From NCBI GenBank assembly GCA_900095095.1, contig FMBT01000293.1, positions 682,001-746,000 on the forward strand: a DNA stretch of 64,000 nucleotides, read 5' to 3'. Origin of the DNA: Fragilariopsis cylindrus CCMP1102. Taxonomy: Eukaryota > Bacillariophyta > Bacillariophyceae > Bacillariales > Bacillariaceae. A program made the position numbers and the translations under genes. Of the stretch, positions 1-64,000 are shown in pieces (positions within the stretch are counted from its first letter, which is position 1; each line of letters starts with the position of its first letter). Under the pieces are notes generated by a model that saw only the letters and a program-made list of their open reading frames with translations, was not told the DNA's origin and did no database searches.

Positions 1-89
1 TTCCTACACAATACAAGTCAATTAATTGAGATGTTTGGTAAAATTAATTATCGAGCATTGATGGTATAATGTGTGAAATGTGTGTGAAA

Positions 90-134
<45 letters not shown>

Positions 135-613
135 ACTTGAGAGAGAGAGAGAGAGAGAGAGTTACTATCACTGATGATGATGTTTAATAGAAGTAAATTG
201 ATCAAGATAAGTTATGTATAAAAGCAAAGCGAGATACAGTAGCTTCTTCTTCTATGCAGCTACAAATACTACATCAATTGCAACATTTTTCTATCCTCAC
301 AGAAGGTTATTTCTTTCACGTATTGTGTCTTGTTTGTGGTACTACTGACTGTTTATAAACTGATCTGATTATTACTATGTTACTTTTGCTGTTATCTGTA
401 TGAGTGTAGGTCCTACTAGTACGCAAATAGACAGGCTGTAGATTTGTTACTGTATTTGTTATTTTGTTACATTTTCGCATTTTTTAGAGCTTGTGTGATG
501 TTTAAATTTTCAAATTTGCTTGATTATTTCCGATCCTCATTATTCTTGCAGACGAAGAGTGAAGAGCGAAGAGATGTTACCCTGTATTTCCCACTTTAAC
601 CTTCGATTGATCA
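1..613. other. Gene-free 5' edge with microsatellites
   Basis: No coding region is supported here. The stretch is AT-rich and holds a GT/GA microsatellite near 93-161. It should include the promoter and 5' leader of the signal peptidase gene that follows. A ttcttgcag sequence ending at 551 could be a splice acceptor of a 5'-UTR intron, but no matching upstream exon could be defined. Confidence 0.6.
93..161. repeat. (GT)n and (GA)n microsatellites
   Basis: About 40 bases of uninterrupted GT dinucleotides (93-133) are followed, after a short spacer, by a GA run (139-161). Simple repeats of this kind recur in introns and spacers across the window. Confidence 0.95.
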
Positions 614-1672
614 ATGCTTCTCAAAAAACTGACGACGTTGCGACTGAGAAGTCGGATGCAACTTGTACAACTCGTATTTTTTAGTAAGCAATCTAGTAAA
701 GCAACAAAATTTTCGGATGGAATCATGCCGAGAACAGAACGTCGTTTACTCGAAAGAAAAGAAAGAAACTCAGCAAGAAAGAAGGCAAAGATTCACTCTT
801 CACCGGAAAAGTTATCATCCACATTATTAAAATCGCAACGTTTCCTATACTCGCTGGTCCCTAGACTTCCAGGACGACCTCAATCCTTCGTCAGTCGTTC
901 GCATCTGATAGCTATTTCCTATCGTTTGCCTCTTTTTCTTGTTCTATCCTACTTTCTTACAGACGAAAACACCTCCCCGTACATTATCCAAGCTAGTCTT
1001 GGTCCTAGCATGTTGCCCACAATACAGTTTGCTGGAGATATCTGGGTGGTTGAAACGGGCGCGTGGGAGCGAGTTTGGAACCGTATATTTAGTAGGCAAG
1101 ACGAAGGGAACTTCCCTACTAGTTCATCGTATAAAGTTGGAGATTTGCTGATATGGGAGGATCCAAAAACGGGAAAACGAAGCTGTAAAAGATTGATAGG
1201 GCTCGAAGGGGACGAAGTTTCTAGGTACGGCGAATTCGGAGATTTGAAATATAAACATAGGTCGGATTTTGGCATCATTTGGCCTAAAACATACACAGAA
1301 AAGGACAAGATTCAGTATAATGATAATCAAGATAGTAAAGCAGAGGCACCGCCGCCGCGGATACTAGTCGTACCAGAAAACTGTGTTTGGTTGGAAGGCG
1401 ATTGTCCTCTATTTTCCATGGACTCGAGGCAATATGGTCCAATAAATGCAAACAAAATACGTGGCCGGCTTGTTTTCCGTCTTTGGCCTTGGAAACGAAA
1501 TGACCTCACTAACGATAAAGAGAACGCATATCTGTCATCCTGCTGGATCAGTCGAGATAGACCAGTGCCATATCCATCAATTGAAGCATATATCGGTAAA
1601 CGATTTGATTTCTATAGATTACCATCTACTAATCCAACCCAAAATCACGCCAAAAGAGATACCGGAGAGTAA
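614..1672 (+). CDS. S26 signal peptidase, mitochondrial inner-membrane (IMP) type
   Basis: Single-exon protein of 352 residues related to type I signal peptidases, closest in style to the IMP1/IMP2 subunits that trim sorting peptides on the outer face of the mitochondrial inner membrane. Visible hallmarks are the catalytic serine in GPSMLPT (about residue 132), the catalytic lysine in CKRLIGLEGDEV (about 192), and the signature GDCPLFSMDSRQYGPI near the C-terminus. A hydrophobic segment around residues 97-115 fits a membrane anchor just before the serine box. The basic, Ser/Arg-rich first 90 residues could be a targeting presequence. An in-frame stop lies directly upstream (608-610), so the ATG at 614 is the first possible start; the next in-frame ATG is at 725. 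IMP subunits are usually near 170-190 residues, so this one is long at both ends. The family call is firm; the organelle is inferred. Confidence 0.82.
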   Translation: MLLKKLTTLRLRSRMQLVQLVFFSKQSSKATKFSDGIMPRTERRLLERKERNSARKKAKIHSSPEKLSSTLLKSQRFLYSLVPRLPGRPQSFVSRSHLIAISYRLPLFLVLSYFLTDENTSPYIIQASLGPSMLPTIQFAGDIWVVETGAWERVWNRIFSRQDEGNFPTSSSYKVGDLLIWEDPKTGKRSCKRLIGLEGDEVSRYGEFGDLKYKHRSDFGIIWPKTYTEKDKIQYNDNQDSKAEAPPPRILVVPENCVWLEGDCPLFSMDSRQYGPINANKIRGRLVFRLWPWKRNDLTNDKENAYLSSCWISRDRPVPYPSIEAYIGKRFDFYRLPSTNPTQNHAKRDTGE

Positions 1673-2113
1673 ATAGTGGTTAATCACGTAGCATATCGTC
1701 AGTCAGTCCAACCGATTGGCTTCTTATTTCCCCTCGCTTTCTCATAGTCTCGAAGAGCTCTGTTGTCTGGATCAAATCAATTCAAATCGATATCCTGGCG
1801 CCGGGACAGGGCAACAAGTTGCTCATTAAAATATATGCAAACTTCACGAAGCCTGTAGATTTTTTTCTTTCTTCAATGCATAAAGTGTTGGGGAGTGCAG
1901 TTCATTAAGAAAAAAGTACAGTATTCCAATAAGGGAGATGCGGTTCCTCTGATCGAAGAGTATCTTCGTTTGTTGGTTATAACCAATTTCTACGACGAAT
2001 AGAATATATTATAATTTAATAAGAGAAAAAAAAGTGACAGGAATCAACTAAATCCAACAAACGTTTCTTTTTTTTATATCTTAATCGACTTAATCGACGC
2101 TTAATTTGTTCCT
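1673..2113. other. Convergent intergenic spacer
   Basis: About 440 bases between the 3' ends of the signal peptidase (+) and the kinesin (-). AT-rich with A and T runs that would suit 3' processing on both strands. No gene seen. Confidence 0.7.
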
Positions 2114-5100
2114 TCACTCCAAAGGCTTCTTCTTGGGGGATGAGGAAAGGTTCATACCAGGAGGATTGGAAGTAAAATTCTTTTCCGTTTTTGTCCTCAT
2201 TGGACTACTTAAAACGTGCGCATCTTCTATCGAATTGTTTTTCTTTTTCGCGTATGCTTCTGTTGTAGTTCTTTGAAGTCGTTCGAAAACATTAGCCTTT
2301 GCGTACTCTTCCACACTCTCAAAATGAGGCTCAGATTTATAGTTCTCCTCTTCACAGTCGCTAATATTACTGTCCAAAAGAATATCGTCGAGCATTTTCT
2401 CTGCTATGTTCGTGTGTACCTTTTCTTTGTATGCTTGAGTTGTTGTCTTATTGAGTCTCTCAAATACATCGAGTCTTGCATATTCATCAAGCTTACTACA
2501 GTTATGGACTTCGTTCCGTTTCTCGCTAATATCACTCCCCCTATTCTGAGTAATAAACACATCATTCTGCACGATCTCTCTCTCATCTTCTTCTGTTTCA
2601 TCTGAATCATATTCTGTGAGACGAGATCTACCTCTAAGCGAGACATGTTGATTTTCAATAGCTTTCTCTAAAGTGCGACCTTTCTTGTCATGGATTCGAT
2701 GAAAACGTTGCTTTTGTGTACCCGTGAGATTAGAAGGACTCAGAAGGCGATCAAATACAGTACGCTTTGCAGAATCTATGTTCTTCGGAAATTTCTCTTT
2801 TGATTTCCTTGATATGTTTTCTTTTTTCTTCTCTTTTTCTTCCGGGATAAATGCGTTTTCGGTAGCATCTACTACCTGCAACGAGGCAACCTTCTTCAAA
2901 CGACTCGTCTTCGCGCTCCTTTTCTTTTGCACTCCAGTGAAGCTCTCTGGATTTGTTAGACGATCGAAGACAGTACTGTTGAGTTGAACTTCTGCCTCGA
3001 GAACTTCTTGTGATTGCAAAAGCGACGACGGCATTCTGCCATCGGCAATTATAGCTAAATCTGCCATAATATCCTCAGCCCAGTCGGGGATTTCATCGCT
3101 GTCACTCGAGGGTGTTTCACTTGTTATTCTTCGTGCGAACGATGGGGAGTTGCCCCTCACGGATATTGCGCTGGACCGGCGCCTTGACTTAGTTGCCGTT
3201 GAAACCGAAGAAGAGTGCAAAGCTCCGGTTACGATACCCTGAACTGCCTTCAATGGTGTTTGTTGTTCTCTACTCATCTCACCTGCGTTTTCATACCCAT
3301 GTGATGTAACTTCTTCCCGAATACAACGAAGAGCAGAACGTAACTCATCGATCTCGTCTTCGAGTTCTTCGCATTGTTCTGTTTTTTCTCTGAGGATTGA
3401 AATGGCCGATTGCTCTCGTTCTTGATGCCTTCGCACTGCATCCCGGCATATTTGTGTCTCGTTCAATTGACGCTCGAGAACATCGATGCGCACATTCGCT
3501 AGAACAAGCAATCTTGAGTTGCCATTACCAGACGAGAATGACTCGCGTCGCTTCAAAGAGCCCGCAGATGTTACGTCAGATGTTTCGGATTCCTCTATTT
3601 GTCCCTCTTTTACCATCTCCATCAATGATAGGATATGTTCTTGTTGGTTCTGGGCAAGTGCGGCAGCTTCTAGTCTATGTTCGTCAACGTAAGCACGGAA
3701 TGCTGTATCTTTATCTGTAAGGGAGGATTCGGTTTCTTGAACTTTCTCGTCTAAAGAAGATGCCGTTCTGGCTAATGACGCGATTCTTCTCCTTTCTCGG
3801 ACCACCATACCAAATAGGACTTTTGCAGCGATCTTTGTACCCGTTTCGATCGGTTCCTTCCCAATTATTCCATGGAATTCCTTGTTGAAGAGGAAAACCT
3901 CGTTATCCTGATGTGGGTGTTGCTGCTCAAGTCTTTTCTCTCGCTTGCCCAACTGAGATGCCAAATGTCTGATTCGTTCTTCCCGGTACTTGATCGCAGA
4001 TTCCAATGCAGTAAGTGACTCATGCTGATTGTCTGCATCGCTCTGCATGAGCTCGTCCTTTTGTATGGTGAGCTCCATATGTTCTTCCCATTCCTGAGCT
4101 AGTTTTTCCGCAAGATTTTCCCGCCTCCCTACATCAGCAACTTTCTGGTCGAAGAAATCGCGGAGAATGTCGACGTTGGCTGTTTTTTGCTTTTTATAAT
4201 CACCCGTTAATCGAAATTTTGCTTCGTTCGAATCTCTTGACTGACGTCTACCGAATATTACTGGATCTAGCCCAGCTTTTTTTAATACCCCACGCTTCAC
4301 GGTTTGCATCCGAAGTCGTCGCTCGGTGTCTTTGTATTTTACTTTCAATTGGCTCATTTGATCAAGTCGTGATTTGGCAATCTTTTGCGCTTTCAAAGCA
4401 TCTTGAGACTTTTGATTTGCCTCCCTTTTCACCTTGCTCAGTTCTCGATCCTTTTTCATTGATTCTTTCTTCAGCTTTTTTACCTCGAACAAGTGCGTTT
4501 TTCGCTCTGCCGTGATCTGCTTTTGTAGGTCAACTTTTTTGTGCTTCATATCTTTCACATCATTTTTCAGTCTATCGATTTGAGTTTCGTTGCGAGATGC
4601 AACGTTCGTAAGACGTGCAAGTTCGGACTGTTTCCTTTTCAATTCTTTAACTTGTGCCTGTTTTTGTTTTAACATGTCCGACAGCTCTTTACTTTTACTA
4701 TGGCCTACATCCAATTTTTTGATTTCCTCGCTTAATTTATTTGCCTCGAATTCTTTTTCTGAAACAACAGATTCCATTTCTTTGAGTTTTTCTTCGTAAA
4801 ATACTCTCATCGACTCAAATTTTTCTTGTGAAGCTTGAAGCTGATGAATCAGTGCTTCCTTAGCCGAGATTGAAGTTGAAAGTGCAAATAAGTCAGCGCC
4901 AAGCGACACAGAAGCTTCTGTCGATTTCTCGGTACTCTGTTGTGTGTCCGCTATAGGGGAAGGTGACGATTTTTCGATATGGCCATCGCTATCGCCGTCA
5001 TCTTCGACAAATTCTCCATCGCTGATCGGATGACTAAGGTATCTGTCAGATAATACCTTGAGTGCTTCCTCTTCAGCCTCCATTTCTGCATCAATCGTGC

Positions 5101-6979
5101 CAGACTTAGACAAGCTTCCGAATATCTGTGACCTGAGTCGAGACAGTTCGGGTGATTCAGATCGGTCGTTCGGATTTCGAGGAATGGATTTGTTTATTGG
5201 TATTTCTCTGAATTGGAGTGGACTTGCTATAACATTTTTATTTGTTTGGATTTCCTTCTTTAGACGAGATATTTCTCGCTCATACTCTATTGCCTTGGTC
5301 ACATAAGCCTTTTGAAGTGCATTCGAGGGATCCTTGCCATCAGATAGAGATTGTACCTGAAGACGATACGCTTCGTTTTCGGTCCTAAGCGTTTGAGCTT
5401 CAGCTTTAGCTTCTATTGTTGACGAATCTTGGTATCTCCTTCGGAAGGGTGAATGTACTTGATCCGAAACATTAGATGGATCAAAAAAACGAGGAGAGTG
5501 CGACAGAGCAGACTGCGTGTTTGCTGTCCTTATATTGTCTTCCTCGTCTGCGTCAGATCCGTTAGCCAATGCTTCGATAACACTCATAGAAAATGAGCAT
5601 TCGTCCATTTTCCCCGTTTTAGCTTTGATCAAATCTATCGCTAGTCGTTGGATTTTCCCCTTCAAACCAGCTACAATCTGGGAAGTTGCATCCACATTAA
5701 CTACTGCGTGATTCTGAATATTTTTAGCTCGATTGGCATAGCGAAGACAATTTAACGTTTCTTCCATATTACATGAAGATGGCGATACGCAGGCAATCAT
5801 AAGTGTCTTGTGATTTCCACCTAAACTACCTTTCAAAAGACGCGTTAATTTTGAATCCCGGTAGGGAACAAAAGTCCCTTGTTTCTTTGGATCTCCCAAG
5901 GCAGATATGACATTACCCAGAACCAACAGCCCCTTGTTGATATCAATACCTTCCTTAAGTCTTTGCCCAGTTGCTTGAGTTCGTTTCTGTCTTTCGGACC
6001 CTGCTAAATCCACAAAATTAAAACGCGATACCTTCGACTGGACGTGCTGTTCGGAATCTTGTATTTGGGAATTTTCTTCATCGTCTGTACGGTTTAAGCC
6101 TGTGATAGTTGCCGATTGTTGCATCGGGTCCACCTCCAGAATAATAGATTGTTCCACTACTAGCGAAAGAATAGCATGGGAGCGACTACTTGTTTCGTTC
6201 ATTGCGGTGGATCCAGTAACCCGTCGACACATTCCAGACGTTAAACATAGCAGAGCTTGATCCGCAGAGTCTACCTTATGCATCGTCGCTCCTATTACTT
6301 CTGGTTCTCCATTGCCGATATCTCGAATTGAAAGCTTTGGGGCGCTTGAAGAAGTACGAGGGTTCAACAGATCCCGAATTTCTTCTCCATACAACTCTAA
6401 AAATTACACGCGTACCTCGTACTCGTAAGAGCTTCCAACACTGGAAGACTCTTGTTGTTCTTGTAGTTTCTGAAATATATTTCTTATTGCCCGGGGAAGC
6501 ACACCCTGATGTTGTTCTTGCATCATAGCGGTTGTCATCCCTCCGCCCATTATTGTGTGAGTTTTGCCACTGCCTGTTTGTCCATATGCCAAGACGGTAG
6601 CGTTATATCCCTCCAAACAATTAGCCACTAGAGGCGCTACTCGATCCTCGTAGACTTCACTCTGTACGGTTTGAGCACCAAAAACTTGGTCAAAGGTGAA
6701 TTTCGGTCCTGACGATCCGCCGAGCCGTAGAACATTAGGGCAGCCAGCATTATGTTCCGATGCGCACAGAACGTCGATGCATTCCGTCGTTCCTGCTTCG
6801 TTTGGTAGCATCGGGCGAACACGGACAGCAACTTGCACACTACGATCATCGGTGCCGCTATTCCCACTGACAGCATCAGTTAAATTATTTTTTGACATTA
6901 CTGTCGACCCTTCCTCCATAACACCAGCAGCATTTGGTAGATGTTTGTCGCAATGCTGATCAGAAGGAAGTTCCGACAT
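2114..6979 (-). CDS. Kinesin-4-like motor protein with an in-frame stop in the motor
   Basis: N-terminal kinesin motor followed by long coiled coils. The P-loop GQTGSGKTHTIMGG lies near 6553-6590, switch I NETSSRSH near 6190, and switch II VDLAGSER near 6000. The stretch RLKEGIDINKGLLVLGNVISALGD and the following residues match chromokinesin/KIF4 and KIF21 (kinesin-4) best. Coiled-coil and charged segments fill roughly 3000-5300. The tail carries four VFDRL/VFERL repeats (2238-2980). The reading frame is continuous over about 1,620 codons except for one TAA at 6404-6406, which sits where family members have the conserved Ser of the S-[YF]-L-E-[IL]-Y motif: here EVRV-stop-FLELYGEE. No frame change accompanies it. 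It may be a sequence error, a null allele or a read-through site. The ATG at 6979 is the start (preceded by TTG in frame). Expected role: plus-end microtubule motor in spindle midzone or transport. Confidence 0.88.
2238..2980 (-). repeat. Four VFDRL/VFERL tail repeats of the kinesin
   Basis: Four copies of a motif of about 17 residues, [TDN]-V-F-[DE]-R-L followed by a T/S-rich stretch and ending in basic residues, occur in the kinesin tail. They lie near 2921-2980, 2703-2762, 2416-2475 and 2238-2297. The first two share TNPESFTG/SPSNLTG cores and the last two share TTTQAY/TTTEAY cores, which suggests two rounds of duplication. Confidence 0.75.
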
Positions 6980-8147
6980 TGACAATAGTTTCCCGAGAGA
7001 ATATTGGAGATGACAATATCTAAGAGCAGTTCAAAGAAAAAAAATGCCTCTTGAAAATTATAACCAGCCAGGGATCATGATGCCGACCAATTTCCTTTGA
7101 AGTATATATTATTTATTTATTTTGAACTACAATATTAAAGTGGTGAACAATTATTTATTTTAAACAAAATCTTGCTTGATTTGAATTCGCTCTTGTGTGT
7201 CGTCATTGCAGGCAAGCTTTGCTTTAGGGGAACAGCATTCTGTCGGTAGGCGCGTTAATTAAATTGTTTGATTAAAAGGGGGCAGGGAAGCTGAGCTCAC
7301 CTCAAATCCACGGTACTGTACCTCAGTCAAGGATTTTGGATTGATGATCATGCTTGGTCATGAATTGAAAGGTGAATATAATTTACAGGGCTGAGCAGAA
7401 ATGCTTTCCCATTTGCTGTACTCACTACTAACTATTGTTCTATTCATATGTGCTCTAATTTTTCTGTAAACATTATAAAACAAAAGAAATCCTCAGCACA
7501 CTATTATTTTGTACACAATAAAAAAAGTATTTTTGGAATCCTATATTAGTATGTAGATTGTTCTTTGAACAAAGTCCACGAGGATCCTCACAGTGGATAT
7601 TGTTGTCAATTATCAATACTATTAGTATTAGTAATATTTTTTATGGTGATGATGGTGATGGTGATGGTGATGGTTGACAATGGTGATGTTCTGAATTGTT
7701 TCTTCCCAATGAGAATCATTATGAATATAGGAAGTATTGTACATCTTTTTATTGTATCTTGTAGTTCTAATGATGACGCCATTATACCATCTTTTACTAC
7801 TATCTTAATAAGGTGCATCGTGGTGATGGTTCTTTGCTTGGCAATGGTGTTAATGAGTTAATGTGGTGAGGGGGAAGCGATTTTCCTGGTTTTCAATTTT
7901 ATTTTTTCGGGAACAAATCGGTTGGCCACGAAAACTCCGCTGCGCTTGAGCGCCACCGTACAATATTTTGATTGTCCAAGTGAGAGTAGCTTGCTAGCTA
8001 GGAGTATTTCGTACGCAATTCAGCCACAGTCACTCAAGAGATCAAATCAAGGATTAATACAAATACCTCAATACCAGATTTGTAGAAAGGATACACAACA
8101 AATATTTATAAAACAATAAGATTCAATAATTCACCTTAATCCCGACA
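6980..8147. other. Divergent intergenic region
   Basis: About 1.2 kb between the divergent kinesin (-) and GET4 (+) starts. It should hold both promoters. It contains a GATGGT simple repeat at 7648-7674. The small open frames here overlap on both strands and show no coding character. Confidence 0.65.
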
Positions 8148-9358
8148 ATGAGTGCTGCTGCTGTCCGTCGTCGCAAACAAATCCTAGCCCGCAAGAAGCA
8201 ACAAGAAGAGGCCGTCATTGCTGGTAATGATGCCCTCGACCCAGTCTCGGCGCAACTGCAAAAGCTGTTGAATGATCCCAAGGCTCTTGCCGAGGAAGCA
8301 ACCGCGTATGAGGCTCTGCAATTGGCTCAATCCCAAATTCGAAAAAAAGTTCATGCCGGTGATTACGCCGATGGTGTCGAATTGGCTTGCTCAGCAAGTC
8401 TTAAAATTTTGCAACAGGGCCGAGTCTCTGTGGCAACCCAACTCATGACCCTTTTGGTCAATGTATTACGCGAAACCCACACGGTAGAGACGCCCGCATT
8501 GATAGAAAATCTTAAGGCCATGCACGACGCGCAAGAAAAAGCTATGGAGGGAAAGACTGGATCTGATGGTATTCGTTTGGATCGACTTGAGCGCGATTGG
8601 CTTCGTAAATGTGTCCAGTGGAGTTCCGAGTTGGGACCGACTCGATTTGGAAATTTGGGACTTCAGCAGCTTTTGGCAAAGCAATCTTGGAAGTTATCCA
8701 AGCTAATCGCATCTGAAGGCGCTCCTCAGACAACCACCGTGGTAGATGACGAGGAGGAGGATGAGATCATGGAACTCAAGACGGACGCAGTAACTCATAT
8801 GGCACTAGCTGAGCAGCCTATGGCCATTATCGAATTGCTCAAGACGCTACCAATCCCACGGCAGCAGAAACCAAGGCCGGACACACATGCCCTCCTGCAG
8901 AACGTGATGCACTATTGACACGTGCGATCTTATGCTTATGTGCTATTGAGAACTTAAGAGATGCATCTATTCTGGTTCGTGCATTTTTGGAACAAATTGA
9001 GGAACGAGATGCCGAAATTTTGACCGCCTCCTATACCTCTAAAGATGATGGGAAGGCTCCATCTCATGCTATCTTCTGTTGCATGTTGATTCGTATTTGT
9101 GAGAAAGATCCAAGAACGGGACCTCTCTTCTCATGGCTAATGCGCTCCTTTAAGAGGGAGTTGGATGGACTATACAAAGTTCAAATTGTTCAGTCGTATA
9201 CTTCCAAAATTGGAAAGATATATTATAATATTCAACCTCCACCGAGTATGATGAACATGTTAGAAAATATGATGGGATCTATGGGTGGCGGAGGAGGAGC
9301 TGCTGGAGGTATGAATCCGGCCATGATGCAAGCAATGATGCAAAATATGAATATGTAA
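8148..9358 (+). CDS. GET4 (TRC35) tail-anchored protein targeting factor, frameshifted
   Basis: Homologue of Get4, the alpha-helical-repeat scaffold that links Get5/Sgt2 to the Get3 ATPase during delivery of tail-anchored proteins to the ER. The N-terminal half has LAQSQIRKKVHAGDYADGVEL; the C-terminal half has LLTRAILCLCAIENLRDASIL and YTSKIGKIYYNIQPPP, which parallel the conserved GNIRDA and YNEYLDRIGQLFFGV boxes of the family. The frame changes once: the first half runs to a stop at 8916-8918, while the conserved continuation (AERDALLTRAI) is read in another frame upstream of that point. The switch lies around 8800-8820, equivalent to one missing base. No GT-AG intron of suitable length explains it. 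The last 35 residues are unusual: MMNMLENMMGSM, a Gly run and a second Met-rich block (9247-9355). Family call firm; frame status uncertain. Confidence 0.82.
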
Positions 9359-10080
9359 TTTATAGTTTTTCATTTAAAAATATCACTTGTAAAAATGATT
9401 GCATTAGAGTAGTAAAGTTGTTCTCTTTTTGTTTTGTTTTCGATCTTAAAACTCCGTTGTCAACGTTGTATTCACTTTTAGACCGCTTTGTGATTGTTTC
9501 ATGGTGCTTGTTATGGCTAACTACTATATCTAAAAACCTCCATGTAGAAAAAGAGTTCATAAATCATTCAAACGCTACGAGTTGTACGTACAAGATGATA
9601 GTTCAACTACGGACTAACTTTTTTTTCCATTGCAGCAGTAGGTAGAGAAATCTTGACTTTTTGGGAGAGACAAAGATGCAGGGAAGTTGAATATATCATT
9701 TGTTTTTATATAAATATATAATATACTCTTCACAATCCTAAGAATGTCGGTGACTTTTTTGAACAGTATTTGTGGAATATCTTCCTAAATATTTACTGGA
9801 AATATTCAGCATTAACCAGCAGGAAATTATTGGAGTGATCAACGTAACAATACATTTTAAAGATTCATTCTACTACACGTATTTTAAAAAATAAGATTGA
9901 CTTACTGTTTTTGTCTTGTATCTGAATTGATTCACCTCAACACCAACATGCAACGAAAATGATTTTTTTCTCTGCCCAAAGAAGATACCACATTTTCCTC
10001 ACCGTTAATACGCATTAATGGACAGTTAGTTTGAACAAAAAGTTACAAGTCATGTTACAAGTCATGTTCTGATATAAATC

Positions 10081-10121
<41 letters not shown>

Positions 10122-10256
10122 CAGTGGCAATATAAGCACATCAATTAATTCTCACCGAAACTCATGATGCAATTCTCTGTCTATCCTCCACATTTAATCC
10201 ACAGGTATTATTTCTAATCCATCGTGCCTTGCTAGCTCTTTAAGGCATTTTAATAA
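9359..10256. other. Convergent intergenic spacer with (AT)n
   Basis: About 900 bases between the 3' ends of GET4 (+) and the dsRNA-binding-like gene (-). AT-rich, with a TA dinucleotide run at about 10084-10115 and a short direct repeat (acaagtcatgtt) near 10046-10068. No gene seen. Confidence 0.7.
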
Positions 10257-11499
10257 TTAGGAAGAGACGTTGGCAGTGGAAGATGAAGTTGCCCGTGATA
10301 GAAGCTTTTGGTAGCGAGGTAAAAGCGCCCGCGTTTCTTCCATGGAAATTTCATCGAAACCTTCTCCATCTACGCCATATACTAAAGACAAACCACCCTT
10401 AAGTTTCCTTTTTGCCTTTCCGTTCCGTGTGTTAAGTTCGGAAGATAGACCTTGATTTGCACTATTTAGTGACATCGATATGGTCGGTACTACAGGGTTG
10501 GATTTACCATCACTAGTAGAAATACCACCTACTTCTGATGTCGAAGACGATCCTAATGTAGACGACAAACTGGAGGCTGTAGGAGCAGCATCGGAAATCA
10601 TTCTCGCTTGAGGTATTAGGTCGGCAGATGGCGGCAAAGTTGCTGGGGGTGGAGGGGGTAGTGGCGGCATGCCATTAGGTAATGGAGGAAGATGGTGTGG
10701 ATGACCATACGGTGGTAGTCCTGGGGGGAGAGGTGGATGTAGATTAGGTGGTGGGGGCGGAGGTGGGGGTGGTAAAGGGTCAGAAGGAGCTTGCATCAGA
10801 CAATCTTCATCTAATGGGAAATTATTATATCCGTGAGCGGCAACCAACGCAAAGGCTGCTCGACAAGCACAATCCATCGCTGCTTCTCGATTTTTCCCTC
10901 GTCCCCAACCTGGAAAAGTAAATGAAAAATATGACAATGGTGATAAATTTAGTGGTTGCAATAAAAATGAAACGCCAACGACAGAGACAACAACAATTGA
11001 ATTAGTGGTAGTAATACATAGTACAAATATAGCAACAACAATACCATATAATGACCAAAAAAAAACACTCAACAATACTCTTGTTTGTATATTTTGATAG
11101 AAATCATCTCTATTATTGTTGTTGCTGTTTTGGTTTTAACAATCGTACATCTTATAACAATATACATTATACCCAGTGTCTCATAGCAAAAAAACAATTT
11201 TCTGACACAAAAAGTTTTCCTTTCTTACCTAGATCTACTCCTCCTACTCTAGTAGAGAACACAAATGGCTTGTCAGCTGTGACGCCGATTTTCGTTCTAA
11301 TATAAGCAGCATCTAGCATGCGATGAGATTTTGTGTACTTGACGAAGGCTTCCATTGCAGTATATATCTTCGTTGGACGATATTTTTTCACAAGATAGCT
11401 TTCTCCAGTTTCATTGATCCGAGCCTTTTTTTTCGGATCGTTGTTATTCTGTTGCTGACCATTATTCTGCTGTGCGTTTGGTCGCTTTTTACGTCCCAT
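10257..11499 (-). CDS. dsRNA-binding-like protein with polyproline region
   Basis: Two exons: 11229-11499 and 10257-10909, joined across a 319-nt GT-AG intron (gtaag donor, tttccag acceptor). Phase is kept and gives 307 residues. The N-terminus is basic and Gln/Asn-rich (MGRKKRPNAQQNNGQQQ). The junction creates VGGVDLGWGRGKNREAAMDCA, which resembles the C-terminal half of a double-stranded RNA-binding domain: a glycine-rich loop, basic residues, then an Ala-rich helix that continues into FALVAAHGY. The next segment is polyproline (about residues 115-165), a possible WW/SH3/profilin ligand. A small acidic, Ser-rich C-terminus follows. No catalytic domain is present. RNA binding is inferred from motif shape only; the protein could instead be a splicing or export adaptor. 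Confidence 0.72.
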
Positions 11500-12053
11500 T
11501 TTGGCTAGAGAACTCGTTTGCGAAGAGTTTACTGTTAGAGATTTTGTTACAATTCGGATAGCTTTGTACAGTATACTCTAAGTAGTTGCTGCTGTTGCTT
11601 CTACAATGTCCAAGTGCAGTAGAGTAGTAATAGATGTAATGCGTAATGTACATTTAGGACTTTGTGGTGATGATAATGTAATAAGTTACCTAAATTAATT
11701 CACGACGGACGGCTACTAAATGAGCTTGCACTATCATATCTTTACTATATATAAACGTTATGTACCCGGCGCACTCGCATTTTTCCGTTGACTTGCGTTC
11801 TCTTGCTTGTGCGTAGTAACTGCTGCAAAAAAGTGAAGTTTCGAGTTTCACTCATGGTACTGTAGGCGCGGCATCAACCACGAGTCGACGAGTGCGAAAC
11901 CAAAGTTAAATTTTACTGCATCCAACCCCAACGACAACAAAGGAGCGACAACACATCTATCTCGGGACCTATTAGTGTTGGTTTCTCATCTCTATCACCA
12001 CCCATACCACCTATAGCTATCATCGACATTCGTTAGCTTCACACTACGCTACC
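11500..12053. other. Divergent promoter region
   Basis: About 550 bases between the starts of the dsRNA-binding-like gene (-) and the small membrane protein gene (+). It should contain both promoters. No gene or strong repeat seen. Confidence 0.65.
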
Positions 12054-12874
12054 ATGTCATCAAAACATCGACTAACGAGATCATTTCGAACACTTTCGGC
12101 CTTGTTGTATATTGTGAGTGTCTATCTGCCGAGTATTTTCCTCGTTAGTTTCGATACCTCGATCTTTCGTTTTGCTCGTTTGTCATCGAAATAAATTATA
12201 TATATTTGATTAGACGAAGGTGTTGAATGGACTCTGGAATATTGAGAGATTGTTTTACATTTCAATTTAACTTGACAAATTGTCGATGGGGACGTGGGAG
12301 TGAATCAAGGATTGTCGTAGCTGTGATGGATAAATTAACGTTTTCCTGTTGATTAGGTCCTTTACTTTCTACAATATGTACTCACAAATTTCCGTTTCTT
12401 TCACTTTCTATCTATTTCAAACAACATACATATTCCTGACTTGATCCATCTACTATTTATCTTGCTTAGCTCAACATTGCTGTATCAATTCATTTCACTA
12501 TGAGAGGGAGATATCTTGACATTCTTGTTGGGATTTTGATTACGTTGGTATGCTTGGTTATGCTCTGTGTTGCAATTGAGGCTCCAACTCCAGTTGTGTC
12601 AAGACTGGAAAATTCAAAGATCGGCGAGTCATTTTTTACATTTCGTGGACGCTACATAGTAGATCTTCTAATTTCATTATTTCTCTTTGGAATGGGTATA
12701 TGGGGAATCGTTGTGGGAGTGTTAACGCTCTTCTTAATTTTTGGCATTCGTTTCCTTGGCGTGAAACAACCTGATGCTTTTAATGAAATCTTCCGTTTGG
12801 GCATTGAATCAGAATCTATGACTGATTCTTACACTCTAGAAGGAACATACGACACTGAAGGAACGGAGCGATAA
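12054..12874 (+). CDS. Small multi-pass membrane protein, TVP15/COPI-associated-like
   Basis: Two exons: 12054-12113 (20 codons) and 12470-12874, separated by a 356-nt intron (gtgagt donor, gcttag acceptor). The splice keeps frame and gives 154 residues. The first exon encodes MSSKHRLTRSFRTLSALLYI; the second continues LNIAVSIHFTMRGRYLDIL. Three or four hydrophobic spans are visible, with the repeated pattern FRGRYIVDLLISLFLFGMGIWG and a short polar C-terminus. The arrangement and the RG-[RL]-Y motif recall the COPI-associated/TVP15 family of Golgi membrane proteins, but similarity is short and the family call is tentative. The exon structure is better supported than the function. Confidence 0.65.
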
Positions 12875-13903
12875 ATCAATACCGGGTGAAAAACTATAAA
12901 TTGATTCCTTCAAAGACGAATAAGAATAAGAAAAGGAATACCTTTGTAAAATGATGTGCGATTCGATATTTTTTTTTCTTAATCTTAACCGATCAAGAAA
13001 TGTATCACGGAGCAACTCTACACTGAAGTATTTAAGTATTCCTCTTCGAACAAAATTATAATTCCTAAACTTTGACTAATTTTTTTGGATTGAAGTCAAT
13101 TTTGTCAGAAAGATATCTCAAATTGGTTAAGCTGGGAAGAAAAAGCACCAGAGCGAGCAATGGCGAAAGCATAGGAAACTGCATACCTAGATGTATAAAT
13201 GATATTTGTATTGATAAAATTATTGTGTTACACATTTTTACTAGGAATATTTTCAGTTTTGATATATTGACAATGTCAGGTGTGATAATTATACACACAC
13301 GTAATCTCTTTCTTGTTGGCACGAGAAGATTTTTGTTGTTCACACAAAAAAGAAACCCATTGACATACATACATATACACACATACACCATCTAACAAAA
13401 CTGCAGTACTACTCCAAGTATCTTAGTTATAACAAGCTTGCCATTTTACTTATATAAAAAGGAGACAGAAATTACTTACACATCATGATGTTTTATGTGT
13501 AAAAGTATATCATCTCTCTCTCTGCTGGTCTCACATTGCCATAAGTTTGGTTCTAAGATAGTTACTGCTTATAGTACAAGCTAGCTGCTAGTAGTACAAT
13601 ATGATGACAACATAGCTATTATTATTATGGGTAAGCGCGCGTAAAAGAAAAATCTGATTTTTTAAATTACTAATAACTTGCGGTGAACGTCAAAGTATCA
13701 ACATTTTTACTTTTCTTGTGAAATTCAAAATTCAATATGTGTGAATGAATGATCATCGAAATGAATAATGACGAAGCGGCAGCTACTTAAATATACTTAA
13801 ATATACGATAAGTTATATACGCAGCATATTCAATATTTTAAGTACAATAGAGTCGAACTTCGATTAGGCTGACGGTGGTAAACTGGTAAATTGTAACCAA
13901 GAG
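12875..13903. other. Intergenic region
   Basis: About 1 kb between two + strand genes. AT-rich. Overlapping open frames on both strands near 13065-13395 mirror each other and show no recognisable domain. Nothing further identified; it should include the FBXO9-like promoter. Confidence 0.6.
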
Positions 13904-14194
13904 ATGTCGGCATCAATACCCTCTGTACCTGACGATGGTACGGAATATTATTTTAGCATCGAGTATAAAGGGTTTAATTTGACGTGGGGAATCTGGGGTC
14001 ATCTTTCTCGAGACGAACAGAAAACAATTGCACTTCAGCATGGTTTAAAATCGATTGGCGATTTTGAAGAATTTGTGTCCTTGAAACAGGCAGTCGATGA
14101 CTCTGAATATTCGATGGTAGATTCGGAATCTTCACCTATCAATCCACCAGGTGTTCATAAAGCGAAGGAATTGGCTATTGTTGAAGAAGAAAAC

Positions 14195-14226
<32 letters not shown>

Positions 14227-15125
14227 TGATGATGATGGCGATGACGATCCATTGAATAACGTAATTGAAGAATCGATTGCTAGTACCAACAAAATCCCTT
14301 TCGAGGAGCTTTTGTTGGTCGGAGGAAAAATTCTTGTTCTACCAGCTGAAATTTTACACCGAATATTTTCTTGGTTACCGGTAGACACTTATGGGACAAT
14401 GGCACTCGTTAGCACCCATTGGAAATTTTTTACCAGAACAGAAGCAGTGTATAAGCGACTATGCGAAAGGCTGTATCTGAATCAAAGCAAGAGACGCCAG
14501 CTTCATGTTAACCGTTTCGATGGATCTTATCGAAGAATGCTGGAAATTAGACCAAGAGTTCGAGCTGCCGGTGGTTGTTACGTAATGAAATATTCTCAAA
14601 TTAAAAAAATAGAACGTACTATGTGGACCGGTAAGTCTGTCTTTACCATTTCAGCATTCATCTTAAATTGTATCTATCTAACGCAGAATAAGCTACATTT
14701 TTAATCGCTATGTTCCTCTGTATATAGAAATTCCCATTGGTGCCGTGTTAAGAACTGAATACTACCGATATTTATACTTTCAAGAAGATGGTCGTGTTTT
14801 GTACGCACTCTCCTGCTCGCCCCCCAAAGATATGTTTCGTCGACTCTTGAACGTTATATTGCACAAGGAAGACGACCCCGTTATCGTGTGGGGAACTTAT
14901 CAAGTACAGAAGTATAACTGCACAATCGTTGCAAAACAAAGGTGGCACGAAGTTAAGTTTGATACAACAATTATACCTACTTCTACATCTGGTAGATTTG
15001 CAGCATTGTCAATAGACTATCACAGATCCAGCGTTTCTGGGTGCTTCGAAGATTGGAGTCATGATCGCGTTGAATACAAGGTGCCCGACAAACAATTTCG
15101 ATTTATAAAGGATGCAAGGCTATGA
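13904..15125 (+). CDS. FBXO9/Pof7-type F-box protein
   Basis: Two exons: 13904-14630 and 14728-15125, with a 97-nt GT-AG intron; spliced length is 374 residues. The F-box begins at LPAEILHRIFSWLPVDTYGTMALVSTHW (near residue 148). The C-terminal half matches the FBXO9-specific region: a Y-R-R-M-L-E-I-R-P-R-V-R block, then EYYRYLYFQEDGRVLY and a GTYQVQKYNCTIVAK strand. FBXO9 proteins act as substrate receptors of SCF (SKP1-CUL1) ubiquitin ligases. An aspartate run of about 14 residues, from a GAC/GAT repeat at 14196-14244, precedes the F-box. The TPR seen in the N-terminus of animal FBXO9 is not recognisable. The C-terminus ends without obvious truncation. Confidence 0.85.
14196..14244 (+). repeat. 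(GAY)n codon repeat encoding poly-Asp
   Basis: A run of GAC then GAT codons encodes an uninterrupted aspartate tract in the F-box protein. Its perfect state suggests it is length-variable. Confidence 0.9.
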
Positions 15126-16233
15126 TTTATTTTTTCAGAGGTCATAAATCATGCTAACCGCATGAATGTTAGGTGATGAAAAATAGAATCCATCAGTTGT
15201 TATTATCCTTATTAATTCATGATAGCCATTGCTCGTGGAATTTGAACTATATTATTATCATTTATGGAGTTAAGTTCTACGGTATTATCATCTATTCAAT
15301 ATCAAGATTAAGAAAATCCAAAAAGCATGAACGGATTGATTCAATTTAAAAGTTCTTTTAGGTGATTGCAGTCTAAATGCACATCTTTTCATTATAGCTA
15401 GATTCCAAAGACTATAAAAAGAACATGAATCAAGGCATATAAAATCATTAGATATAGTCTCTATAGCCAGTAAAAAACTGCTGAATAGCCTACATTCAGT
15501 CCATTTAAAAGCAATAACCACTACACCTCTATGCCATAGCTGGGCGGACCTTTTGGGGGCAAAGAAAATTACATACAGTAAGGGTTCTGAACAGGTTTTA
15601 TATTACCGTAACTTAGTCATACTGTAAATAAATATTCTTAATAATTTAATTAGTATTCTAAATTTAAAATTGTATTCTTGTTTTTGGTTTCTCCCCCTTT
15701 TTTGGAGGGGGATAAGAGACCCCTTCTGTAATGCTAATGGTACAGTACTTCCTCCGTGCAACGTTAAAATTATTTTTTTCAATCGTCTGGAATTATTTGA
15801 CGATAAAAGCGCTTTGAACCCTCAAAATCTACTCACAAAATGCGAAATGTACGAAACAAATAAAATATGCGAAGATTTTACGAAGATTTTAAGGGTTTAA
15901 GGCGCTTAATCGTATAATAATTCCAACAGATATTATGAACTAAAGTTAACGTTGCACGGAGGAAGTAGTCAATGATTTTCTTCGTTTTCTTTCTTTTACG
16001 GGAAACTTTCGAAACTCGAAAACTAAAATTTAATAATTCACCACAATTGACAAAAACATTAGAAAGTCACATAGCAAACAAAGCCTACACATCTTCGCCA
16101 CAATTATCGTTTGAACCGAACGAGGTAGTAATACGAAAGAGTACAGTGTACGCTTGTACCGGTTTCAAGTGTGATACAAACTCTGGATACGTTGTAATAT
16201 ATTTGTACCAAGGCTTTGTTTCCAGCTGAGATA
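15126..16233. other. Intergenic region containing a MITE
   Basis: About 1.1 kb between the F-box gene and the P5A ATPase. It holds the foldback element at 15748-15965. The rest is AT-rich without a gene. The last 270 bases should include the ATPase promoter. Confidence 0.7.
15748..15965. mobile_element. Stowaway-like (Tc1/mariner) MITE
   Basis: A 218-bp element with perfect terminal inverted repeats, CTTCCTCCGTGCAACGTTAA at the left and its complement at the right. It is flanked by TA on both sides (15746-15747 and 15966-15967), the target duplication of Tc1/mariner elements. The end sequence resembles the CTCCCTCCGT consensus of plant Stowaway MITEs. Inner parts also pair (ggaattatt near 15788 with aataattcc near 15916, and agcgc with gcgct), so almost the whole element folds back into one hairpin. 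It has no coding capacity. Confidence 0.85.
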
Positions 16234-19200
16234 ATGCTCTATCCCAAAGACACCGACTCGAAGCGCATTGTTCGTGTCTGCACATACCAACCCAAGTTCA
16301 GCGCTGGAAGTCGTCGCCATCGCATCAGACTTTATAATGTGTTGTTTCTGTTACTTTATATCTATCAAACTATGTGGGTAACTTCTACTATTGGAGAACC
16401 CTACAGACTATTTCTTGAGAAGGCAGATCGCGAAGGCTTCGAAGTGATGGAAGGATCTACCAAACTCCGTGCCGAACTTGAACACAGCTTTGCGGACATC
16501 AATGATCCGAATCGTCGTACAAAAAAACTAGGTTGGTTTGATTGGATGGACATGGACATCGAAGAGCTTGCCGCAGAAAAGAAAAAAGACAAGGAAAAGT
16601 CAGTTTTGGATTCCCTTCCAAAAAATATGCGTGTTCCGTCAAAATATGCTGCAAACTTTACACCGAGTTTGATTTTAGGCATTTTGGTTTTAATGCATGC
16701 CCTAGTATTGCTAATGCAATACTGGTCGGTCGCGTTTTTGGTTTGGATTAATTATAGAGAGATGGATGCGGAAGCTACTGAGTTACCAGATACATTGGTA
16801 GAACTCGATCTCGAAGAAGACGAAATGCGTATAGCCGCTTGGAAAAAGAACCCAAAAAATAATAACAAAGGAGAAATGATGGATAGGGCTATTTCAAATC
16901 CTCCGTCCAATCTACCCACTCACGCCAGGATCGTTCCTGCCAAGGGACGTCATGTACTGGTGACTATCGAATATTATCCCACACTCGGTATGACATTTGA
17001 ATATCATCGACGTCGTTATGTATACGATGCTGACAACTCGACGTGGACCAAGATCAGATGCAGGACTGCTTTCAGCTGCGACTTTTTGGAGACATGGGCT
17101 GGGTTTGATTCAGATATGCATCTAGTATCTGGGCAAATTCGATATGGACCGAATGCCTTTAGTGTGAAACAACCCACCTTCACAGAGCTCTACAAGGCGC
17201 AGCTGTTGTCACCTTTTACAGTTTTTCAGGTAAGTCAATTGGAACTGTGCCAAAGTATAATATATTCTACAGCTGGTTTTTGATTTTAACTGCATAATTT
17301 TTGGTTCCTTCTTCAGATTTTCTGCGTTGTCCTTTGGATGTTGGATGACTACTGGCAATATAGGTAAGTAGATTTTTAGTAATGGACGGGCCCTCTGCAT
17401 ACATATTCGTCTTCATTAAAAACAATTTTCGTAGAACTGACACTCTCATTACTTCCATACAGTTTCTTTACGCTTTTTATGGTGTTAACGTTCGAAGCTA
17501 CTGTTGTGTTTTCTCGTATCAAGAGTTTGTCGGCGCTTCGAGGAATGGGAAATCAGCCTCGTCCAATCTGGGTCTTTCGACTCGGCAAATGGGTTACGGC
17601 GGAAACAACAGAACTTTTACCGGGCGATATAATGAGTTTGACACGAATTAAGCCACACTATTCAAAAGACAATGGAGCAGGAAACGACAAAAAAAGAAAG
17701 TGCTATCAAGAAAGGTGGAAGATGAAGGAGGGGATGTCATTCCGGCAGATTTGCTCGTACTTCGAGGTTCCACTGTCGTAAATGAAGCTAGTCTTACTGG
17801 AGAGTCCGTGCCTCAAATGAAAGAAGGATTAACTGAAATGGAGGAAGGCGAGCATTTGAGCATGAAAGGGAAAAACAAAATGAATGTAGCATATGCTGGA
17901 ACTAAGATGTTACAATGCAAGGGCGCAGAAGAACTTGAATCACAGCTGGGTGAGATGAAATCTCTGACTCCTAGTATTCCCAATCCACCCGATGGTGGCT
18001 GTGTTTGTTTTGTACTTCGTACGGGATTTTCTTCAGCTCAAGGAAAATTGGTCAGAATGATTGAAGGATCACAAGAAAAGGTCAAGGGACACGAGAAGGA
18101 AACAGGACTTCTTTTACTATTCCTTTTTATGTTTGCAGTTTCTAGCTCTTCGTACGTCTTGTATCACGGTCTTCAAAGTGACAAACGAAGCAAGTACGAA
18201 TTGCTATTGCACTGTATTCTTATTGTTACGAGTGTCATTCCTCCTGAACTCCCGATGCAGATGGCCCTTGCTGTCAACAATAGCTTGATGACGTTGATGA
18301 AACTCCATATCTTCTGTACGGAACCTTATCGTGTTCCCATGGCTGGAAAATTAGACGCGTGTCTTTTTGATAAGACGGGTACATTAACTACAGATGAATT
18401 GGTTGCGGTTGGTGTATGTCAACCGTCTAAGTTAAAAACACCAAAAGGGAAGGAAGAAGACGATCCGAAGTTCTTGACTCCCATGAGTCAGATTTTCGAT
18501 GAGGCTGCCTTGGTACTCGCTAGTTGTCATTCTCTCGTTTATATCGAAGGCGAGACCACAGGCGATCCTCTAGAAAGTGCACCTTTGAAGTCAATGAGAT
18601 GGGAGCTATCGAAAGATAACGGCAATGCCGTTCCCTCTGTCGCGACGGAGAATCGGCCAATGGGTAAACCCATCGCTGTTTTCTCGGAGAGTAATGTAAC
18701 ACGGATCGAAGTATTGACTAGACATCATTTTAGCTCCAAGTTGCAAAGGATGAGCTGTGTCATCAGATCAGTGACGAGCGGAAATCATTACTCGGTCATG
18801 AAGGGATCACCAGAGGCTGTTGGTAGTTTGCTTGGTACCAAGCCGAGGTTATGACGAAAAGCCGCTTATCTTTCCAAGGAAGGATATAGAGTGATTGCAT
18901 TGGCACTTAGGCCTCTCGCATCGAAAGAAGAAGTCACATCAGCCCAAGATTCTCGGGCAAGCTGTGAAAAGGACATGCGGTTTGCTGGATTCATTGCGTT
19001 TACGTGTAGGGTACGTAAGGATACTGCTGCGGTCTTGTTGAGGCTCAAGGAAGGTGGTATGAGCATTGCCATGGTTACGGGTGATGCCTTGCTTACAGCA
19101 ATTCACGTTGCGAAGGAAGTTCCATCATAGAGCCCATTGTGGGAAATGTCGAAGAAGATTACATTGATATGGAACCAAATGAAGAAATAAAAAAATTTAT

Positions 19201-21269
19201 CCAAAAGAAACGAAACGATGGATCGGTAGAGAAAAAGAAGCAGAAGAAGCTGAAAAATGACTTTAAATCGATTCTTTTGTTGGAACAATCTAATGGGTCG
19301 CTCTATTGGGAAAGCTACGAAACTGGATCCAAAGTTGAAGACTTCAATGCATCTCATATCAAGATGTTGTCCAAAGATTATGAACTTGCAACTACCGGGA
19401 AAAATCTTACCCTGGCACTCGAAAGTGACCCAATCACGAAGAGTACACTGGGTTATTTTAAAGTTTTTGCAAGAATGACTCCTGATGCAAAGGAAACCGT
19501 TATTGAATGTCTACATTCTGTGGGTTCAATTTGTCTAATGTGTGGTGACGGTGCTAATGATGTTGGTGCGTTGAAGGGCGCCGACGTTGGTGTGGCGTTG
19601 CTTACTGGATTTGGTGACCTTAATGTTGACAAGACTGACGAAGAGTCGCAAAAGACTGTAAATAAAGATGCAACTGAATCACAGGTCACTGCTATTATGA
19701 GTCAAGATCAGCTGAATCAGATCCGTGCTCTACCCGTGACACTTCTCAAGATGAAGCTTCGATCGATTGGAGTAGACCCTGACAAGTATCCCGAACTTAT
19801 GGAAAAGGAGGATTTGGTGCAATTATATCAGATCAAGGCTAGAGAGGCAGCAGTAAAGAAACACGACAAAAAAAATGCCATCGACAAGAAAAATATGACA
19901 GCGGCCGAAAGGAAGCAAGAATCCCAGCGCATCAATAGGGAAAGACAAGACAAGCTCTTAAAAAGAGCAGCTGAATTAGAAGCAAAAGGTGTAAGTTGGG
20001 CTACCTTCAAGGCGATGCAAGAGATTTATCAGGATGAGATGGAAAGTGCCAAACGGAAAAAAGGTGTTGTAAGGGTGGTGGAATCGAAGCGTCTGCTGGT
20101 GCTCTGGCGAAACAGTTTGATGATGTCGAAAGTGGTGAATTGCCCATGGTTAAGCTTGGTGATGCTAGTATTGCCGCTCCATTCACAAGCAAAATGCCTA
20201 GCATCAAGAGTTGTGTTGATATTGTTCGGCAAGGGCGATGTACGCTTGTCTCTAGATCCAAATGGTAGGCTTTGAAATATGTTTTTATCTTTTTGTTTCT
20301 TATTTCCACTCAATTCTTTCCTTGTTAAGATTACTTTATATTCTCTCATTTTTATCATTTGTTGTGATTTTATCTATCTTTCCTTTCACGCAGTATCAAA
20401 TTTTAGCACTTCAATGTCTAATCAGCTCGTACTCATTGTCAGTTCTTTATCTTGATGGTGTCAAATATGGTGATACTCAAATGACAGCCATGGGAATGCT
20501 CGGTTCTATTTCGTTCATGTCCGTTTCGCGATCGAAACCGCTAGATCGGCTATCTAGTGTCCGCCCGTTGACATCTATTTTCCATCCTGCTCTTTTCATC
20601 AGTCTTTTGGGTCAATTTACTATTCATCTGTCTACAATGATGATTGCCGTTTTCTATGCAAAGAAAAATTTGCCTCCGGACCACGAGGTTGATTTGGATG
20701 GTCAGTTCAGTCCTGGAATCTTGAATACTGTTGTTTTCTTGGTCAGCAATGTTCAACAAGTTACTGTCTTCGTTGTTAATCTTCAAGGAAGGCCTTTCAT
20801 GACCGGATTAACCGAGAATCGCCCACTGCTATGGAGTTTGGTTTGCACTTTTATTCTGACATTCATGTTTGCATCCGAAAGTCTTCCGGGTCTGAACAAA
20901 TACTTCCAATTGGTTCCTTTCCCTACCGACTCATTCCGTGACTTCATCTTGCAACTTCTGATGTTTGATGTCGTGGGTTCATTCCTCTTCGATCGTCTCA
21001 TGAAGTTTGTTTTCGCTCCTCAGATTCTTTTTGCAAGTTTAAAGGGCACAACTATAAAGGATGTGTTCGGTCTTGCCAGAACAGTTGGTGTGATATTCTT
21101 TATCATGTATAGCTTGCTTGGAAATGATGAACAATGGAAAGATTTAATGTTGGAAGAGGGAAGATTCGATGAGCTTGGTTTGAATGCCACAGAGAATATA
21201 ACAAATGTCACCGAAATCATTGATAACGTTACTGTGGTAGAAATGGAGACGGTGTATGATGAATTTTGA
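16234..21269 (+). CDS. P5A-type ATPase (SPF1/ATP13A1 family), multiply frameshifted
   Basis: ER P5A P-type ATPase, which in yeast and animals removes mis-inserted helices from the ER membrane. Four exons are supported: 16234-17229, 17317-17363 (47 nt), 17463-20264 and 20394-21269, all with GT-AG borders. Hallmarks: two N-terminal spans typical of P5A, LTGESVPQMKE, the P5A motif PPELPMQM, DKTGTLTTDE with the phosphorylated Asp, TGD near 19079, CGDGANDVGALKGADVG, and QILALQCLISSYSLSVLYLDGVKYGD at the start of the last exon. The third exon is broken by about seven one-base lesions or stops: near 17687, 17722, 18850 and 18860 (a compensating pair creating a TGA), 19119, 20070 and 20254. Between them the protein is highly conserved. 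Either unpolished homopolymer errors or a recently decayed copy. A long lysine-rich arm with a SAP-like stretch (19715-19835) follows the GDG motif. Confidence 0.88.
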
Positions 21270-21491
21270 GGAAGGTATAGAAAGATTTGATGATATGAAA
21301 TCCCATGATGAAATCTGAAAGAAATATGATATATTTCGGACATTTGGATTAGTATTCTACTTAAAAATAATAATAAAAAGATAAGACTGACGGAGAGAGA
21401 AGTTAGGTTTCGGGTTTAATATATTAACAAGGTAACGAACTATCTTGATGCTTCCTTCTATTTATCTACTAATTCCGAGAAAGGACAAAAG

Positions 21492-23540
21492 TTAAATTAT
21501 CTTGGTAGCGCCCCAGCTACTGAACTCGTCGTTCGACCATAGAATTTCGTCCTCCCCATCTCCTACTACTGTAGAGCTTGAGTCGAAGCTAGAAATAATA
21601 CCAGATTTTCCTCCAAACTTTTGCACATCCTGAAGTCGCAGTTGTGCTAATTTTGAGATCTTACTGACACCTTCCTCATCCGCTTGTACAGAATAATTCC
21701 CTCCTGTACGCTCTCCCTTGGTCGATGCATTCCAGTGAGGAGGTATCTGAACTGTACCTCGGTCGTTGAGGTAAGCACCAATTAACTGGTGTAGTAACGC
21801 AGGAGACGCCGCAACGTGAAGCTTTTCAAGCACAATTTGTCCAACCTGGCCTGCTTTGATGCAATGTTCAAAAGTTTTCTTAACTTCTGCGTCTCTCACG
21901 CTACCAGCGTCTAAAGTGGTACCACATACTGCTAAGTAGGCCGCAAATGACAAGAAGTTAGGGTTTCCGTATGTTCCAACTGACAACTCCGCCATTGTGA
22001 GTTGTGCTACAGCAAAGGCATTATCTTTTTCTGATTCATCTATAGGCCGTGCACACGCATTGAGGACAGAGGTAAATGTTTTCACATTCGGCTTCAGTAT
22101 ATTGATAAGTTTTTTGTTCTTCTTTGTTTTTCTTATGTCGTAGTTATTTCTGGCGTCGTTGTATCGTTGCGTCAGGACATTGAGTAGCTGATAGGCACGC
22201 CGTGCCCTATGTTTTTCTGATGAGCGAGCCCAACTATGAATTACAGCTACGATTTTCGAGAAAAAATAAGAAGAATGCATAAGTATATTTGGAATTTCCG
22301 TTTTTTTTCTTCTATTGAGTCAAATCAAATCAGTCAAATGTTTATACTTACTGGTAAAGCAATATGCATTGGGAGTCATGGAAGAAGATGCATCTTCGTC
22401 CATTGACTGTAAAATTTGTTCCGCCTTTTGAGGTGCACCTGGTAGCGATGTTCTTGACCATGCTTGAATGAGTGACTGGTATGTATACACATCCGGCAAG
22501 CAGTCTTCTCCATTCTCTTCATGACGCTGTTTCATTCGTTGGACAATATCTTCGGCCTTCAATGCCCTATCGCATTGATTACCCACAGCAATAGCATGGA
22601 GTACTGTATTGTAAGTTATTGTGTTGGGAACAAGACCTTTTATATACATGTAGTGAAGAATTGCTTCGGCCTTTTGTGCTGCCTCTGCCGATCGACTATC
22701 ATTCTTGGCCCATGCAGTTGCCAACGTACTCATAGAAAATTCATCTGCATGAAGGTGAGCGAAATCATTATGTTCATTGTTTGTATTATTCACCGAGGTC
22801 CTTAAAAACTCCATTCTTCGAAGAATGCGCTGAACTCCTTCCGGATTGCCAATTTTTGCATATGCGTCCATTGCAGCATTGAATAATGCTACGGAAAGTA
22901 ACGTGGATGATTCTTTTAATTCTGTTGTTGTCTTTGTCCTCATAAGAGGATTCCCGGCAATGGCTTCTTGAATGAGGCGTTCCAATAACTCCTCCGCTCG
23001 TTGAGCATCCTGCAGAGACCTTCGTTTGGACCATTTGGGAATAGCTTTCATCATTTGCTTAATAACATTCTCATCGGAGATCCCGCCAACAGATGTATCC
23101 TTCCATTGATTGTAGACCCAATGAAGCCAAGAGAATTCTTGGTCTTTGAAATTTCGCTTGCTGTTGCTTTTATTTTTCTTGCTCCGGGTGGTAGAAGAAG
23201 ATTGTATTGTTCCTATCGCTGTTGAAGGTAAAGTTATATTGCTGTCGTTGATAGAAGGTGTAGACAATGATGTGCCCTTCGTCGTTCTCCTCGTATTTGT
23301 TCTTTTAGGACTGCCGGGAACGACCTTATTCTTCTTCTTCTTCGTTCTTATTGGTGCAATTTCTCGTGACGTCGTTGTCGTGGTAGAATTAAAAACTGTT
23401 GCAAAAGCCGGAGACAATGTTTCTCTACGAGGATTATTTTTTGTTCTTCTCACGGTAGGTAATTGCACGAAGCCGGAAGTCACATGAATGGCAAATAACG
23501 CTACTATTATCGTTATTCTTTGGAAAATTGTTCCTGACAT
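21492..23540 (-). CDS. Pentatricopeptide repeat (PPR) protein, probably organellar
   Basis: Two exons: 22352-23540 and 21492-22246, with a 105-nt intron; spliced length 647 residues. The N-terminus is a hydrophobic signal-like segment ending VTSG-FVQLP, then a Ser/Thr/Arg-rich stretch, a layout reminiscent of diatom plastid presequences (signal peptide, Phe at the cleavage site, transit peptide). At least five PPR units are visible, for example LFNAAMDAYAKIGNPEGVQRIL, PNTITYNTVLHAIAVGNQ, PDVYTYQSLIQAWSR and, across the splice, PNAYCFTTVIHSWARS. PPR proteins bind organellar RNA in a sequence-specific manner and act in its processing, stability or translation. The target cannot be predicted. 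The in-frame ATG at 23540 is used. The frame is fully open. Confidence 0.82.
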
Positions 23541-23739
23541 TTTCAAGAAGAATTGGTACGGTACCTGCTAATTGTCGCTTATGTTGGAGAAAATGAATCT
23601 AAATATTATGGAGTACAGTGTTATCGCAAAACCTCGTCGTATTGTTGAATTTGATTCTTGATATTTTTCTCTTAATCCCTCTTTGATATGATTGATTGTG
23701 TGTTGAGTATGTGTTTGTTCATGTGCTTGTGAGAGTTTG

Positions 23740-23774
<35 letters not shown>

Positions 23775-24062
23775 TGGTGGTGTGTTTGTGTTTTAGAAGA
23801 ATTCGAATTGAGAAAGTGATGTTTGTTATTTAGAATGATTGGAAAATATTTTCTCGGTAGTTACAAATTACTGGATGACGTGTGATGATGTGTTTCATTC
23901 GAATCGAATGAATCAATTAATTTATTTAGCATATTTTCTTTTGACGCGATTAGAGCGAAACTAAATACTTCATACACATTTTTCATTTTCAATTTAAATT
24001 AAACATTGTTGTTACAACAAAAAAGTAAGACAAAGAACAACAACAAACTGTACAATGCCATT
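23541..24062. other. Divergent promoter region with (GT)n
   Basis: About 520 bases between the PPR gene (-) and the PA/RING gene (+). It contains a GT dinucleotide repeat at about 23741-23772. It should hold both promoters. Confidence 0.7.
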
Positions 24063-25697
24063 ATGAGTGCTAATTGGTGCGAGATTTGTCAAGAGTCATG
24101 TCTCCACCATCCGACGATATGCTCTGTTTGTGGCACTGCCTTAACCGTGCCGCAAAATGACGGTAGCGTTACTACGAATGACACTACGAATGACACTACG
24201 ACTAACGATCGATTAATTCAAGATATGGAATTGGCTAGTCGAGATCTAAATCAGATATTAGGTAATCTAAGAGGACAAGTTCAAGACCTCGACAGTCTAA
24301 CTCGGAATATTATTCAACAGCAAGAAGATGGCAACAATCTTGGACTTCCACCGGAAGCATGGGATCCTCAACATTCTTCGGGTTCGTCATCTCGACCTAC
24401 CAGCAAGGATACATTGAGTAAGATTCCTCGATTTCTTTTGAATGAAAAGAGTAATCTTTTTCGACAGGCAAAATTACAAATAAATGAGTATTTGACTCCA
24501 AATGATGTTACAAGTACTGCTGCGAGTGTTACGTCTACTGTTCCCGCCGTGTTCGAATGTGACGACAACGATTCGTCGCGTGTAATAACGGAGAATTTTA
24601 GTGCAACCAGCAAAACTATACGGAGCTACGATTGCATTGTTGGTGAGTGAGCAGTGACTCGAGTCGAGTCGAACCGAATCGAATCACAATGTTTCTGCTA
24701 ATAGACGAAACATATCTTCTATATTTTCTTCTTCTTAATTACTCGTTTAGTTGCATATTTTCTTTCTTACCTCTCCACATTTTCTTTTGCTTTCTTCTCT
24801 TTTAATCTATCTTTAGGCGAATTTGGTGCAACAAAGGACTTTATGTTCGACAGTGAATTAGTTTTGGCATTTCCGTTGACAGGGAGAGGCGGATTAAGCG
24901 AAGAAATAAAGACACAAATAGCTCACTTACGCCGGAAAAACTCACAGCGATCGATGGATGACAATGACAATGGCGACGATAAAATGAAATCTGGTGACAT
25001 CGGAACTGCTTCAGCTACGAAAGTCATCGTGTTCATGGTCAGAGGAGATGGGCTAACATTTGTTCAGAAAGTACTCATGGCTCAAGAAGCTGGTGCTGCA
25101 GCTGTTATTATTGGGAACAATACCCCCAGCCCTTGGCCATACGTGATGAAAGACTCAAAGGGTGAAGCTGAGAAACTTGGACGACAGGTTCTGATTCCTG
25201 TTGCTATGGTTAAGGAAGTGGATGCCCAGCAAATCCTACGCATGTTTGAAAAGCAGAAACAAATGGTAGAACAGCGAAAATATATGCTATCGTCGCTAGC
25301 TGTTCCAAAACAAATAATCATTACCAAAGAAAAGTCGCAGGGACAACAAACTCAACCTATATGTTCACAAAAACAACAGGAGCAACGGCAACCTAATCGC
25401 TACAACTTTCATCTCTTATGCAATCTACAGATAGCAACACAGTCTTGTGACTGTGCCGTATGTTGTGAAAGACTAGAATATTCAGAGAAGGTACTGCAAG
25501 TACCGGGCTGTGGTCACATATTTCACGAAGCGTGTGCTTTAGTTTGGCTTCAATCTCATAATACTTGTCCATACTGCCGACGAGAATTGCCTACGGACGA
25601 TCCTGAGTATGAACGAGAACGACGGCTGAGACAACAACGACCGAATTCTACCAACAGGGAAAGTACAAATTCTGGTGCCAATGCATTTTACGGATGA
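24063..25697 (+). CDS. Zinc-ribbon/PA-domain/RING-H2 protein, putative E3 ubiquitin ligase
   Basis: Two exons: 24063-24642 and 24817-25697, with a 174-nt intron (gtgagt, ctttag); spliced length 486 residues. The N-terminus has a C-x2-C...C-x2-C zinc ribbon (WCEICQESC...CSVCGT), similar in position to that of RNF115/RNF126 ligases. The middle has a protease-associated (PA) fold (MVRGDGLTFVQKVLMAQEAGAAAVIIGNN). The C-terminus has a RING-H2 finger with all eight ligands (CAVC...C-G-H-I-F-H-E-A-C...CPYC). No signal peptide or membrane span separates PA from RING, unlike the classic PA-TM-RING ligases. Cysteine and histidine spacing supports E3 activity; substrates are unknown. Start chosen at the first in-frame ATG. 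Confidence 0.82.
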
Positions 25698-26116
25698 AAA
25701 TTTATAGCAGATTAAGATATTATAATCACCGTAGTAAAAAATTAATGGCTGACGAAATCGCTACTAGTACAGATTGACATTTTCTTTTACTTTCACCACA
25801 TACAAATCGTTTATGCTGTACATACTAGTGACAACCTTACTTTCTTTTCTTTTACAATAACTGTACTCTACTAGTCAGATAGTTCATTTTTTGTCGTTAT
25901 TCATTATGAAGACGAACAGCCGTTCTACTAGGTTACCCCAATTGCAAAAATTAGGTTATATATTTTGCGAAATGAAGAAATAATAATAATGAGTAAAAAA
26001 GGACGAATCATGTGCTCGGCTAATTTGTCTATAGTGTACATTCATATGTAAAAACTTGAATAGAAGAGCTCATAACGTTAATATTTTGATTCAAAAATAG
26101 CTGGTTGATACTCAGA
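25698..26116. other. Convergent intergenic spacer
   Basis: About 420 bases between the 3' ends of the PA/RING gene (+) and the prolyl hydroxylase gene (-). AT-rich; nothing else seen. Confidence 0.7.
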
Positions 26117-28728
26117 TTAGATGACAAACTTTTGAGTAGGGCCGTCTTCTTCGGTAATTACCCACGTTTTTACTACTTTCTTGTTGACTTTCACGTTCCA
26201 CACATGACCTTCGAAGGTGTTCACGCCAAGCACAGGATCGCCTGGTTTTAGGCTTCCCCAGAATTGATCTTGATAAAAAAGTTTGGCTTCTGCAAAGGTT
26301 GGATCTTGTCCAGAATTTTCAAACTCGGCCGATATCTTCATGTTCGTGGGTGCTGTAACAGCTCCTCCATTTTCGTTTTGGAACTTTTTCTTTATTGGCG
26401 ATCCGGCGAAACCAGAACGAGGTGTATTCCATACCCAAAGATTTGCGGCATACTTTTGATTACTCAGTACTGGACATGCACCGTGGAGCGAACTCTTATC
26501 CACCTCACCATTGGGATGTTGACTGTAGAATAATACAGCACGGGATGAATGAGGACGAATTGCCAATCGCGTTCGACATAGTACAACCTAAGGGAGATGG
26601 ATTGAAAGAGAATAATTTGTTGAGTATCCAATATGACATACATTTGACAAAAATTTAATAGAAAGAGCCCAAACAAGTTCGATCGTTAGTATTCCTGAAG
26701 AAATGGAGTAGAAAAAGAACGTGCATCCCAACTCCAAGCGATAAAATCTCGATGAATCTTACCAGATTTTCTTCCCAGGATCCGCTCTTCAGTACCGATC
26801 CACGGTCAGAGACTCTCAACTGTTCTCGAGCCTAATAAATGAAGTTTGAATGTGCATGGGTGAGTTTTGAATAATCAAATTCACATTTCGCATACGTATA
26901 ATCTATAGCGAAAGTTGTCTTACCTCGTTGCTAGATACAGCTTCCTCCTCTTCAAGGGCAATTTTGGGCATCATTCCCTGCGGAAAAACGGTTTCGCCAC
27001 CATCATCATCTCCAAGATCAGACATATATAGTAAGATAGTAGCATATCGATTTCCTCCTGTTCCACTAGACTCATAATCATGCTTTAACTGCCCACTCTA
27101 CATAGAATAATCAGTACAGAGGGTAAACAAGATTAAGACAGCCGCGAGTTTAGTATCGTATATTATTCTGTTGGATATAATTATGTAAAAAGCTCAACTC
27201 AGCGCAATAATGATCATAGTGTTCTTACATTGTCCTCAATGAAATCTAAGTGAGAATTGTATGCCTTCGACACGTTGTACCGTAAAATTTGTAAGCCATC
27301 ACTGTGAGACTACCGCATAATAATTTTAGGATTTGGTTGTAAGAAACGAAATATAAATAAATTAGAGTGTACTCGTACTGAGGAACGAAATAGGAAGTCC
27401 ATTCGGTTAGAATATAGAAACAAAGACAAAACACATCAATAAACGATAATTATTCTGTACCTCAATGTATTCATCGTAGCCTAAAGCTTCAAAACAACGT
27501 CTACCGAAAAAAAAAGGAAGAAAAATGAATAAATGAAGAAGATGAAAGAAAAAAAGAAAATTTGAGATACAGTATATAGTAATTGTAGAAATGGACCAGA
27601 ATATTTTAGAATATCATTGGAGAAATTGATGACAAAAACATACTTCTTAATTTTAATGGCAGTTTTTCCACTTGTGTCAAAACCGCTTTCGGATGTTCTT
27701 CTAGAATTCACCGAATGAGAGCTTGCCCCAGTTGTACTCCGCTTAATCCTGTGTGAATCGGATTTTTCTGCCTGTGCCTTCTCAACAATTTCCTTACTCT
27801 CGTCTCGGGAGAAGAAATTGAAAACGTCAAAAACTCGTGGGCTTAAAGAAAGAACTTCCAGGTATATAGCCTTATCGAGGGCACCTGGTACATGTGGCAG
27901 ATGGAAAATTTCTCCAACATAAGAAGGAGCAAACATGAAAACACGTCCTGCAGGTACAGCGTAGAGATGGATTTCTGCCGGAGATTTTTCTCCATAATTT
28001 TTATCTGACAGACAAGTTTGTGTTTCGCTTTCGTCGTCTGTTTGGCATTCCTTCTTATCTTTGTCGAGAAACATCATTATTTTGGATAGTAATTGAAATT
28101 GAGTGACACGGAGACCCTCTCGAGTATGGAAGTGACAAGGCAACGAAGTACTTTGACCCGATTTGACTGGTACGAGATCATTGTGATCTAAGAGGATCGG
28201 AGTATGGTCTATTCCCATATCACAGAAACCTAAGAAACCCTGGGATTTGTCCTTATATACTTCTGCAGAATGACAATTATTGGACGGGTTGGTCAGAACC
28301 CCATGAAAAGTTTTTGTCAAGAGTGATTCAAATTGATACTTATCCACTTCAGTAGGACATCCTTCGACTTCGTAATTCAATCTAAGTTCTTCTAGAACGG
28401 TATTAATTTGTACGTTTCCACAGGGTGTAGTTTCTCCGTTTCTGTGTAGTATAATAAGAGGAACATCTTTATACGAATCAACGTCTCCAATAGCTGGTAG
28501 GAGGGATCGAAATCGATCGTCGCACGATGGAGTATGACTAGGAGCTGCCGCAATATCATCTTGATTATCCAATAGGTCCCGGGTAGATGATTCAACGAAT
28601 ATACCACTACCGGTATTTGATGTGTTTATTGACCGGTAAAAAATCATAGACACGATGCAACACGAGATCATCAGCAAAAGCAAAAACTTTGCGTGTCCGC
28701 CATTTTTAAGAGTTCTATCTTTCTTCAT
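26117..28728 (-). CDS. Prolyl 4-hydroxylase-type 2-oxoglutarate/Fe(II) dioxygenase
   Basis: Six exons: 27644-28728, 27461-27500 (40 nt), 27229-27309, 26924-27097, 26763-26831 and 26117-26587. All borders are GT-AG and phase is kept throughout, giving 639 residues. The N-terminus has a type II membrane anchor (FLLLLMISCCIVSMIFY). The C-terminal third is a P4H catalytic domain: LQILRYNVSKAYNSHLDFIED carries the HxD iron ligands, GGNRYATILLYMSDLGDDDGGETVFP is the core strand set, and LHGACPVLSNQKYAANLWVWN carries the distal His and the 2-oxoglutarate Lys. Residues about 50-330 form an upstream domain I do not recognise (CDDRFRSLLPAIGD...HLYAVPAGRVFMFAP). A secretory-pathway prolyl hydroxylase acting on cell-wall or glycoproteins is the likely role. 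Confidence 0.87.
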
Positions 28729-29339
28729 TAGTATGCCGAGTGCTGAAAGTCGATAACAACAACAAGAAGATTAAATTTAAATGTTAATTTCTTTGATTCG
28801 TTTCCCGATATCGATTCATTCGGTTTCCTTCAGGTCATATCCTCTCAATTTGAGGATTGAACTCAGCAACAATGCGGCCGACAAGACTGAAAAAGTGCAT
28901 CGAGACATTTACTTTAACATGCAGTACCGGTACTAGTAGTACAACACATAGGTACCCCTACAGTTAGTACTAGTATCTAAAACACAACAAAAAAGCTGTA
29001 TGATTTTTAACTCTAACTCTAACTTCTAACTGTGTAAGTACTCAGTAGCGAGGCGGCATCGATGCTGGGGTCGCCAACTTCTTACAGTAACGGCTCGCAA
29101 ATACTACTGTATCAACGTAGATACAAACAAGCAAAGATTACATAAAGCTTCTCCATTATTTCTTCCAGTACAGTATTACAACACAATAAAGACCAAATAC
29201 AAGTACGACGTCAACTTAGAAAGAGATTATATCTACAAGTACTACGGCATTTGTATTTTTGGACGTCACGCTACTATTAGAAATTGAAGGGAGAATTCAC
29301 TCTTTTGTTTATATCTTCTCGATCTAGTTTATATTGACC
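28729..29339. other. Divergent promoter region
   Basis: About 610 bases between the prolyl hydroxylase gene (-) and the V-ATPase subunit C gene (+). It holds several short tracts rich in CTAGT/ACTAG (28933-28975) and should contain both promoters. No gene seen. Confidence 0.65.
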
Positions 29340-30985
29340 ATGAGCTACTGTATAGTCGCGATTTCAAACGATGGAGGTGCTCCGGAACAAGCCTATCGCA
29401 AAATGCAGTCGGCTGGTGCTTGTCCAGAGGCTCCTTATGCTGGTGAGTAGCAGACAGTTATTTTCATTTTTTCAAGAACGAAAATGTTAACAGCCTGGCG
29501 TTTAAGCTGTTTTGTGCTGGGGAGGGAAATGAAAAGCAAGCACCCGTTTCTCATTCATATCATTTGTTCGTGCTCTTCCCTATCCATCTTTTTCTTTATT
29601 GTTTGTGTTTTGTTGTATTGTGATGATACATACATACATACATACATACATACACACATACATACATACATATACACCATATCAGAAATGTTCAAATTCG
29701 AAGTTCCGTCCTTGACTGTCGGTACTTTGGACACTCTGATGACTTTAAGTGATGATCTGGTTAAAACAGATGGTGTTGTAGAACAAACAGTGAGAAAAAT
29801 TGAAAGGACGACCGCAGAATTGTTCGATCGCAAATCGTCCGACCTCACTGTTGGAGGTAAGTAAAATAAGTCTTAGTCTGATTATTACTACCATTATTAT
29901 TATTTTTGTTGCTACTGCTTGCACGATTTAGATGATCGGTATTAGCACTACTTCATTTTTGTGTACTAACATCAACATCAAATCTTATGACATATGTAGG
30001 AGTTCCTGCCCAGAGATACATTCAACAGTTCGCTTGGGATTCGGCAAAGTACCCTAACCGACGACCATTGAAAGAATTAGTCGCCATGATTGCCGGCGGT
30101 GCAGCGGGGATTGAGGAAGAACTCAAACAGCTCACTACTTCATTTGCGGATAAGCAAGCTGCCTTGCAAGATGCTAAACGTAAATCTGGAGGTAACCTGA
30201 TGAAGGCTGATTTGAACGATTCGTTGGATGCAGCAACCATGAGTAATGTCAACATAGTTGATACTGAATATCTCAAAACTGTCTTCGTTGCCATTCCTAA
30301 ACAAGCCAAGGAAAATTTTGAATCTACAATTGAAAGCCTTGGTAGCGATGTCGTTGGATTTGGTGGCCCCGATTGGAGCAAAGATTCTACCAAATTGGGT
30401 GGACCAATTTCTTTTGGCAACCAAGTCGACCGTCATAAAGTGTGTGGGTCCCCTGTCGTTCCTGGATCTGCGCAACTCGTTAAGTCAGACGACGATTCAC
30501 TCCTTTATGCCGTTACTATCCTCAAAGGAGAGTACGAGGCAGGTCATTACGAAGGTAGCGAATTCCACGCAGGATCATTCAAGGAATTCGAGCCAGAACT
30601 AGCCAAGGCCTGTCGCGAGAAACGCTTTGTTCTTCGTGAATTCAAGTGGGATCCATCGCAAGCTGCAAAATCAGCAATGGCTAGGGAGCAACTATATGTG
30701 GAAGTTGATGGGATGAAGAGTGCGCTTATGAGATGGTGCAAGACTCATTTTGGTGACGCCTTCGTTGCCTGGATGCACATCAAGGCAATCCGTGTATTCG
30801 TCGAATCTGTTCTACGTTATGGTCTGCCCGTTGACTTCACATCCGTCCTTTACAAGATTCATAACGGAAAAGACTATCAGCTAACGCAAAAACTCGACAA
30901 GTCTCTTGGAAGTGGAGCTGATGATGATATTGATGAAGGCGCAGAAGAATATCATGATTTTGTCTTGCTCAAGTTTGAACCGTAG
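29340..30985 (+). CDS. V-type H+-ATPase subunit C (V1 sector)
   Basis: Three exons: 29340-29442, 29686-29856 and 30000-30985; spliced length 419 residues in unbroken phase, close to the family norm. Subunit C bridges the peripheral stalks and the V0 collar, and leaves during reversible V1/V0 disassembly. Recognisable blocks are MSYCIVAISNDG, FEVPSLTVGTLDTLMTLSDDL, VGGVPAQRYIQQFAWDSAKYP, SSLLYAVTILK-type segments with FVLREFKWD, and the very conserved AWMHIKAIRVFVESVLRYGLPVDF with KIHNGKDYQL near the C-terminus. The first intron contains a CATA tetranucleotide repeat (29627-29676). Confidence 0.95.
29627..29676. repeat. (CATA)n microsatellite in V-ATPase C intron 1
   Basis: A run of CATA/TACA units lies just before the acceptor of intron 1 and is followed by tatacaccatatcag at the splice site. 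Confidence 0.9.
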
Positions 30986-31080
30986 AGCAGGCATTTATAT
31001 AATAATTAGACTTCCTAGCATGCAAACTACTGTAGTGAGACAATACAAGTACATCCACTATCTTTAAATTTTGTTATTAG

Positions 31081-34000
31081 CTAGCTTAAGGTGGATTTTT
31101 TTCCTTTTTTAGGATTCTTTATTCGTCCTTTTAGTTCTTGTTCTGCGGATAGAGCCATCAATACGATTTCGCTTGCGCTTTTTGCAACTGGTGGTATGAC
31201 TCGACCTTTCATGCTAATTCGATAGGAACCATATACTGGCCGATGGTCGGAATGCTGCGCTTCTGGTACGCTTTGGTAATCTAGTACACGGATACCATTA
31301 GAAGGTAAGAATAGAATTCGATCCGTCCATGCGGGGATTCGTTGCTTGTGCGAAGTATCGTATGAATGGGATTCCTTGTCAAATTTGAACGTAGGCATAA
31401 ACGCAATCTTACCCTCGGCGAAACCTGGAAATGCGCGTCCCTCGGCCATTGAATTAATCAATTGATCATGACGAATGAGATCATCGAGCGAAGTCTTATC
31501 GCGACTTCCATGGAGAATTGTGTACTCTGTCAATTCGCGAGGTAGATCGACGCGATAATTTAAGTCACCACAAAAGAAAACGCGATCCACAGAATCAAAA
31601 AGAAATGAACCGCTCGAAGAAGTCGAATCGTCTTCTGTCATTCTTCTTGGAACAAAACCTTCCGGGGCTTGGGCTTCTAGTTCAGAGGAGATGCGCCAAA
31701 AGTCTGAATCTCTTGCTTCTGTGTTTTTCACATGAGCAGCCAAATGAGCTGTGACAAAGACCATCCGTAATGACCTAGATCGCTTCGATCTTCGTTTCTT
31801 CCAATTTGTTTTTAGCCTTAACTTTAACAAAGGCAGCAATAGCTCCCTTGTTGTGAAACACGTTGCCAATACCACATGTTACATCGGCTACAAAACATCT
31901 TCGATATCTTTCAGGAATGATCTTTTAGCAAAGAGACCAAACTGAATTCCACCAAGAAGATGCAAAGCAAGAGGAACATATCCTTTCCCCAACATCTTTA
32001 TCATCAATCGACGAAACTCCCTCGAACGTCTTCCTTCACTACGTCGGGGCTTAATATTTTCACATTCCTGCCCAGATATTAAAACAAGATCACTTCCATG
32101 ACCGGGTGATATTCCATTCTTCCTAAATTTGCGAATGAATGCAGCGTCTTCCTCCGACGGAGATTCTTCTGCAAGGTTCCAAGTAACAATAGAGACTATT
32201 GCGTCTGACTTTTTGTCACTAATATTTTCAAGCGACGTTCTATTTAATGCAGCATTCTGTTCTTGCTGCTCTTTCGATCTACATAAATCTTCAACGTCAA
32301 CTCTAAAGTCATCTTGAACAGACGTAGATGCCTTAGATGTAGTGTCATTGGTGGTTGCTCCCTCTTCCTCTTCATCTTGATTAATATCGGGCTCCAACGA
32401 TTCGCCTGTTATATTCAACAGTATCGGTAGCATCTTGTTGAAATTTTCTTCGTTACCATTATCGAGATACCCTCCCCTAGTCTTGTTTCCAAAAATCTCA
32501 GTAAATGAGTCAGTTTCTTTTATCCACGAACGCACATCTTCTTGCAAAACTTCTTCGATGAAACTCACCACATCTTGTTCTAGGTTGATATCCTCCTTTT
32601 TAGGGTTTATTATCTCGCTCTCAAAGTTCTCATGGGAATTGATAGAATCGTCAGTTCGAACATCGCATATATCTTGATCTTTGTCCTTTTCTGGAATATC
32701 AACACCTTTTCTTGGCATATCAACTATATGGTGTCTCCTCGATCGTTCCCCCTCATCTTTTATTTTATCTTCATCGTCAATAATGGATTTGATCCTCGGT
32801 CGTTTTTCACAAGTTACAGATTCGTTATTACTGTTTACTTCCACGATATCACTGCCTTCTTGACTATGCATAACTTTGGACAAGTTTTTGTATGATTCGT
32901 CATCCTTCTTCGTTTCTTCTAGCGGGTTGATTATTTCTACCACTACCCGATCGATGTTTTTGTTTGAAGTGACGTCAACACTAACTTCAGACTTACTTGC
33001 TTTCCCGTCGAATTCTTGACATTCAACTTCTACTGATGGATAATCCTTGCGTGTTACGTGTTGAATTTGTTTTTTTTCACCGACCTTGGTGGTATCCTGT
33101 CTTTTTTCAATCATCGATCTACTCTCTTCATCAACATTTCTATCCATAGCACGGGATTCTCCGTCAACCGTTTCTGCGCCCACTAATGCAGATGTGTTGG
33201 TGTTATTGTTGTTCACTTTGTCCTCGGTTTCAGAAAAAGACAAGCCCGCTGATGTTGATGTTGTTGTTGTTGTTACATTTCCAATCGATTTCATAGTATT
33301 CAGTGCTGTAGCCGAAGTTTCTGAAGATGCTAGTGTCTGGTTTGAATTTGGTTCGTTCTGATTTTTATTCTCCAAGATGACGAGAGGAGAAGGTATTTCC
33401 GGTATTTTGTTCGTTGTTTTTGCGTCGATAGTATTGACTGTGACACGGTTTTCTTCGACGTTGTCTATTGATTGAGGTATATGCACATATCCTTCTGGGA
33501 TGGCCGTGTACATATTATTTTTACCATCTTCCTCTGATAAGATACTTCCTGGATCAATATTTTCGACATTTGATGGCACTTTGTTATCACTTGTACTACG
33601 GCGCTTCCTCTTTCTGGGGGATATCATTTTCGTTCCACTGGATGTTGTTGGTATAACCGCCGTTGTTTGGCTTGTTCGTGTGAAGTCAGTTGTCAAAGAT
33701 GTTATATTGGAAATTTTCTTTCTCTTTCTTTTCTTTTTGGCAATTCTAACCCTTGTGTCTTCTTGTGTGTCAGTAGATTCTCGAGGAATGAAGCTAGAGG
33801 GAGAAATGCGCGTTGTAGTTTCCAATATTGGTTGGGTAGGTCCTCGTTTACTTGGATCAGAATAGTTAGATTTTGATTTCTTCTTCTTTTGCTTCATTTT
33901 TTTATCTATATTATTGATACTGCGTCGTTTCCTGTTTTCGATGCTATCGTAAGATATCTTTGTCTTTGAATGCCGTTCCGACGAAATAGGTGTTGCTGTT

Positions 34001-34851
34001 TCTGATGATGGTAGAGTCATGTTGTGGATTGTATCGATTTTTCCAACCATCGCCTTACTATGACGACTTTTCTTTGTCTTTATATTTATATTTGTCTTTC
34101 GTTTTCTTTTACGCTTTGCATTCATTTTGGTATCGTCCGGAGTAGAATAGCTGTCTATCAAACTGTTTCTCGCGGAATTGCGATGTTTCACACTGTAATT
34201 TCTATGATCTTCCCCTTTCCTTCTTTTCCTTCTCTGAGTCGAGTGATCACGAACAAACGTTGATTGCTTTCTTATCTTATGTTCCGACTCGTTTTTACTG
34301 GTAAGAGAAGCAGATGATTCCACTTGTCTTTCCAAGCCAAATGCGGGAGCAGGGAGATTCACTGGTGTTGTATCTGAACCCTTCATGTTATTTTTGGCTA
34401 TCAATGACGTGCCCGTTTTACGTTGATGCGATCTCTGTCCGCCACTCGATTTACGCTTTTTGCTCTTTGATCGTTTCTTCTTCTTGGAAGAAGAATGCGG
34501 TGGCGGCAGTGATTCCGCGGAAGAAGATATCGGTTCTTCCTCTTGTGTATTCTCGACAACAAAGGATGTCGGTGCAAATGAAGGACCAGCCGCATTGTTG
34601 TATCTAGAAATTGAATTTGTGCCGCTTTGGTCCGACCTCCTGAATGGTGCAAGACCCGAAGAGGAAGAGGAAGCGGAAGAAAACGTAGCTGCCTCCACGA
34701 AAAATATGCGACAAAGAAAGTTGTTGGTATATTGATAATTCTGCCATTTCGGAACAAGAAGATCCGTCAGAGAAGCGGAATATAGTGCGAAGAAAAGAAG
34801 AGCTCTTAATTTTGCTTTTAATAATAGAGATTGGTTTGTCATTTTATACAT
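31081..34851 (-). CDS. Inositol polyphosphate 5-phosphatase with long basic N-terminal region, frameshifted
   Basis: Catalytic domain of the 5-phosphatase superfamily (synaptojanin/OCRL type), which removes the 5-phosphate from phosphoinositides. Motifs in order: VTWNLAEESP, LVLISGQE, GIGNVFHNKGAIAAFV, VTAHLAAHVKN, FFCGDLNYRVDL, PTFKFDKES...YDTSHKQRIPAWTDRILF and HSDHRPVYGSYRI, so metal and phosphate ligands are present. About 820 residues precede it: a hydrophobic segment near the start, then Lys/Arg/Ser-rich low-complexity sequence with many KRKRK-like blocks and acidic repeats. Two opposite one-base shifts bracket about 85 nt: the frame leaves at 31888-31891, where a TAG appears next to a T run, and returns near 31800-31830. 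The middle piece carries the conserved GNxxxxKGA box, so the protein is legible across the break. The ATG at 34851 is the start. Confidence 0.83.
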
Positions 34852-35253
34852 TTGCAACTACTTGCGGATCGTCGTCTTCGGCGCCGTCGTCTCTAAGAGT
34901 CTCTAAAGACTAAAAAAATTGCAGCTATATCAGCTGGCAACGAGTGGTAGTCCAAGGTAAAGTTTGTCAGCTTTAAAGATACGTTATGATAACTTATTTC
35001 TTTTAGCTACAAGTTCGAAGTGTACAATGTACACATCAGGCCAACATCATGAGACTGAAGATTGACTGCTGTATTGCTCTATTGGACTTTTTACGTACAT
35101 ACAGTAATAACGCTGGCTATTAAAGTGGGGGTAAATTTTGAATTTGGAGGAAGAGGAGTACGAAAGATCACCCCTGTAACAATCAAACGTGAATGACTGA
35201 CTAAGGACTGACCATACAAATGGATATACACTACACACAACATATTGAAAAGC

Positions 35254-35669
35254 TCATACTGTAAATGTGTCTAGTGTCATAGGCATGGACTGTTTTATAT
35301 TATATGCATCATCCTTGTAGGGATTGCTTCCGTCAAACCGAAACACTAGCTTTAGTGCTTCATTTTCCTCTTCTTTTGTGCCATTATACAGGATAAATCC
35401 TGTTAGTTTCACAACAATCGATGATTGTTGAAACGGGTTCAGTATCAAATAGGATTGATATTCAGACAATCTTACTCTTCTTGTAAGATTCTGTTATGAG
35501 GTAGAAAAGATACTCTCGATTCTATAGACTGGTTGCGATGTTCTACCAGGATACTCTCCCTTTTAGAATGCTGAAAGTCCTTCCGAACAATGTTCACTCT
35601 GTAAATGTAGATATTTCTATTATCTTTCCAGACAACGATATGTTCAAACGCAAAAGTTGTTATTAACAC
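35254..35669 (-). CDS. Possible small two-exon gene or gene remnant
   Basis: Two adjacent coding-like stretches: one reading ITTFAFEHIVVWKDNRNIYIY (35500-35660) and one reading LTGFILYNGTKEEENEALKLVF and ending at a stop near 35254. A GT-AG pair (gtagaac after 35549, cataacag before 35490) would join them in frame with an intron of about 56 nt. No ATG is evident upstream and no family is recognised. It could be a fragment of a decayed gene. Confidence 0.25.
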
Positions 35670-36992
35670 ACTTGTTTAATTAGTCTATGGTTATTACACT
35701 TTCTCAACAATAAAAGACAGCAATTGTTCATTTCTCGTGATCGAGGTAATTCTGCTCTTTTCTTCGTATTTTAGTATTGCGGTTTCCAGTAACCCTGTAT
35801 ACAACTTTCTGTTCCTAACTCACTTCGCCTTAATACATATATATCGTATTAGCGGTTCAAAGGGGGACATCGACATCTGCTCGACTTCCATATGTATAAC
35901 ACTCTTCATGATCGTGTTCTATATATTCGGACACTCTTCCTAATCGTGTTCCGGTTTGTATAAATATACCTAAGCACTTCACTTATTTGCGCTCGGTTCC
36001 AATTGCTTCGACAACTGCTTCGACAAGGTCACTTCCTGTAGGCCTACTTGTTTCTGCTCATCCTTCACTCTCTCGGTGCGTATGCCATTGACTGCATATT
36101 GTATAAAAAATCCAACTGTTCACCTCTCTTTGGTGCATTGCATTGTATCCATACTCTGACCTCCGCTTTCTTTCTAGTCATGGTAGGGATAATGTGTCCT
36201 TGGTTGGTTATTCCATAGTGACACGTGTCTTACGCCTACTTCTAATAAAAACTAGTTTAACAGCTAGTTAGTTAATACAATAGTTTGGGAAGTCTTCAGT
36301 CTACTGAGCCTTAGGTATCTAGATGCACTTACAGGTTATGAGTATACACAGGGTTGTGTTATCTAAAAGTGCAGCTATGCTGACATAGTAGTAATTATAA
36401 TTGGATATTCTTAGAGTTGTGAGAAGATCTCTTATTCAATAAAAGAGACATAAAATAGAGATGTAGAAAGAGAACTTTGTTGCGTGTAGAATGGTATAGA
36501 AGGGAAAGATATGAGGGCCTACACTTAATAGGTATCATATATATATATTCAATATAAATGGAAAACCCCTTGATACTAGATTCCAAGATAGGATCATAGA
36601 CAAAAGTTGTAATGGATTGATTGCTGAATGTGAAGGTACAAGGGAATACTAAATTTGCAGGAGTGTCAAAGTGTTGAGATGAAACAGATGGATTGTTGGT
36701 GGAGGACAATGCTTTGTTTGGGTAACAATATATACTATATATATATATTATATGTCTGACAAAGTGATATCATGAATGCAGTTCCAATCAATGACAACCC
36801 CTTAGTTAACAGTCTGGATCAACAAAAGAAAGGAAAGGACAACATCAACTTTACCACCCAAATAGTGTTTTCCAAGAGGGTGTAGAAATTGGCTCTCACA
36901 GTGTTAATATCAGTGCTTGGAACATTAAGTTAAAAGAAGTAATTGCTGTATTCTTTACCATCTGTATACCATCAAAGCATTAGAACGGCTTT

Positions 36993-37045
36993 CCGGTTAT
37001 AGGGAATTTGGGTTATAGGGAATTTGGAGGTGTGCAGGTGTGCAA
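36993..37045. repeat. Short tandem duplications
   Basis: Two adjacent copies of a 17-bp unit (ggttatagggaatttgg, slightly varied) are followed directly by a doubled 8-9-bp unit (ggtgtgca). The function is unknown; replication slippage is the simplest explanation. Confidence 0.7.
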
Positions 37046-38400
37046 GACTGTGCTTCCACTGGTAAAACAACACATTAATTTTGCGTAGAGAGGATTTTCT
37101 GTCCAGTAGCTTGCCAGTTTGTGAGCGCCCTTCCAACTTGATCAGCCTAGTACATAACGGAGGAAATGAAAAAAATGACAGAAAACAATCAAAATGGTTT
37201 GCTCAAAGAAAATACCTCAAGTTTAATTGGTGAAATTGATATGGGTAGTTGGACTTGGAGGGCGCATAGAACTGCATACTGCATACAAAATCAACAGCAG
37301 GGTACTAAAGATTTATTCTATCACCTCTTCTAGCTAGCACAAAAAGATATCAACGAGGAGGGAGATTAGCAGCAAAAGAGCCCAATTGGGGAGGGATGGG
37401 GGTCTGCCTGATATTATTTGAATTATTATATCATCATCACCATCAGTCTAAGAAATTGTAAGTTGTAAACCTACAGATAAATCACTGCCACCACAGTCAA
37501 TGCTTTATGGAACATATATTATGTGTAGCATGTGGTGTCCGTCCATGACCAGATCTTATGGAAGACATGATGGATGGATCCTACAAGAATTTCCCTATTG
37601 TGCAGATCAAGTGATGACTAAAAATTTAATATGAGCAAAATCATATGTATGTCTGCTGGAAGTGCATGTGAACCGTGTCGGCATGTTTGGCTGGCGTGGT
37701 TTTCACATAAAAATCACCTGATTTTGTTGTATTTTACCTTGTAGCTAGGGGCAACTACAGGAGGTAGAAAAGATGACCAGAAACTACGCTATTTGGTTGA
37801 AGGAAGGGAAAGCCAGCATGCAACAGTACACTACGCCTGGAAATACTTCTGTTCTTCTGTTGTCCTTCAGACCCAGAAGATGATATACTACATAATGTTC
37901 CAGTAGGTTTAAATTATTTGCACATATATATGATGAGTTAGCTTGACAGACACACATATCAGTATTTCTCTGTAGTTGAATCAACCATTGTTTGTTCCTC
38001 GACTACTAGGCAAAAACTGTAGAAAAGTAGTGTTGTCTAATTTTTTCTTACTATATTTATTCAATCAATTCCCAAGAAGAATTGTATGTAGGTTGTGGTG
38101 CTTATTTTAGTCTGGCTTGGAATTTGGTTTATCTTTCTTTAAATTAAGTAAGATACTCTAACTGCACATAATTGAAGAAGACTGACTCCTATGATGAATG
38201 TTGAATGATGATAGATAATAAAGTATAATAATTGATTGTATGACATAAAAAAAAAGCCGTCTGTCTGCTGTTTCCGTGGACTATTAACTACCACTAATAA
38301 CATGACTTTTTTTATATCTTCTTTTTCACATGGTACAGTAAGTTAATAAGATCAGCACTTTAATTTTTTATTAACGTAAACAACATAAAATAAAAGACTG

Positions 38401-40503
38401 ATGGCAATGGCGTCAACCGAATCACAAGGAACTGAAGATACCAAATCAGGACGTGGGGATGACCCCCACTCGCTGAAAGTTAAACCGGAATATGTACTCT
38501 CGGCTAGGGCGGATAGTCTTGGACCCATACAAGTCGTAGATATTCCAGAAGGTCCTGGAGATGATAGAGATAATGATAGCAGTAATGGTGATAAACGAGG
38601 AAAGAAAAAACGCCGGTCTCGGGGTCAAAATAAGAAACGACCAAGAGATGCCCGTCAGGATGACTCTGAGAAGCTCTGTCTCAAAATAATTGGAGGAGAA
38701 ACGGCTTGTCCGTATGGTGATTCGTGTCGTTTCTCTCACGACTTGAAGGGATATATGGCAACTCGTCCGACCGATATTGTGGAGCTGACGGAGGCGATGG
38801 GTGGTTCTTGTCCCAATTACAAAAGTTTGGGTTATTGCATTTACGGAGCCATGTGTCGTGTGGGTTCATGTCATATTAATAAGGCGGGGGATAACTTGCG
38901 CAACGAAAAAGATACTTCTAGTGGGGAAGAAAAAGACGTCTCGTCTTCGTCTGACGTTGATACTTCACCCTCGTCCGGTAATGATACTAGCAATATCTTA
39001 CCACGAGATGTCCAGTTCCAGCTTAGGAAAAATAAATATCCATTCCAATGCAAACGACATTTTGAAGTGCGAGAGAAAAAAGAAAAAGACGACTGCAGTG
39101 ATAAAAAGGTAGAAATAAGCACCGAAGATATTACAGCTGCTACTTCAACTTCCGATGCCATCGACAGTAGTAAGACTAAAGATTCACCTCCCATCCAAAC
39201 AACAAGCCTTGCGACCTCTTCGTTCACACCTCTCGACAAGTTAAAAACCAAAAAGATCGTCGACTTTTCAAACAAGGTTTACGTGGCCCCGTTAACTACT
39301 GTTGGGAACTTACCTTTTCGGCGCATTATGAAGCAATTTGGGGCTGATATTACGTGTGGAGAAATGGCCTTATCTACTAATCTCCTCGAGGGAAAGGCTT
39401 CCGAGTGGGCATTACTCAAACGACATCCCAGTGAAGATATATTTGGGGTACAACTGGCCGCTGCCCATCCAGATCAGTTCACGCGTGTGTCTGAGCTCGT
39501 TGAAAAATATACAGATGTCGACTTTGTTGACATGAATTTGGGCTGCCCCCTAGACTTGTTATGTAATAAGGGAGCTGGAGCGGCTCTCATGATGCGGGAG
39601 CGAAAACTAAAAGGTGCTTTGGAAGGTATGTCAAATAATTTATCTTGTTCCATTACAGTAAAAATGAGAACGGGATGGAATATACACAAACCATTTGCGC
39701 ACGAGCTGGTGCCAAAGATTCAATCGTGGAATATTGATGGATTATCAGCCATCATGGTAAGTGCTGAAAATAGAGCTACTAGGGGAAGGTTATATTCTAC
39801 GTTGAAGGATGTTATAGACCATAGAAATATATTGTTTCGATCATTTATCTCAACTACGTATCAACGTTGCCCTCTACCTCTTTTTAAAAAACCTCTATAT
39901 CTATAGGTTCATGGCAGGTCGCGTCTTCAACGGTACAAATTAGATGCTAATTGGGATTACATTAGTCAAGTTGCAAATAGCGAGTCAAAAGACATTCCCA
40001 GCATTCCAATCATTGGGAATGGTGATATTTTTTCCTACTCGGAATACACCGAAAAGGTCGTATCTCATGCATCGCTGTCTCCAACGGCCATGCTTGGACG
40101 AGGAGCCTTGATTAAGCCTTGGTTACCAACAGAGATAAAGGAAAAAAGAGACTGGGACATATCCGCAACTGAACGTCTCGACATTCTGAAAGATTTTGTT
40201 AAACACGGTCTGGAACATTGGGGCTCTGATCAACAGGGCATCAATAATACACGACGCTTCCTTCTTGAGTGGCTCTCTTTTTTGTATCGCTATGTTCCTG
40301 TGGGTTTGTTGGAGGTACTCCCCCAAAAGATGAATCAACGCCCACCGTTGTATATGCAAGGAAGAAATGATTTAGAAACACTATTTCTTTCAAAAAACCC
40401 AGCAGACTGGGTCAAGATTTCAGAAATGGTCCTCGGTCCAGTGCCAGACGATTTTGCTTTCCGGCCAAAACACAAGTCTTCTAGCTACGAATCAAATGGA
40501 TAA
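38401..40503 (+). CDS. tRNA-dihydrouridine synthase 3 (DUS3/DUS47)
   Basis: Two exons: 38401-39756 and 39907-40503, with a 150-nt intron; spliced length 650 residues. DUS3 is the FMN enzyme that reduces U47 in the tRNA variable loop. The N-terminal third has two CCCH zinc fingers typical of DUS3 (CPYGDSCRFSHD and CPNYKSLGYCIYGAMCRVGSCH) between charged, basic and Ser-rich linkers. The TIM barrel starts at VYVAPLTTVGNLPFRRIMKQFGADITCGEMA and includes DMNLGCPLDLLCNKGAGAALM with the catalytic Cys, TVKMRTGW, VHGRSRLQRY (first codons of exon 2) and IPIIGNGDIFS...MLGRGALIKPW. The helical C-terminal domain follows and ends normally. All key motifs are intact. Confidence 0.95.
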
Positions 40504-40936
40504 AAGGAACGAAAAATACACTACTGAAAAAAATAATATATATTGATGTGTCAAGCTTGAAAGCAGATATCAATTCAAGGAAACGAATACAATTGTATGG
40601 TTTTATCTCACGATTTCATAATTTTGTCGAAAAACTTGTACTACGTTTGCGTATCTTACTTTTGAATGGTATCTGCTAGTATAGATATTGCATGTACTAT
40701 ATCAGTAGCGAACAGCATATATTGTACATTGATTGATTCACTTAGCATCAGTGCACCATATGTATACAAAGCAGAAACGATATGGGTGTAAGGCAGATTC
40801 TGCAGGATTAAAGTATATATAATGATTCTGTAAAGTTGACAGCTATTATCAAGGGTGTAAAGGATGCTAAATGCTTACCTCAAGTGTAGTAATTAGAAAT
40901 AAATGCAGGTACAAGTCGCGTACGCGCTAAATATCT
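40504..40936. other. Convergent intergenic spacer
   Basis: About 430 bases between the 3' ends of DUS3 (+) and the glutamate-synthase-like gene (-). AT-rich; no gene seen. Confidence 0.7.
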
Positions 40937-43900
40937 TTACCTTAGTGCCTTTGCTGTTATTTTAGATGCTAGACTACTGATATCATAAGAACTTTTCCAT
41001 ATTTTTAACAACGACTCGGGACCTTTAAGCTGCAATAAATCACCCTTTTCAACTTGCAAGTGGTCCCATATTTCCACATAGTGTTTCGACACACCGAGGC
41101 CTACCCGTCGAGTGACGTGACGAGGTTGGATCTTTGCCCATGATTCTATGCTAGTTGCTTCCATTAACTCCACACAAGCATTTACAGTTTCTCGTTGAAA
41201 GTTCGCTACTCTAACTTGCTTATATGATGGATCCTGTAGATTATATATATATATATATATATATATATAAGTATCGTAGTAAGAGAGAGACGAGCGAGTA
41301 GATGAGTGAGAGATAAGTCATAATAGAATGACGATACCATGCACTACGTAAGATAAATGATTGAAATAGTATGATTACGTACCAAACCCCAGCTCAAGGC
41401 GGGATCTTGCGTCGTTATGCCAGTCGGACAAGTATTTGTAGCGCATTTGAGCGCTTGGATGCACCCCAAAGAAAATAGAAAGGATCTAGCAGCGTTGCAC
41501 ACATCCGCGTGAAAATAGTACGACATGGTCGTTCTACTAGTTAGTGAATAATATTTTAAATTATGATTTAGATTACGTGGTTAATATTCTACAGTGGTCT
41601 GTCCGTCAACACTCCCATTATTTCAGTCCCCTCAAGTAAGTCGTGGGAAATGGAACAATATGGGGCATTTCTACTCACTTAATTGGTCTTTGATTAGTTA
41701 ATATGCAAGAAAAATAACTTGCTACATGTAAGAAAAATAACTTACTATTCCGGTGCAAAGAAATAGATCACCTTACCTACAAGGTGGTCTCGTTTAGCAC
41801 CAGAAGACAACGGTTTAGTTGCTATATCAGCACAGTTTTCATGTGTACTGATATGGCCCGTTCGACACTCATCTGCAGCCACATTCTCTCGAATATAATG
41901 GTAACAGATTGAGTTTGCTTTCTTTCTTAAAGTTGATTCTGGTTTTGATGTATTATATATCACAGACATATTATCTCCATATATGTATGTAGGTTCTTTT
42001 ATTGGAATACCCATCATACGAAGCTTATATCTAATGCCTTTGGTAACGTCCAGTCCTGTCTTCATGGCTATGAATTCAGCACCAAACACTGAGTTTTCGA
42101 TTCTAGTTTGTTTCTTACTGAACCACTGAATCGGTGCCTCGTTTAAGAAGACAAAGAATCCAGTTCTTGATCTTCGACTATTGCCATCTCCAGCAAAGTC
42201 TGAATCACAGAATAATCGCAGTATCACCTCCTGTCCTAAAGGTTTAGGCATCAGTGGTGGCAATTCTTCCTTAACATCTCCATAGAAATTATTCCAATCT
42301 CTCTTGGGGAAGTTCTCATGATCAATTTCTGGATAAGAGGGATCGAATATCATGACACTATTTTTCTTGTACTTTAGATATGAGAATATCCTAAATACTG
42401 CTTCTAGGTGACCTTCTCGTGGCATAGCCAACTGAGAAGCAAGTTCTGAAACTTCAGTTATTATATCAATTCTACCTAGTTCTACCATCCACCTTAATAT
42501 TCCTATTTGGGATTGATAGTAGGAGCATAATACCGGGTCAAGCTCAGGGCTCAAGTCCAGTTCTGGTCTATATCCATTAGCAAATGGACTAGTAGCATTT
42601 CTTTTGGGTTGTTTTCGCCCATTCATATTCTTCGCCAAGTAGTTATCTACATTGGTTACAGCTTCACTGACATATTTAGTGGGTGATATACCCCATGCAG
42701 GAATGTATTCTTTTTCATCATTTTCTTCGTTGACTTCACACTTCATAATCTTACCACCAAGATATATATCAGGGTCTCCTATGGAGTTTGGTTTCATTAC
42801 AAAGAAGTCATCTAACTTATCTAATTCAGCCGTGGCATCATGGTTAATGCACAGAGCGTCATCGACATACAGTAATATGTAGCCATAGTATTTAGTCCCA
42901 TCAGGTCTAATACATTGTTTGAGCCATACATCAGGATCGGCTTTGCAAGAATCATAGCCCATATTGAGCATACAATCTGCTAAATGATTCCTAAACGCTG
43001 CTCCAGCACTCTTAGTGCCATACAGTGCTCTTACGATAACACCTACTTTGCCCTTATCTTCACCAAATTCATCACCAAGGACTGTAAACAGCTTCTCAGT
43101 TGTTGGTGCAGTTAGGTACGCATTTTCAATATCTGAAGTTTTCACTTCTAATCCATTTAATGCAGCTATTGTTAAAGCAATCCTTACAGATTCTCGCGAT
43201 ACAACAGAAGCATATGTTAAACTAGCAGGGGTTCCGGTCTCATTGCCGTTGCCAACCATTCTAGCTTTCCTTTGGAAGTTCTCCATCTTAACATCAAAGA
43301 TAATATGGCATCCAATATGGGTAAATCCAACAGGCGCTTTTTCACCATGTGGTTTTATATCAAATGCTATTCGCACTTTACCCATTTCTTTCTTTATTGC
43401 CTTGGCCCATAGATCATTATCATTTTGATCATCTAATAGGAAAGCATCTTGCACTGTCTTAGGTATTTCGAACCCAAATTTGTGTGTTCTCTTGTGATAT
43501 CGAGAATTAACCGCTAGTATTATACGGTCTCTTTTGTTTAGAGTATATGGTACCCACCATTTGAAGGCAGGTTCATCATCTATACCAACTGATAAAGCAT
43601 ATTCTGCAACCTCTACAGGGTTTGATTCCTTTAGGTTAGCAAGCTTCTCCCAAGTTGTTGTACCATCCTTCCATTCTACACATAGGAGCCAACCTTTGGT
43701 GGTCTTGCGTAGGGATTTTCGGTTATTGACTGTTATGTAGGCGTCAGCCTTCTCGACAGCATGGCCATCTTTCTTGTGATCACAGATTGATTTCAACAAT
43801 AGATATTGTTCTCCATCAGCGTTACACTGTGCATACATATTTTCTGCTATAATGTTTGCAGTATATTCAGCTTCAGCACCATCAGGGAATTCTAGAATGT

Positions 43901-46900
43901 ATGCTCTAGTATCGAACATAACATCTATATGAGATGTCCCCTTAAGTGAGCCATCAGCTTCTCTTTTTCTTTCCCTAACTCTAGCTGTGCGCATCGAGTC
44001 TTCATGTGGGAGTAGAACTTCTGCACCTATATATGCATCGAAGTCTTGATACTCATCCCTGTCTTGTACTTCAAAGGGTTTCGTATCTTTATCCTTATAA
44101 GGTTTATTAATAGGAGTTACAAATTCTTCAAATTCATCTTCGAAATCTGATTCTTTTGCAGCTGGTCCTAGAGCCTCATGGATTTGGATTGTATATTGTT
44201 TCATCTGTTCTATTTTCACAGGATCATGGTACTCATCTTTTGTCAATGGTCTATAAGTAGACACATGTCGAGTGTTTCCATTTTCTTTTAGTATCTTACC
44301 AGTCATGGCAGGGCCAATATCGATGGATGGTCCAAGCCAGCGACCTAATACTAATTTGTCCTCAGGAAATGATATCGCTGAGTCATGATACAGGCACCAA
44401 TCATACCAACCTAATTCGAAGAATTGGGATATGTCAGCTGTTTGACCTGTCATACGTGTTTGGGGTACTTGCCCTTCCAATTGCCAAATGTCTATTGCAG
44501 TATGTGATTTAATGAATGATTCTAATTCAATACAATCATCCCATATACGCTTAGGACATTGGGTTTCCATCATCTTTCTTCCAGACGATTTCTTTACCTC
44601 TCTTATAGCTGCTTCCGCAGAGTTAGAGAATGGTGTATACGGTTCTGTTTGTTTTGTTTTACAGTCAGCCTCAGTGCATTTACGTCTGAAGTTACCATGT
44701 ATTTGAGCTTTTGCTCCATCCATCACAATGACGTCAGGGACGCCTATGTCTTTAAAGAATTTAGATAAAGTGTGATGTGCTTCAGCTTCCTTTCTTATTG
44801 GATAAGCACGAGTATAACCGAAGTCAGTACTGTACATCTGAGCATATTGATTTTGTCTTTTAGATTTTACTGTTGATTTTAATGTGTCAGTGAAAACAGT
44901 ATGTGGTATTCTTCTATACCTTAACATTCTGTCATTTGTCCTGAACCTTCTGCTAATAGCAGGGTTGGCAATATGCCTCACACCTCTTTGTGTTGTGACT
45001 CGCAGCGTGTTTTGTGCTTGTCTTAGTGGTATCTTCCATGTCGATGCTAACTTTTCAGCTGATAAGCCTTGTCGATTTGACGTTGAAGTAGCAGAAAGAT
45101 TCCTATTTTCTTTTAATAGATCAGCAAATACATCTTCATTTAGCAAAGGATCTATACTGTTAAGTATTGCTTCACCTTGAGAGGTGGCGCGATCATTCCT
45201 TGATAGAGAATTCAATGCAGCTACTGATAATTTCGTTGTTATTGGGATTTCACTTATGGATTTAATGACAAATCTATCAGGTCTGTCCCCTGGCTCTTTT
45301 AATTCGCCATAGTTATCAAGCATTGCAGCTTCAGCCAGTTCATATTCCTTAGTCTGTGGATCCCAAGTGAGATCTGCACTAGTCAAGGTTAAACGTGGCA
45401 ATATTTCGTATTGTTTTAACGTTGGTTTACTAACATGAAATGTCGACGTCACACCTCTTATAAGAAGTGGTATTCGAAGTAGTTCATTCGTGTCAGTTAC
45501 TCCAGACATTGCATGTGTTTCGCTAGTCGGATTTTCAGTCATACTCTTTGGGTGTTCATTAAGTATGATATCATTCTCACGGACTTGCATTGGACAAAGT
45601 AAGGAGTGTTTCATGTTTTCTAGATAAATAGCTTGGTGTATTACTAATATGTATTGCGAACCAGTATAGTGTGTATATAAAAATGCTCCACTAAGTATTG
45701 GTGTCGTTACAGTACCCACGGAAGGATCAGCAAAAGATACTATTGCTGTTCTTTCCGGATATGGGGTTTCTACTTTTAAAGCATTACAGCCTAACACACA
45801 TGTGTCGGCGTGCGAATCGAGATCAATATAAGATTCTCCATCCTCAATATCCATTATAGAAGATATTGTCACATGTACAGGCATAAGATAACGAACTCAG
45901 CGTTTCTTACGAGGTACTTTGAGGCTTGATGATTTCTTAGATTTCTTCTTCTTCACCGGTCCATCATCTGAATCGGTGTCATCAATCAACATATCGTCGT
46001 CTGTATCAGATAAATGCTCAACCATAGCAGATTCCGAAACGAGTTGTTCGATTTTAGACTTCATTTTGTTAAGAGTCTTCTTATTTTTCATGACAGCAGT
46101 TTTAACTTGGCTGACATTTGCCTTGTGAGGGCTACCCTTTTTGGTATTGCGTCTACTATTCTTACGCAAGTAGTTGCGTTGATTCTTTTTCAAACCATTC
46201 CATTCGACGGTGGTATAATACCTACCATTATCGATCTTAGAAGAATCATAATTGGCTGAGGGATCATATCCATCCTCTTCACCACCAGTTTTGTCTCCTT
46301 GACGCGTGCGATTACCTCCGCCATTGCGAGAGGAGGTTGCAGAAGAAACATTAACATTACTCTTTTGTTCTTTAGTATGTTGTTTCTTTGACTCAATGAA
46401 AGTGCGGTATGTACCAACAACCTTATCGAAAGTGTCTAGTGCTGGATTTGCACTTACTGTAGCCTTAACTGTATCCAACCGGGATCAGTAATTCCAAGAC
46501 TAAAAAGACGGATCTTCGATGTTTCATCGATGCCTCTATGATTGCTCATAACCTTAAGATGCTCAAGTATGGTATGTTGATCCATATGAGCTAAGACATA
46601 TTTCTCGAATCCCCAGTTACGCTTATTGCCACCATCAAGTGTCATAGTTTGTAACTTATTTTCAGCCTTAGATGCATAATTCGCAACGGCTTGGGTTCCT
46701 AACAATGCTGTATATAATGCAAAGTAGGCAGCACGACCATCTCGTGACTGCTGATGAGCTTTGATGTACGTATAGTACGGAGTACCATAGCAAATCTCAT
46801 ACAAAATCTTCCAAATAACAACACGATCGAGCGTGTAGTAATGGGTGTATGTCGTTGTTCCAGGAAGGAAGATTGGTGCTCGCGCAACCAGTTCATGGTT

Positions 46901-49900
46901 AAATGACGCAAACGTACTTCCGACAGTTCCAAAAGTGGGCTCCAACGCCTCAGGTAGTGGTCCTTCATTCTCACGATAGACATAAGAGAGAGGAATTTTC
47001 GATACACTACCCACCATATCAAGTGTGAACTCGCCAAACTCTGTAAAGAATTCAAATACTTTGTTCGCATTGATTTTAGGTGCTTCGGAAATCTTTAAGT
47101 TGACTTGTGCTTCGATTTCTATCTTATAGTCTCGCATAGTCTCGATGCTACCAAGGGTAACATCAGCAAAAGCACATGTTCTAGATACATTCGCACATGT
47201 GCGAATATAGAACGAGGCTAGCTTAATATTGTCAGCATGTAAAGCTGCAATAGCAATTCCAGGATTTGGATACATAGCTGGGTAAACTGCACCAGCTGCA
47301 CCACCTGCGACTGGGGCTCCTGCGTTAGGATGAACAATCATCCCACCAGGCTTGCGACAGACACGACATAACTCCTTAATAGAGTCATCAGTTAGTCGTT
47401 TTAGTATAGTTAAACTATTGATCGATTGATCATGCACCATGAAGTGTGCTGCTTGGGGTGATAAGCCAAGCCGACCGAATAGGCCCCTCATTGCTGCATT
47501 GTCCATTGTGTTGTTTAATGGTTATTATTGAAACTAACTTGTAGTTTTAATATCTTCTACAAAACTTATTACGTGTTTGTTTATCCACAAGTTTCGAAAA
47601 GTGAGTGAAGAAAAGTGAAGAAAAGTGGACCTTTATTTTGGGTTGTATTTTCAGTTATTTCGCTTTCTCGTTTTTCGCTCTAATTTACTTAGTACAAATG
47701 CTGTAGAATTCTACAGCACAGTTTTCAGCCTAAGTAAATTCATTGTATTTTTCGTTAGTTTTGGACGGAGTCACTCAATTATTAGGAGTGTTAGTGTGTT
47801 AATAGTGCCCAACGCGCGAATGATTAATCGGGATTGATTTTCAGGTGTATCAATTCGCAGTTTAGTATCAGGGCACATACATGAATATTGAAATTTTCCG
47901 TCTGTGGAGTACAAGCTAGTCCGCGCCTGCCACATTTCACCCCTTAGAAGTCCCGCGGAATCAAATCATGACTTCAATTACGCGTAACATCAAGTGGTAT
48001 CTTTAATTTCGATTCTATTTTTGAACTTCAATACGCTTAGGAGTGTCAAATTTTCCCTAGACGCGACTTAATTTTGTCAGTTGAGGTTACTGTTTGTTGA
48101 TACACATCAGTAAGTATGGCTTACGAGTGAATTTTTCATTGATATGCCCTTTGGTTTGTATTGAGCTTTGTGTATGGCTGAACGATTAAAGCGCAAGCCT
48201 GTCACGAAAGTATAAGATAGTGCTTAAATTGAGTCTATTTTAGCTCTATTTTAGATTGATTTTCAAAATACTTTTTCTTTTGATTATGACCATGGCATCT
48301 GGTTTCGAAGCAGAACCTTGTTATTGTATTTAGCTATCAGGTATAGCCTTAGTACAACACCATGAATGCGGAACGATTCATATGGTTGGTGTTGGTATGT
48401 ATCATCACTTTATCGTGAATATACTGTTTATATTTTGTCGCAAAATCGATACGACTCGCTTTTACGGAATTCATTCAAAATGAATTATCTCATCCGTTTG
48501 TTGATCAAAATGATCAATCAAAGCATACATCATCCTTATTAGAGACTACCTATGCAATCTTAGCATGGTTAGAGTACTATATGGGTCTGATAAACTGAAA
48601 ATAGTACGACATGGTCGTTCTACTAGTTAGTGAATAATATTTTAAATTATGATTTAGATTACGTGGTTAATATTCTACAGTGGTCTGTCCGTCAACACTC
48701 CCATTATTTCACGCGCCTAGAGCGAAAGTTCGGAACATAGACATGCCCGTTAAAACCTTCCCACTTGCAATCAAGGCAATTTTAGATCGAGATTTGTCCT
48801 GTGGATCTCGTAATCCTACTCCAACTAATACAGCGTGCACAAAGGACAGTCCTTCAGCTAGTGGAGTTCCTACTGAATTTGAAAACTCAGGGGGAGCAGC
48901 CCCCGTACCACCTTCTCCACCGTCTACGGTGATAAAGTCAGGATGGATTCCTGTCTCAACGAATGCTTTTACTAAATCGCAGAATTCTTCCGGTTGTCCA
49001 ATGCATAGTTTCATTCCAATCGGTTTTCCGTTCGACAATGTACGAAGTTTCTGAATGAATTCACAGAGCTCAAATGGATTGCTGAACGCATTATGCTTTG
49101 ACGGTGAATGACAATCTTCTTGACAAGGGTAATCTAGATTGCGTGCCTTAGCGATGTCCGGGCTAATCTTTTCCTTTGGCAACATGCCGCCGTGTGCCTA
49201 TGAAACGGGAAAAATAAAAGTCAGATAAGAAAGAGAGAAACAGACAACCCGTTCGACGATGATAAAAGTGCCAGTCAAATTGTAATTGAACAGAGAATCC
49301 ATCGCCCTACTTACCGGCTTCGCTCCTTGCGACAACTTAATTTCTACCATTTTAGCATGTTTCACATTCTCGACAAACATCTCAGGATCAAATACACGCA
49401 CGCCACCTTCAGAAAATTTTCCACAACCGAAGTATGCGGTGCCGATGTTCCATACGATGTCAGCTTTACCTTTTAATGCGAACAAAAGGAAAGATTGAAC
49501 ACAACACAAAATAGTGTTTTTTCAAGAAGTATTTAATGAGTAAAACGAGTTATTGACCTCGTTAAGTTTGCAAAAATATCGGGTAACATTTTGAACTGAC
49601 CTTCCTTGTGGTATTCGCTTATTCCACCTTCACCAGTATTGTGGGAGAATCCTCCAAGTTTCGCTCCAGCGCTCAACGCTAGTATCGCCCGACCAGATAA
49701 TGCTCCAAAAGACATTGCACTTATATTCAACAAAGAAGAACTATACGGCTGAGTACATTCAGGGTTGTTCCCACCAACCAAGACCCGTTGATCCTGGGCC
49801 ACCAAGGTGGAAGGATATAAACTGTGGTTGATCCATTCATACCCGATTGCATCTGCATCACGGCGGCTTCCAAAGGCCATAGTAGCTGTAATGCCTTTGC

Positions 49901-50542
49901 TTCGTTGGTAGGCAATCGCACGGTTATTCCTGTCATACGGCACACCTTTTTCGTTGTCTGCCTCAACAAACTGGTAAAAAGATTCAGGTCATCAAGTATA
50001 GGTACAAGAAATATGTTAGGAATGAAATCATTCTTGTGTTGCAAGTTGAAAGTATTGAAACACAAATTTCATTTACTTGAAGAAATCATCATTTGATTAA
50101 TATACTCACGTATTGTCGAATCTCCGGGCCTACATGAGTAAATTCGAATTCAATCAAGTTAAGTACAAGACATATATATTAGAAATAAGATTCTTTTTCT
50201 GTTGCAAGTTGAACGTACTGAAACATAGATTTCATTTGCTTGGAGAAATCATCTTTTTTTTTCTTCAAATACTCACGAATCATCTCTAATAAATACCGAG
50301 CATTGCCAAGGACAGGGAAGTTCCGACGAATTGTCTGTGATTTTTGTTTCATGTCACGAAGACCAACTACCCAATAAAAACCTATTAGAGCATAGAGGAA
50401 AAGGTGCGGTTCAATTTAGTCTTGGGAAAATTATGAAAATTACGACACGTATTCAAACAAATGTTTCATAGTTTGAAATATTCTAACAAAAGATAACAAT
50501 CATTTTGATCGTCACATATGTATGTACACACACACATACACA

Positions 50543-50581
<39 letters not shown>

Positions 50582-50809
50582 AATATATATATATTTATAT
50601 CTGTAATTACCTGTCAGAGCACCCAATCCAGCAGTAAACAAAATAGTGTGCTCCTCAAAGATCATAAATGTGTTCAAAGACGACGCAAGTGTAAGACCGG
50701 TCAATCCGTATCCTACTTTTCGGAATTTGTTTCGATTCCATTCTTCAATGAAATCAGGCAAACCAGCACTAACGTCCTTGAGACTAACTTCGGCTGTTAT
50801 CGACACCAT
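40937..50809 (-). CDS. FMN-binding glutamate-synthase-like protein, split by a copia insertion
   Basis: Host gene on the minus strand with seven exons: 50611-50809, 50277-50381, 50110-50129 (20-nt microexon), 49601-49970, 49315-49469, 48712-49197 continuing at 41383-41505 beyond the inserted element, and 40937-41233. Phase is kept at every GT-AG junction. Host-derived codons total 584, so the gene is fully open except for the insertion. It belongs to the Glu_synthase (FMN-binding) family of stand-alone proteins, not full GOGAT. Two N-terminal membrane spans (WNRNKFRKVGYGLTGLTLASS onward) precede NFPVLGNARYLLEMIRPEIRQY and the FMN barrel (ISAMSFGALSGRAI, NTGEGGISEYH, DFITVDGGEGGTGAAP). The Fe-S loop CIQALKCATNTCPTG has C-x5-C-x4-C spacing, as in the 3Fe-4S site of glutamate synthases. 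The element sits between GGC-GCG and GAT-GTG codons (LGA/DVC), just before that loop. The reaction of this family is not known. Confidence 0.88.
41241..41269. repeat. (AT)n microsatellite in last intron
   Basis: An uninterrupted TA dinucleotide run within the last intron of the glutamate-synthase-like gene. Confidence 0.9.
41510..41625 (-). repeat. 3' LTR of the copia element
   Basis: 116 bp, starting tgaaaatagtacgac on the plus strand and ending cccattatttca. No difference from the other LTR was found on base-by-base reading. It is short for a copia LTR. Confidence 0.93.
41745..45884 (-). CDS. Copia pol region (protease, integrase, RT, RNase H)
   Basis: One long reading frame (about 1,380 codons) encodes the pol part of the element. 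In order: an aspartic protease motif (DLDSHADTCVLG) near the N-terminus, an integrase core, a copia-type reverse transcriptase with KARMVGNG and LLYVDDAL motifs, and a C-terminal RNase H with CDSDFAGD...RSRTGF. This order (integrase before RT) identifies Ty1/copia rather than Ty3. The part appears whole. Confidence 0.92.
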   Translation of the reverse strand: MPVHVTISSIMDIEDGESYIDLDSHADTCVLGCNALKVETPYPERTAIVSFADPSVGTVTTPILSGAFLYTHYTGSQYILVIHQAIYLENMKHSLLCPMQVRENDIILNEHPKSMTENPTSETHAMSGVTDTNELLRIPLLIRGVTSTFHVSKPTLKQYEILPRLTLTSADLTWDPQTKEYELAEAAMLDNYGELKEPGDRPDRFVIKSISEIPITTKLSVAALNSLSRNDRATSQGEAILNSIDPLLNEDVFADLLKENRNLSATSTSNRQGLSAEKLASTWKIPLRQAQNTLRVTTQRGVRHIANPAISRRFRTNDRMLRYRRIPHTVFTDTLKSTVKSKRQNQYAQMYSTDFGYTRAYPIRKEAEAHHTLSKFFKDIGVPDVIVMDGAKAQIHGNFRRKCTEADCKTKQTEPYTPFSNSAEAAIREVKKSSGRKMMETQCPKRIWDDCIELESFIKSHTAIDIWQLEGQVPQTRMTGQTADISQFFELGWYDWCLYHDSAISFPEDKLVLGRWLGPSIDIGPAMTGKILKENGNTRHVSTYRPLTKDEYHDPVKIEQMKQYTIQIHEALGPAAKESDFEDEFEEFVTPINKPYKDKDTKPFEVQDRDEYQDFDAYIGAEVLLPHEDSMRTARVRERKREADGSLKGTSHIDVMFDTRAYILEFPDGAEAEYTANIIAENMYAQCNADGEQYLLLKSICDHKKDGHAVEKADAYITVNNRKSLRKTTKGWLLCVEWKDGTTTWEKLANLKESNPVEVAEYALSVGIDDEPAFKWWVPYTLNKRDRIILAVNSRYHKRTHKFGFEIPKTVQDAFLLDDQNDNDLWAKAIKKEMGKVRIAFDIKPHGEKAPVGFTHIGCHIIFDVKMENFQRKARMVGNGNETGTPASLTYASVVSRESVRIALTIAALNGLEVKTSDIENAYLTAPTTEKLFTVLGDEFGEDKGKVGVIVRALYGTKSAGAAFRNHLADCMLNMGYDSCKADPDVWLKQCIRPDGTKYYGYILLYVDDALCINHDATAELDKLDDFFVMKPNSIGDPDIYLGGKIMKCEVNEENDEKEYIPAWGISPTKYVSEAVTNVDNYLAKNMNGRKQPKRNATSPFANGYRPELDLSPELDPVLCSYYQSQIGILRWMVELGRIDIITEVSELASQLAMPREGHLEAVFRIFSYLKYKKNSVMIFDPSYPEIDHENFPKRDWNNFYGDVKEELPPLMPKPLGQEVILRLFCDSDFAGDGNSRRSRTGFFVFLNEAPIQWFSKKQTRIENSVFGAEFIAMKTGLDVTKGIRYKLRMMGIPIKEPTYIYGDNMSVIYNTSKPESTLRKKANSICYHYIRENVAADECRTGHISTHENCADIATKPLSSGAKRDHLVGKVIYFFAPE
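45897..47506 (-). CDS. Copia gag region
   Basis: Upstream coding part of the element, with Ala-rich and helical sequence followed by a Lys/Ser-rich, basic C-terminus. It fits a capsid/nucleic-acid-binding polyprotein by position; no classic zinc knuckle was noticed. It probably holds about one break, or a family-typical change of frame. Confidence 0.75.
48596..48711 (-). repeat. 5' LTR of the copia element
   Basis: 116 bp, identical to the copy at 41510-41625. The element is transcribed from this end. Directly to its right the host exon resumes with the CGCG duplication. Confidence 0.93.
50525..50600. repeat. (CA)n and (AT)n microsatellites in intron 1
   Basis: A CA run, broken once, passes into a TA/ATATTT run inside the first intron of the glutamate-synthase-like gene, close to its donor site at 50610. 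Confidence 0.9.
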
Positions 50810-51583
50810 TGCTATTGTCTTTTGGAGTCGAAAGATATCGAACTGAGCTTACTCGCAAGCTCGTAGGCTTTTGCTGAAATCGACGAATTGAACGGGACAC
50901 AATAAGACAATTCTTCATCTTCTATATCTGCACAGGATCGAAATGTGATGCAACTCTTTGTTTGACTTTTTTCCTTTCGGGTTCTAACAACTTTAAAACT
51001 ATGTTTGCTATTATAGTTTATTTTTGATGTAATTTCTTTCTTCGCTTCAAAATTGGACATTTTTTTTGTTTTTTCGTGACATCTTAAGATCTCACATTTC
51101 TTATCTCACTTCACACAAAAACGCATGATCGAACTTCCATCATTGCTTCTACTTCTAATAAACCTACAATGATGTACAAGTCGTAGCTCAATCATGCGCA
51201 GATTTTAAAAAAAGCGCGTTAATTACTGCTATTGCGCTAATAGGGTCAAAATTCGCGCTGATCTTGATCCTTACACCTTACTAGTAAGGAGGAAGGTGCA
51301 AAAGATACAATTCTAAATCTTTAAGCGTGACTGAATTATTTTGTAAAATACTTTTTGGCGAAAACACCAGCATGAAGAATGATAGTAAGCAAGCAAGCGA
51401 TAACAAGGCTTATTTGACACACATAACAAATATCGCCGATTTTCTTTTCTTTTTTTCTTTCAACACAATTTTCATAAGTGTACATGTTGACGATCATGAT
51501 AACGAATTGGTACTGTACATATAATCAAAACTGAAAATCTCCGCTACTGAATAGTCGAAGGCGTTAGCAATAGAGTAATTACT
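50810..51583. other. Divergent upstream region with an 82-codon open frame
   Basis: About 770 bases between the starts of the glutamate-synthase-like gene (-) and the gene at 51584 (+). On the minus strand an ATG-initiated frame of 82 codons (51060-50812) ends with TAG only two bases before the ATG at 50809. It could be an upstream ORF, or an N-terminal extension put out of phase by one base. Its sequence (FNSSISAKAYELASKLSS) is coding-like but not recognised. Confidence 0.5.
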
Positions 51584-53613
51584 ATGACGCAACATCAGTG
51601 TTACGATGAATTGGAGATTGATCGCCCGAGAATATGTGGAGGTGCTGTTTTCCTTAAGCTCATGAAATCTGGACGGTGTGGGTCATCATCTCATTCATTA
51701 CAAAAGATACAGAAGAGGAATGAAATTCCTGTCCTTACGTCTTCTTCATCGTCGTCTTCTTCCTCAATATCCAGATGGATTTCAGATGGATCAGCGCGCT
51801 CATTATCGACAACTTCAAACATCAACAACATGTACGATCCTTTAAAGACGTGGTATTGTATGCCCAGACAGATTGTGGGAACAGGAACAAAATCTTCAGA
51901 GTATAACGATTCTTGCAAACTAGACTTCAAGTTGCACGAGGAAGTGAACTCCGATTTGTTTTTCACCAAGGAAGATCCAAACGACTTATCACCAGAAATC
52001 AAGGTTGAAAAAAGTGAATTGCAATTGGAAGAGCATGTGTCGTCACAAAATATTATTAGATTCGATCCGCATTTAGTAAACAATCTTAGAACAGAACATT
52101 TACAGTCCATTGGCGATACTATTTACTGTGCTGAAAAACAATTAAGGGCGGAGCACGAGGATCTATCAATGGCGTGTCTCCAAGATCATTCCGAAGAACA
52201 GCTTCCTGTACTATCCGAGATAACACCTCCTGAACTTGAGCAGGCAGACGATGTTGACGAAAATAAGGATGTCGATGCGGCATGGGGTGCTCTACAGCGG
52301 GTTACAATCGCTCAGAAATCGTGCAGAGATGGCGAAAAAACAAATTATATCGACGGACTCGAGCAAAATCAAGGACCATATGATTCTAAAGCTGTTGTGG
52401 GAAAAAATGAAACGAATCATTCCGTCAAGAACTTGATGATGTCAAGGAATCACTACTACAATACGAGCTTAATCCAAATCCGTGGCCCGATGAGGATGAT
52501 CCCTGGGATAAAATTGATTTATTCTCGATGAAGGATCAGTCACAAGACGATGATAACTGTGCACAGAAATACTTCAAAAGTGAGTGGAATTTAAACTTTA
52601 ACAATCCAGACAACGATAATAAAATAGAACGAAGCGAAATTGCTGGTACGAGGAAAACTCTGACCGAGAATGAAATGAAAACTGAGATCTGCCATGAGAA
52701 TGTTAACTATTGTACTATCTATCAGGATTCAGACAAACACGAGACAAATTGCATGGCATCTTCAGAACCAATATTATCTGAGGACAGAAGAGGTAAAATG
52801 TGTAACCAAATAGAATCAGAATATAACAATAATTATGTCACCGTATCAGTTGATTCAAAAATACTGAAAAGTGAAAATGCTGCCAACGTATGGTTGAAGT
52901 CTGCTACATCACCTCCCAGCAAGATTGAGTCAGAAATTCTTGAAAACCGCATCATGATGAAATCTACCGATTCTAAAGCTGAAGGAAATCAAAACATCCA
53001 CCAACCAAAAACAAACATTTCAACTTCATGTAGTAATTTAGCACAAAAAGAAGGAACGCATTCTAGCGAAAATCAACAGGTATCACATACGATGCCGGAT
53101 ATGATGAATGAGAATGCATGTAACAACTACGTGTCAAGCGAATCTGATTACCACGAGGATATGAAAGTTGTTCGTAAGCTTCTGAAAAAGTACGGTGAAA
53201 GCTATGAAGAGCCTTGCTTGAAAAAATCAATGCATCGCAAGGGGTCAAGTACTAGTATTCACCGAGAAAATCCGTTTTGTTCAGAAGGACTAGAGAATCC
53301 TTATGATGAGGAGTTCCATCGTGATGCTGATTTGGCTACACAAGTGACAAACAAGAACAAATCCCACAAAAAAACACAACTAGCAGGAAAACTGAACGCC
53401 GAAAGGAGATCAAATTTACTGCAGCAGAAGGATCACATAGTAGGAACATCTCTTCAGGAGAAATCCAATTTTTCTGGTCGTACACCATCAACGAAGACCA
53501 ATCAAGTGCATTTCAAGAACCCTATCACGGATGAATTTACTACCACAACTAAGCGTCATGTTCAAACAGTAGGAAAGTTGTCCTATGACAAAATCAAATT
53601 CTGGAATACCTGA
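51584..53613 (+). CDS. Unrecognised hydrophilic protein, one frameshift
   Basis: About 676 codons with no domain I recognise. The protein is rich in Ser, Glu, Asp and Asn, probably largely disordered, and has a polyserine run (near 51735-51765). The first frame stops at 52529-52531, but the continuing frame is open well before that: it reads ELDDVKESLLQYELNPNP, then WPDEDDPWDKIDLFSMKDQ. The shift therefore lies near 52400-52440, beside a run of six A, and equals one missing base. The acidic-aromatic WPDEDDPWDKIDLF stretch is the most motif-like part. The C-terminal part has YDKIKFWNT at the very end. It may be a regulatory or scaffold protein; I cannot say more. Confidence 0.6.
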
Positions 53614-53883
53614 GGGAAAATGTAAATAACCACTAATCAAATTAACTAGGACCGACACAAAAAATGAAAACGTCATTAATTATATGTTATTTCTCAATCT
53701 TGTAGTATTTTCCAATTTTTTTTATGTCTTGACTTATTCTCGAGCTTTCGGAGAGTGTAGTTAACGATCTTGATGCTGAAAATAAAGGTGTCTACACGTC
53801 TGTACGTGCAGCAAAATCAAATGTAAACATAGGAAAGAACATAGAAAAGGAAAAACCAACAGGTTGAGCCGTCACCTGCTCCT

Positions 53884-56529
53884 TCAGGAGACAAGGAGTG
53901 CATTTGATGATGTTCTGTTTACAGAAGCGACCTCTGCAGACTGTACCAAAGGTTGTACCAAGATCATGTCACCATTCTTAATATTTTCCTCCGATAGGGC
54001 GAGCATCCCGTTGCACCAAATCTGAACATCCTGATCGTCGAATGAGAAATTGTTTTCCTGCCGTAGAGTATTTATAACGTCCATTATTTTCGAGCCTGCC
54101 GAAAGGGTTAAAATTTGACCGGCTTCTACCGACGACGACGATCCTGCTGCGAGAAAAACGTACACATGGGAACGTACAAGGTTTTGTTGAGCTTTCTGAA
54201 GGGCATATATATAAGGTCCTGGAGCTGAGGAATCGATGTCTCCGACAGGCGATATATTATAATTAATAGGATCTTCATGCGACGAGATGACTAAAGTTGA
54301 CGAATCAGCTTTCTCCAAAAATACGGTAGAATCCGGCCCTTGGGAGGGATAGCTGGATCCCAGCTTGTACTGGGAGTGTGCCGCAACTCCAAACTCTGCC
54401 TGTCGATCCATCTCCTCACTGCGAATTTGGACCTCGAAGAAAAAATCTTGATTGTTTCTCGTGATCTTACTTGTATGATGTAGACACTGGTAACCATTTC
54501 TCTTGGGATATCGAATGTAATCTTTAACTCTTGCAGGATCTGTCTCTGGCCACTGGGATCTTAGCAAATGATGGATGTAATAACACAATATTCGCTCTCT
54601 ACCTCGTGTAGTCTCGTCGGACTCATCTTCATCTAGCTTTCGTGCCTTCAGGATGACTCGCAAAGCAACTCCATCATTAACATCCATAATGGATAGTTCA
54701 GTCGTAGATGATCGTATCAACTGATTGGTTCTACGAATATCGTTGCTACCCTTGTTATTTACTGTCACGGCGGTAGTAGGAAGAAAGCGTTTCTTCAAGA
54801 GTTTCTTCCAGAATGAGAAAGGTTCTTTCACCCGCGACAAAACTTGTAAGTTTTCCAACTCAAACATGAGAGAATGATCATCGTAAAGTAATTGCTTTAA
54901 TTGTCTGGATAGATAATCAGATATAGCCGTCATAGCTCCTCCATGTTCAAGAAACAAGGTGGAGGACGCAGAAAATTGCCGCGGATAGAGGATACGAAAT
55001 GCTTTGGATTCAATTTGCGACCGAAGACGATGCAGACCCATCTGCTGTGACAAAGTAGCATACAATTGTAAAGAATCCTTGGCTGTAAGTGTAGTCTCTG
55101 GATTTCGGTGTAGAAGGAACTGTCCCGAGCCAGATAAGTTCGATTTTTTCAGAATTCCGTCCAATCGATATAGAGAAGCAATACAACGAATTGCTAACGC
55201 TCTCCAATCGTCTGTGAGACTGACCATAAGATTTCTAATTTCAGCATATTCTCCTTTTTTCAGAGGCCGTCTTCTTTTATTTTGTTCGTGGATTTTACCA
55301 TCATCACTATTAGAAGAAAGAACGACACTTGTTAAAATTTCACATCTTTTTAATCGCGATGCAGCCTTTGCAAGGTGTAAAGATTCGACTGTAAAAATAC
55401 TATCCAGAGCTTTATTATTGATGAGCGCTTCTTGAGATGACGAACATGATGATAGCAATGAAATGGGTAAAGAACAAAACGATTCTTCGACGTCTTCTGC
55501 CGTTACTACGGAATCTTGTTGAGGACTAAAGTTTTTACATCCTTCAACAAAACCATCGCCTTATCGGAACTGGTATCTCGTTTTGTCAAATGTGCAGACA
55601 AAGACCCCCCTTGTTCAGTAGGTCGCCCATCATCAGGAGAAGTATCAGAAGCAGCGTAACATAAAGCTTGCTGCATCTCTTCGTAAACCCCATCGTATCG
55701 TGCATTTAAACATTCTGAAAAATGCAATATACTTGCGAGTAGAATATCCTTAGTGACAAGATTGTTTTTATTGATATTGTCCTCTTTATTTTTATTGCTG
55801 TAGTTCTTTGAGTTCTTGTTTACGATCACATTATTTTTAACGATATTTGTATCGTTATTTTCTACCTCTTCTTCTAATTGTAACATTAACCTACAAAAAG
55901 CGACGCTGCCAAGTATTTTGGATACCTTATTGTTTCTGTTTTGTACATCCGAACACCAGTAGATTGCTCGAATTATATCAGCAACATCAGCATCTGAAAA
56001 TAGATGACCTCCCCTAAAGGATAACAACGAACGTTCCAACCATTCTATTTCTTGCCGAATGCGTCGTTTCGAAGATTCTGCTGCTTCTGCTGTGTGTGTT
56101 GACGATTTCACTTCTTTTTCGAGTAATTCTAGCCATGGTGGTAGCCGAGACGAAGAATCCAACGACGACAAACGTGGGGATACTACGAGACAAGAAGAAG
56201 TATCGATCAAATTTCGTTGTTGCTGCTGATGCTGCTGTTTGACCGATGAAACAGAAACGGCACAATCATCGTCAGCAATATCATTTTCGTCATTAATATT
56301 ATTGTAGGTCACATCTAATCTCCACCACCACAATTTATTGTTCCTTGTGGTGACGCATTTTCTATCACGCAAAGGTGATGTTGGTGCACGGATGATAAAA
56401 GGCAAGCGTGGAAGAAAAAGAAATACTCCAGGAAGACAAACTAACCAAAGATAGAAAGATTGTTGTGCTGCAACACCTTGCTGATCTTTCAGTTCGGGGT
56501 CTTTTTCTACTAGCACTTGTAGCGACCAT
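53884..56529 (-). CDS. RelA/SpoT homologue (RSH), ppGpp synthetase, probably plastid; frameshifted
   Basis: The synthetase domain is complete: RVKEPFSFWKKLLKKR, MDVNDGVALRVIL, VKDYIRYPKRNGYQCLHH and FEVQIRSEEMDRQAEFGVAAHSQYK carry the (p)ppGpp synthetase ATP/GTP-binding and catalytic residues. A TGS domain ends the protein (AGQILTLSAGSKIMDVIN...IWCNGMLALSEENIKNGDMILVQP). The upstream half is HD-like in position, but the usual LHD...ED signature reads LHFSECL, so hydrolase activity is probably lost. The N-terminus (MVATSASRKR..., hydrophobic IFLSLVSLSSWSISFSSTLA, then F) looks like a plastid signal-transit leader. Two one-base shifts are seen: one in the leader (about 56380-56480) and one at a run of A near 55527, where KDVK would continue NFSPQQDSVVTAEDVEE. 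RSH enzymes make the alarmone ppGpp that tunes plastid transcription and translation. Confidence 0.83.
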
Positions 56530-57916
56530 ATCTCTGGAAGGTTGCAAGATGAGGTAGGAATTTTTAGGTAAGTAAAAACTACTGTAACGTTGCCAAAACT
56601 TTCGACAAAACTTCATCGTTGTATAATATATATTCTTGTTCTACCGTATTCTGGATTCTGGAATGTGAACTTGCTGCCGAAGGAGCGCAAGTACGCTTAG
56701 CTATAACGTCAGTAAATCCAACCAATTAATAAGCAAACAGAGTATTTCGACACGTATCGATATTTGAAAAAATCGCATCCCCCAAAAATCTGGTGCTCTA
56801 AAATAGCCTATTATGACAATGAAGTAAGAAGTAGAAACAAAGAGATACTCTCTGTGGCTATCACTGTTACAAAAAGGAAGTCTTAGAATCATTTTAATGA
56901 ATCTCACATATCTCATGCAAGATGACTGACTTTGAAAAGGATAGAAATAGCCAATCTTTTTACTTGGCCTTTTGATTGAAATACTGATGAGGTGTTTTTG
57001 TTGTTGAACATTGCATGATGTTGTTCGAGATTTTATTGGTGTCAATGTTTAGTTTAAGGAAGACTGGAGTTCTTTTTGATGCAGTATATAGCTAACTAAA
57101 GTAATCCCACCAGAATATATACATCAGCAGCACTAATTGTTATAAAATACTCATGATAAGTTCTGCACACACTCTAACATTTGCAACCATTAATAATTGA
57201 GACAGCTTTTCTTCTGTACTTGATTCTCTAATGTATTTGTTGTATTTGTACAAGTTTGGCAGATCAGCTGAAGTATCCCTAGCCTTTCTGAGGCAGTGAG
57301 GAGCGGTATGTGCAGCTACTTTAATAGTTAACACTTTAACACATAATATGTATTTATTTATCTGTACAAAAGTTGGAGACTGAAATTTTGGTAAATAATG
57401 TGCTAACCATAGAGTGTGAGAGTTCCAGTATCACACCTAGCATAGCACACCAAATGGGTTACTGGGGTTATATTAGACTTTCATGAGAGACCCAAAAGCT
57501 TCTTTACCAATAAAGCTCATCCCAGTTAAATTATAAGACTCATCTCTGAACAACACTATTTCTCAAGAAACTGAATGATTATTATGCTCTGCGATATAGA
57601 AAGAAAGAGGAGACAGTGGCAATTTTTTTGCTATAGCTTGGCTTTGGTCCAATACATGCTGTCATGATCTATCGTTTCTAAACAGAATCTTGTTTCCTGA
57701 ACAGAGTTACTAGCTTTACACTATAGAGTAACCAAAGAGGACTATCTGAATTGGAAAATGGAAGATAGTATTGCCAGTTGTTCAGATGATATTGTCAACA
57801 TATTTTCAAACTCAAGTTATTAGCTGTATTTAACTAGACATACAAGTTGCAGTTAGTTGACACCTGATTTTTTGAAAGTGCTGCACAATTGATTCATTCG
57901 TTCCATTCAATATATT
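56530..57916. other. 1.4-kb gene-free region with possible coding remnant
   Basis: Between the RSH start (-) and the 3' end of the oxygenase-like gene (-). An ATG at 56616 is in frame with the RSH leader and could be an alternative start. A coding-like frame without domain lies at 57140-57334 (minus; KVAAHTAPHCLRKARDTS), with further broken coding-like sequence on the same strand up to about 57600. This may be a decayed gene or transposase, but the family was not established. Confidence 0.45.
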
Positions 57917-59257
57917 TTAAGTTGGGACTGGAATCTGAAGTTTTGTCGACATAACATCCGTCTCTTGATATAGAGCTTCTCGTAAGCTTTCGGTAGCTTC
58001 TAAGTGAACGGTTTGTAATCTATGATCTCTTCGTCGATAATCACCTAGAAGCCATATTTTTGCCGATAATTTCTTTTCTTTTTTCGTTGTCATTTCATCA
58101 TCAATAATGGTGGTAACTTGAGGAAGAGAACTAACTTCTTTCGATGCCAAATTACATTCAGATGGATTAGATGAGGGGCCCACTCGAGACCATTCGTTTA
58201 TTTTGTTACAATAGTAAGGTATCTGTTCTATATCATCGCTATAATCAAATTTATCATTTTCGTTCTCAAAGAGTAGTCCAAAAGGCGGCTTATTCCACGT
58301 ATTGAATAAAATAACAGATCGACCCCATTCTTCCTCTTTCGGAAGATTCGAATAAGTATCAGAAGCAAAGACAGAAATAGCGAGAAGATCTTCTTCATTG
58401 AGACACGGGGCTATAATGAAAAGGAAAATTCGACCGTGGGATTGTTACTTACCGGGTTCATGAACAGGAACCCCTTGAACAAACTTTAAAAGCCACAAAT
58501 CTGTCGGTCTAGGAACCGCATGAAGATAGTCTCCTTGAAATCGCAACAGTCTCCCGGGAACTGCTGGAACGGTCACTAACTCTACATCATCGTCATCATC
58601 ATCATCATCGTCATCATCATCATCTCTTCGTAACAAGTCTCCACCGGATTTTCGATTTGTGAAGACACACGTCGGCCCTCTAACTTGATTTCCCACCTGA
58701 AGATACAATACATGGCCATTTTGAGGATAACGAAATAATGGCATTTCCTCTGTATTATCTGATTGCTGTTCCTGTTCTTGTTTTGCTCTATATTCGTCGA
58801 CATCTGCATGAGCTTGTATGGATCGCCATTCTTTTCTCGTCCAGTATTCAACGAAAGGAGAAGAATCGTTTAATTCAGTCAATATTGAATCAAGAGTTTG
58901 CTCGATAATATTGACATTATTATTATTATTGTTGCTGTTGCTGTTATTGTTGCTGTTTTTATTGTGAGTTGACGATAATGATCTTGAAAACACACGATGA
59001 CCTAGTCCCAGATCTGTTGACTCCTCGTGTAAGGCGGGTGCAAGGTGGTCCACACAAATTACATTGTTCCATACATCGATAGTCGTTGATTTCCTGCCAA
59101 AGTTGCTACCAAGAGCGTTCGCTTTCTTCAAGGTGACAAGGAAGAAAGCTACTAGAAATAAAAACAGACTCTTCATTGGCGAAGATCTCAGGGTGACAGG
59201 GAAGAAAGCTACTAGAAATAAAAACGGAGTCCTCACAAGTTCAAAGATACAGTACAT
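57917..59257 (-). CDS. Secreted protein resembling a 2-oxoglutarate/Fe(II)-type oxygenase fold
   Basis: Two exons: 58453-59257 and 57917-58410, with a 42-nt intron (gtaagt, ttatag); spliced length 432 residues in open frame. The N-terminus has two near-identical hydrophobic signal-like cores (FLFLVAFFPVTL and FLFLVAFFLVTL) caused by a 60-bp DNA duplication. An internal ATG at 59176 would give a single, normal signal peptide ending KKANALG. The central region reads LFRYPQNGHVLYLQVG and PGRLLRFQGDYLHAVPRP, the pattern of cupin/2OG-oxygenase strands around a distal His. A clear HxD ligand was not identified. An Asn-rich run and a poly-Asp run (58583-58624) interrupt the protein. The oxygenase assignment is tentative. 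Confidence 0.55.
59130..59230. repeat. 60-bp-period direct repeat over the signal peptide
   Basis: Two copies of about 41 bp (59130-59170 and 59190-59230, core gaagaaagctactagaaata) lie 60 bp apart, so the coding frame is kept and 20 residues are duplicated. Confidence 0.9.
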
Positions 59258-59646
59258 AGTTACATTCAGTTACTGTACATTTTTAAATTTGATTCATTAT
59301 CGTAGATTTTTTCTTCTTCGTCATTCATTTTATTCAATCGAAGATAAGGGGGGGTGCCCAAAAAGTGTTAAAAATTAGATGTGCCCCCACTCATTGTGCG
59401 TGATTAGGACTGAACGACTCGACTCACTCGACTCTGTTTACGACTCACTGGCTTCGCAACTTTTGCGACGTACCTCGTACCGATTTTTACTAAAAAAATG
59501 AATTTGAGAATAAAATTTGTGATAAAGCATAAAAGAGACAACACTCTATTATCATATCACCATTAATCATTTTGTTGCCCTCGCGAACTGGCCCGCCACA
59601 CGAAGTAACCCTTATCAGACAATATAAATATAAATAACTAAAAACC
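59258..59646. other. Divergent promoter region of RPL9
   Basis: About 390 bases between the oxygenase-like gene (-) and RPL9 (+). It includes a repeated cgactcactgg/cgactcgactcactc tract (59416-59452). No gene seen. Confidence 0.65.
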
Positions 59647-60393
59647 ATGAAGATTGTATTAGCAAGCCGAACCGTAGAAATTCCTGATGGAGGTATGTAA
59701 ATGTGCACGTTTCTTTTCGTTATTGATTGATTGAAGACAGTGCGTAAATAAATTATCAATATCCCGACCAACTTCTCATTTCATTGTTTTCTTCGAATCT
59801 ATATTCATTATCATGATATTGTTCTTCCAATCATAATCTTCACTGCAGTTACGGTTGAAGTAAAAGCGCGTGTTGTGAAGGTCACCGGTCCACTCGGTAC
59901 CCTCGAACGTGACTTTAAACATATTCCTATGGAATGTCGTACCGTAACAAAGATGGAAGGTGAAGAGGATGAAGAAGTCGAAAAGAAATACGTCCAAGTC
60001 GACCTATGGTTTGCCACTCGTAAGCAACTTGCATGTGTCCGTACAGTATGTTCTCATGTTGAGAATATGATTATAGGTACAACACGTGGATTCTTATACA
60101 AGATGAGATTCGTATACAGTCATTTCCCAATCAATGTTAGTACATCTGGTGAAAATATTGAAATTCGTAATTTCTTGGGAGAAAGACGTGTCCGTAAAGT
60201 TAAATTACCTGAGGGTGTAGTGTATCTTCGATCGGAAGATACTAAAGATGAAATCCAATTATCTGGTATTGATATTACACAAGTTTCATTAACGGCAGCA
60301 AAAATCCAACAATCAACAAATGTTAGACACAAGGATTTACGTAAATTCTTAGATGGAATTTACGTTTCAGAGAAGGGACCTACCCCAGAATAG
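59647..60393 (+). CDS. RPL9: 60S ribosomal protein L9 (uL6)
   Basis: Two exons: 59647-59692 (15 codons plus one base) and 59849-60393, with a 156-nt intron (gtatgt, ctgcag); spliced length 196 residues, matching the family. Conserved blocks are [87 protein letters not shown] and [12 protein letters not shown]. It binds the 25S/28S rRNA near the sarcin-ricin loop region of the large subunit. The frame is fully intact. Confidence 0.97.
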
Positions 60394-61003
60394 AGCTTAT
60401 TAATTAATATAGCACATACCGATACTCTTTATTCATCTGTATAAGTGTTTACGATATTTAGTAGCTATTATATTTTGTTTTAGTCGTTGGTGGATTTATT
60501 CAATTCTTCATCTTTTAGAAAAGAACTTCTGTTCATTATTGTATTATTACTAGATACTGTATCTTCAAACATGACTCCGTCGAGTACACATTATTTACGA
60601 GTTTCTCACATAAAACAACGCATAATGTATTTTATTAATATTATTTAATATTAAATTTTATCATCAATTACATCTTCTCTAATCCATGGTAGTAGATTCT
60701 AGCGAATTTATACGCTATTCAATGATGCGATGAATATTTGCTGGCTTACAAGTACATTCATTGCTTGCATGATTATGATTTATGGTGAACCTGTTATTAG
60801 CTAGCCTAGCTAGCAGTAGCTATTTCACGTTGTCCTTTTTTCCTTTTCCGCGGCAGCCAACACATATCAACATACTGTACATGTAGCAAAGAAAGCAAAT
60901 ATCACACTGATGTGCGACATACTTGGTATGAATATGCTGAACAGATCGATTTTTATTTTATTTTTAAATATTCAATATTATGGTATTGTTCTTCTTCTTT
61001 TTC
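60394..61003. other. Convergent intergenic spacer
   Basis: About 610 bases between the 3' ends of RPL9 (+) and the small membrane protein (-). AT-rich with a gctagcctagctagc palindromic tract near 60798-60815. No gene seen. Confidence 0.65.
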
Positions 61004-61456
61004 TCATGAATTTGGTATACTAGATGTTAAGCCAACATAATATAGATAGATTGTAAATGCAGTACTAAAAAAGAAGACGATGCCAGAGGTGAAACTAGCC
61101 AGTGGCATGTCAACTTGATCGGGATTGTATGATAAAGAAAACATCGGTAGGTCATCAATATTTACGACATCATCATCATCTTTCGAGATAATACTTTTTT
61201 CTTTGTCTTCTTTGTCATCTCTGTCTTTAACTTTCTCATTGTCATCATCGTCGGTAGCGAATAATGTATAACGCCGTCGATCATTGTTTCTTCTGCCTTT
61301 GATAGATCCACACCCAGGAAAAGAATCAAAAGATGCTTGTTGTCTCGTTCTTATCGGCCGTTTCATCATAGTGGTCGACGCCAATGATTGTACATGATAA
61401 TGTCTTTCTAGAAGAAAAACAATGGAAATATGGAATAAATTATCGTACAATCTCAT
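61004..61456 (-). CDS. Small single-pass membrane protein, possibly organellar
   Basis: Single exon of 150 residues without a recognised family. A weak hydrophobic leader (ISIVFLLERHYHVQSLAS) is followed by an Arg-rich stretch and RRYTLFATDD, which resembles a plastid or mitochondrial presequence with its cleavage region. An acidic Asp/Lys/Glu repeat tract follows, then a single C-terminal membrane span (GIVFFFSTAFTIYLYYVG). The ATG at 61456 is the only good start. Looks like a genuine conserved-type organellar membrane protein, but this is inference. Confidence 0.55.
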   Translation of the reverse strand: MRLYDNLFHISIVFLLERHYHVQSLASTTMMKRPIRTRQQASFDSFPGCGSIKGRRNNDRRRYTLFATDDDDNEKVKDRDDKEDKEKSIISKDDDDVVNIDDLPMFSLSYNPDQVDMPLASFTSGIVFFFSTAFTIYLYYVGLTSSIPNS

Positions 61457-62415
61457 ATTCGTTCTTGAGTTATCTGTGCCAGGTGTGTATGTACGTTGTT
61501 ATCGATCGTTCGACTTTCGATTATATGAATATAGAGTACTAGTATGCAGCTTTTGTTATACTATTCCAGGTCAAGCAATTCTGCCATGGAGTTGAATTCT
61601 GTTATATTGCTAATAGTCAGCAGTCGCAGATAATATTGCTACTAGTACTAGTACACTAGAAAGATTTGAAACTCTGCTAGATTTTGTTCGTCAAATAAAA
61701 ACCGCGCGAAAATTAAATTCACCCTCGCCCCTTAAAAAAACGAAAAAAAGTACAGTAAGTTAGTCCTGCATTGTATATTGATGTAATTAATTGCAATAGT
61801 CCTGTGTGAGATTTAACTATATAGCTGGTTCTGTACCATGCTTAAGTCCCAGTATTTCTAAAAAGCTTTTTTAAGTTGAACATAATCAAGTTGTTTAATA
61901 TGATCATGTACAGAATTTTCCGTGGTGGTGCATGCTAATTGAGAGACGATTTTCGACAAGTCACAGGAGGTGCAAAAGAGGAAGAAATTCACAATGAATA
62001 AGCAAGATAACAGCTAACAAACAATATATAATAGTGTCTCTTAATAGTATATTAGTTAGTGTAGTAGTTACTTTCGCTATCAGAAGAGATCCACTTGTCA
62101 ACGTGTATATTTGATGTATTTTTCCGCGCACACAGAATACATCATGAGTGTTGAAAATTGCGATGCTCTACTGCCAGAGACTAGGTTAACACGGAAACTT
62201 CAAATTATTTATCTACCATAACAACAACTGAAGCTAGCAACGGTACGGTCCCGATTCCTCCACTCTAATTCAAAATGGTTGATATTAAAATGAAGCACCG
62301 CCAGCATCTAACTAACACATCAATGACTTCTTGCTTTCTTCATTCTCCCAGACCCAGACAAATAGTTCTGAATCAGTGCTTGATAGTATCAATTTTATAG
62401 AACAATGTACTCTCC
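61457..62415. other. Intergenic region
   Basis: About 960 bases upstream of the small membrane protein gene and downstream of the VIT gene. AT-rich with several CTAGT-containing tracts (61541-61545, 61639-61655). No gene seen. Confidence 0.6.
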
Positions 62416-63939
62416 TCACTGGTCCTCATCTAACAATCCATTCACAAATGAACCAATGACAAAGGCGACTGTTGCACAGGTACCCCCCAAAAGAAGAGTT
62501 TCCAAGCCACTCAAAAACCAGTTTGACCGACTACCAACGAAAGGATTAGATTGAAACCAAATAATTCAGTAGGTAAGTTTTAGATTTAATGCGAGTATAT
62601 TTCGTTAGAGTGTGCATATTAGAGTCGATACTGCGTAACAATCAGATGGGATAATAAATACATCGAAAATAATAAAATCATTAAACTTACGAAAAATTGC
62701 TCTTGATTGAGCCAAGGAGGAATAGGACCAAAGCAGTAACGACGCAAGCAGACTTGAATAAATAGGTTGGTTCTAAATCAGGAAAGAGCAAAGGAATGAT
62801 TACATACCCCAACAAAGGCATGGCTCCAAAAAAAGCAAAGGAGCAAAACATAACAAAGCCTTTTTTCAAAGTTTGTGTTCAACGTTTTCATGACCGCAAA
62901 AGTATTACATTAGTTCGTGACGTAAATTGCGAAGGAGTTCAGCGAAGCGTTAGAAAACTACAGGTAAAAATCAAATTGATAAGTATCATCACAATAACAA
63001 TACAGCTCGTATACATTCATTCAGTCATCCTTTCTGAAGTGGAGAAAACGAATAAAATCTAATTCCAGATTACTTTCATTTGAAAACTTACCCTCTTTCA
63101 TACTTTGCTCAACGTGATTTGATTCCGGAACTTGTAATTCTAACTCTTGTTGCATCATAATGTCTACGAAGAAATCTTCGTACTTTGCCATGGTTTTAAT
63201 TACAATCGTCGCATCCTCTAATGTTAATCCTTTGTTGACATAAATGTCGATCATTTCCTGAATTTCTCCTTCCCGGAAGTTTTGCATTTCCCATTCCTCT
63301 CTCTCTCTTTCGCTAAGAATCCATTCATTATTCGCTTTGCTAGATAAGAATTCTCCAACGCCCATGCTGTTTTTTGTTTTGTTTAGTTTTGAATGATCCC
63401 AAAATATAATACCACCGATTCCAATAGTAAAAGAATAAGAACAAGAATGTGAGCAAGGTAGGTAGGTAGGTATAAAAGGAAAAGAACTACGATCAAAGTT
63501 GACTACAGTCTGAAAAATCAATAAAGAATTGGCTCCTACTGACTGAATATCAAATTTCGTACCTCAGGGCATCAGCAAAAATATTGGAAAATCCAAGAAC
63601 GAGAACTGCTGAGACCGGAATACCACCTCCGGCAGCCCCAGCAACAATAGCAAATGAGGTTAAAATTCCATCAAGACCTCCAAAGATAACTGGTTGTAAT
63701 AATCCACCAGAACTCTGATGCCAAGGCTCTTCATCGGTATGTTCTGGACCATCAGCGACGGCGGTTTTTGTTTCATGATATCGGCGACTGGCATCAGTAT
63801 TACCACTTTCGTAAGCCAAACGGGCCGATGTTGTTTTCTCTTCATCACTACCACCCTCCTGTGATTCTCCATCTATACGGGTTGACGAAGTTTGGTGTTC
63901 CGTTCCAAGCAAGGATGATTTCTCGTTGTGTGGAGGCAT
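62416..63939 (-). CDS. VIT1/CCC1-family vacuolar iron/manganese transporter
   Basis: Four exons: 63563-63939, 63092-63366, 62691-62859 and 62416-62530, all GT-AG and in phase; spliced length 311 residues. The first span carries IFGGLDGILTSFAIVAGAAGGG with the conserved Asp, then LGFSNIFADALSMGVGEFLSSKA across the first splice. The cytosolic metal-binding helices are rich in Glu (EREREEWEMQNFREGEIQEM) and end with DIMMQQELELQVPE. Exon 3 encodes spans with FGAMPLLGYVIIP; exon 4 encodes WFLSGLETLLLGGTCATVAFVIGSFVNGLL. The family exchanges protons for Fe2+/Mn2+ and loads the vacuole. The acidic 60-residue N-terminus is soluble. The last exon starts directly after a gtaagt donor that otherwise would read as an early stop. 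Confidence 0.92.
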
Positions 63940-64000
63940 TTTTTTCTTTTTCTTATTCTTAAAGTATGTATGTTGTTCCTGGTGCTACAAATTGTGGGAA

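Follow-up and report, generated by a model that had tools for sequence, protein, structure and literature searches.

In the diatom Fragilariopsis cylindrus CCMP1102, a Ty1/copia-type LTR retrotransposon has, in all probability, inserted into a glutamate-synthase-like gene on one of two chromosome copies, with the other copy of the gene left empty. We draw this reading from assembled sequence and hold it with high confidence. The occupied copy lies in the window, by which we mean the whole stretch of 64,000 nucleotides that was analyzed and which is part of contig C679 in the genome that we searched (818 contigs, 67.9 Mb). Here, the element splits a metabolic gene in two within its exon 6. A matching stretch without the element is present in the same assembly on contig C389 (33.5 kb).

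Structure of the element and of its target gene

The element is 7202 bp long and lies on the minus strand in the same orientation as the host gene. It is bounded by LTRs that are identical across 116 bp and have TG...CA ends, and directly outside each of these stands a copy of the 4-bp duplication CGCG (Table 1). Its pol frame gives an RVT_2 Pfam match (E 8e-13) at residues 851-1019 of 1379, which places the reverse transcriptase late in pol, as in copia. A preliminary description of this DNA had proposed a copia element inside a coding exon, with identical LTRs and an intact target duplication; the LTR pair (116/116 bp equal), its TG/CA ends, the CGCG on both sides and the RVT_2 match all bear this out. 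The pol stretches before the reverse transcriptase match no Pfam family up to E 1, and the protease and integrase are assigned there by eye; the motif LDSHADT we take to be protease-like. In the putative primer-binding stretch, which adjoins the 5' LTR on its inner side, the first 13 bases are equal in all seven full-length copies of the family (see below) and the next bases vary in two of them, while the putative polypurine tract GAGGGGAC is unchanged in all seven. ARAGORN found no tRNA within the window. The gag of the window copy is split over two frames, as opposed to the single 541-aa gag frame seen in three of the seven copies, and, apart from the gag-pol stop, the frame is broken at least once in every copy. 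Given that such breaks affect all seven copies and that indels outnumber substitutions between C389 and C679, they are likely to be assembly errors.

With the element left out, the host gene (minus strand, 50809-40937) comprises seven exons with GT/AG borders and 584 codons. The rebuilt model thus gives the same count as the preliminary description, and the interval singled out there, 41383-49197, is exactly exon 6 plus the inserted element. The micro-exon, exon 3, codes for part of RPEIRQYF, which is largely conserved in the six bacterial relatives that we aligned. The product is a short glutamate-synthase-like FMN/Fe-S protein: it matches Pfam Glu_synthase (PF01645; E 7e-75) over residues 187-513 and has the C-x5-C-x4-C cluster motif as well. 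Comparison with NCBIfam gave weak matches, far below the cut-offs. A six-frame search of the genome recovered, besides the gene on C679/C389, four PF01645 matches, two of them strong (C299 and C651) and two weak (C297 and C265). The insertion parts A445 from D446. The break had been placed between LGA and DVC before the Fe-S loop, and this is indeed its position: C460, C466 and C471, which we take from known glutamate synthases to be the ligands of the Fe-S cluster, stand 15 to 26 residues further on. G444, A445, D446 and these three cysteines are invariant in the alignment of seven proteins (the host protein and the six bacterial relatives).

Table 1. Coordinates in the window of the host gene and the inserted element
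Feature	Position	Strand	Basis
Host exon 1, start codon at 50809	50611..50809	-	gene model
Host exon 2	50277..50381	-	gene model
Host exon 3, 20-nt micro-exon	50110..50129	-	gene model
Host exon 4	49601..49970	-	gene model
Host exon 5	49315..49469	-	gene model
Host exon 6, portion preceding the element, to codon 445	48712..49197	-	gene model
Host exon 6, portion following the element, with the Fe-S cysteines	41383..41509	-	gene model and alignment
Host exon 7 with stop codon (stop ends at 40937)	40937..41233	-	gene model
Ty1/copia-type LTR retrotransposon, 7202 bp	41510..48711	-	LTR pair, 4-bp duplication, RVT_2 Pfam match, six further full-length copies
5' LTR, 116 bp, TG...CA	48596..48711	-	identical to the other LTR
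3' LTR, 116 bp	41510..41625	-	identical to the other LTR
Target site duplication CGCG, copy 1	48712..48715	.	sequence
Target site duplication CGCG, copy 2	41506..41509	.	sequence
Putative primer-binding stretch, adjoining the 5' LTR on its inner side	48571..48595	-	role inferred from position
Putative polypurine tract, adjoining the 3' LTR	41626..41640	-	role inferred from position
gag, first part, 355 aa, stop to stop	46454..47521	-	open frame
gag, second part, 195 aa, other frame, TGA at end	45897..46484	-	open frame
pol, 1383 aa, with reverse transcriptase RVT_2	41745..45896	-	open frame and RVT_2 match

An empty site on a second contig

Each flank of the insertion matches one other contig, C389, on which the two flanks adjoin with a single CGCG between them. 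The alignment of C389 covers window positions 27497-35403, 36121-41509 and 48712-64000, and continues for 4949 bases along C679 past the window with no substitutions and one gap. The empty allele with a single CGCG that had been predicted is what this junction holds, and heterozygosity, the main guess of the preliminary description, gains support from the presence of an occupied locus (C679) and an empty one (C389) in a single assembly. We infer that the insertion is heterozygous and that the two contigs represent the two homologues of one diploid strain.

Over the 27,769 host bases that lie outside two messy stretches, we count 9 substitutions and 13 indels between C389 and the window. This amounts to 0.32 substitutions per kb, which may be too low a figure if consensus polishing merged the haplotypes. 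The PacBio/FALCON assembly of F. cylindrus is described as having 745 primary contigs (59.7 Mb, maximum 1.26 Mb) and 288 alternate contigs (9.1 Mb), and its polishing may have removed haplotype differences (PMC5634323). Publicly available for F. cylindrus CCMP1102 are the assembly and reads (PRJEB15040), RNA-seq data (E-MTAB-5024) and fosmids (AC275650-AC275663) (PMC5634323). Five of the substitutions between the contigs fall within the gene, two of them intronic, two silent and one changing A424; the alleles of the two contigs are distinguishable in exon 6 at 48777 and 48901. There is also a second insertion difference, about 5.4 kb from the element, in the form of a solo LTR (approximately 35404-36036) that is flanked by CCTG in the window and is missing on C389.

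The copia family and the age of the insertion

An LTR search of the genome recovered at least six other full-length copies of the element. Single LTR matches on C78, with a primer-site-like sequence beside the LTR, and at C679:453358, a partial relic, were not counted as solo LTRs. A 4-bp duplication flanks six of the seven full-length copies, the exception being the one on C664; the chance of at least six such duplications in seven is about 2.5e-14 under equal base frequencies. Across all seven LTR pairs there is one difference in 825 sites (95% upper bound 0.68%); it belongs to C664. In their internal sequence, the window copy differs from each of the six others by 1.6-2.1%, and those six differ pairwise by 0.23% (C265 versus C527) to 2.6%. 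As the LTR pairs are nearly identical while the copies are mostly this far apart, most insertions probably postdate the split of their lineages, although this may not hold for the C265-C527-C664 group. None of the copies recovered is the direct source of the window copy. The pol dN/dS values in three comparisons between copies are 0.020, 0.024 and 0.037, the changes being almost all silent, as expected for a lineage that kept transposing.

For each of the other six copies, we also searched a single flank against the genome. C90a and C90b have element-free counterpart contigs (C166 and C224), which are either alleles or paralogues, with flanks 92.6-97.0% identical, and C664 has a counterpart for its left flank only, on C526. 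The searched flanks of C265 and C527 have no other match in the genome, and that of C341 has short partial matches with no full second contig. Counting the window locus, an empty counterpart is found for three of the seven insertions. The counterparts of C90a and C90b count in favor of the heterozygous reading of the window locus, whereas the results for C265, C527, C341 and C664 count against it.

The insertion had been described as very young. The identity of its LTRs stands, but an age is not readable from 116 bp alone: no difference in 116 sites allows up to 2.6% divergence (95% upper bound), which at a rate of 4.8e-10 per site corresponds to some 2.7e7 generations (the published mutation rate for Phaeodactylum tricornutum is 4.77e-10; PMC6604790); the LTR dating argument is therefore weak. 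Accordingly, dating by LTR identity alone was dropped for lack of power, as was dating by the divergence of the flanks, where polishing may hide haplotype differences; LTR identity, too, could be affected by polishing. It is conceivable, then, that the insertion is not young but has long been retained in the heterozygous state in a lineage with little sex. We judge this unlikely, while granting it real weight. It would accord with the distance of the window copy from every other copy, with the weak LTR bound and with the report that insertions in P. tricornutum have been heterozygous for at least a century (PMC2806351). Against it stand the single change in 825 bp across the LTR pairs, the 9,636 aligned bases of the left flank with no substitutions between the haplotypes, and the interrupted frame, which is otherwise open.

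State of the two alleles

The absence of any sign of decay in the gene, as previously claimed, holds for the occupied contig, whose frame is open apart from the element, but C389 is one base short early in exon 1. Were this deletion genuine, the reading frame of the empty allele would be lost close to its beginning; since indels outnumber substitutions between the two contigs, an assembly error is the likelier cause. That both alleles of the gene are broken, one by the element and the other by this loss of a base, strikes us as improbable.

The same contigs could be obtained from a culture in which two close lineages, with and without the insertion, are mixed, rather than from one heterozygous diploid: C389 and the window contig are distinct haplotypes, and the balance of the alleles is not readable from contigs. 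However, a diploid that is assembled in a diploid-aware manner would be expected to yield allelic contigs, and the flanks of three other copies likewise match a second contig, which makes a mixture very improbable in our estimation. A chimeric join on C389 that merely skipped the element might be suspected from the shortness of this contig and from the many single-base indels and the two messy stretches between the contigs; but such an artefact would have had to drop exactly the element and one CGCG, and would leave the substitutions and the solo-LTR difference unexplained, and we attach next to no probability to it. Finally, it is scarcely credible that the element is spliced out or tolerated with the full protein still made from the occupied allele, for although the element shares the orientation of the gene and the remaining frame is kept, the occupied frame, when read through the junction, has a stop as its very first codon within the element. 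Given this stop, the predicted product would be without the cluster cysteines and the final 139 residues, and the occupied allele would on this account be null.

Returning to the reading of a heterozygous insertion, we propose that reverse transcription of a Ty1/copia-type retrotransposon, probably a CoDi element, was followed by integration, in which its integrase would have cut exon 6 at CGCG with a 4-bp stagger on one chromosome copy, with the empty site kept on the other. The reading frame of the occupied, presumably null allele ends at codon 445 and so does not reach the Fe-S cluster cysteines; the cell would tolerate this thanks to the remaining uninterrupted copy and to the other genes that have the domain.

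If reads bear the locus out, it would offer a natural allele-matched knockout, a single strain that has the bacterial-type gene in both interrupted and uninterrupted form, in which allele-specific RNA could show the effect of an LTR insertion in a coding exon on expression. It also suggests that this copia family is still generating presence/absence differences between haplotypes. Were both alleles broken instead, the strain would have been caught in the course of losing a bacterial-type gene.

Comparison with known proteins and diatom elements

The host protein has bacterial relatives about 50% identical to it. A pattern-based scan of bacterial and archaeal genomes gave 35 loci, bacterial by their titles, with best segments 46-54% identical to it. 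The proteins from six of these 35 loci were aligned, and show 51-54% identity over approximately residues 70-570 with the cluster cysteines conserved. Unlike these short glutamate-synthase-like proteins, the diatom gene has introns and about 70 additional N-terminal residues. Among PDB entries, full glutamate synthases match the host protein over residues 191-490 only (best E 1e-24).

The element itself is probably of the diatom CoDi kind. A search of viral_contigs with its reverse transcriptase gave no match. An integrase chromodomain is reported for the CoDi-A and CoDi-I elements (PMC2774666, PMC5348765), and the region at 43602-43919, after the integrase region of the window copy, looks chromodomain-like by eye; it has no Pfam match and no PDB match up to E 1, and its AlphaFold2 model has a mean pLDDT of 39. 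In the account of the CoDi elements by Maumus and colleagues, full-length elements range over 5182-8062 bp, within which the 7202 bp found here falls, while their LTRs, at 153-844 bp, are longer than the 116 bp found here; most of the putatively active ones have at most one stop or frameshift between gag and pol (PMC2806351). A full-text search for heterozygous LTR insertions in diatom genes gave, among the matches listed, no title on the present gene. The same account describes many insertions as being in one haplotype only, among them Blackbeard of P. tricornutum, reported in 2009 as a haplotype-specific insertion with a TTCC duplication (PMC2806351). As in the present case, a copia-type element occupies one haplotype and an empty site the other, and both TTCC and CGCG are 4-bp duplications; as opposed to Blackbeard, the present insertion lies in a coding exon, that of a glutamate-synthase-like gene. 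Haplotype-specific LTR insertion is thus a type of event known in diatoms since 2009, and the present case is of the same kind.

Differences between the window and the empty allele

The interrupted glutamate-synthase-like gene lies about 5.4 kb from a second insertion difference between the window and C389, the contig carrying the allele empty of the copia element. Here the window holds an LTR of another, high-copy family, with CCTG on both sides, and C389 is without it, both as read by eye. Among the 40 scored of 172 candidate matches across the genome, 39 others match this LTR at 96-97% and many are paired, approximately 8.6 kb apart; none of the 40 provides a second match on C679, the contig that holds the window. 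The LTR is apparently solo.

As for substitutions, 11 of the 20 between the window and C389 are concentrated in 772 bases (61626-62397), which also hold many single-base indels; either the two contigs truly diverge in this block or sequence quality is low there. Further, two overlapping plus-strand frames join near 52416, where C389 is one base longer than the window, probably reflecting an assembly indel in one of the two contigs.

Features of the window and of a related copia copy
Feature	Position	Strand	Remark
DUS3-like dihydrouridine synthase with CCCH fingers	38389-40503		Opposite side of the interrupted gene from the RelA/SpoT-type gene
RelA/SpoT-type gene	53887-55560		Close to the interrupted gene; matches PF04607 with E 6e-21
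Overlapping frame 1	51551-52531	plus	
Overlapping frame 2	52411-53613	plus	
LTR, apparently solo	35404-36036		Of another, high-copy LTR family
TGA ending gag	45897-45899		Just ahead of pol
L019, full-length copia copy	C664:112812-120014		

Variation within the copia family

In all seven full-length copies compared, the gag-terminal TGA and its context are identical except for one base after the TGA. In the five for which both frames are listed, pol sits next to gag in the same frame; silent-site divergence in pol is about 8-10% in three comparisons between copies. This arrangement points to readthrough of the stop, or else to translation starting again from the ATG right behind the TGA. Three of the seven have a single 541-aa gag frame, unlike the window copy, where gag switches frame at 46454-46484, a shift that may be real or an assembly error.

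L019 has no target site duplication and its LTRs differ at one site. One of its flanks has a counterpart on the contig C526, and the other finds no match in the stretch of C526 that was fetched, a pattern that might follow from recombination between copies.

Behind the integrase region of the window copy, 43602-43919 looks chromodomain-like by eye; Pfam, PDB and structure prediction gave no confirmation of such a domain there. A chromodomain is present in the CoDi-A group of diatom Ty1/copia-like elements.
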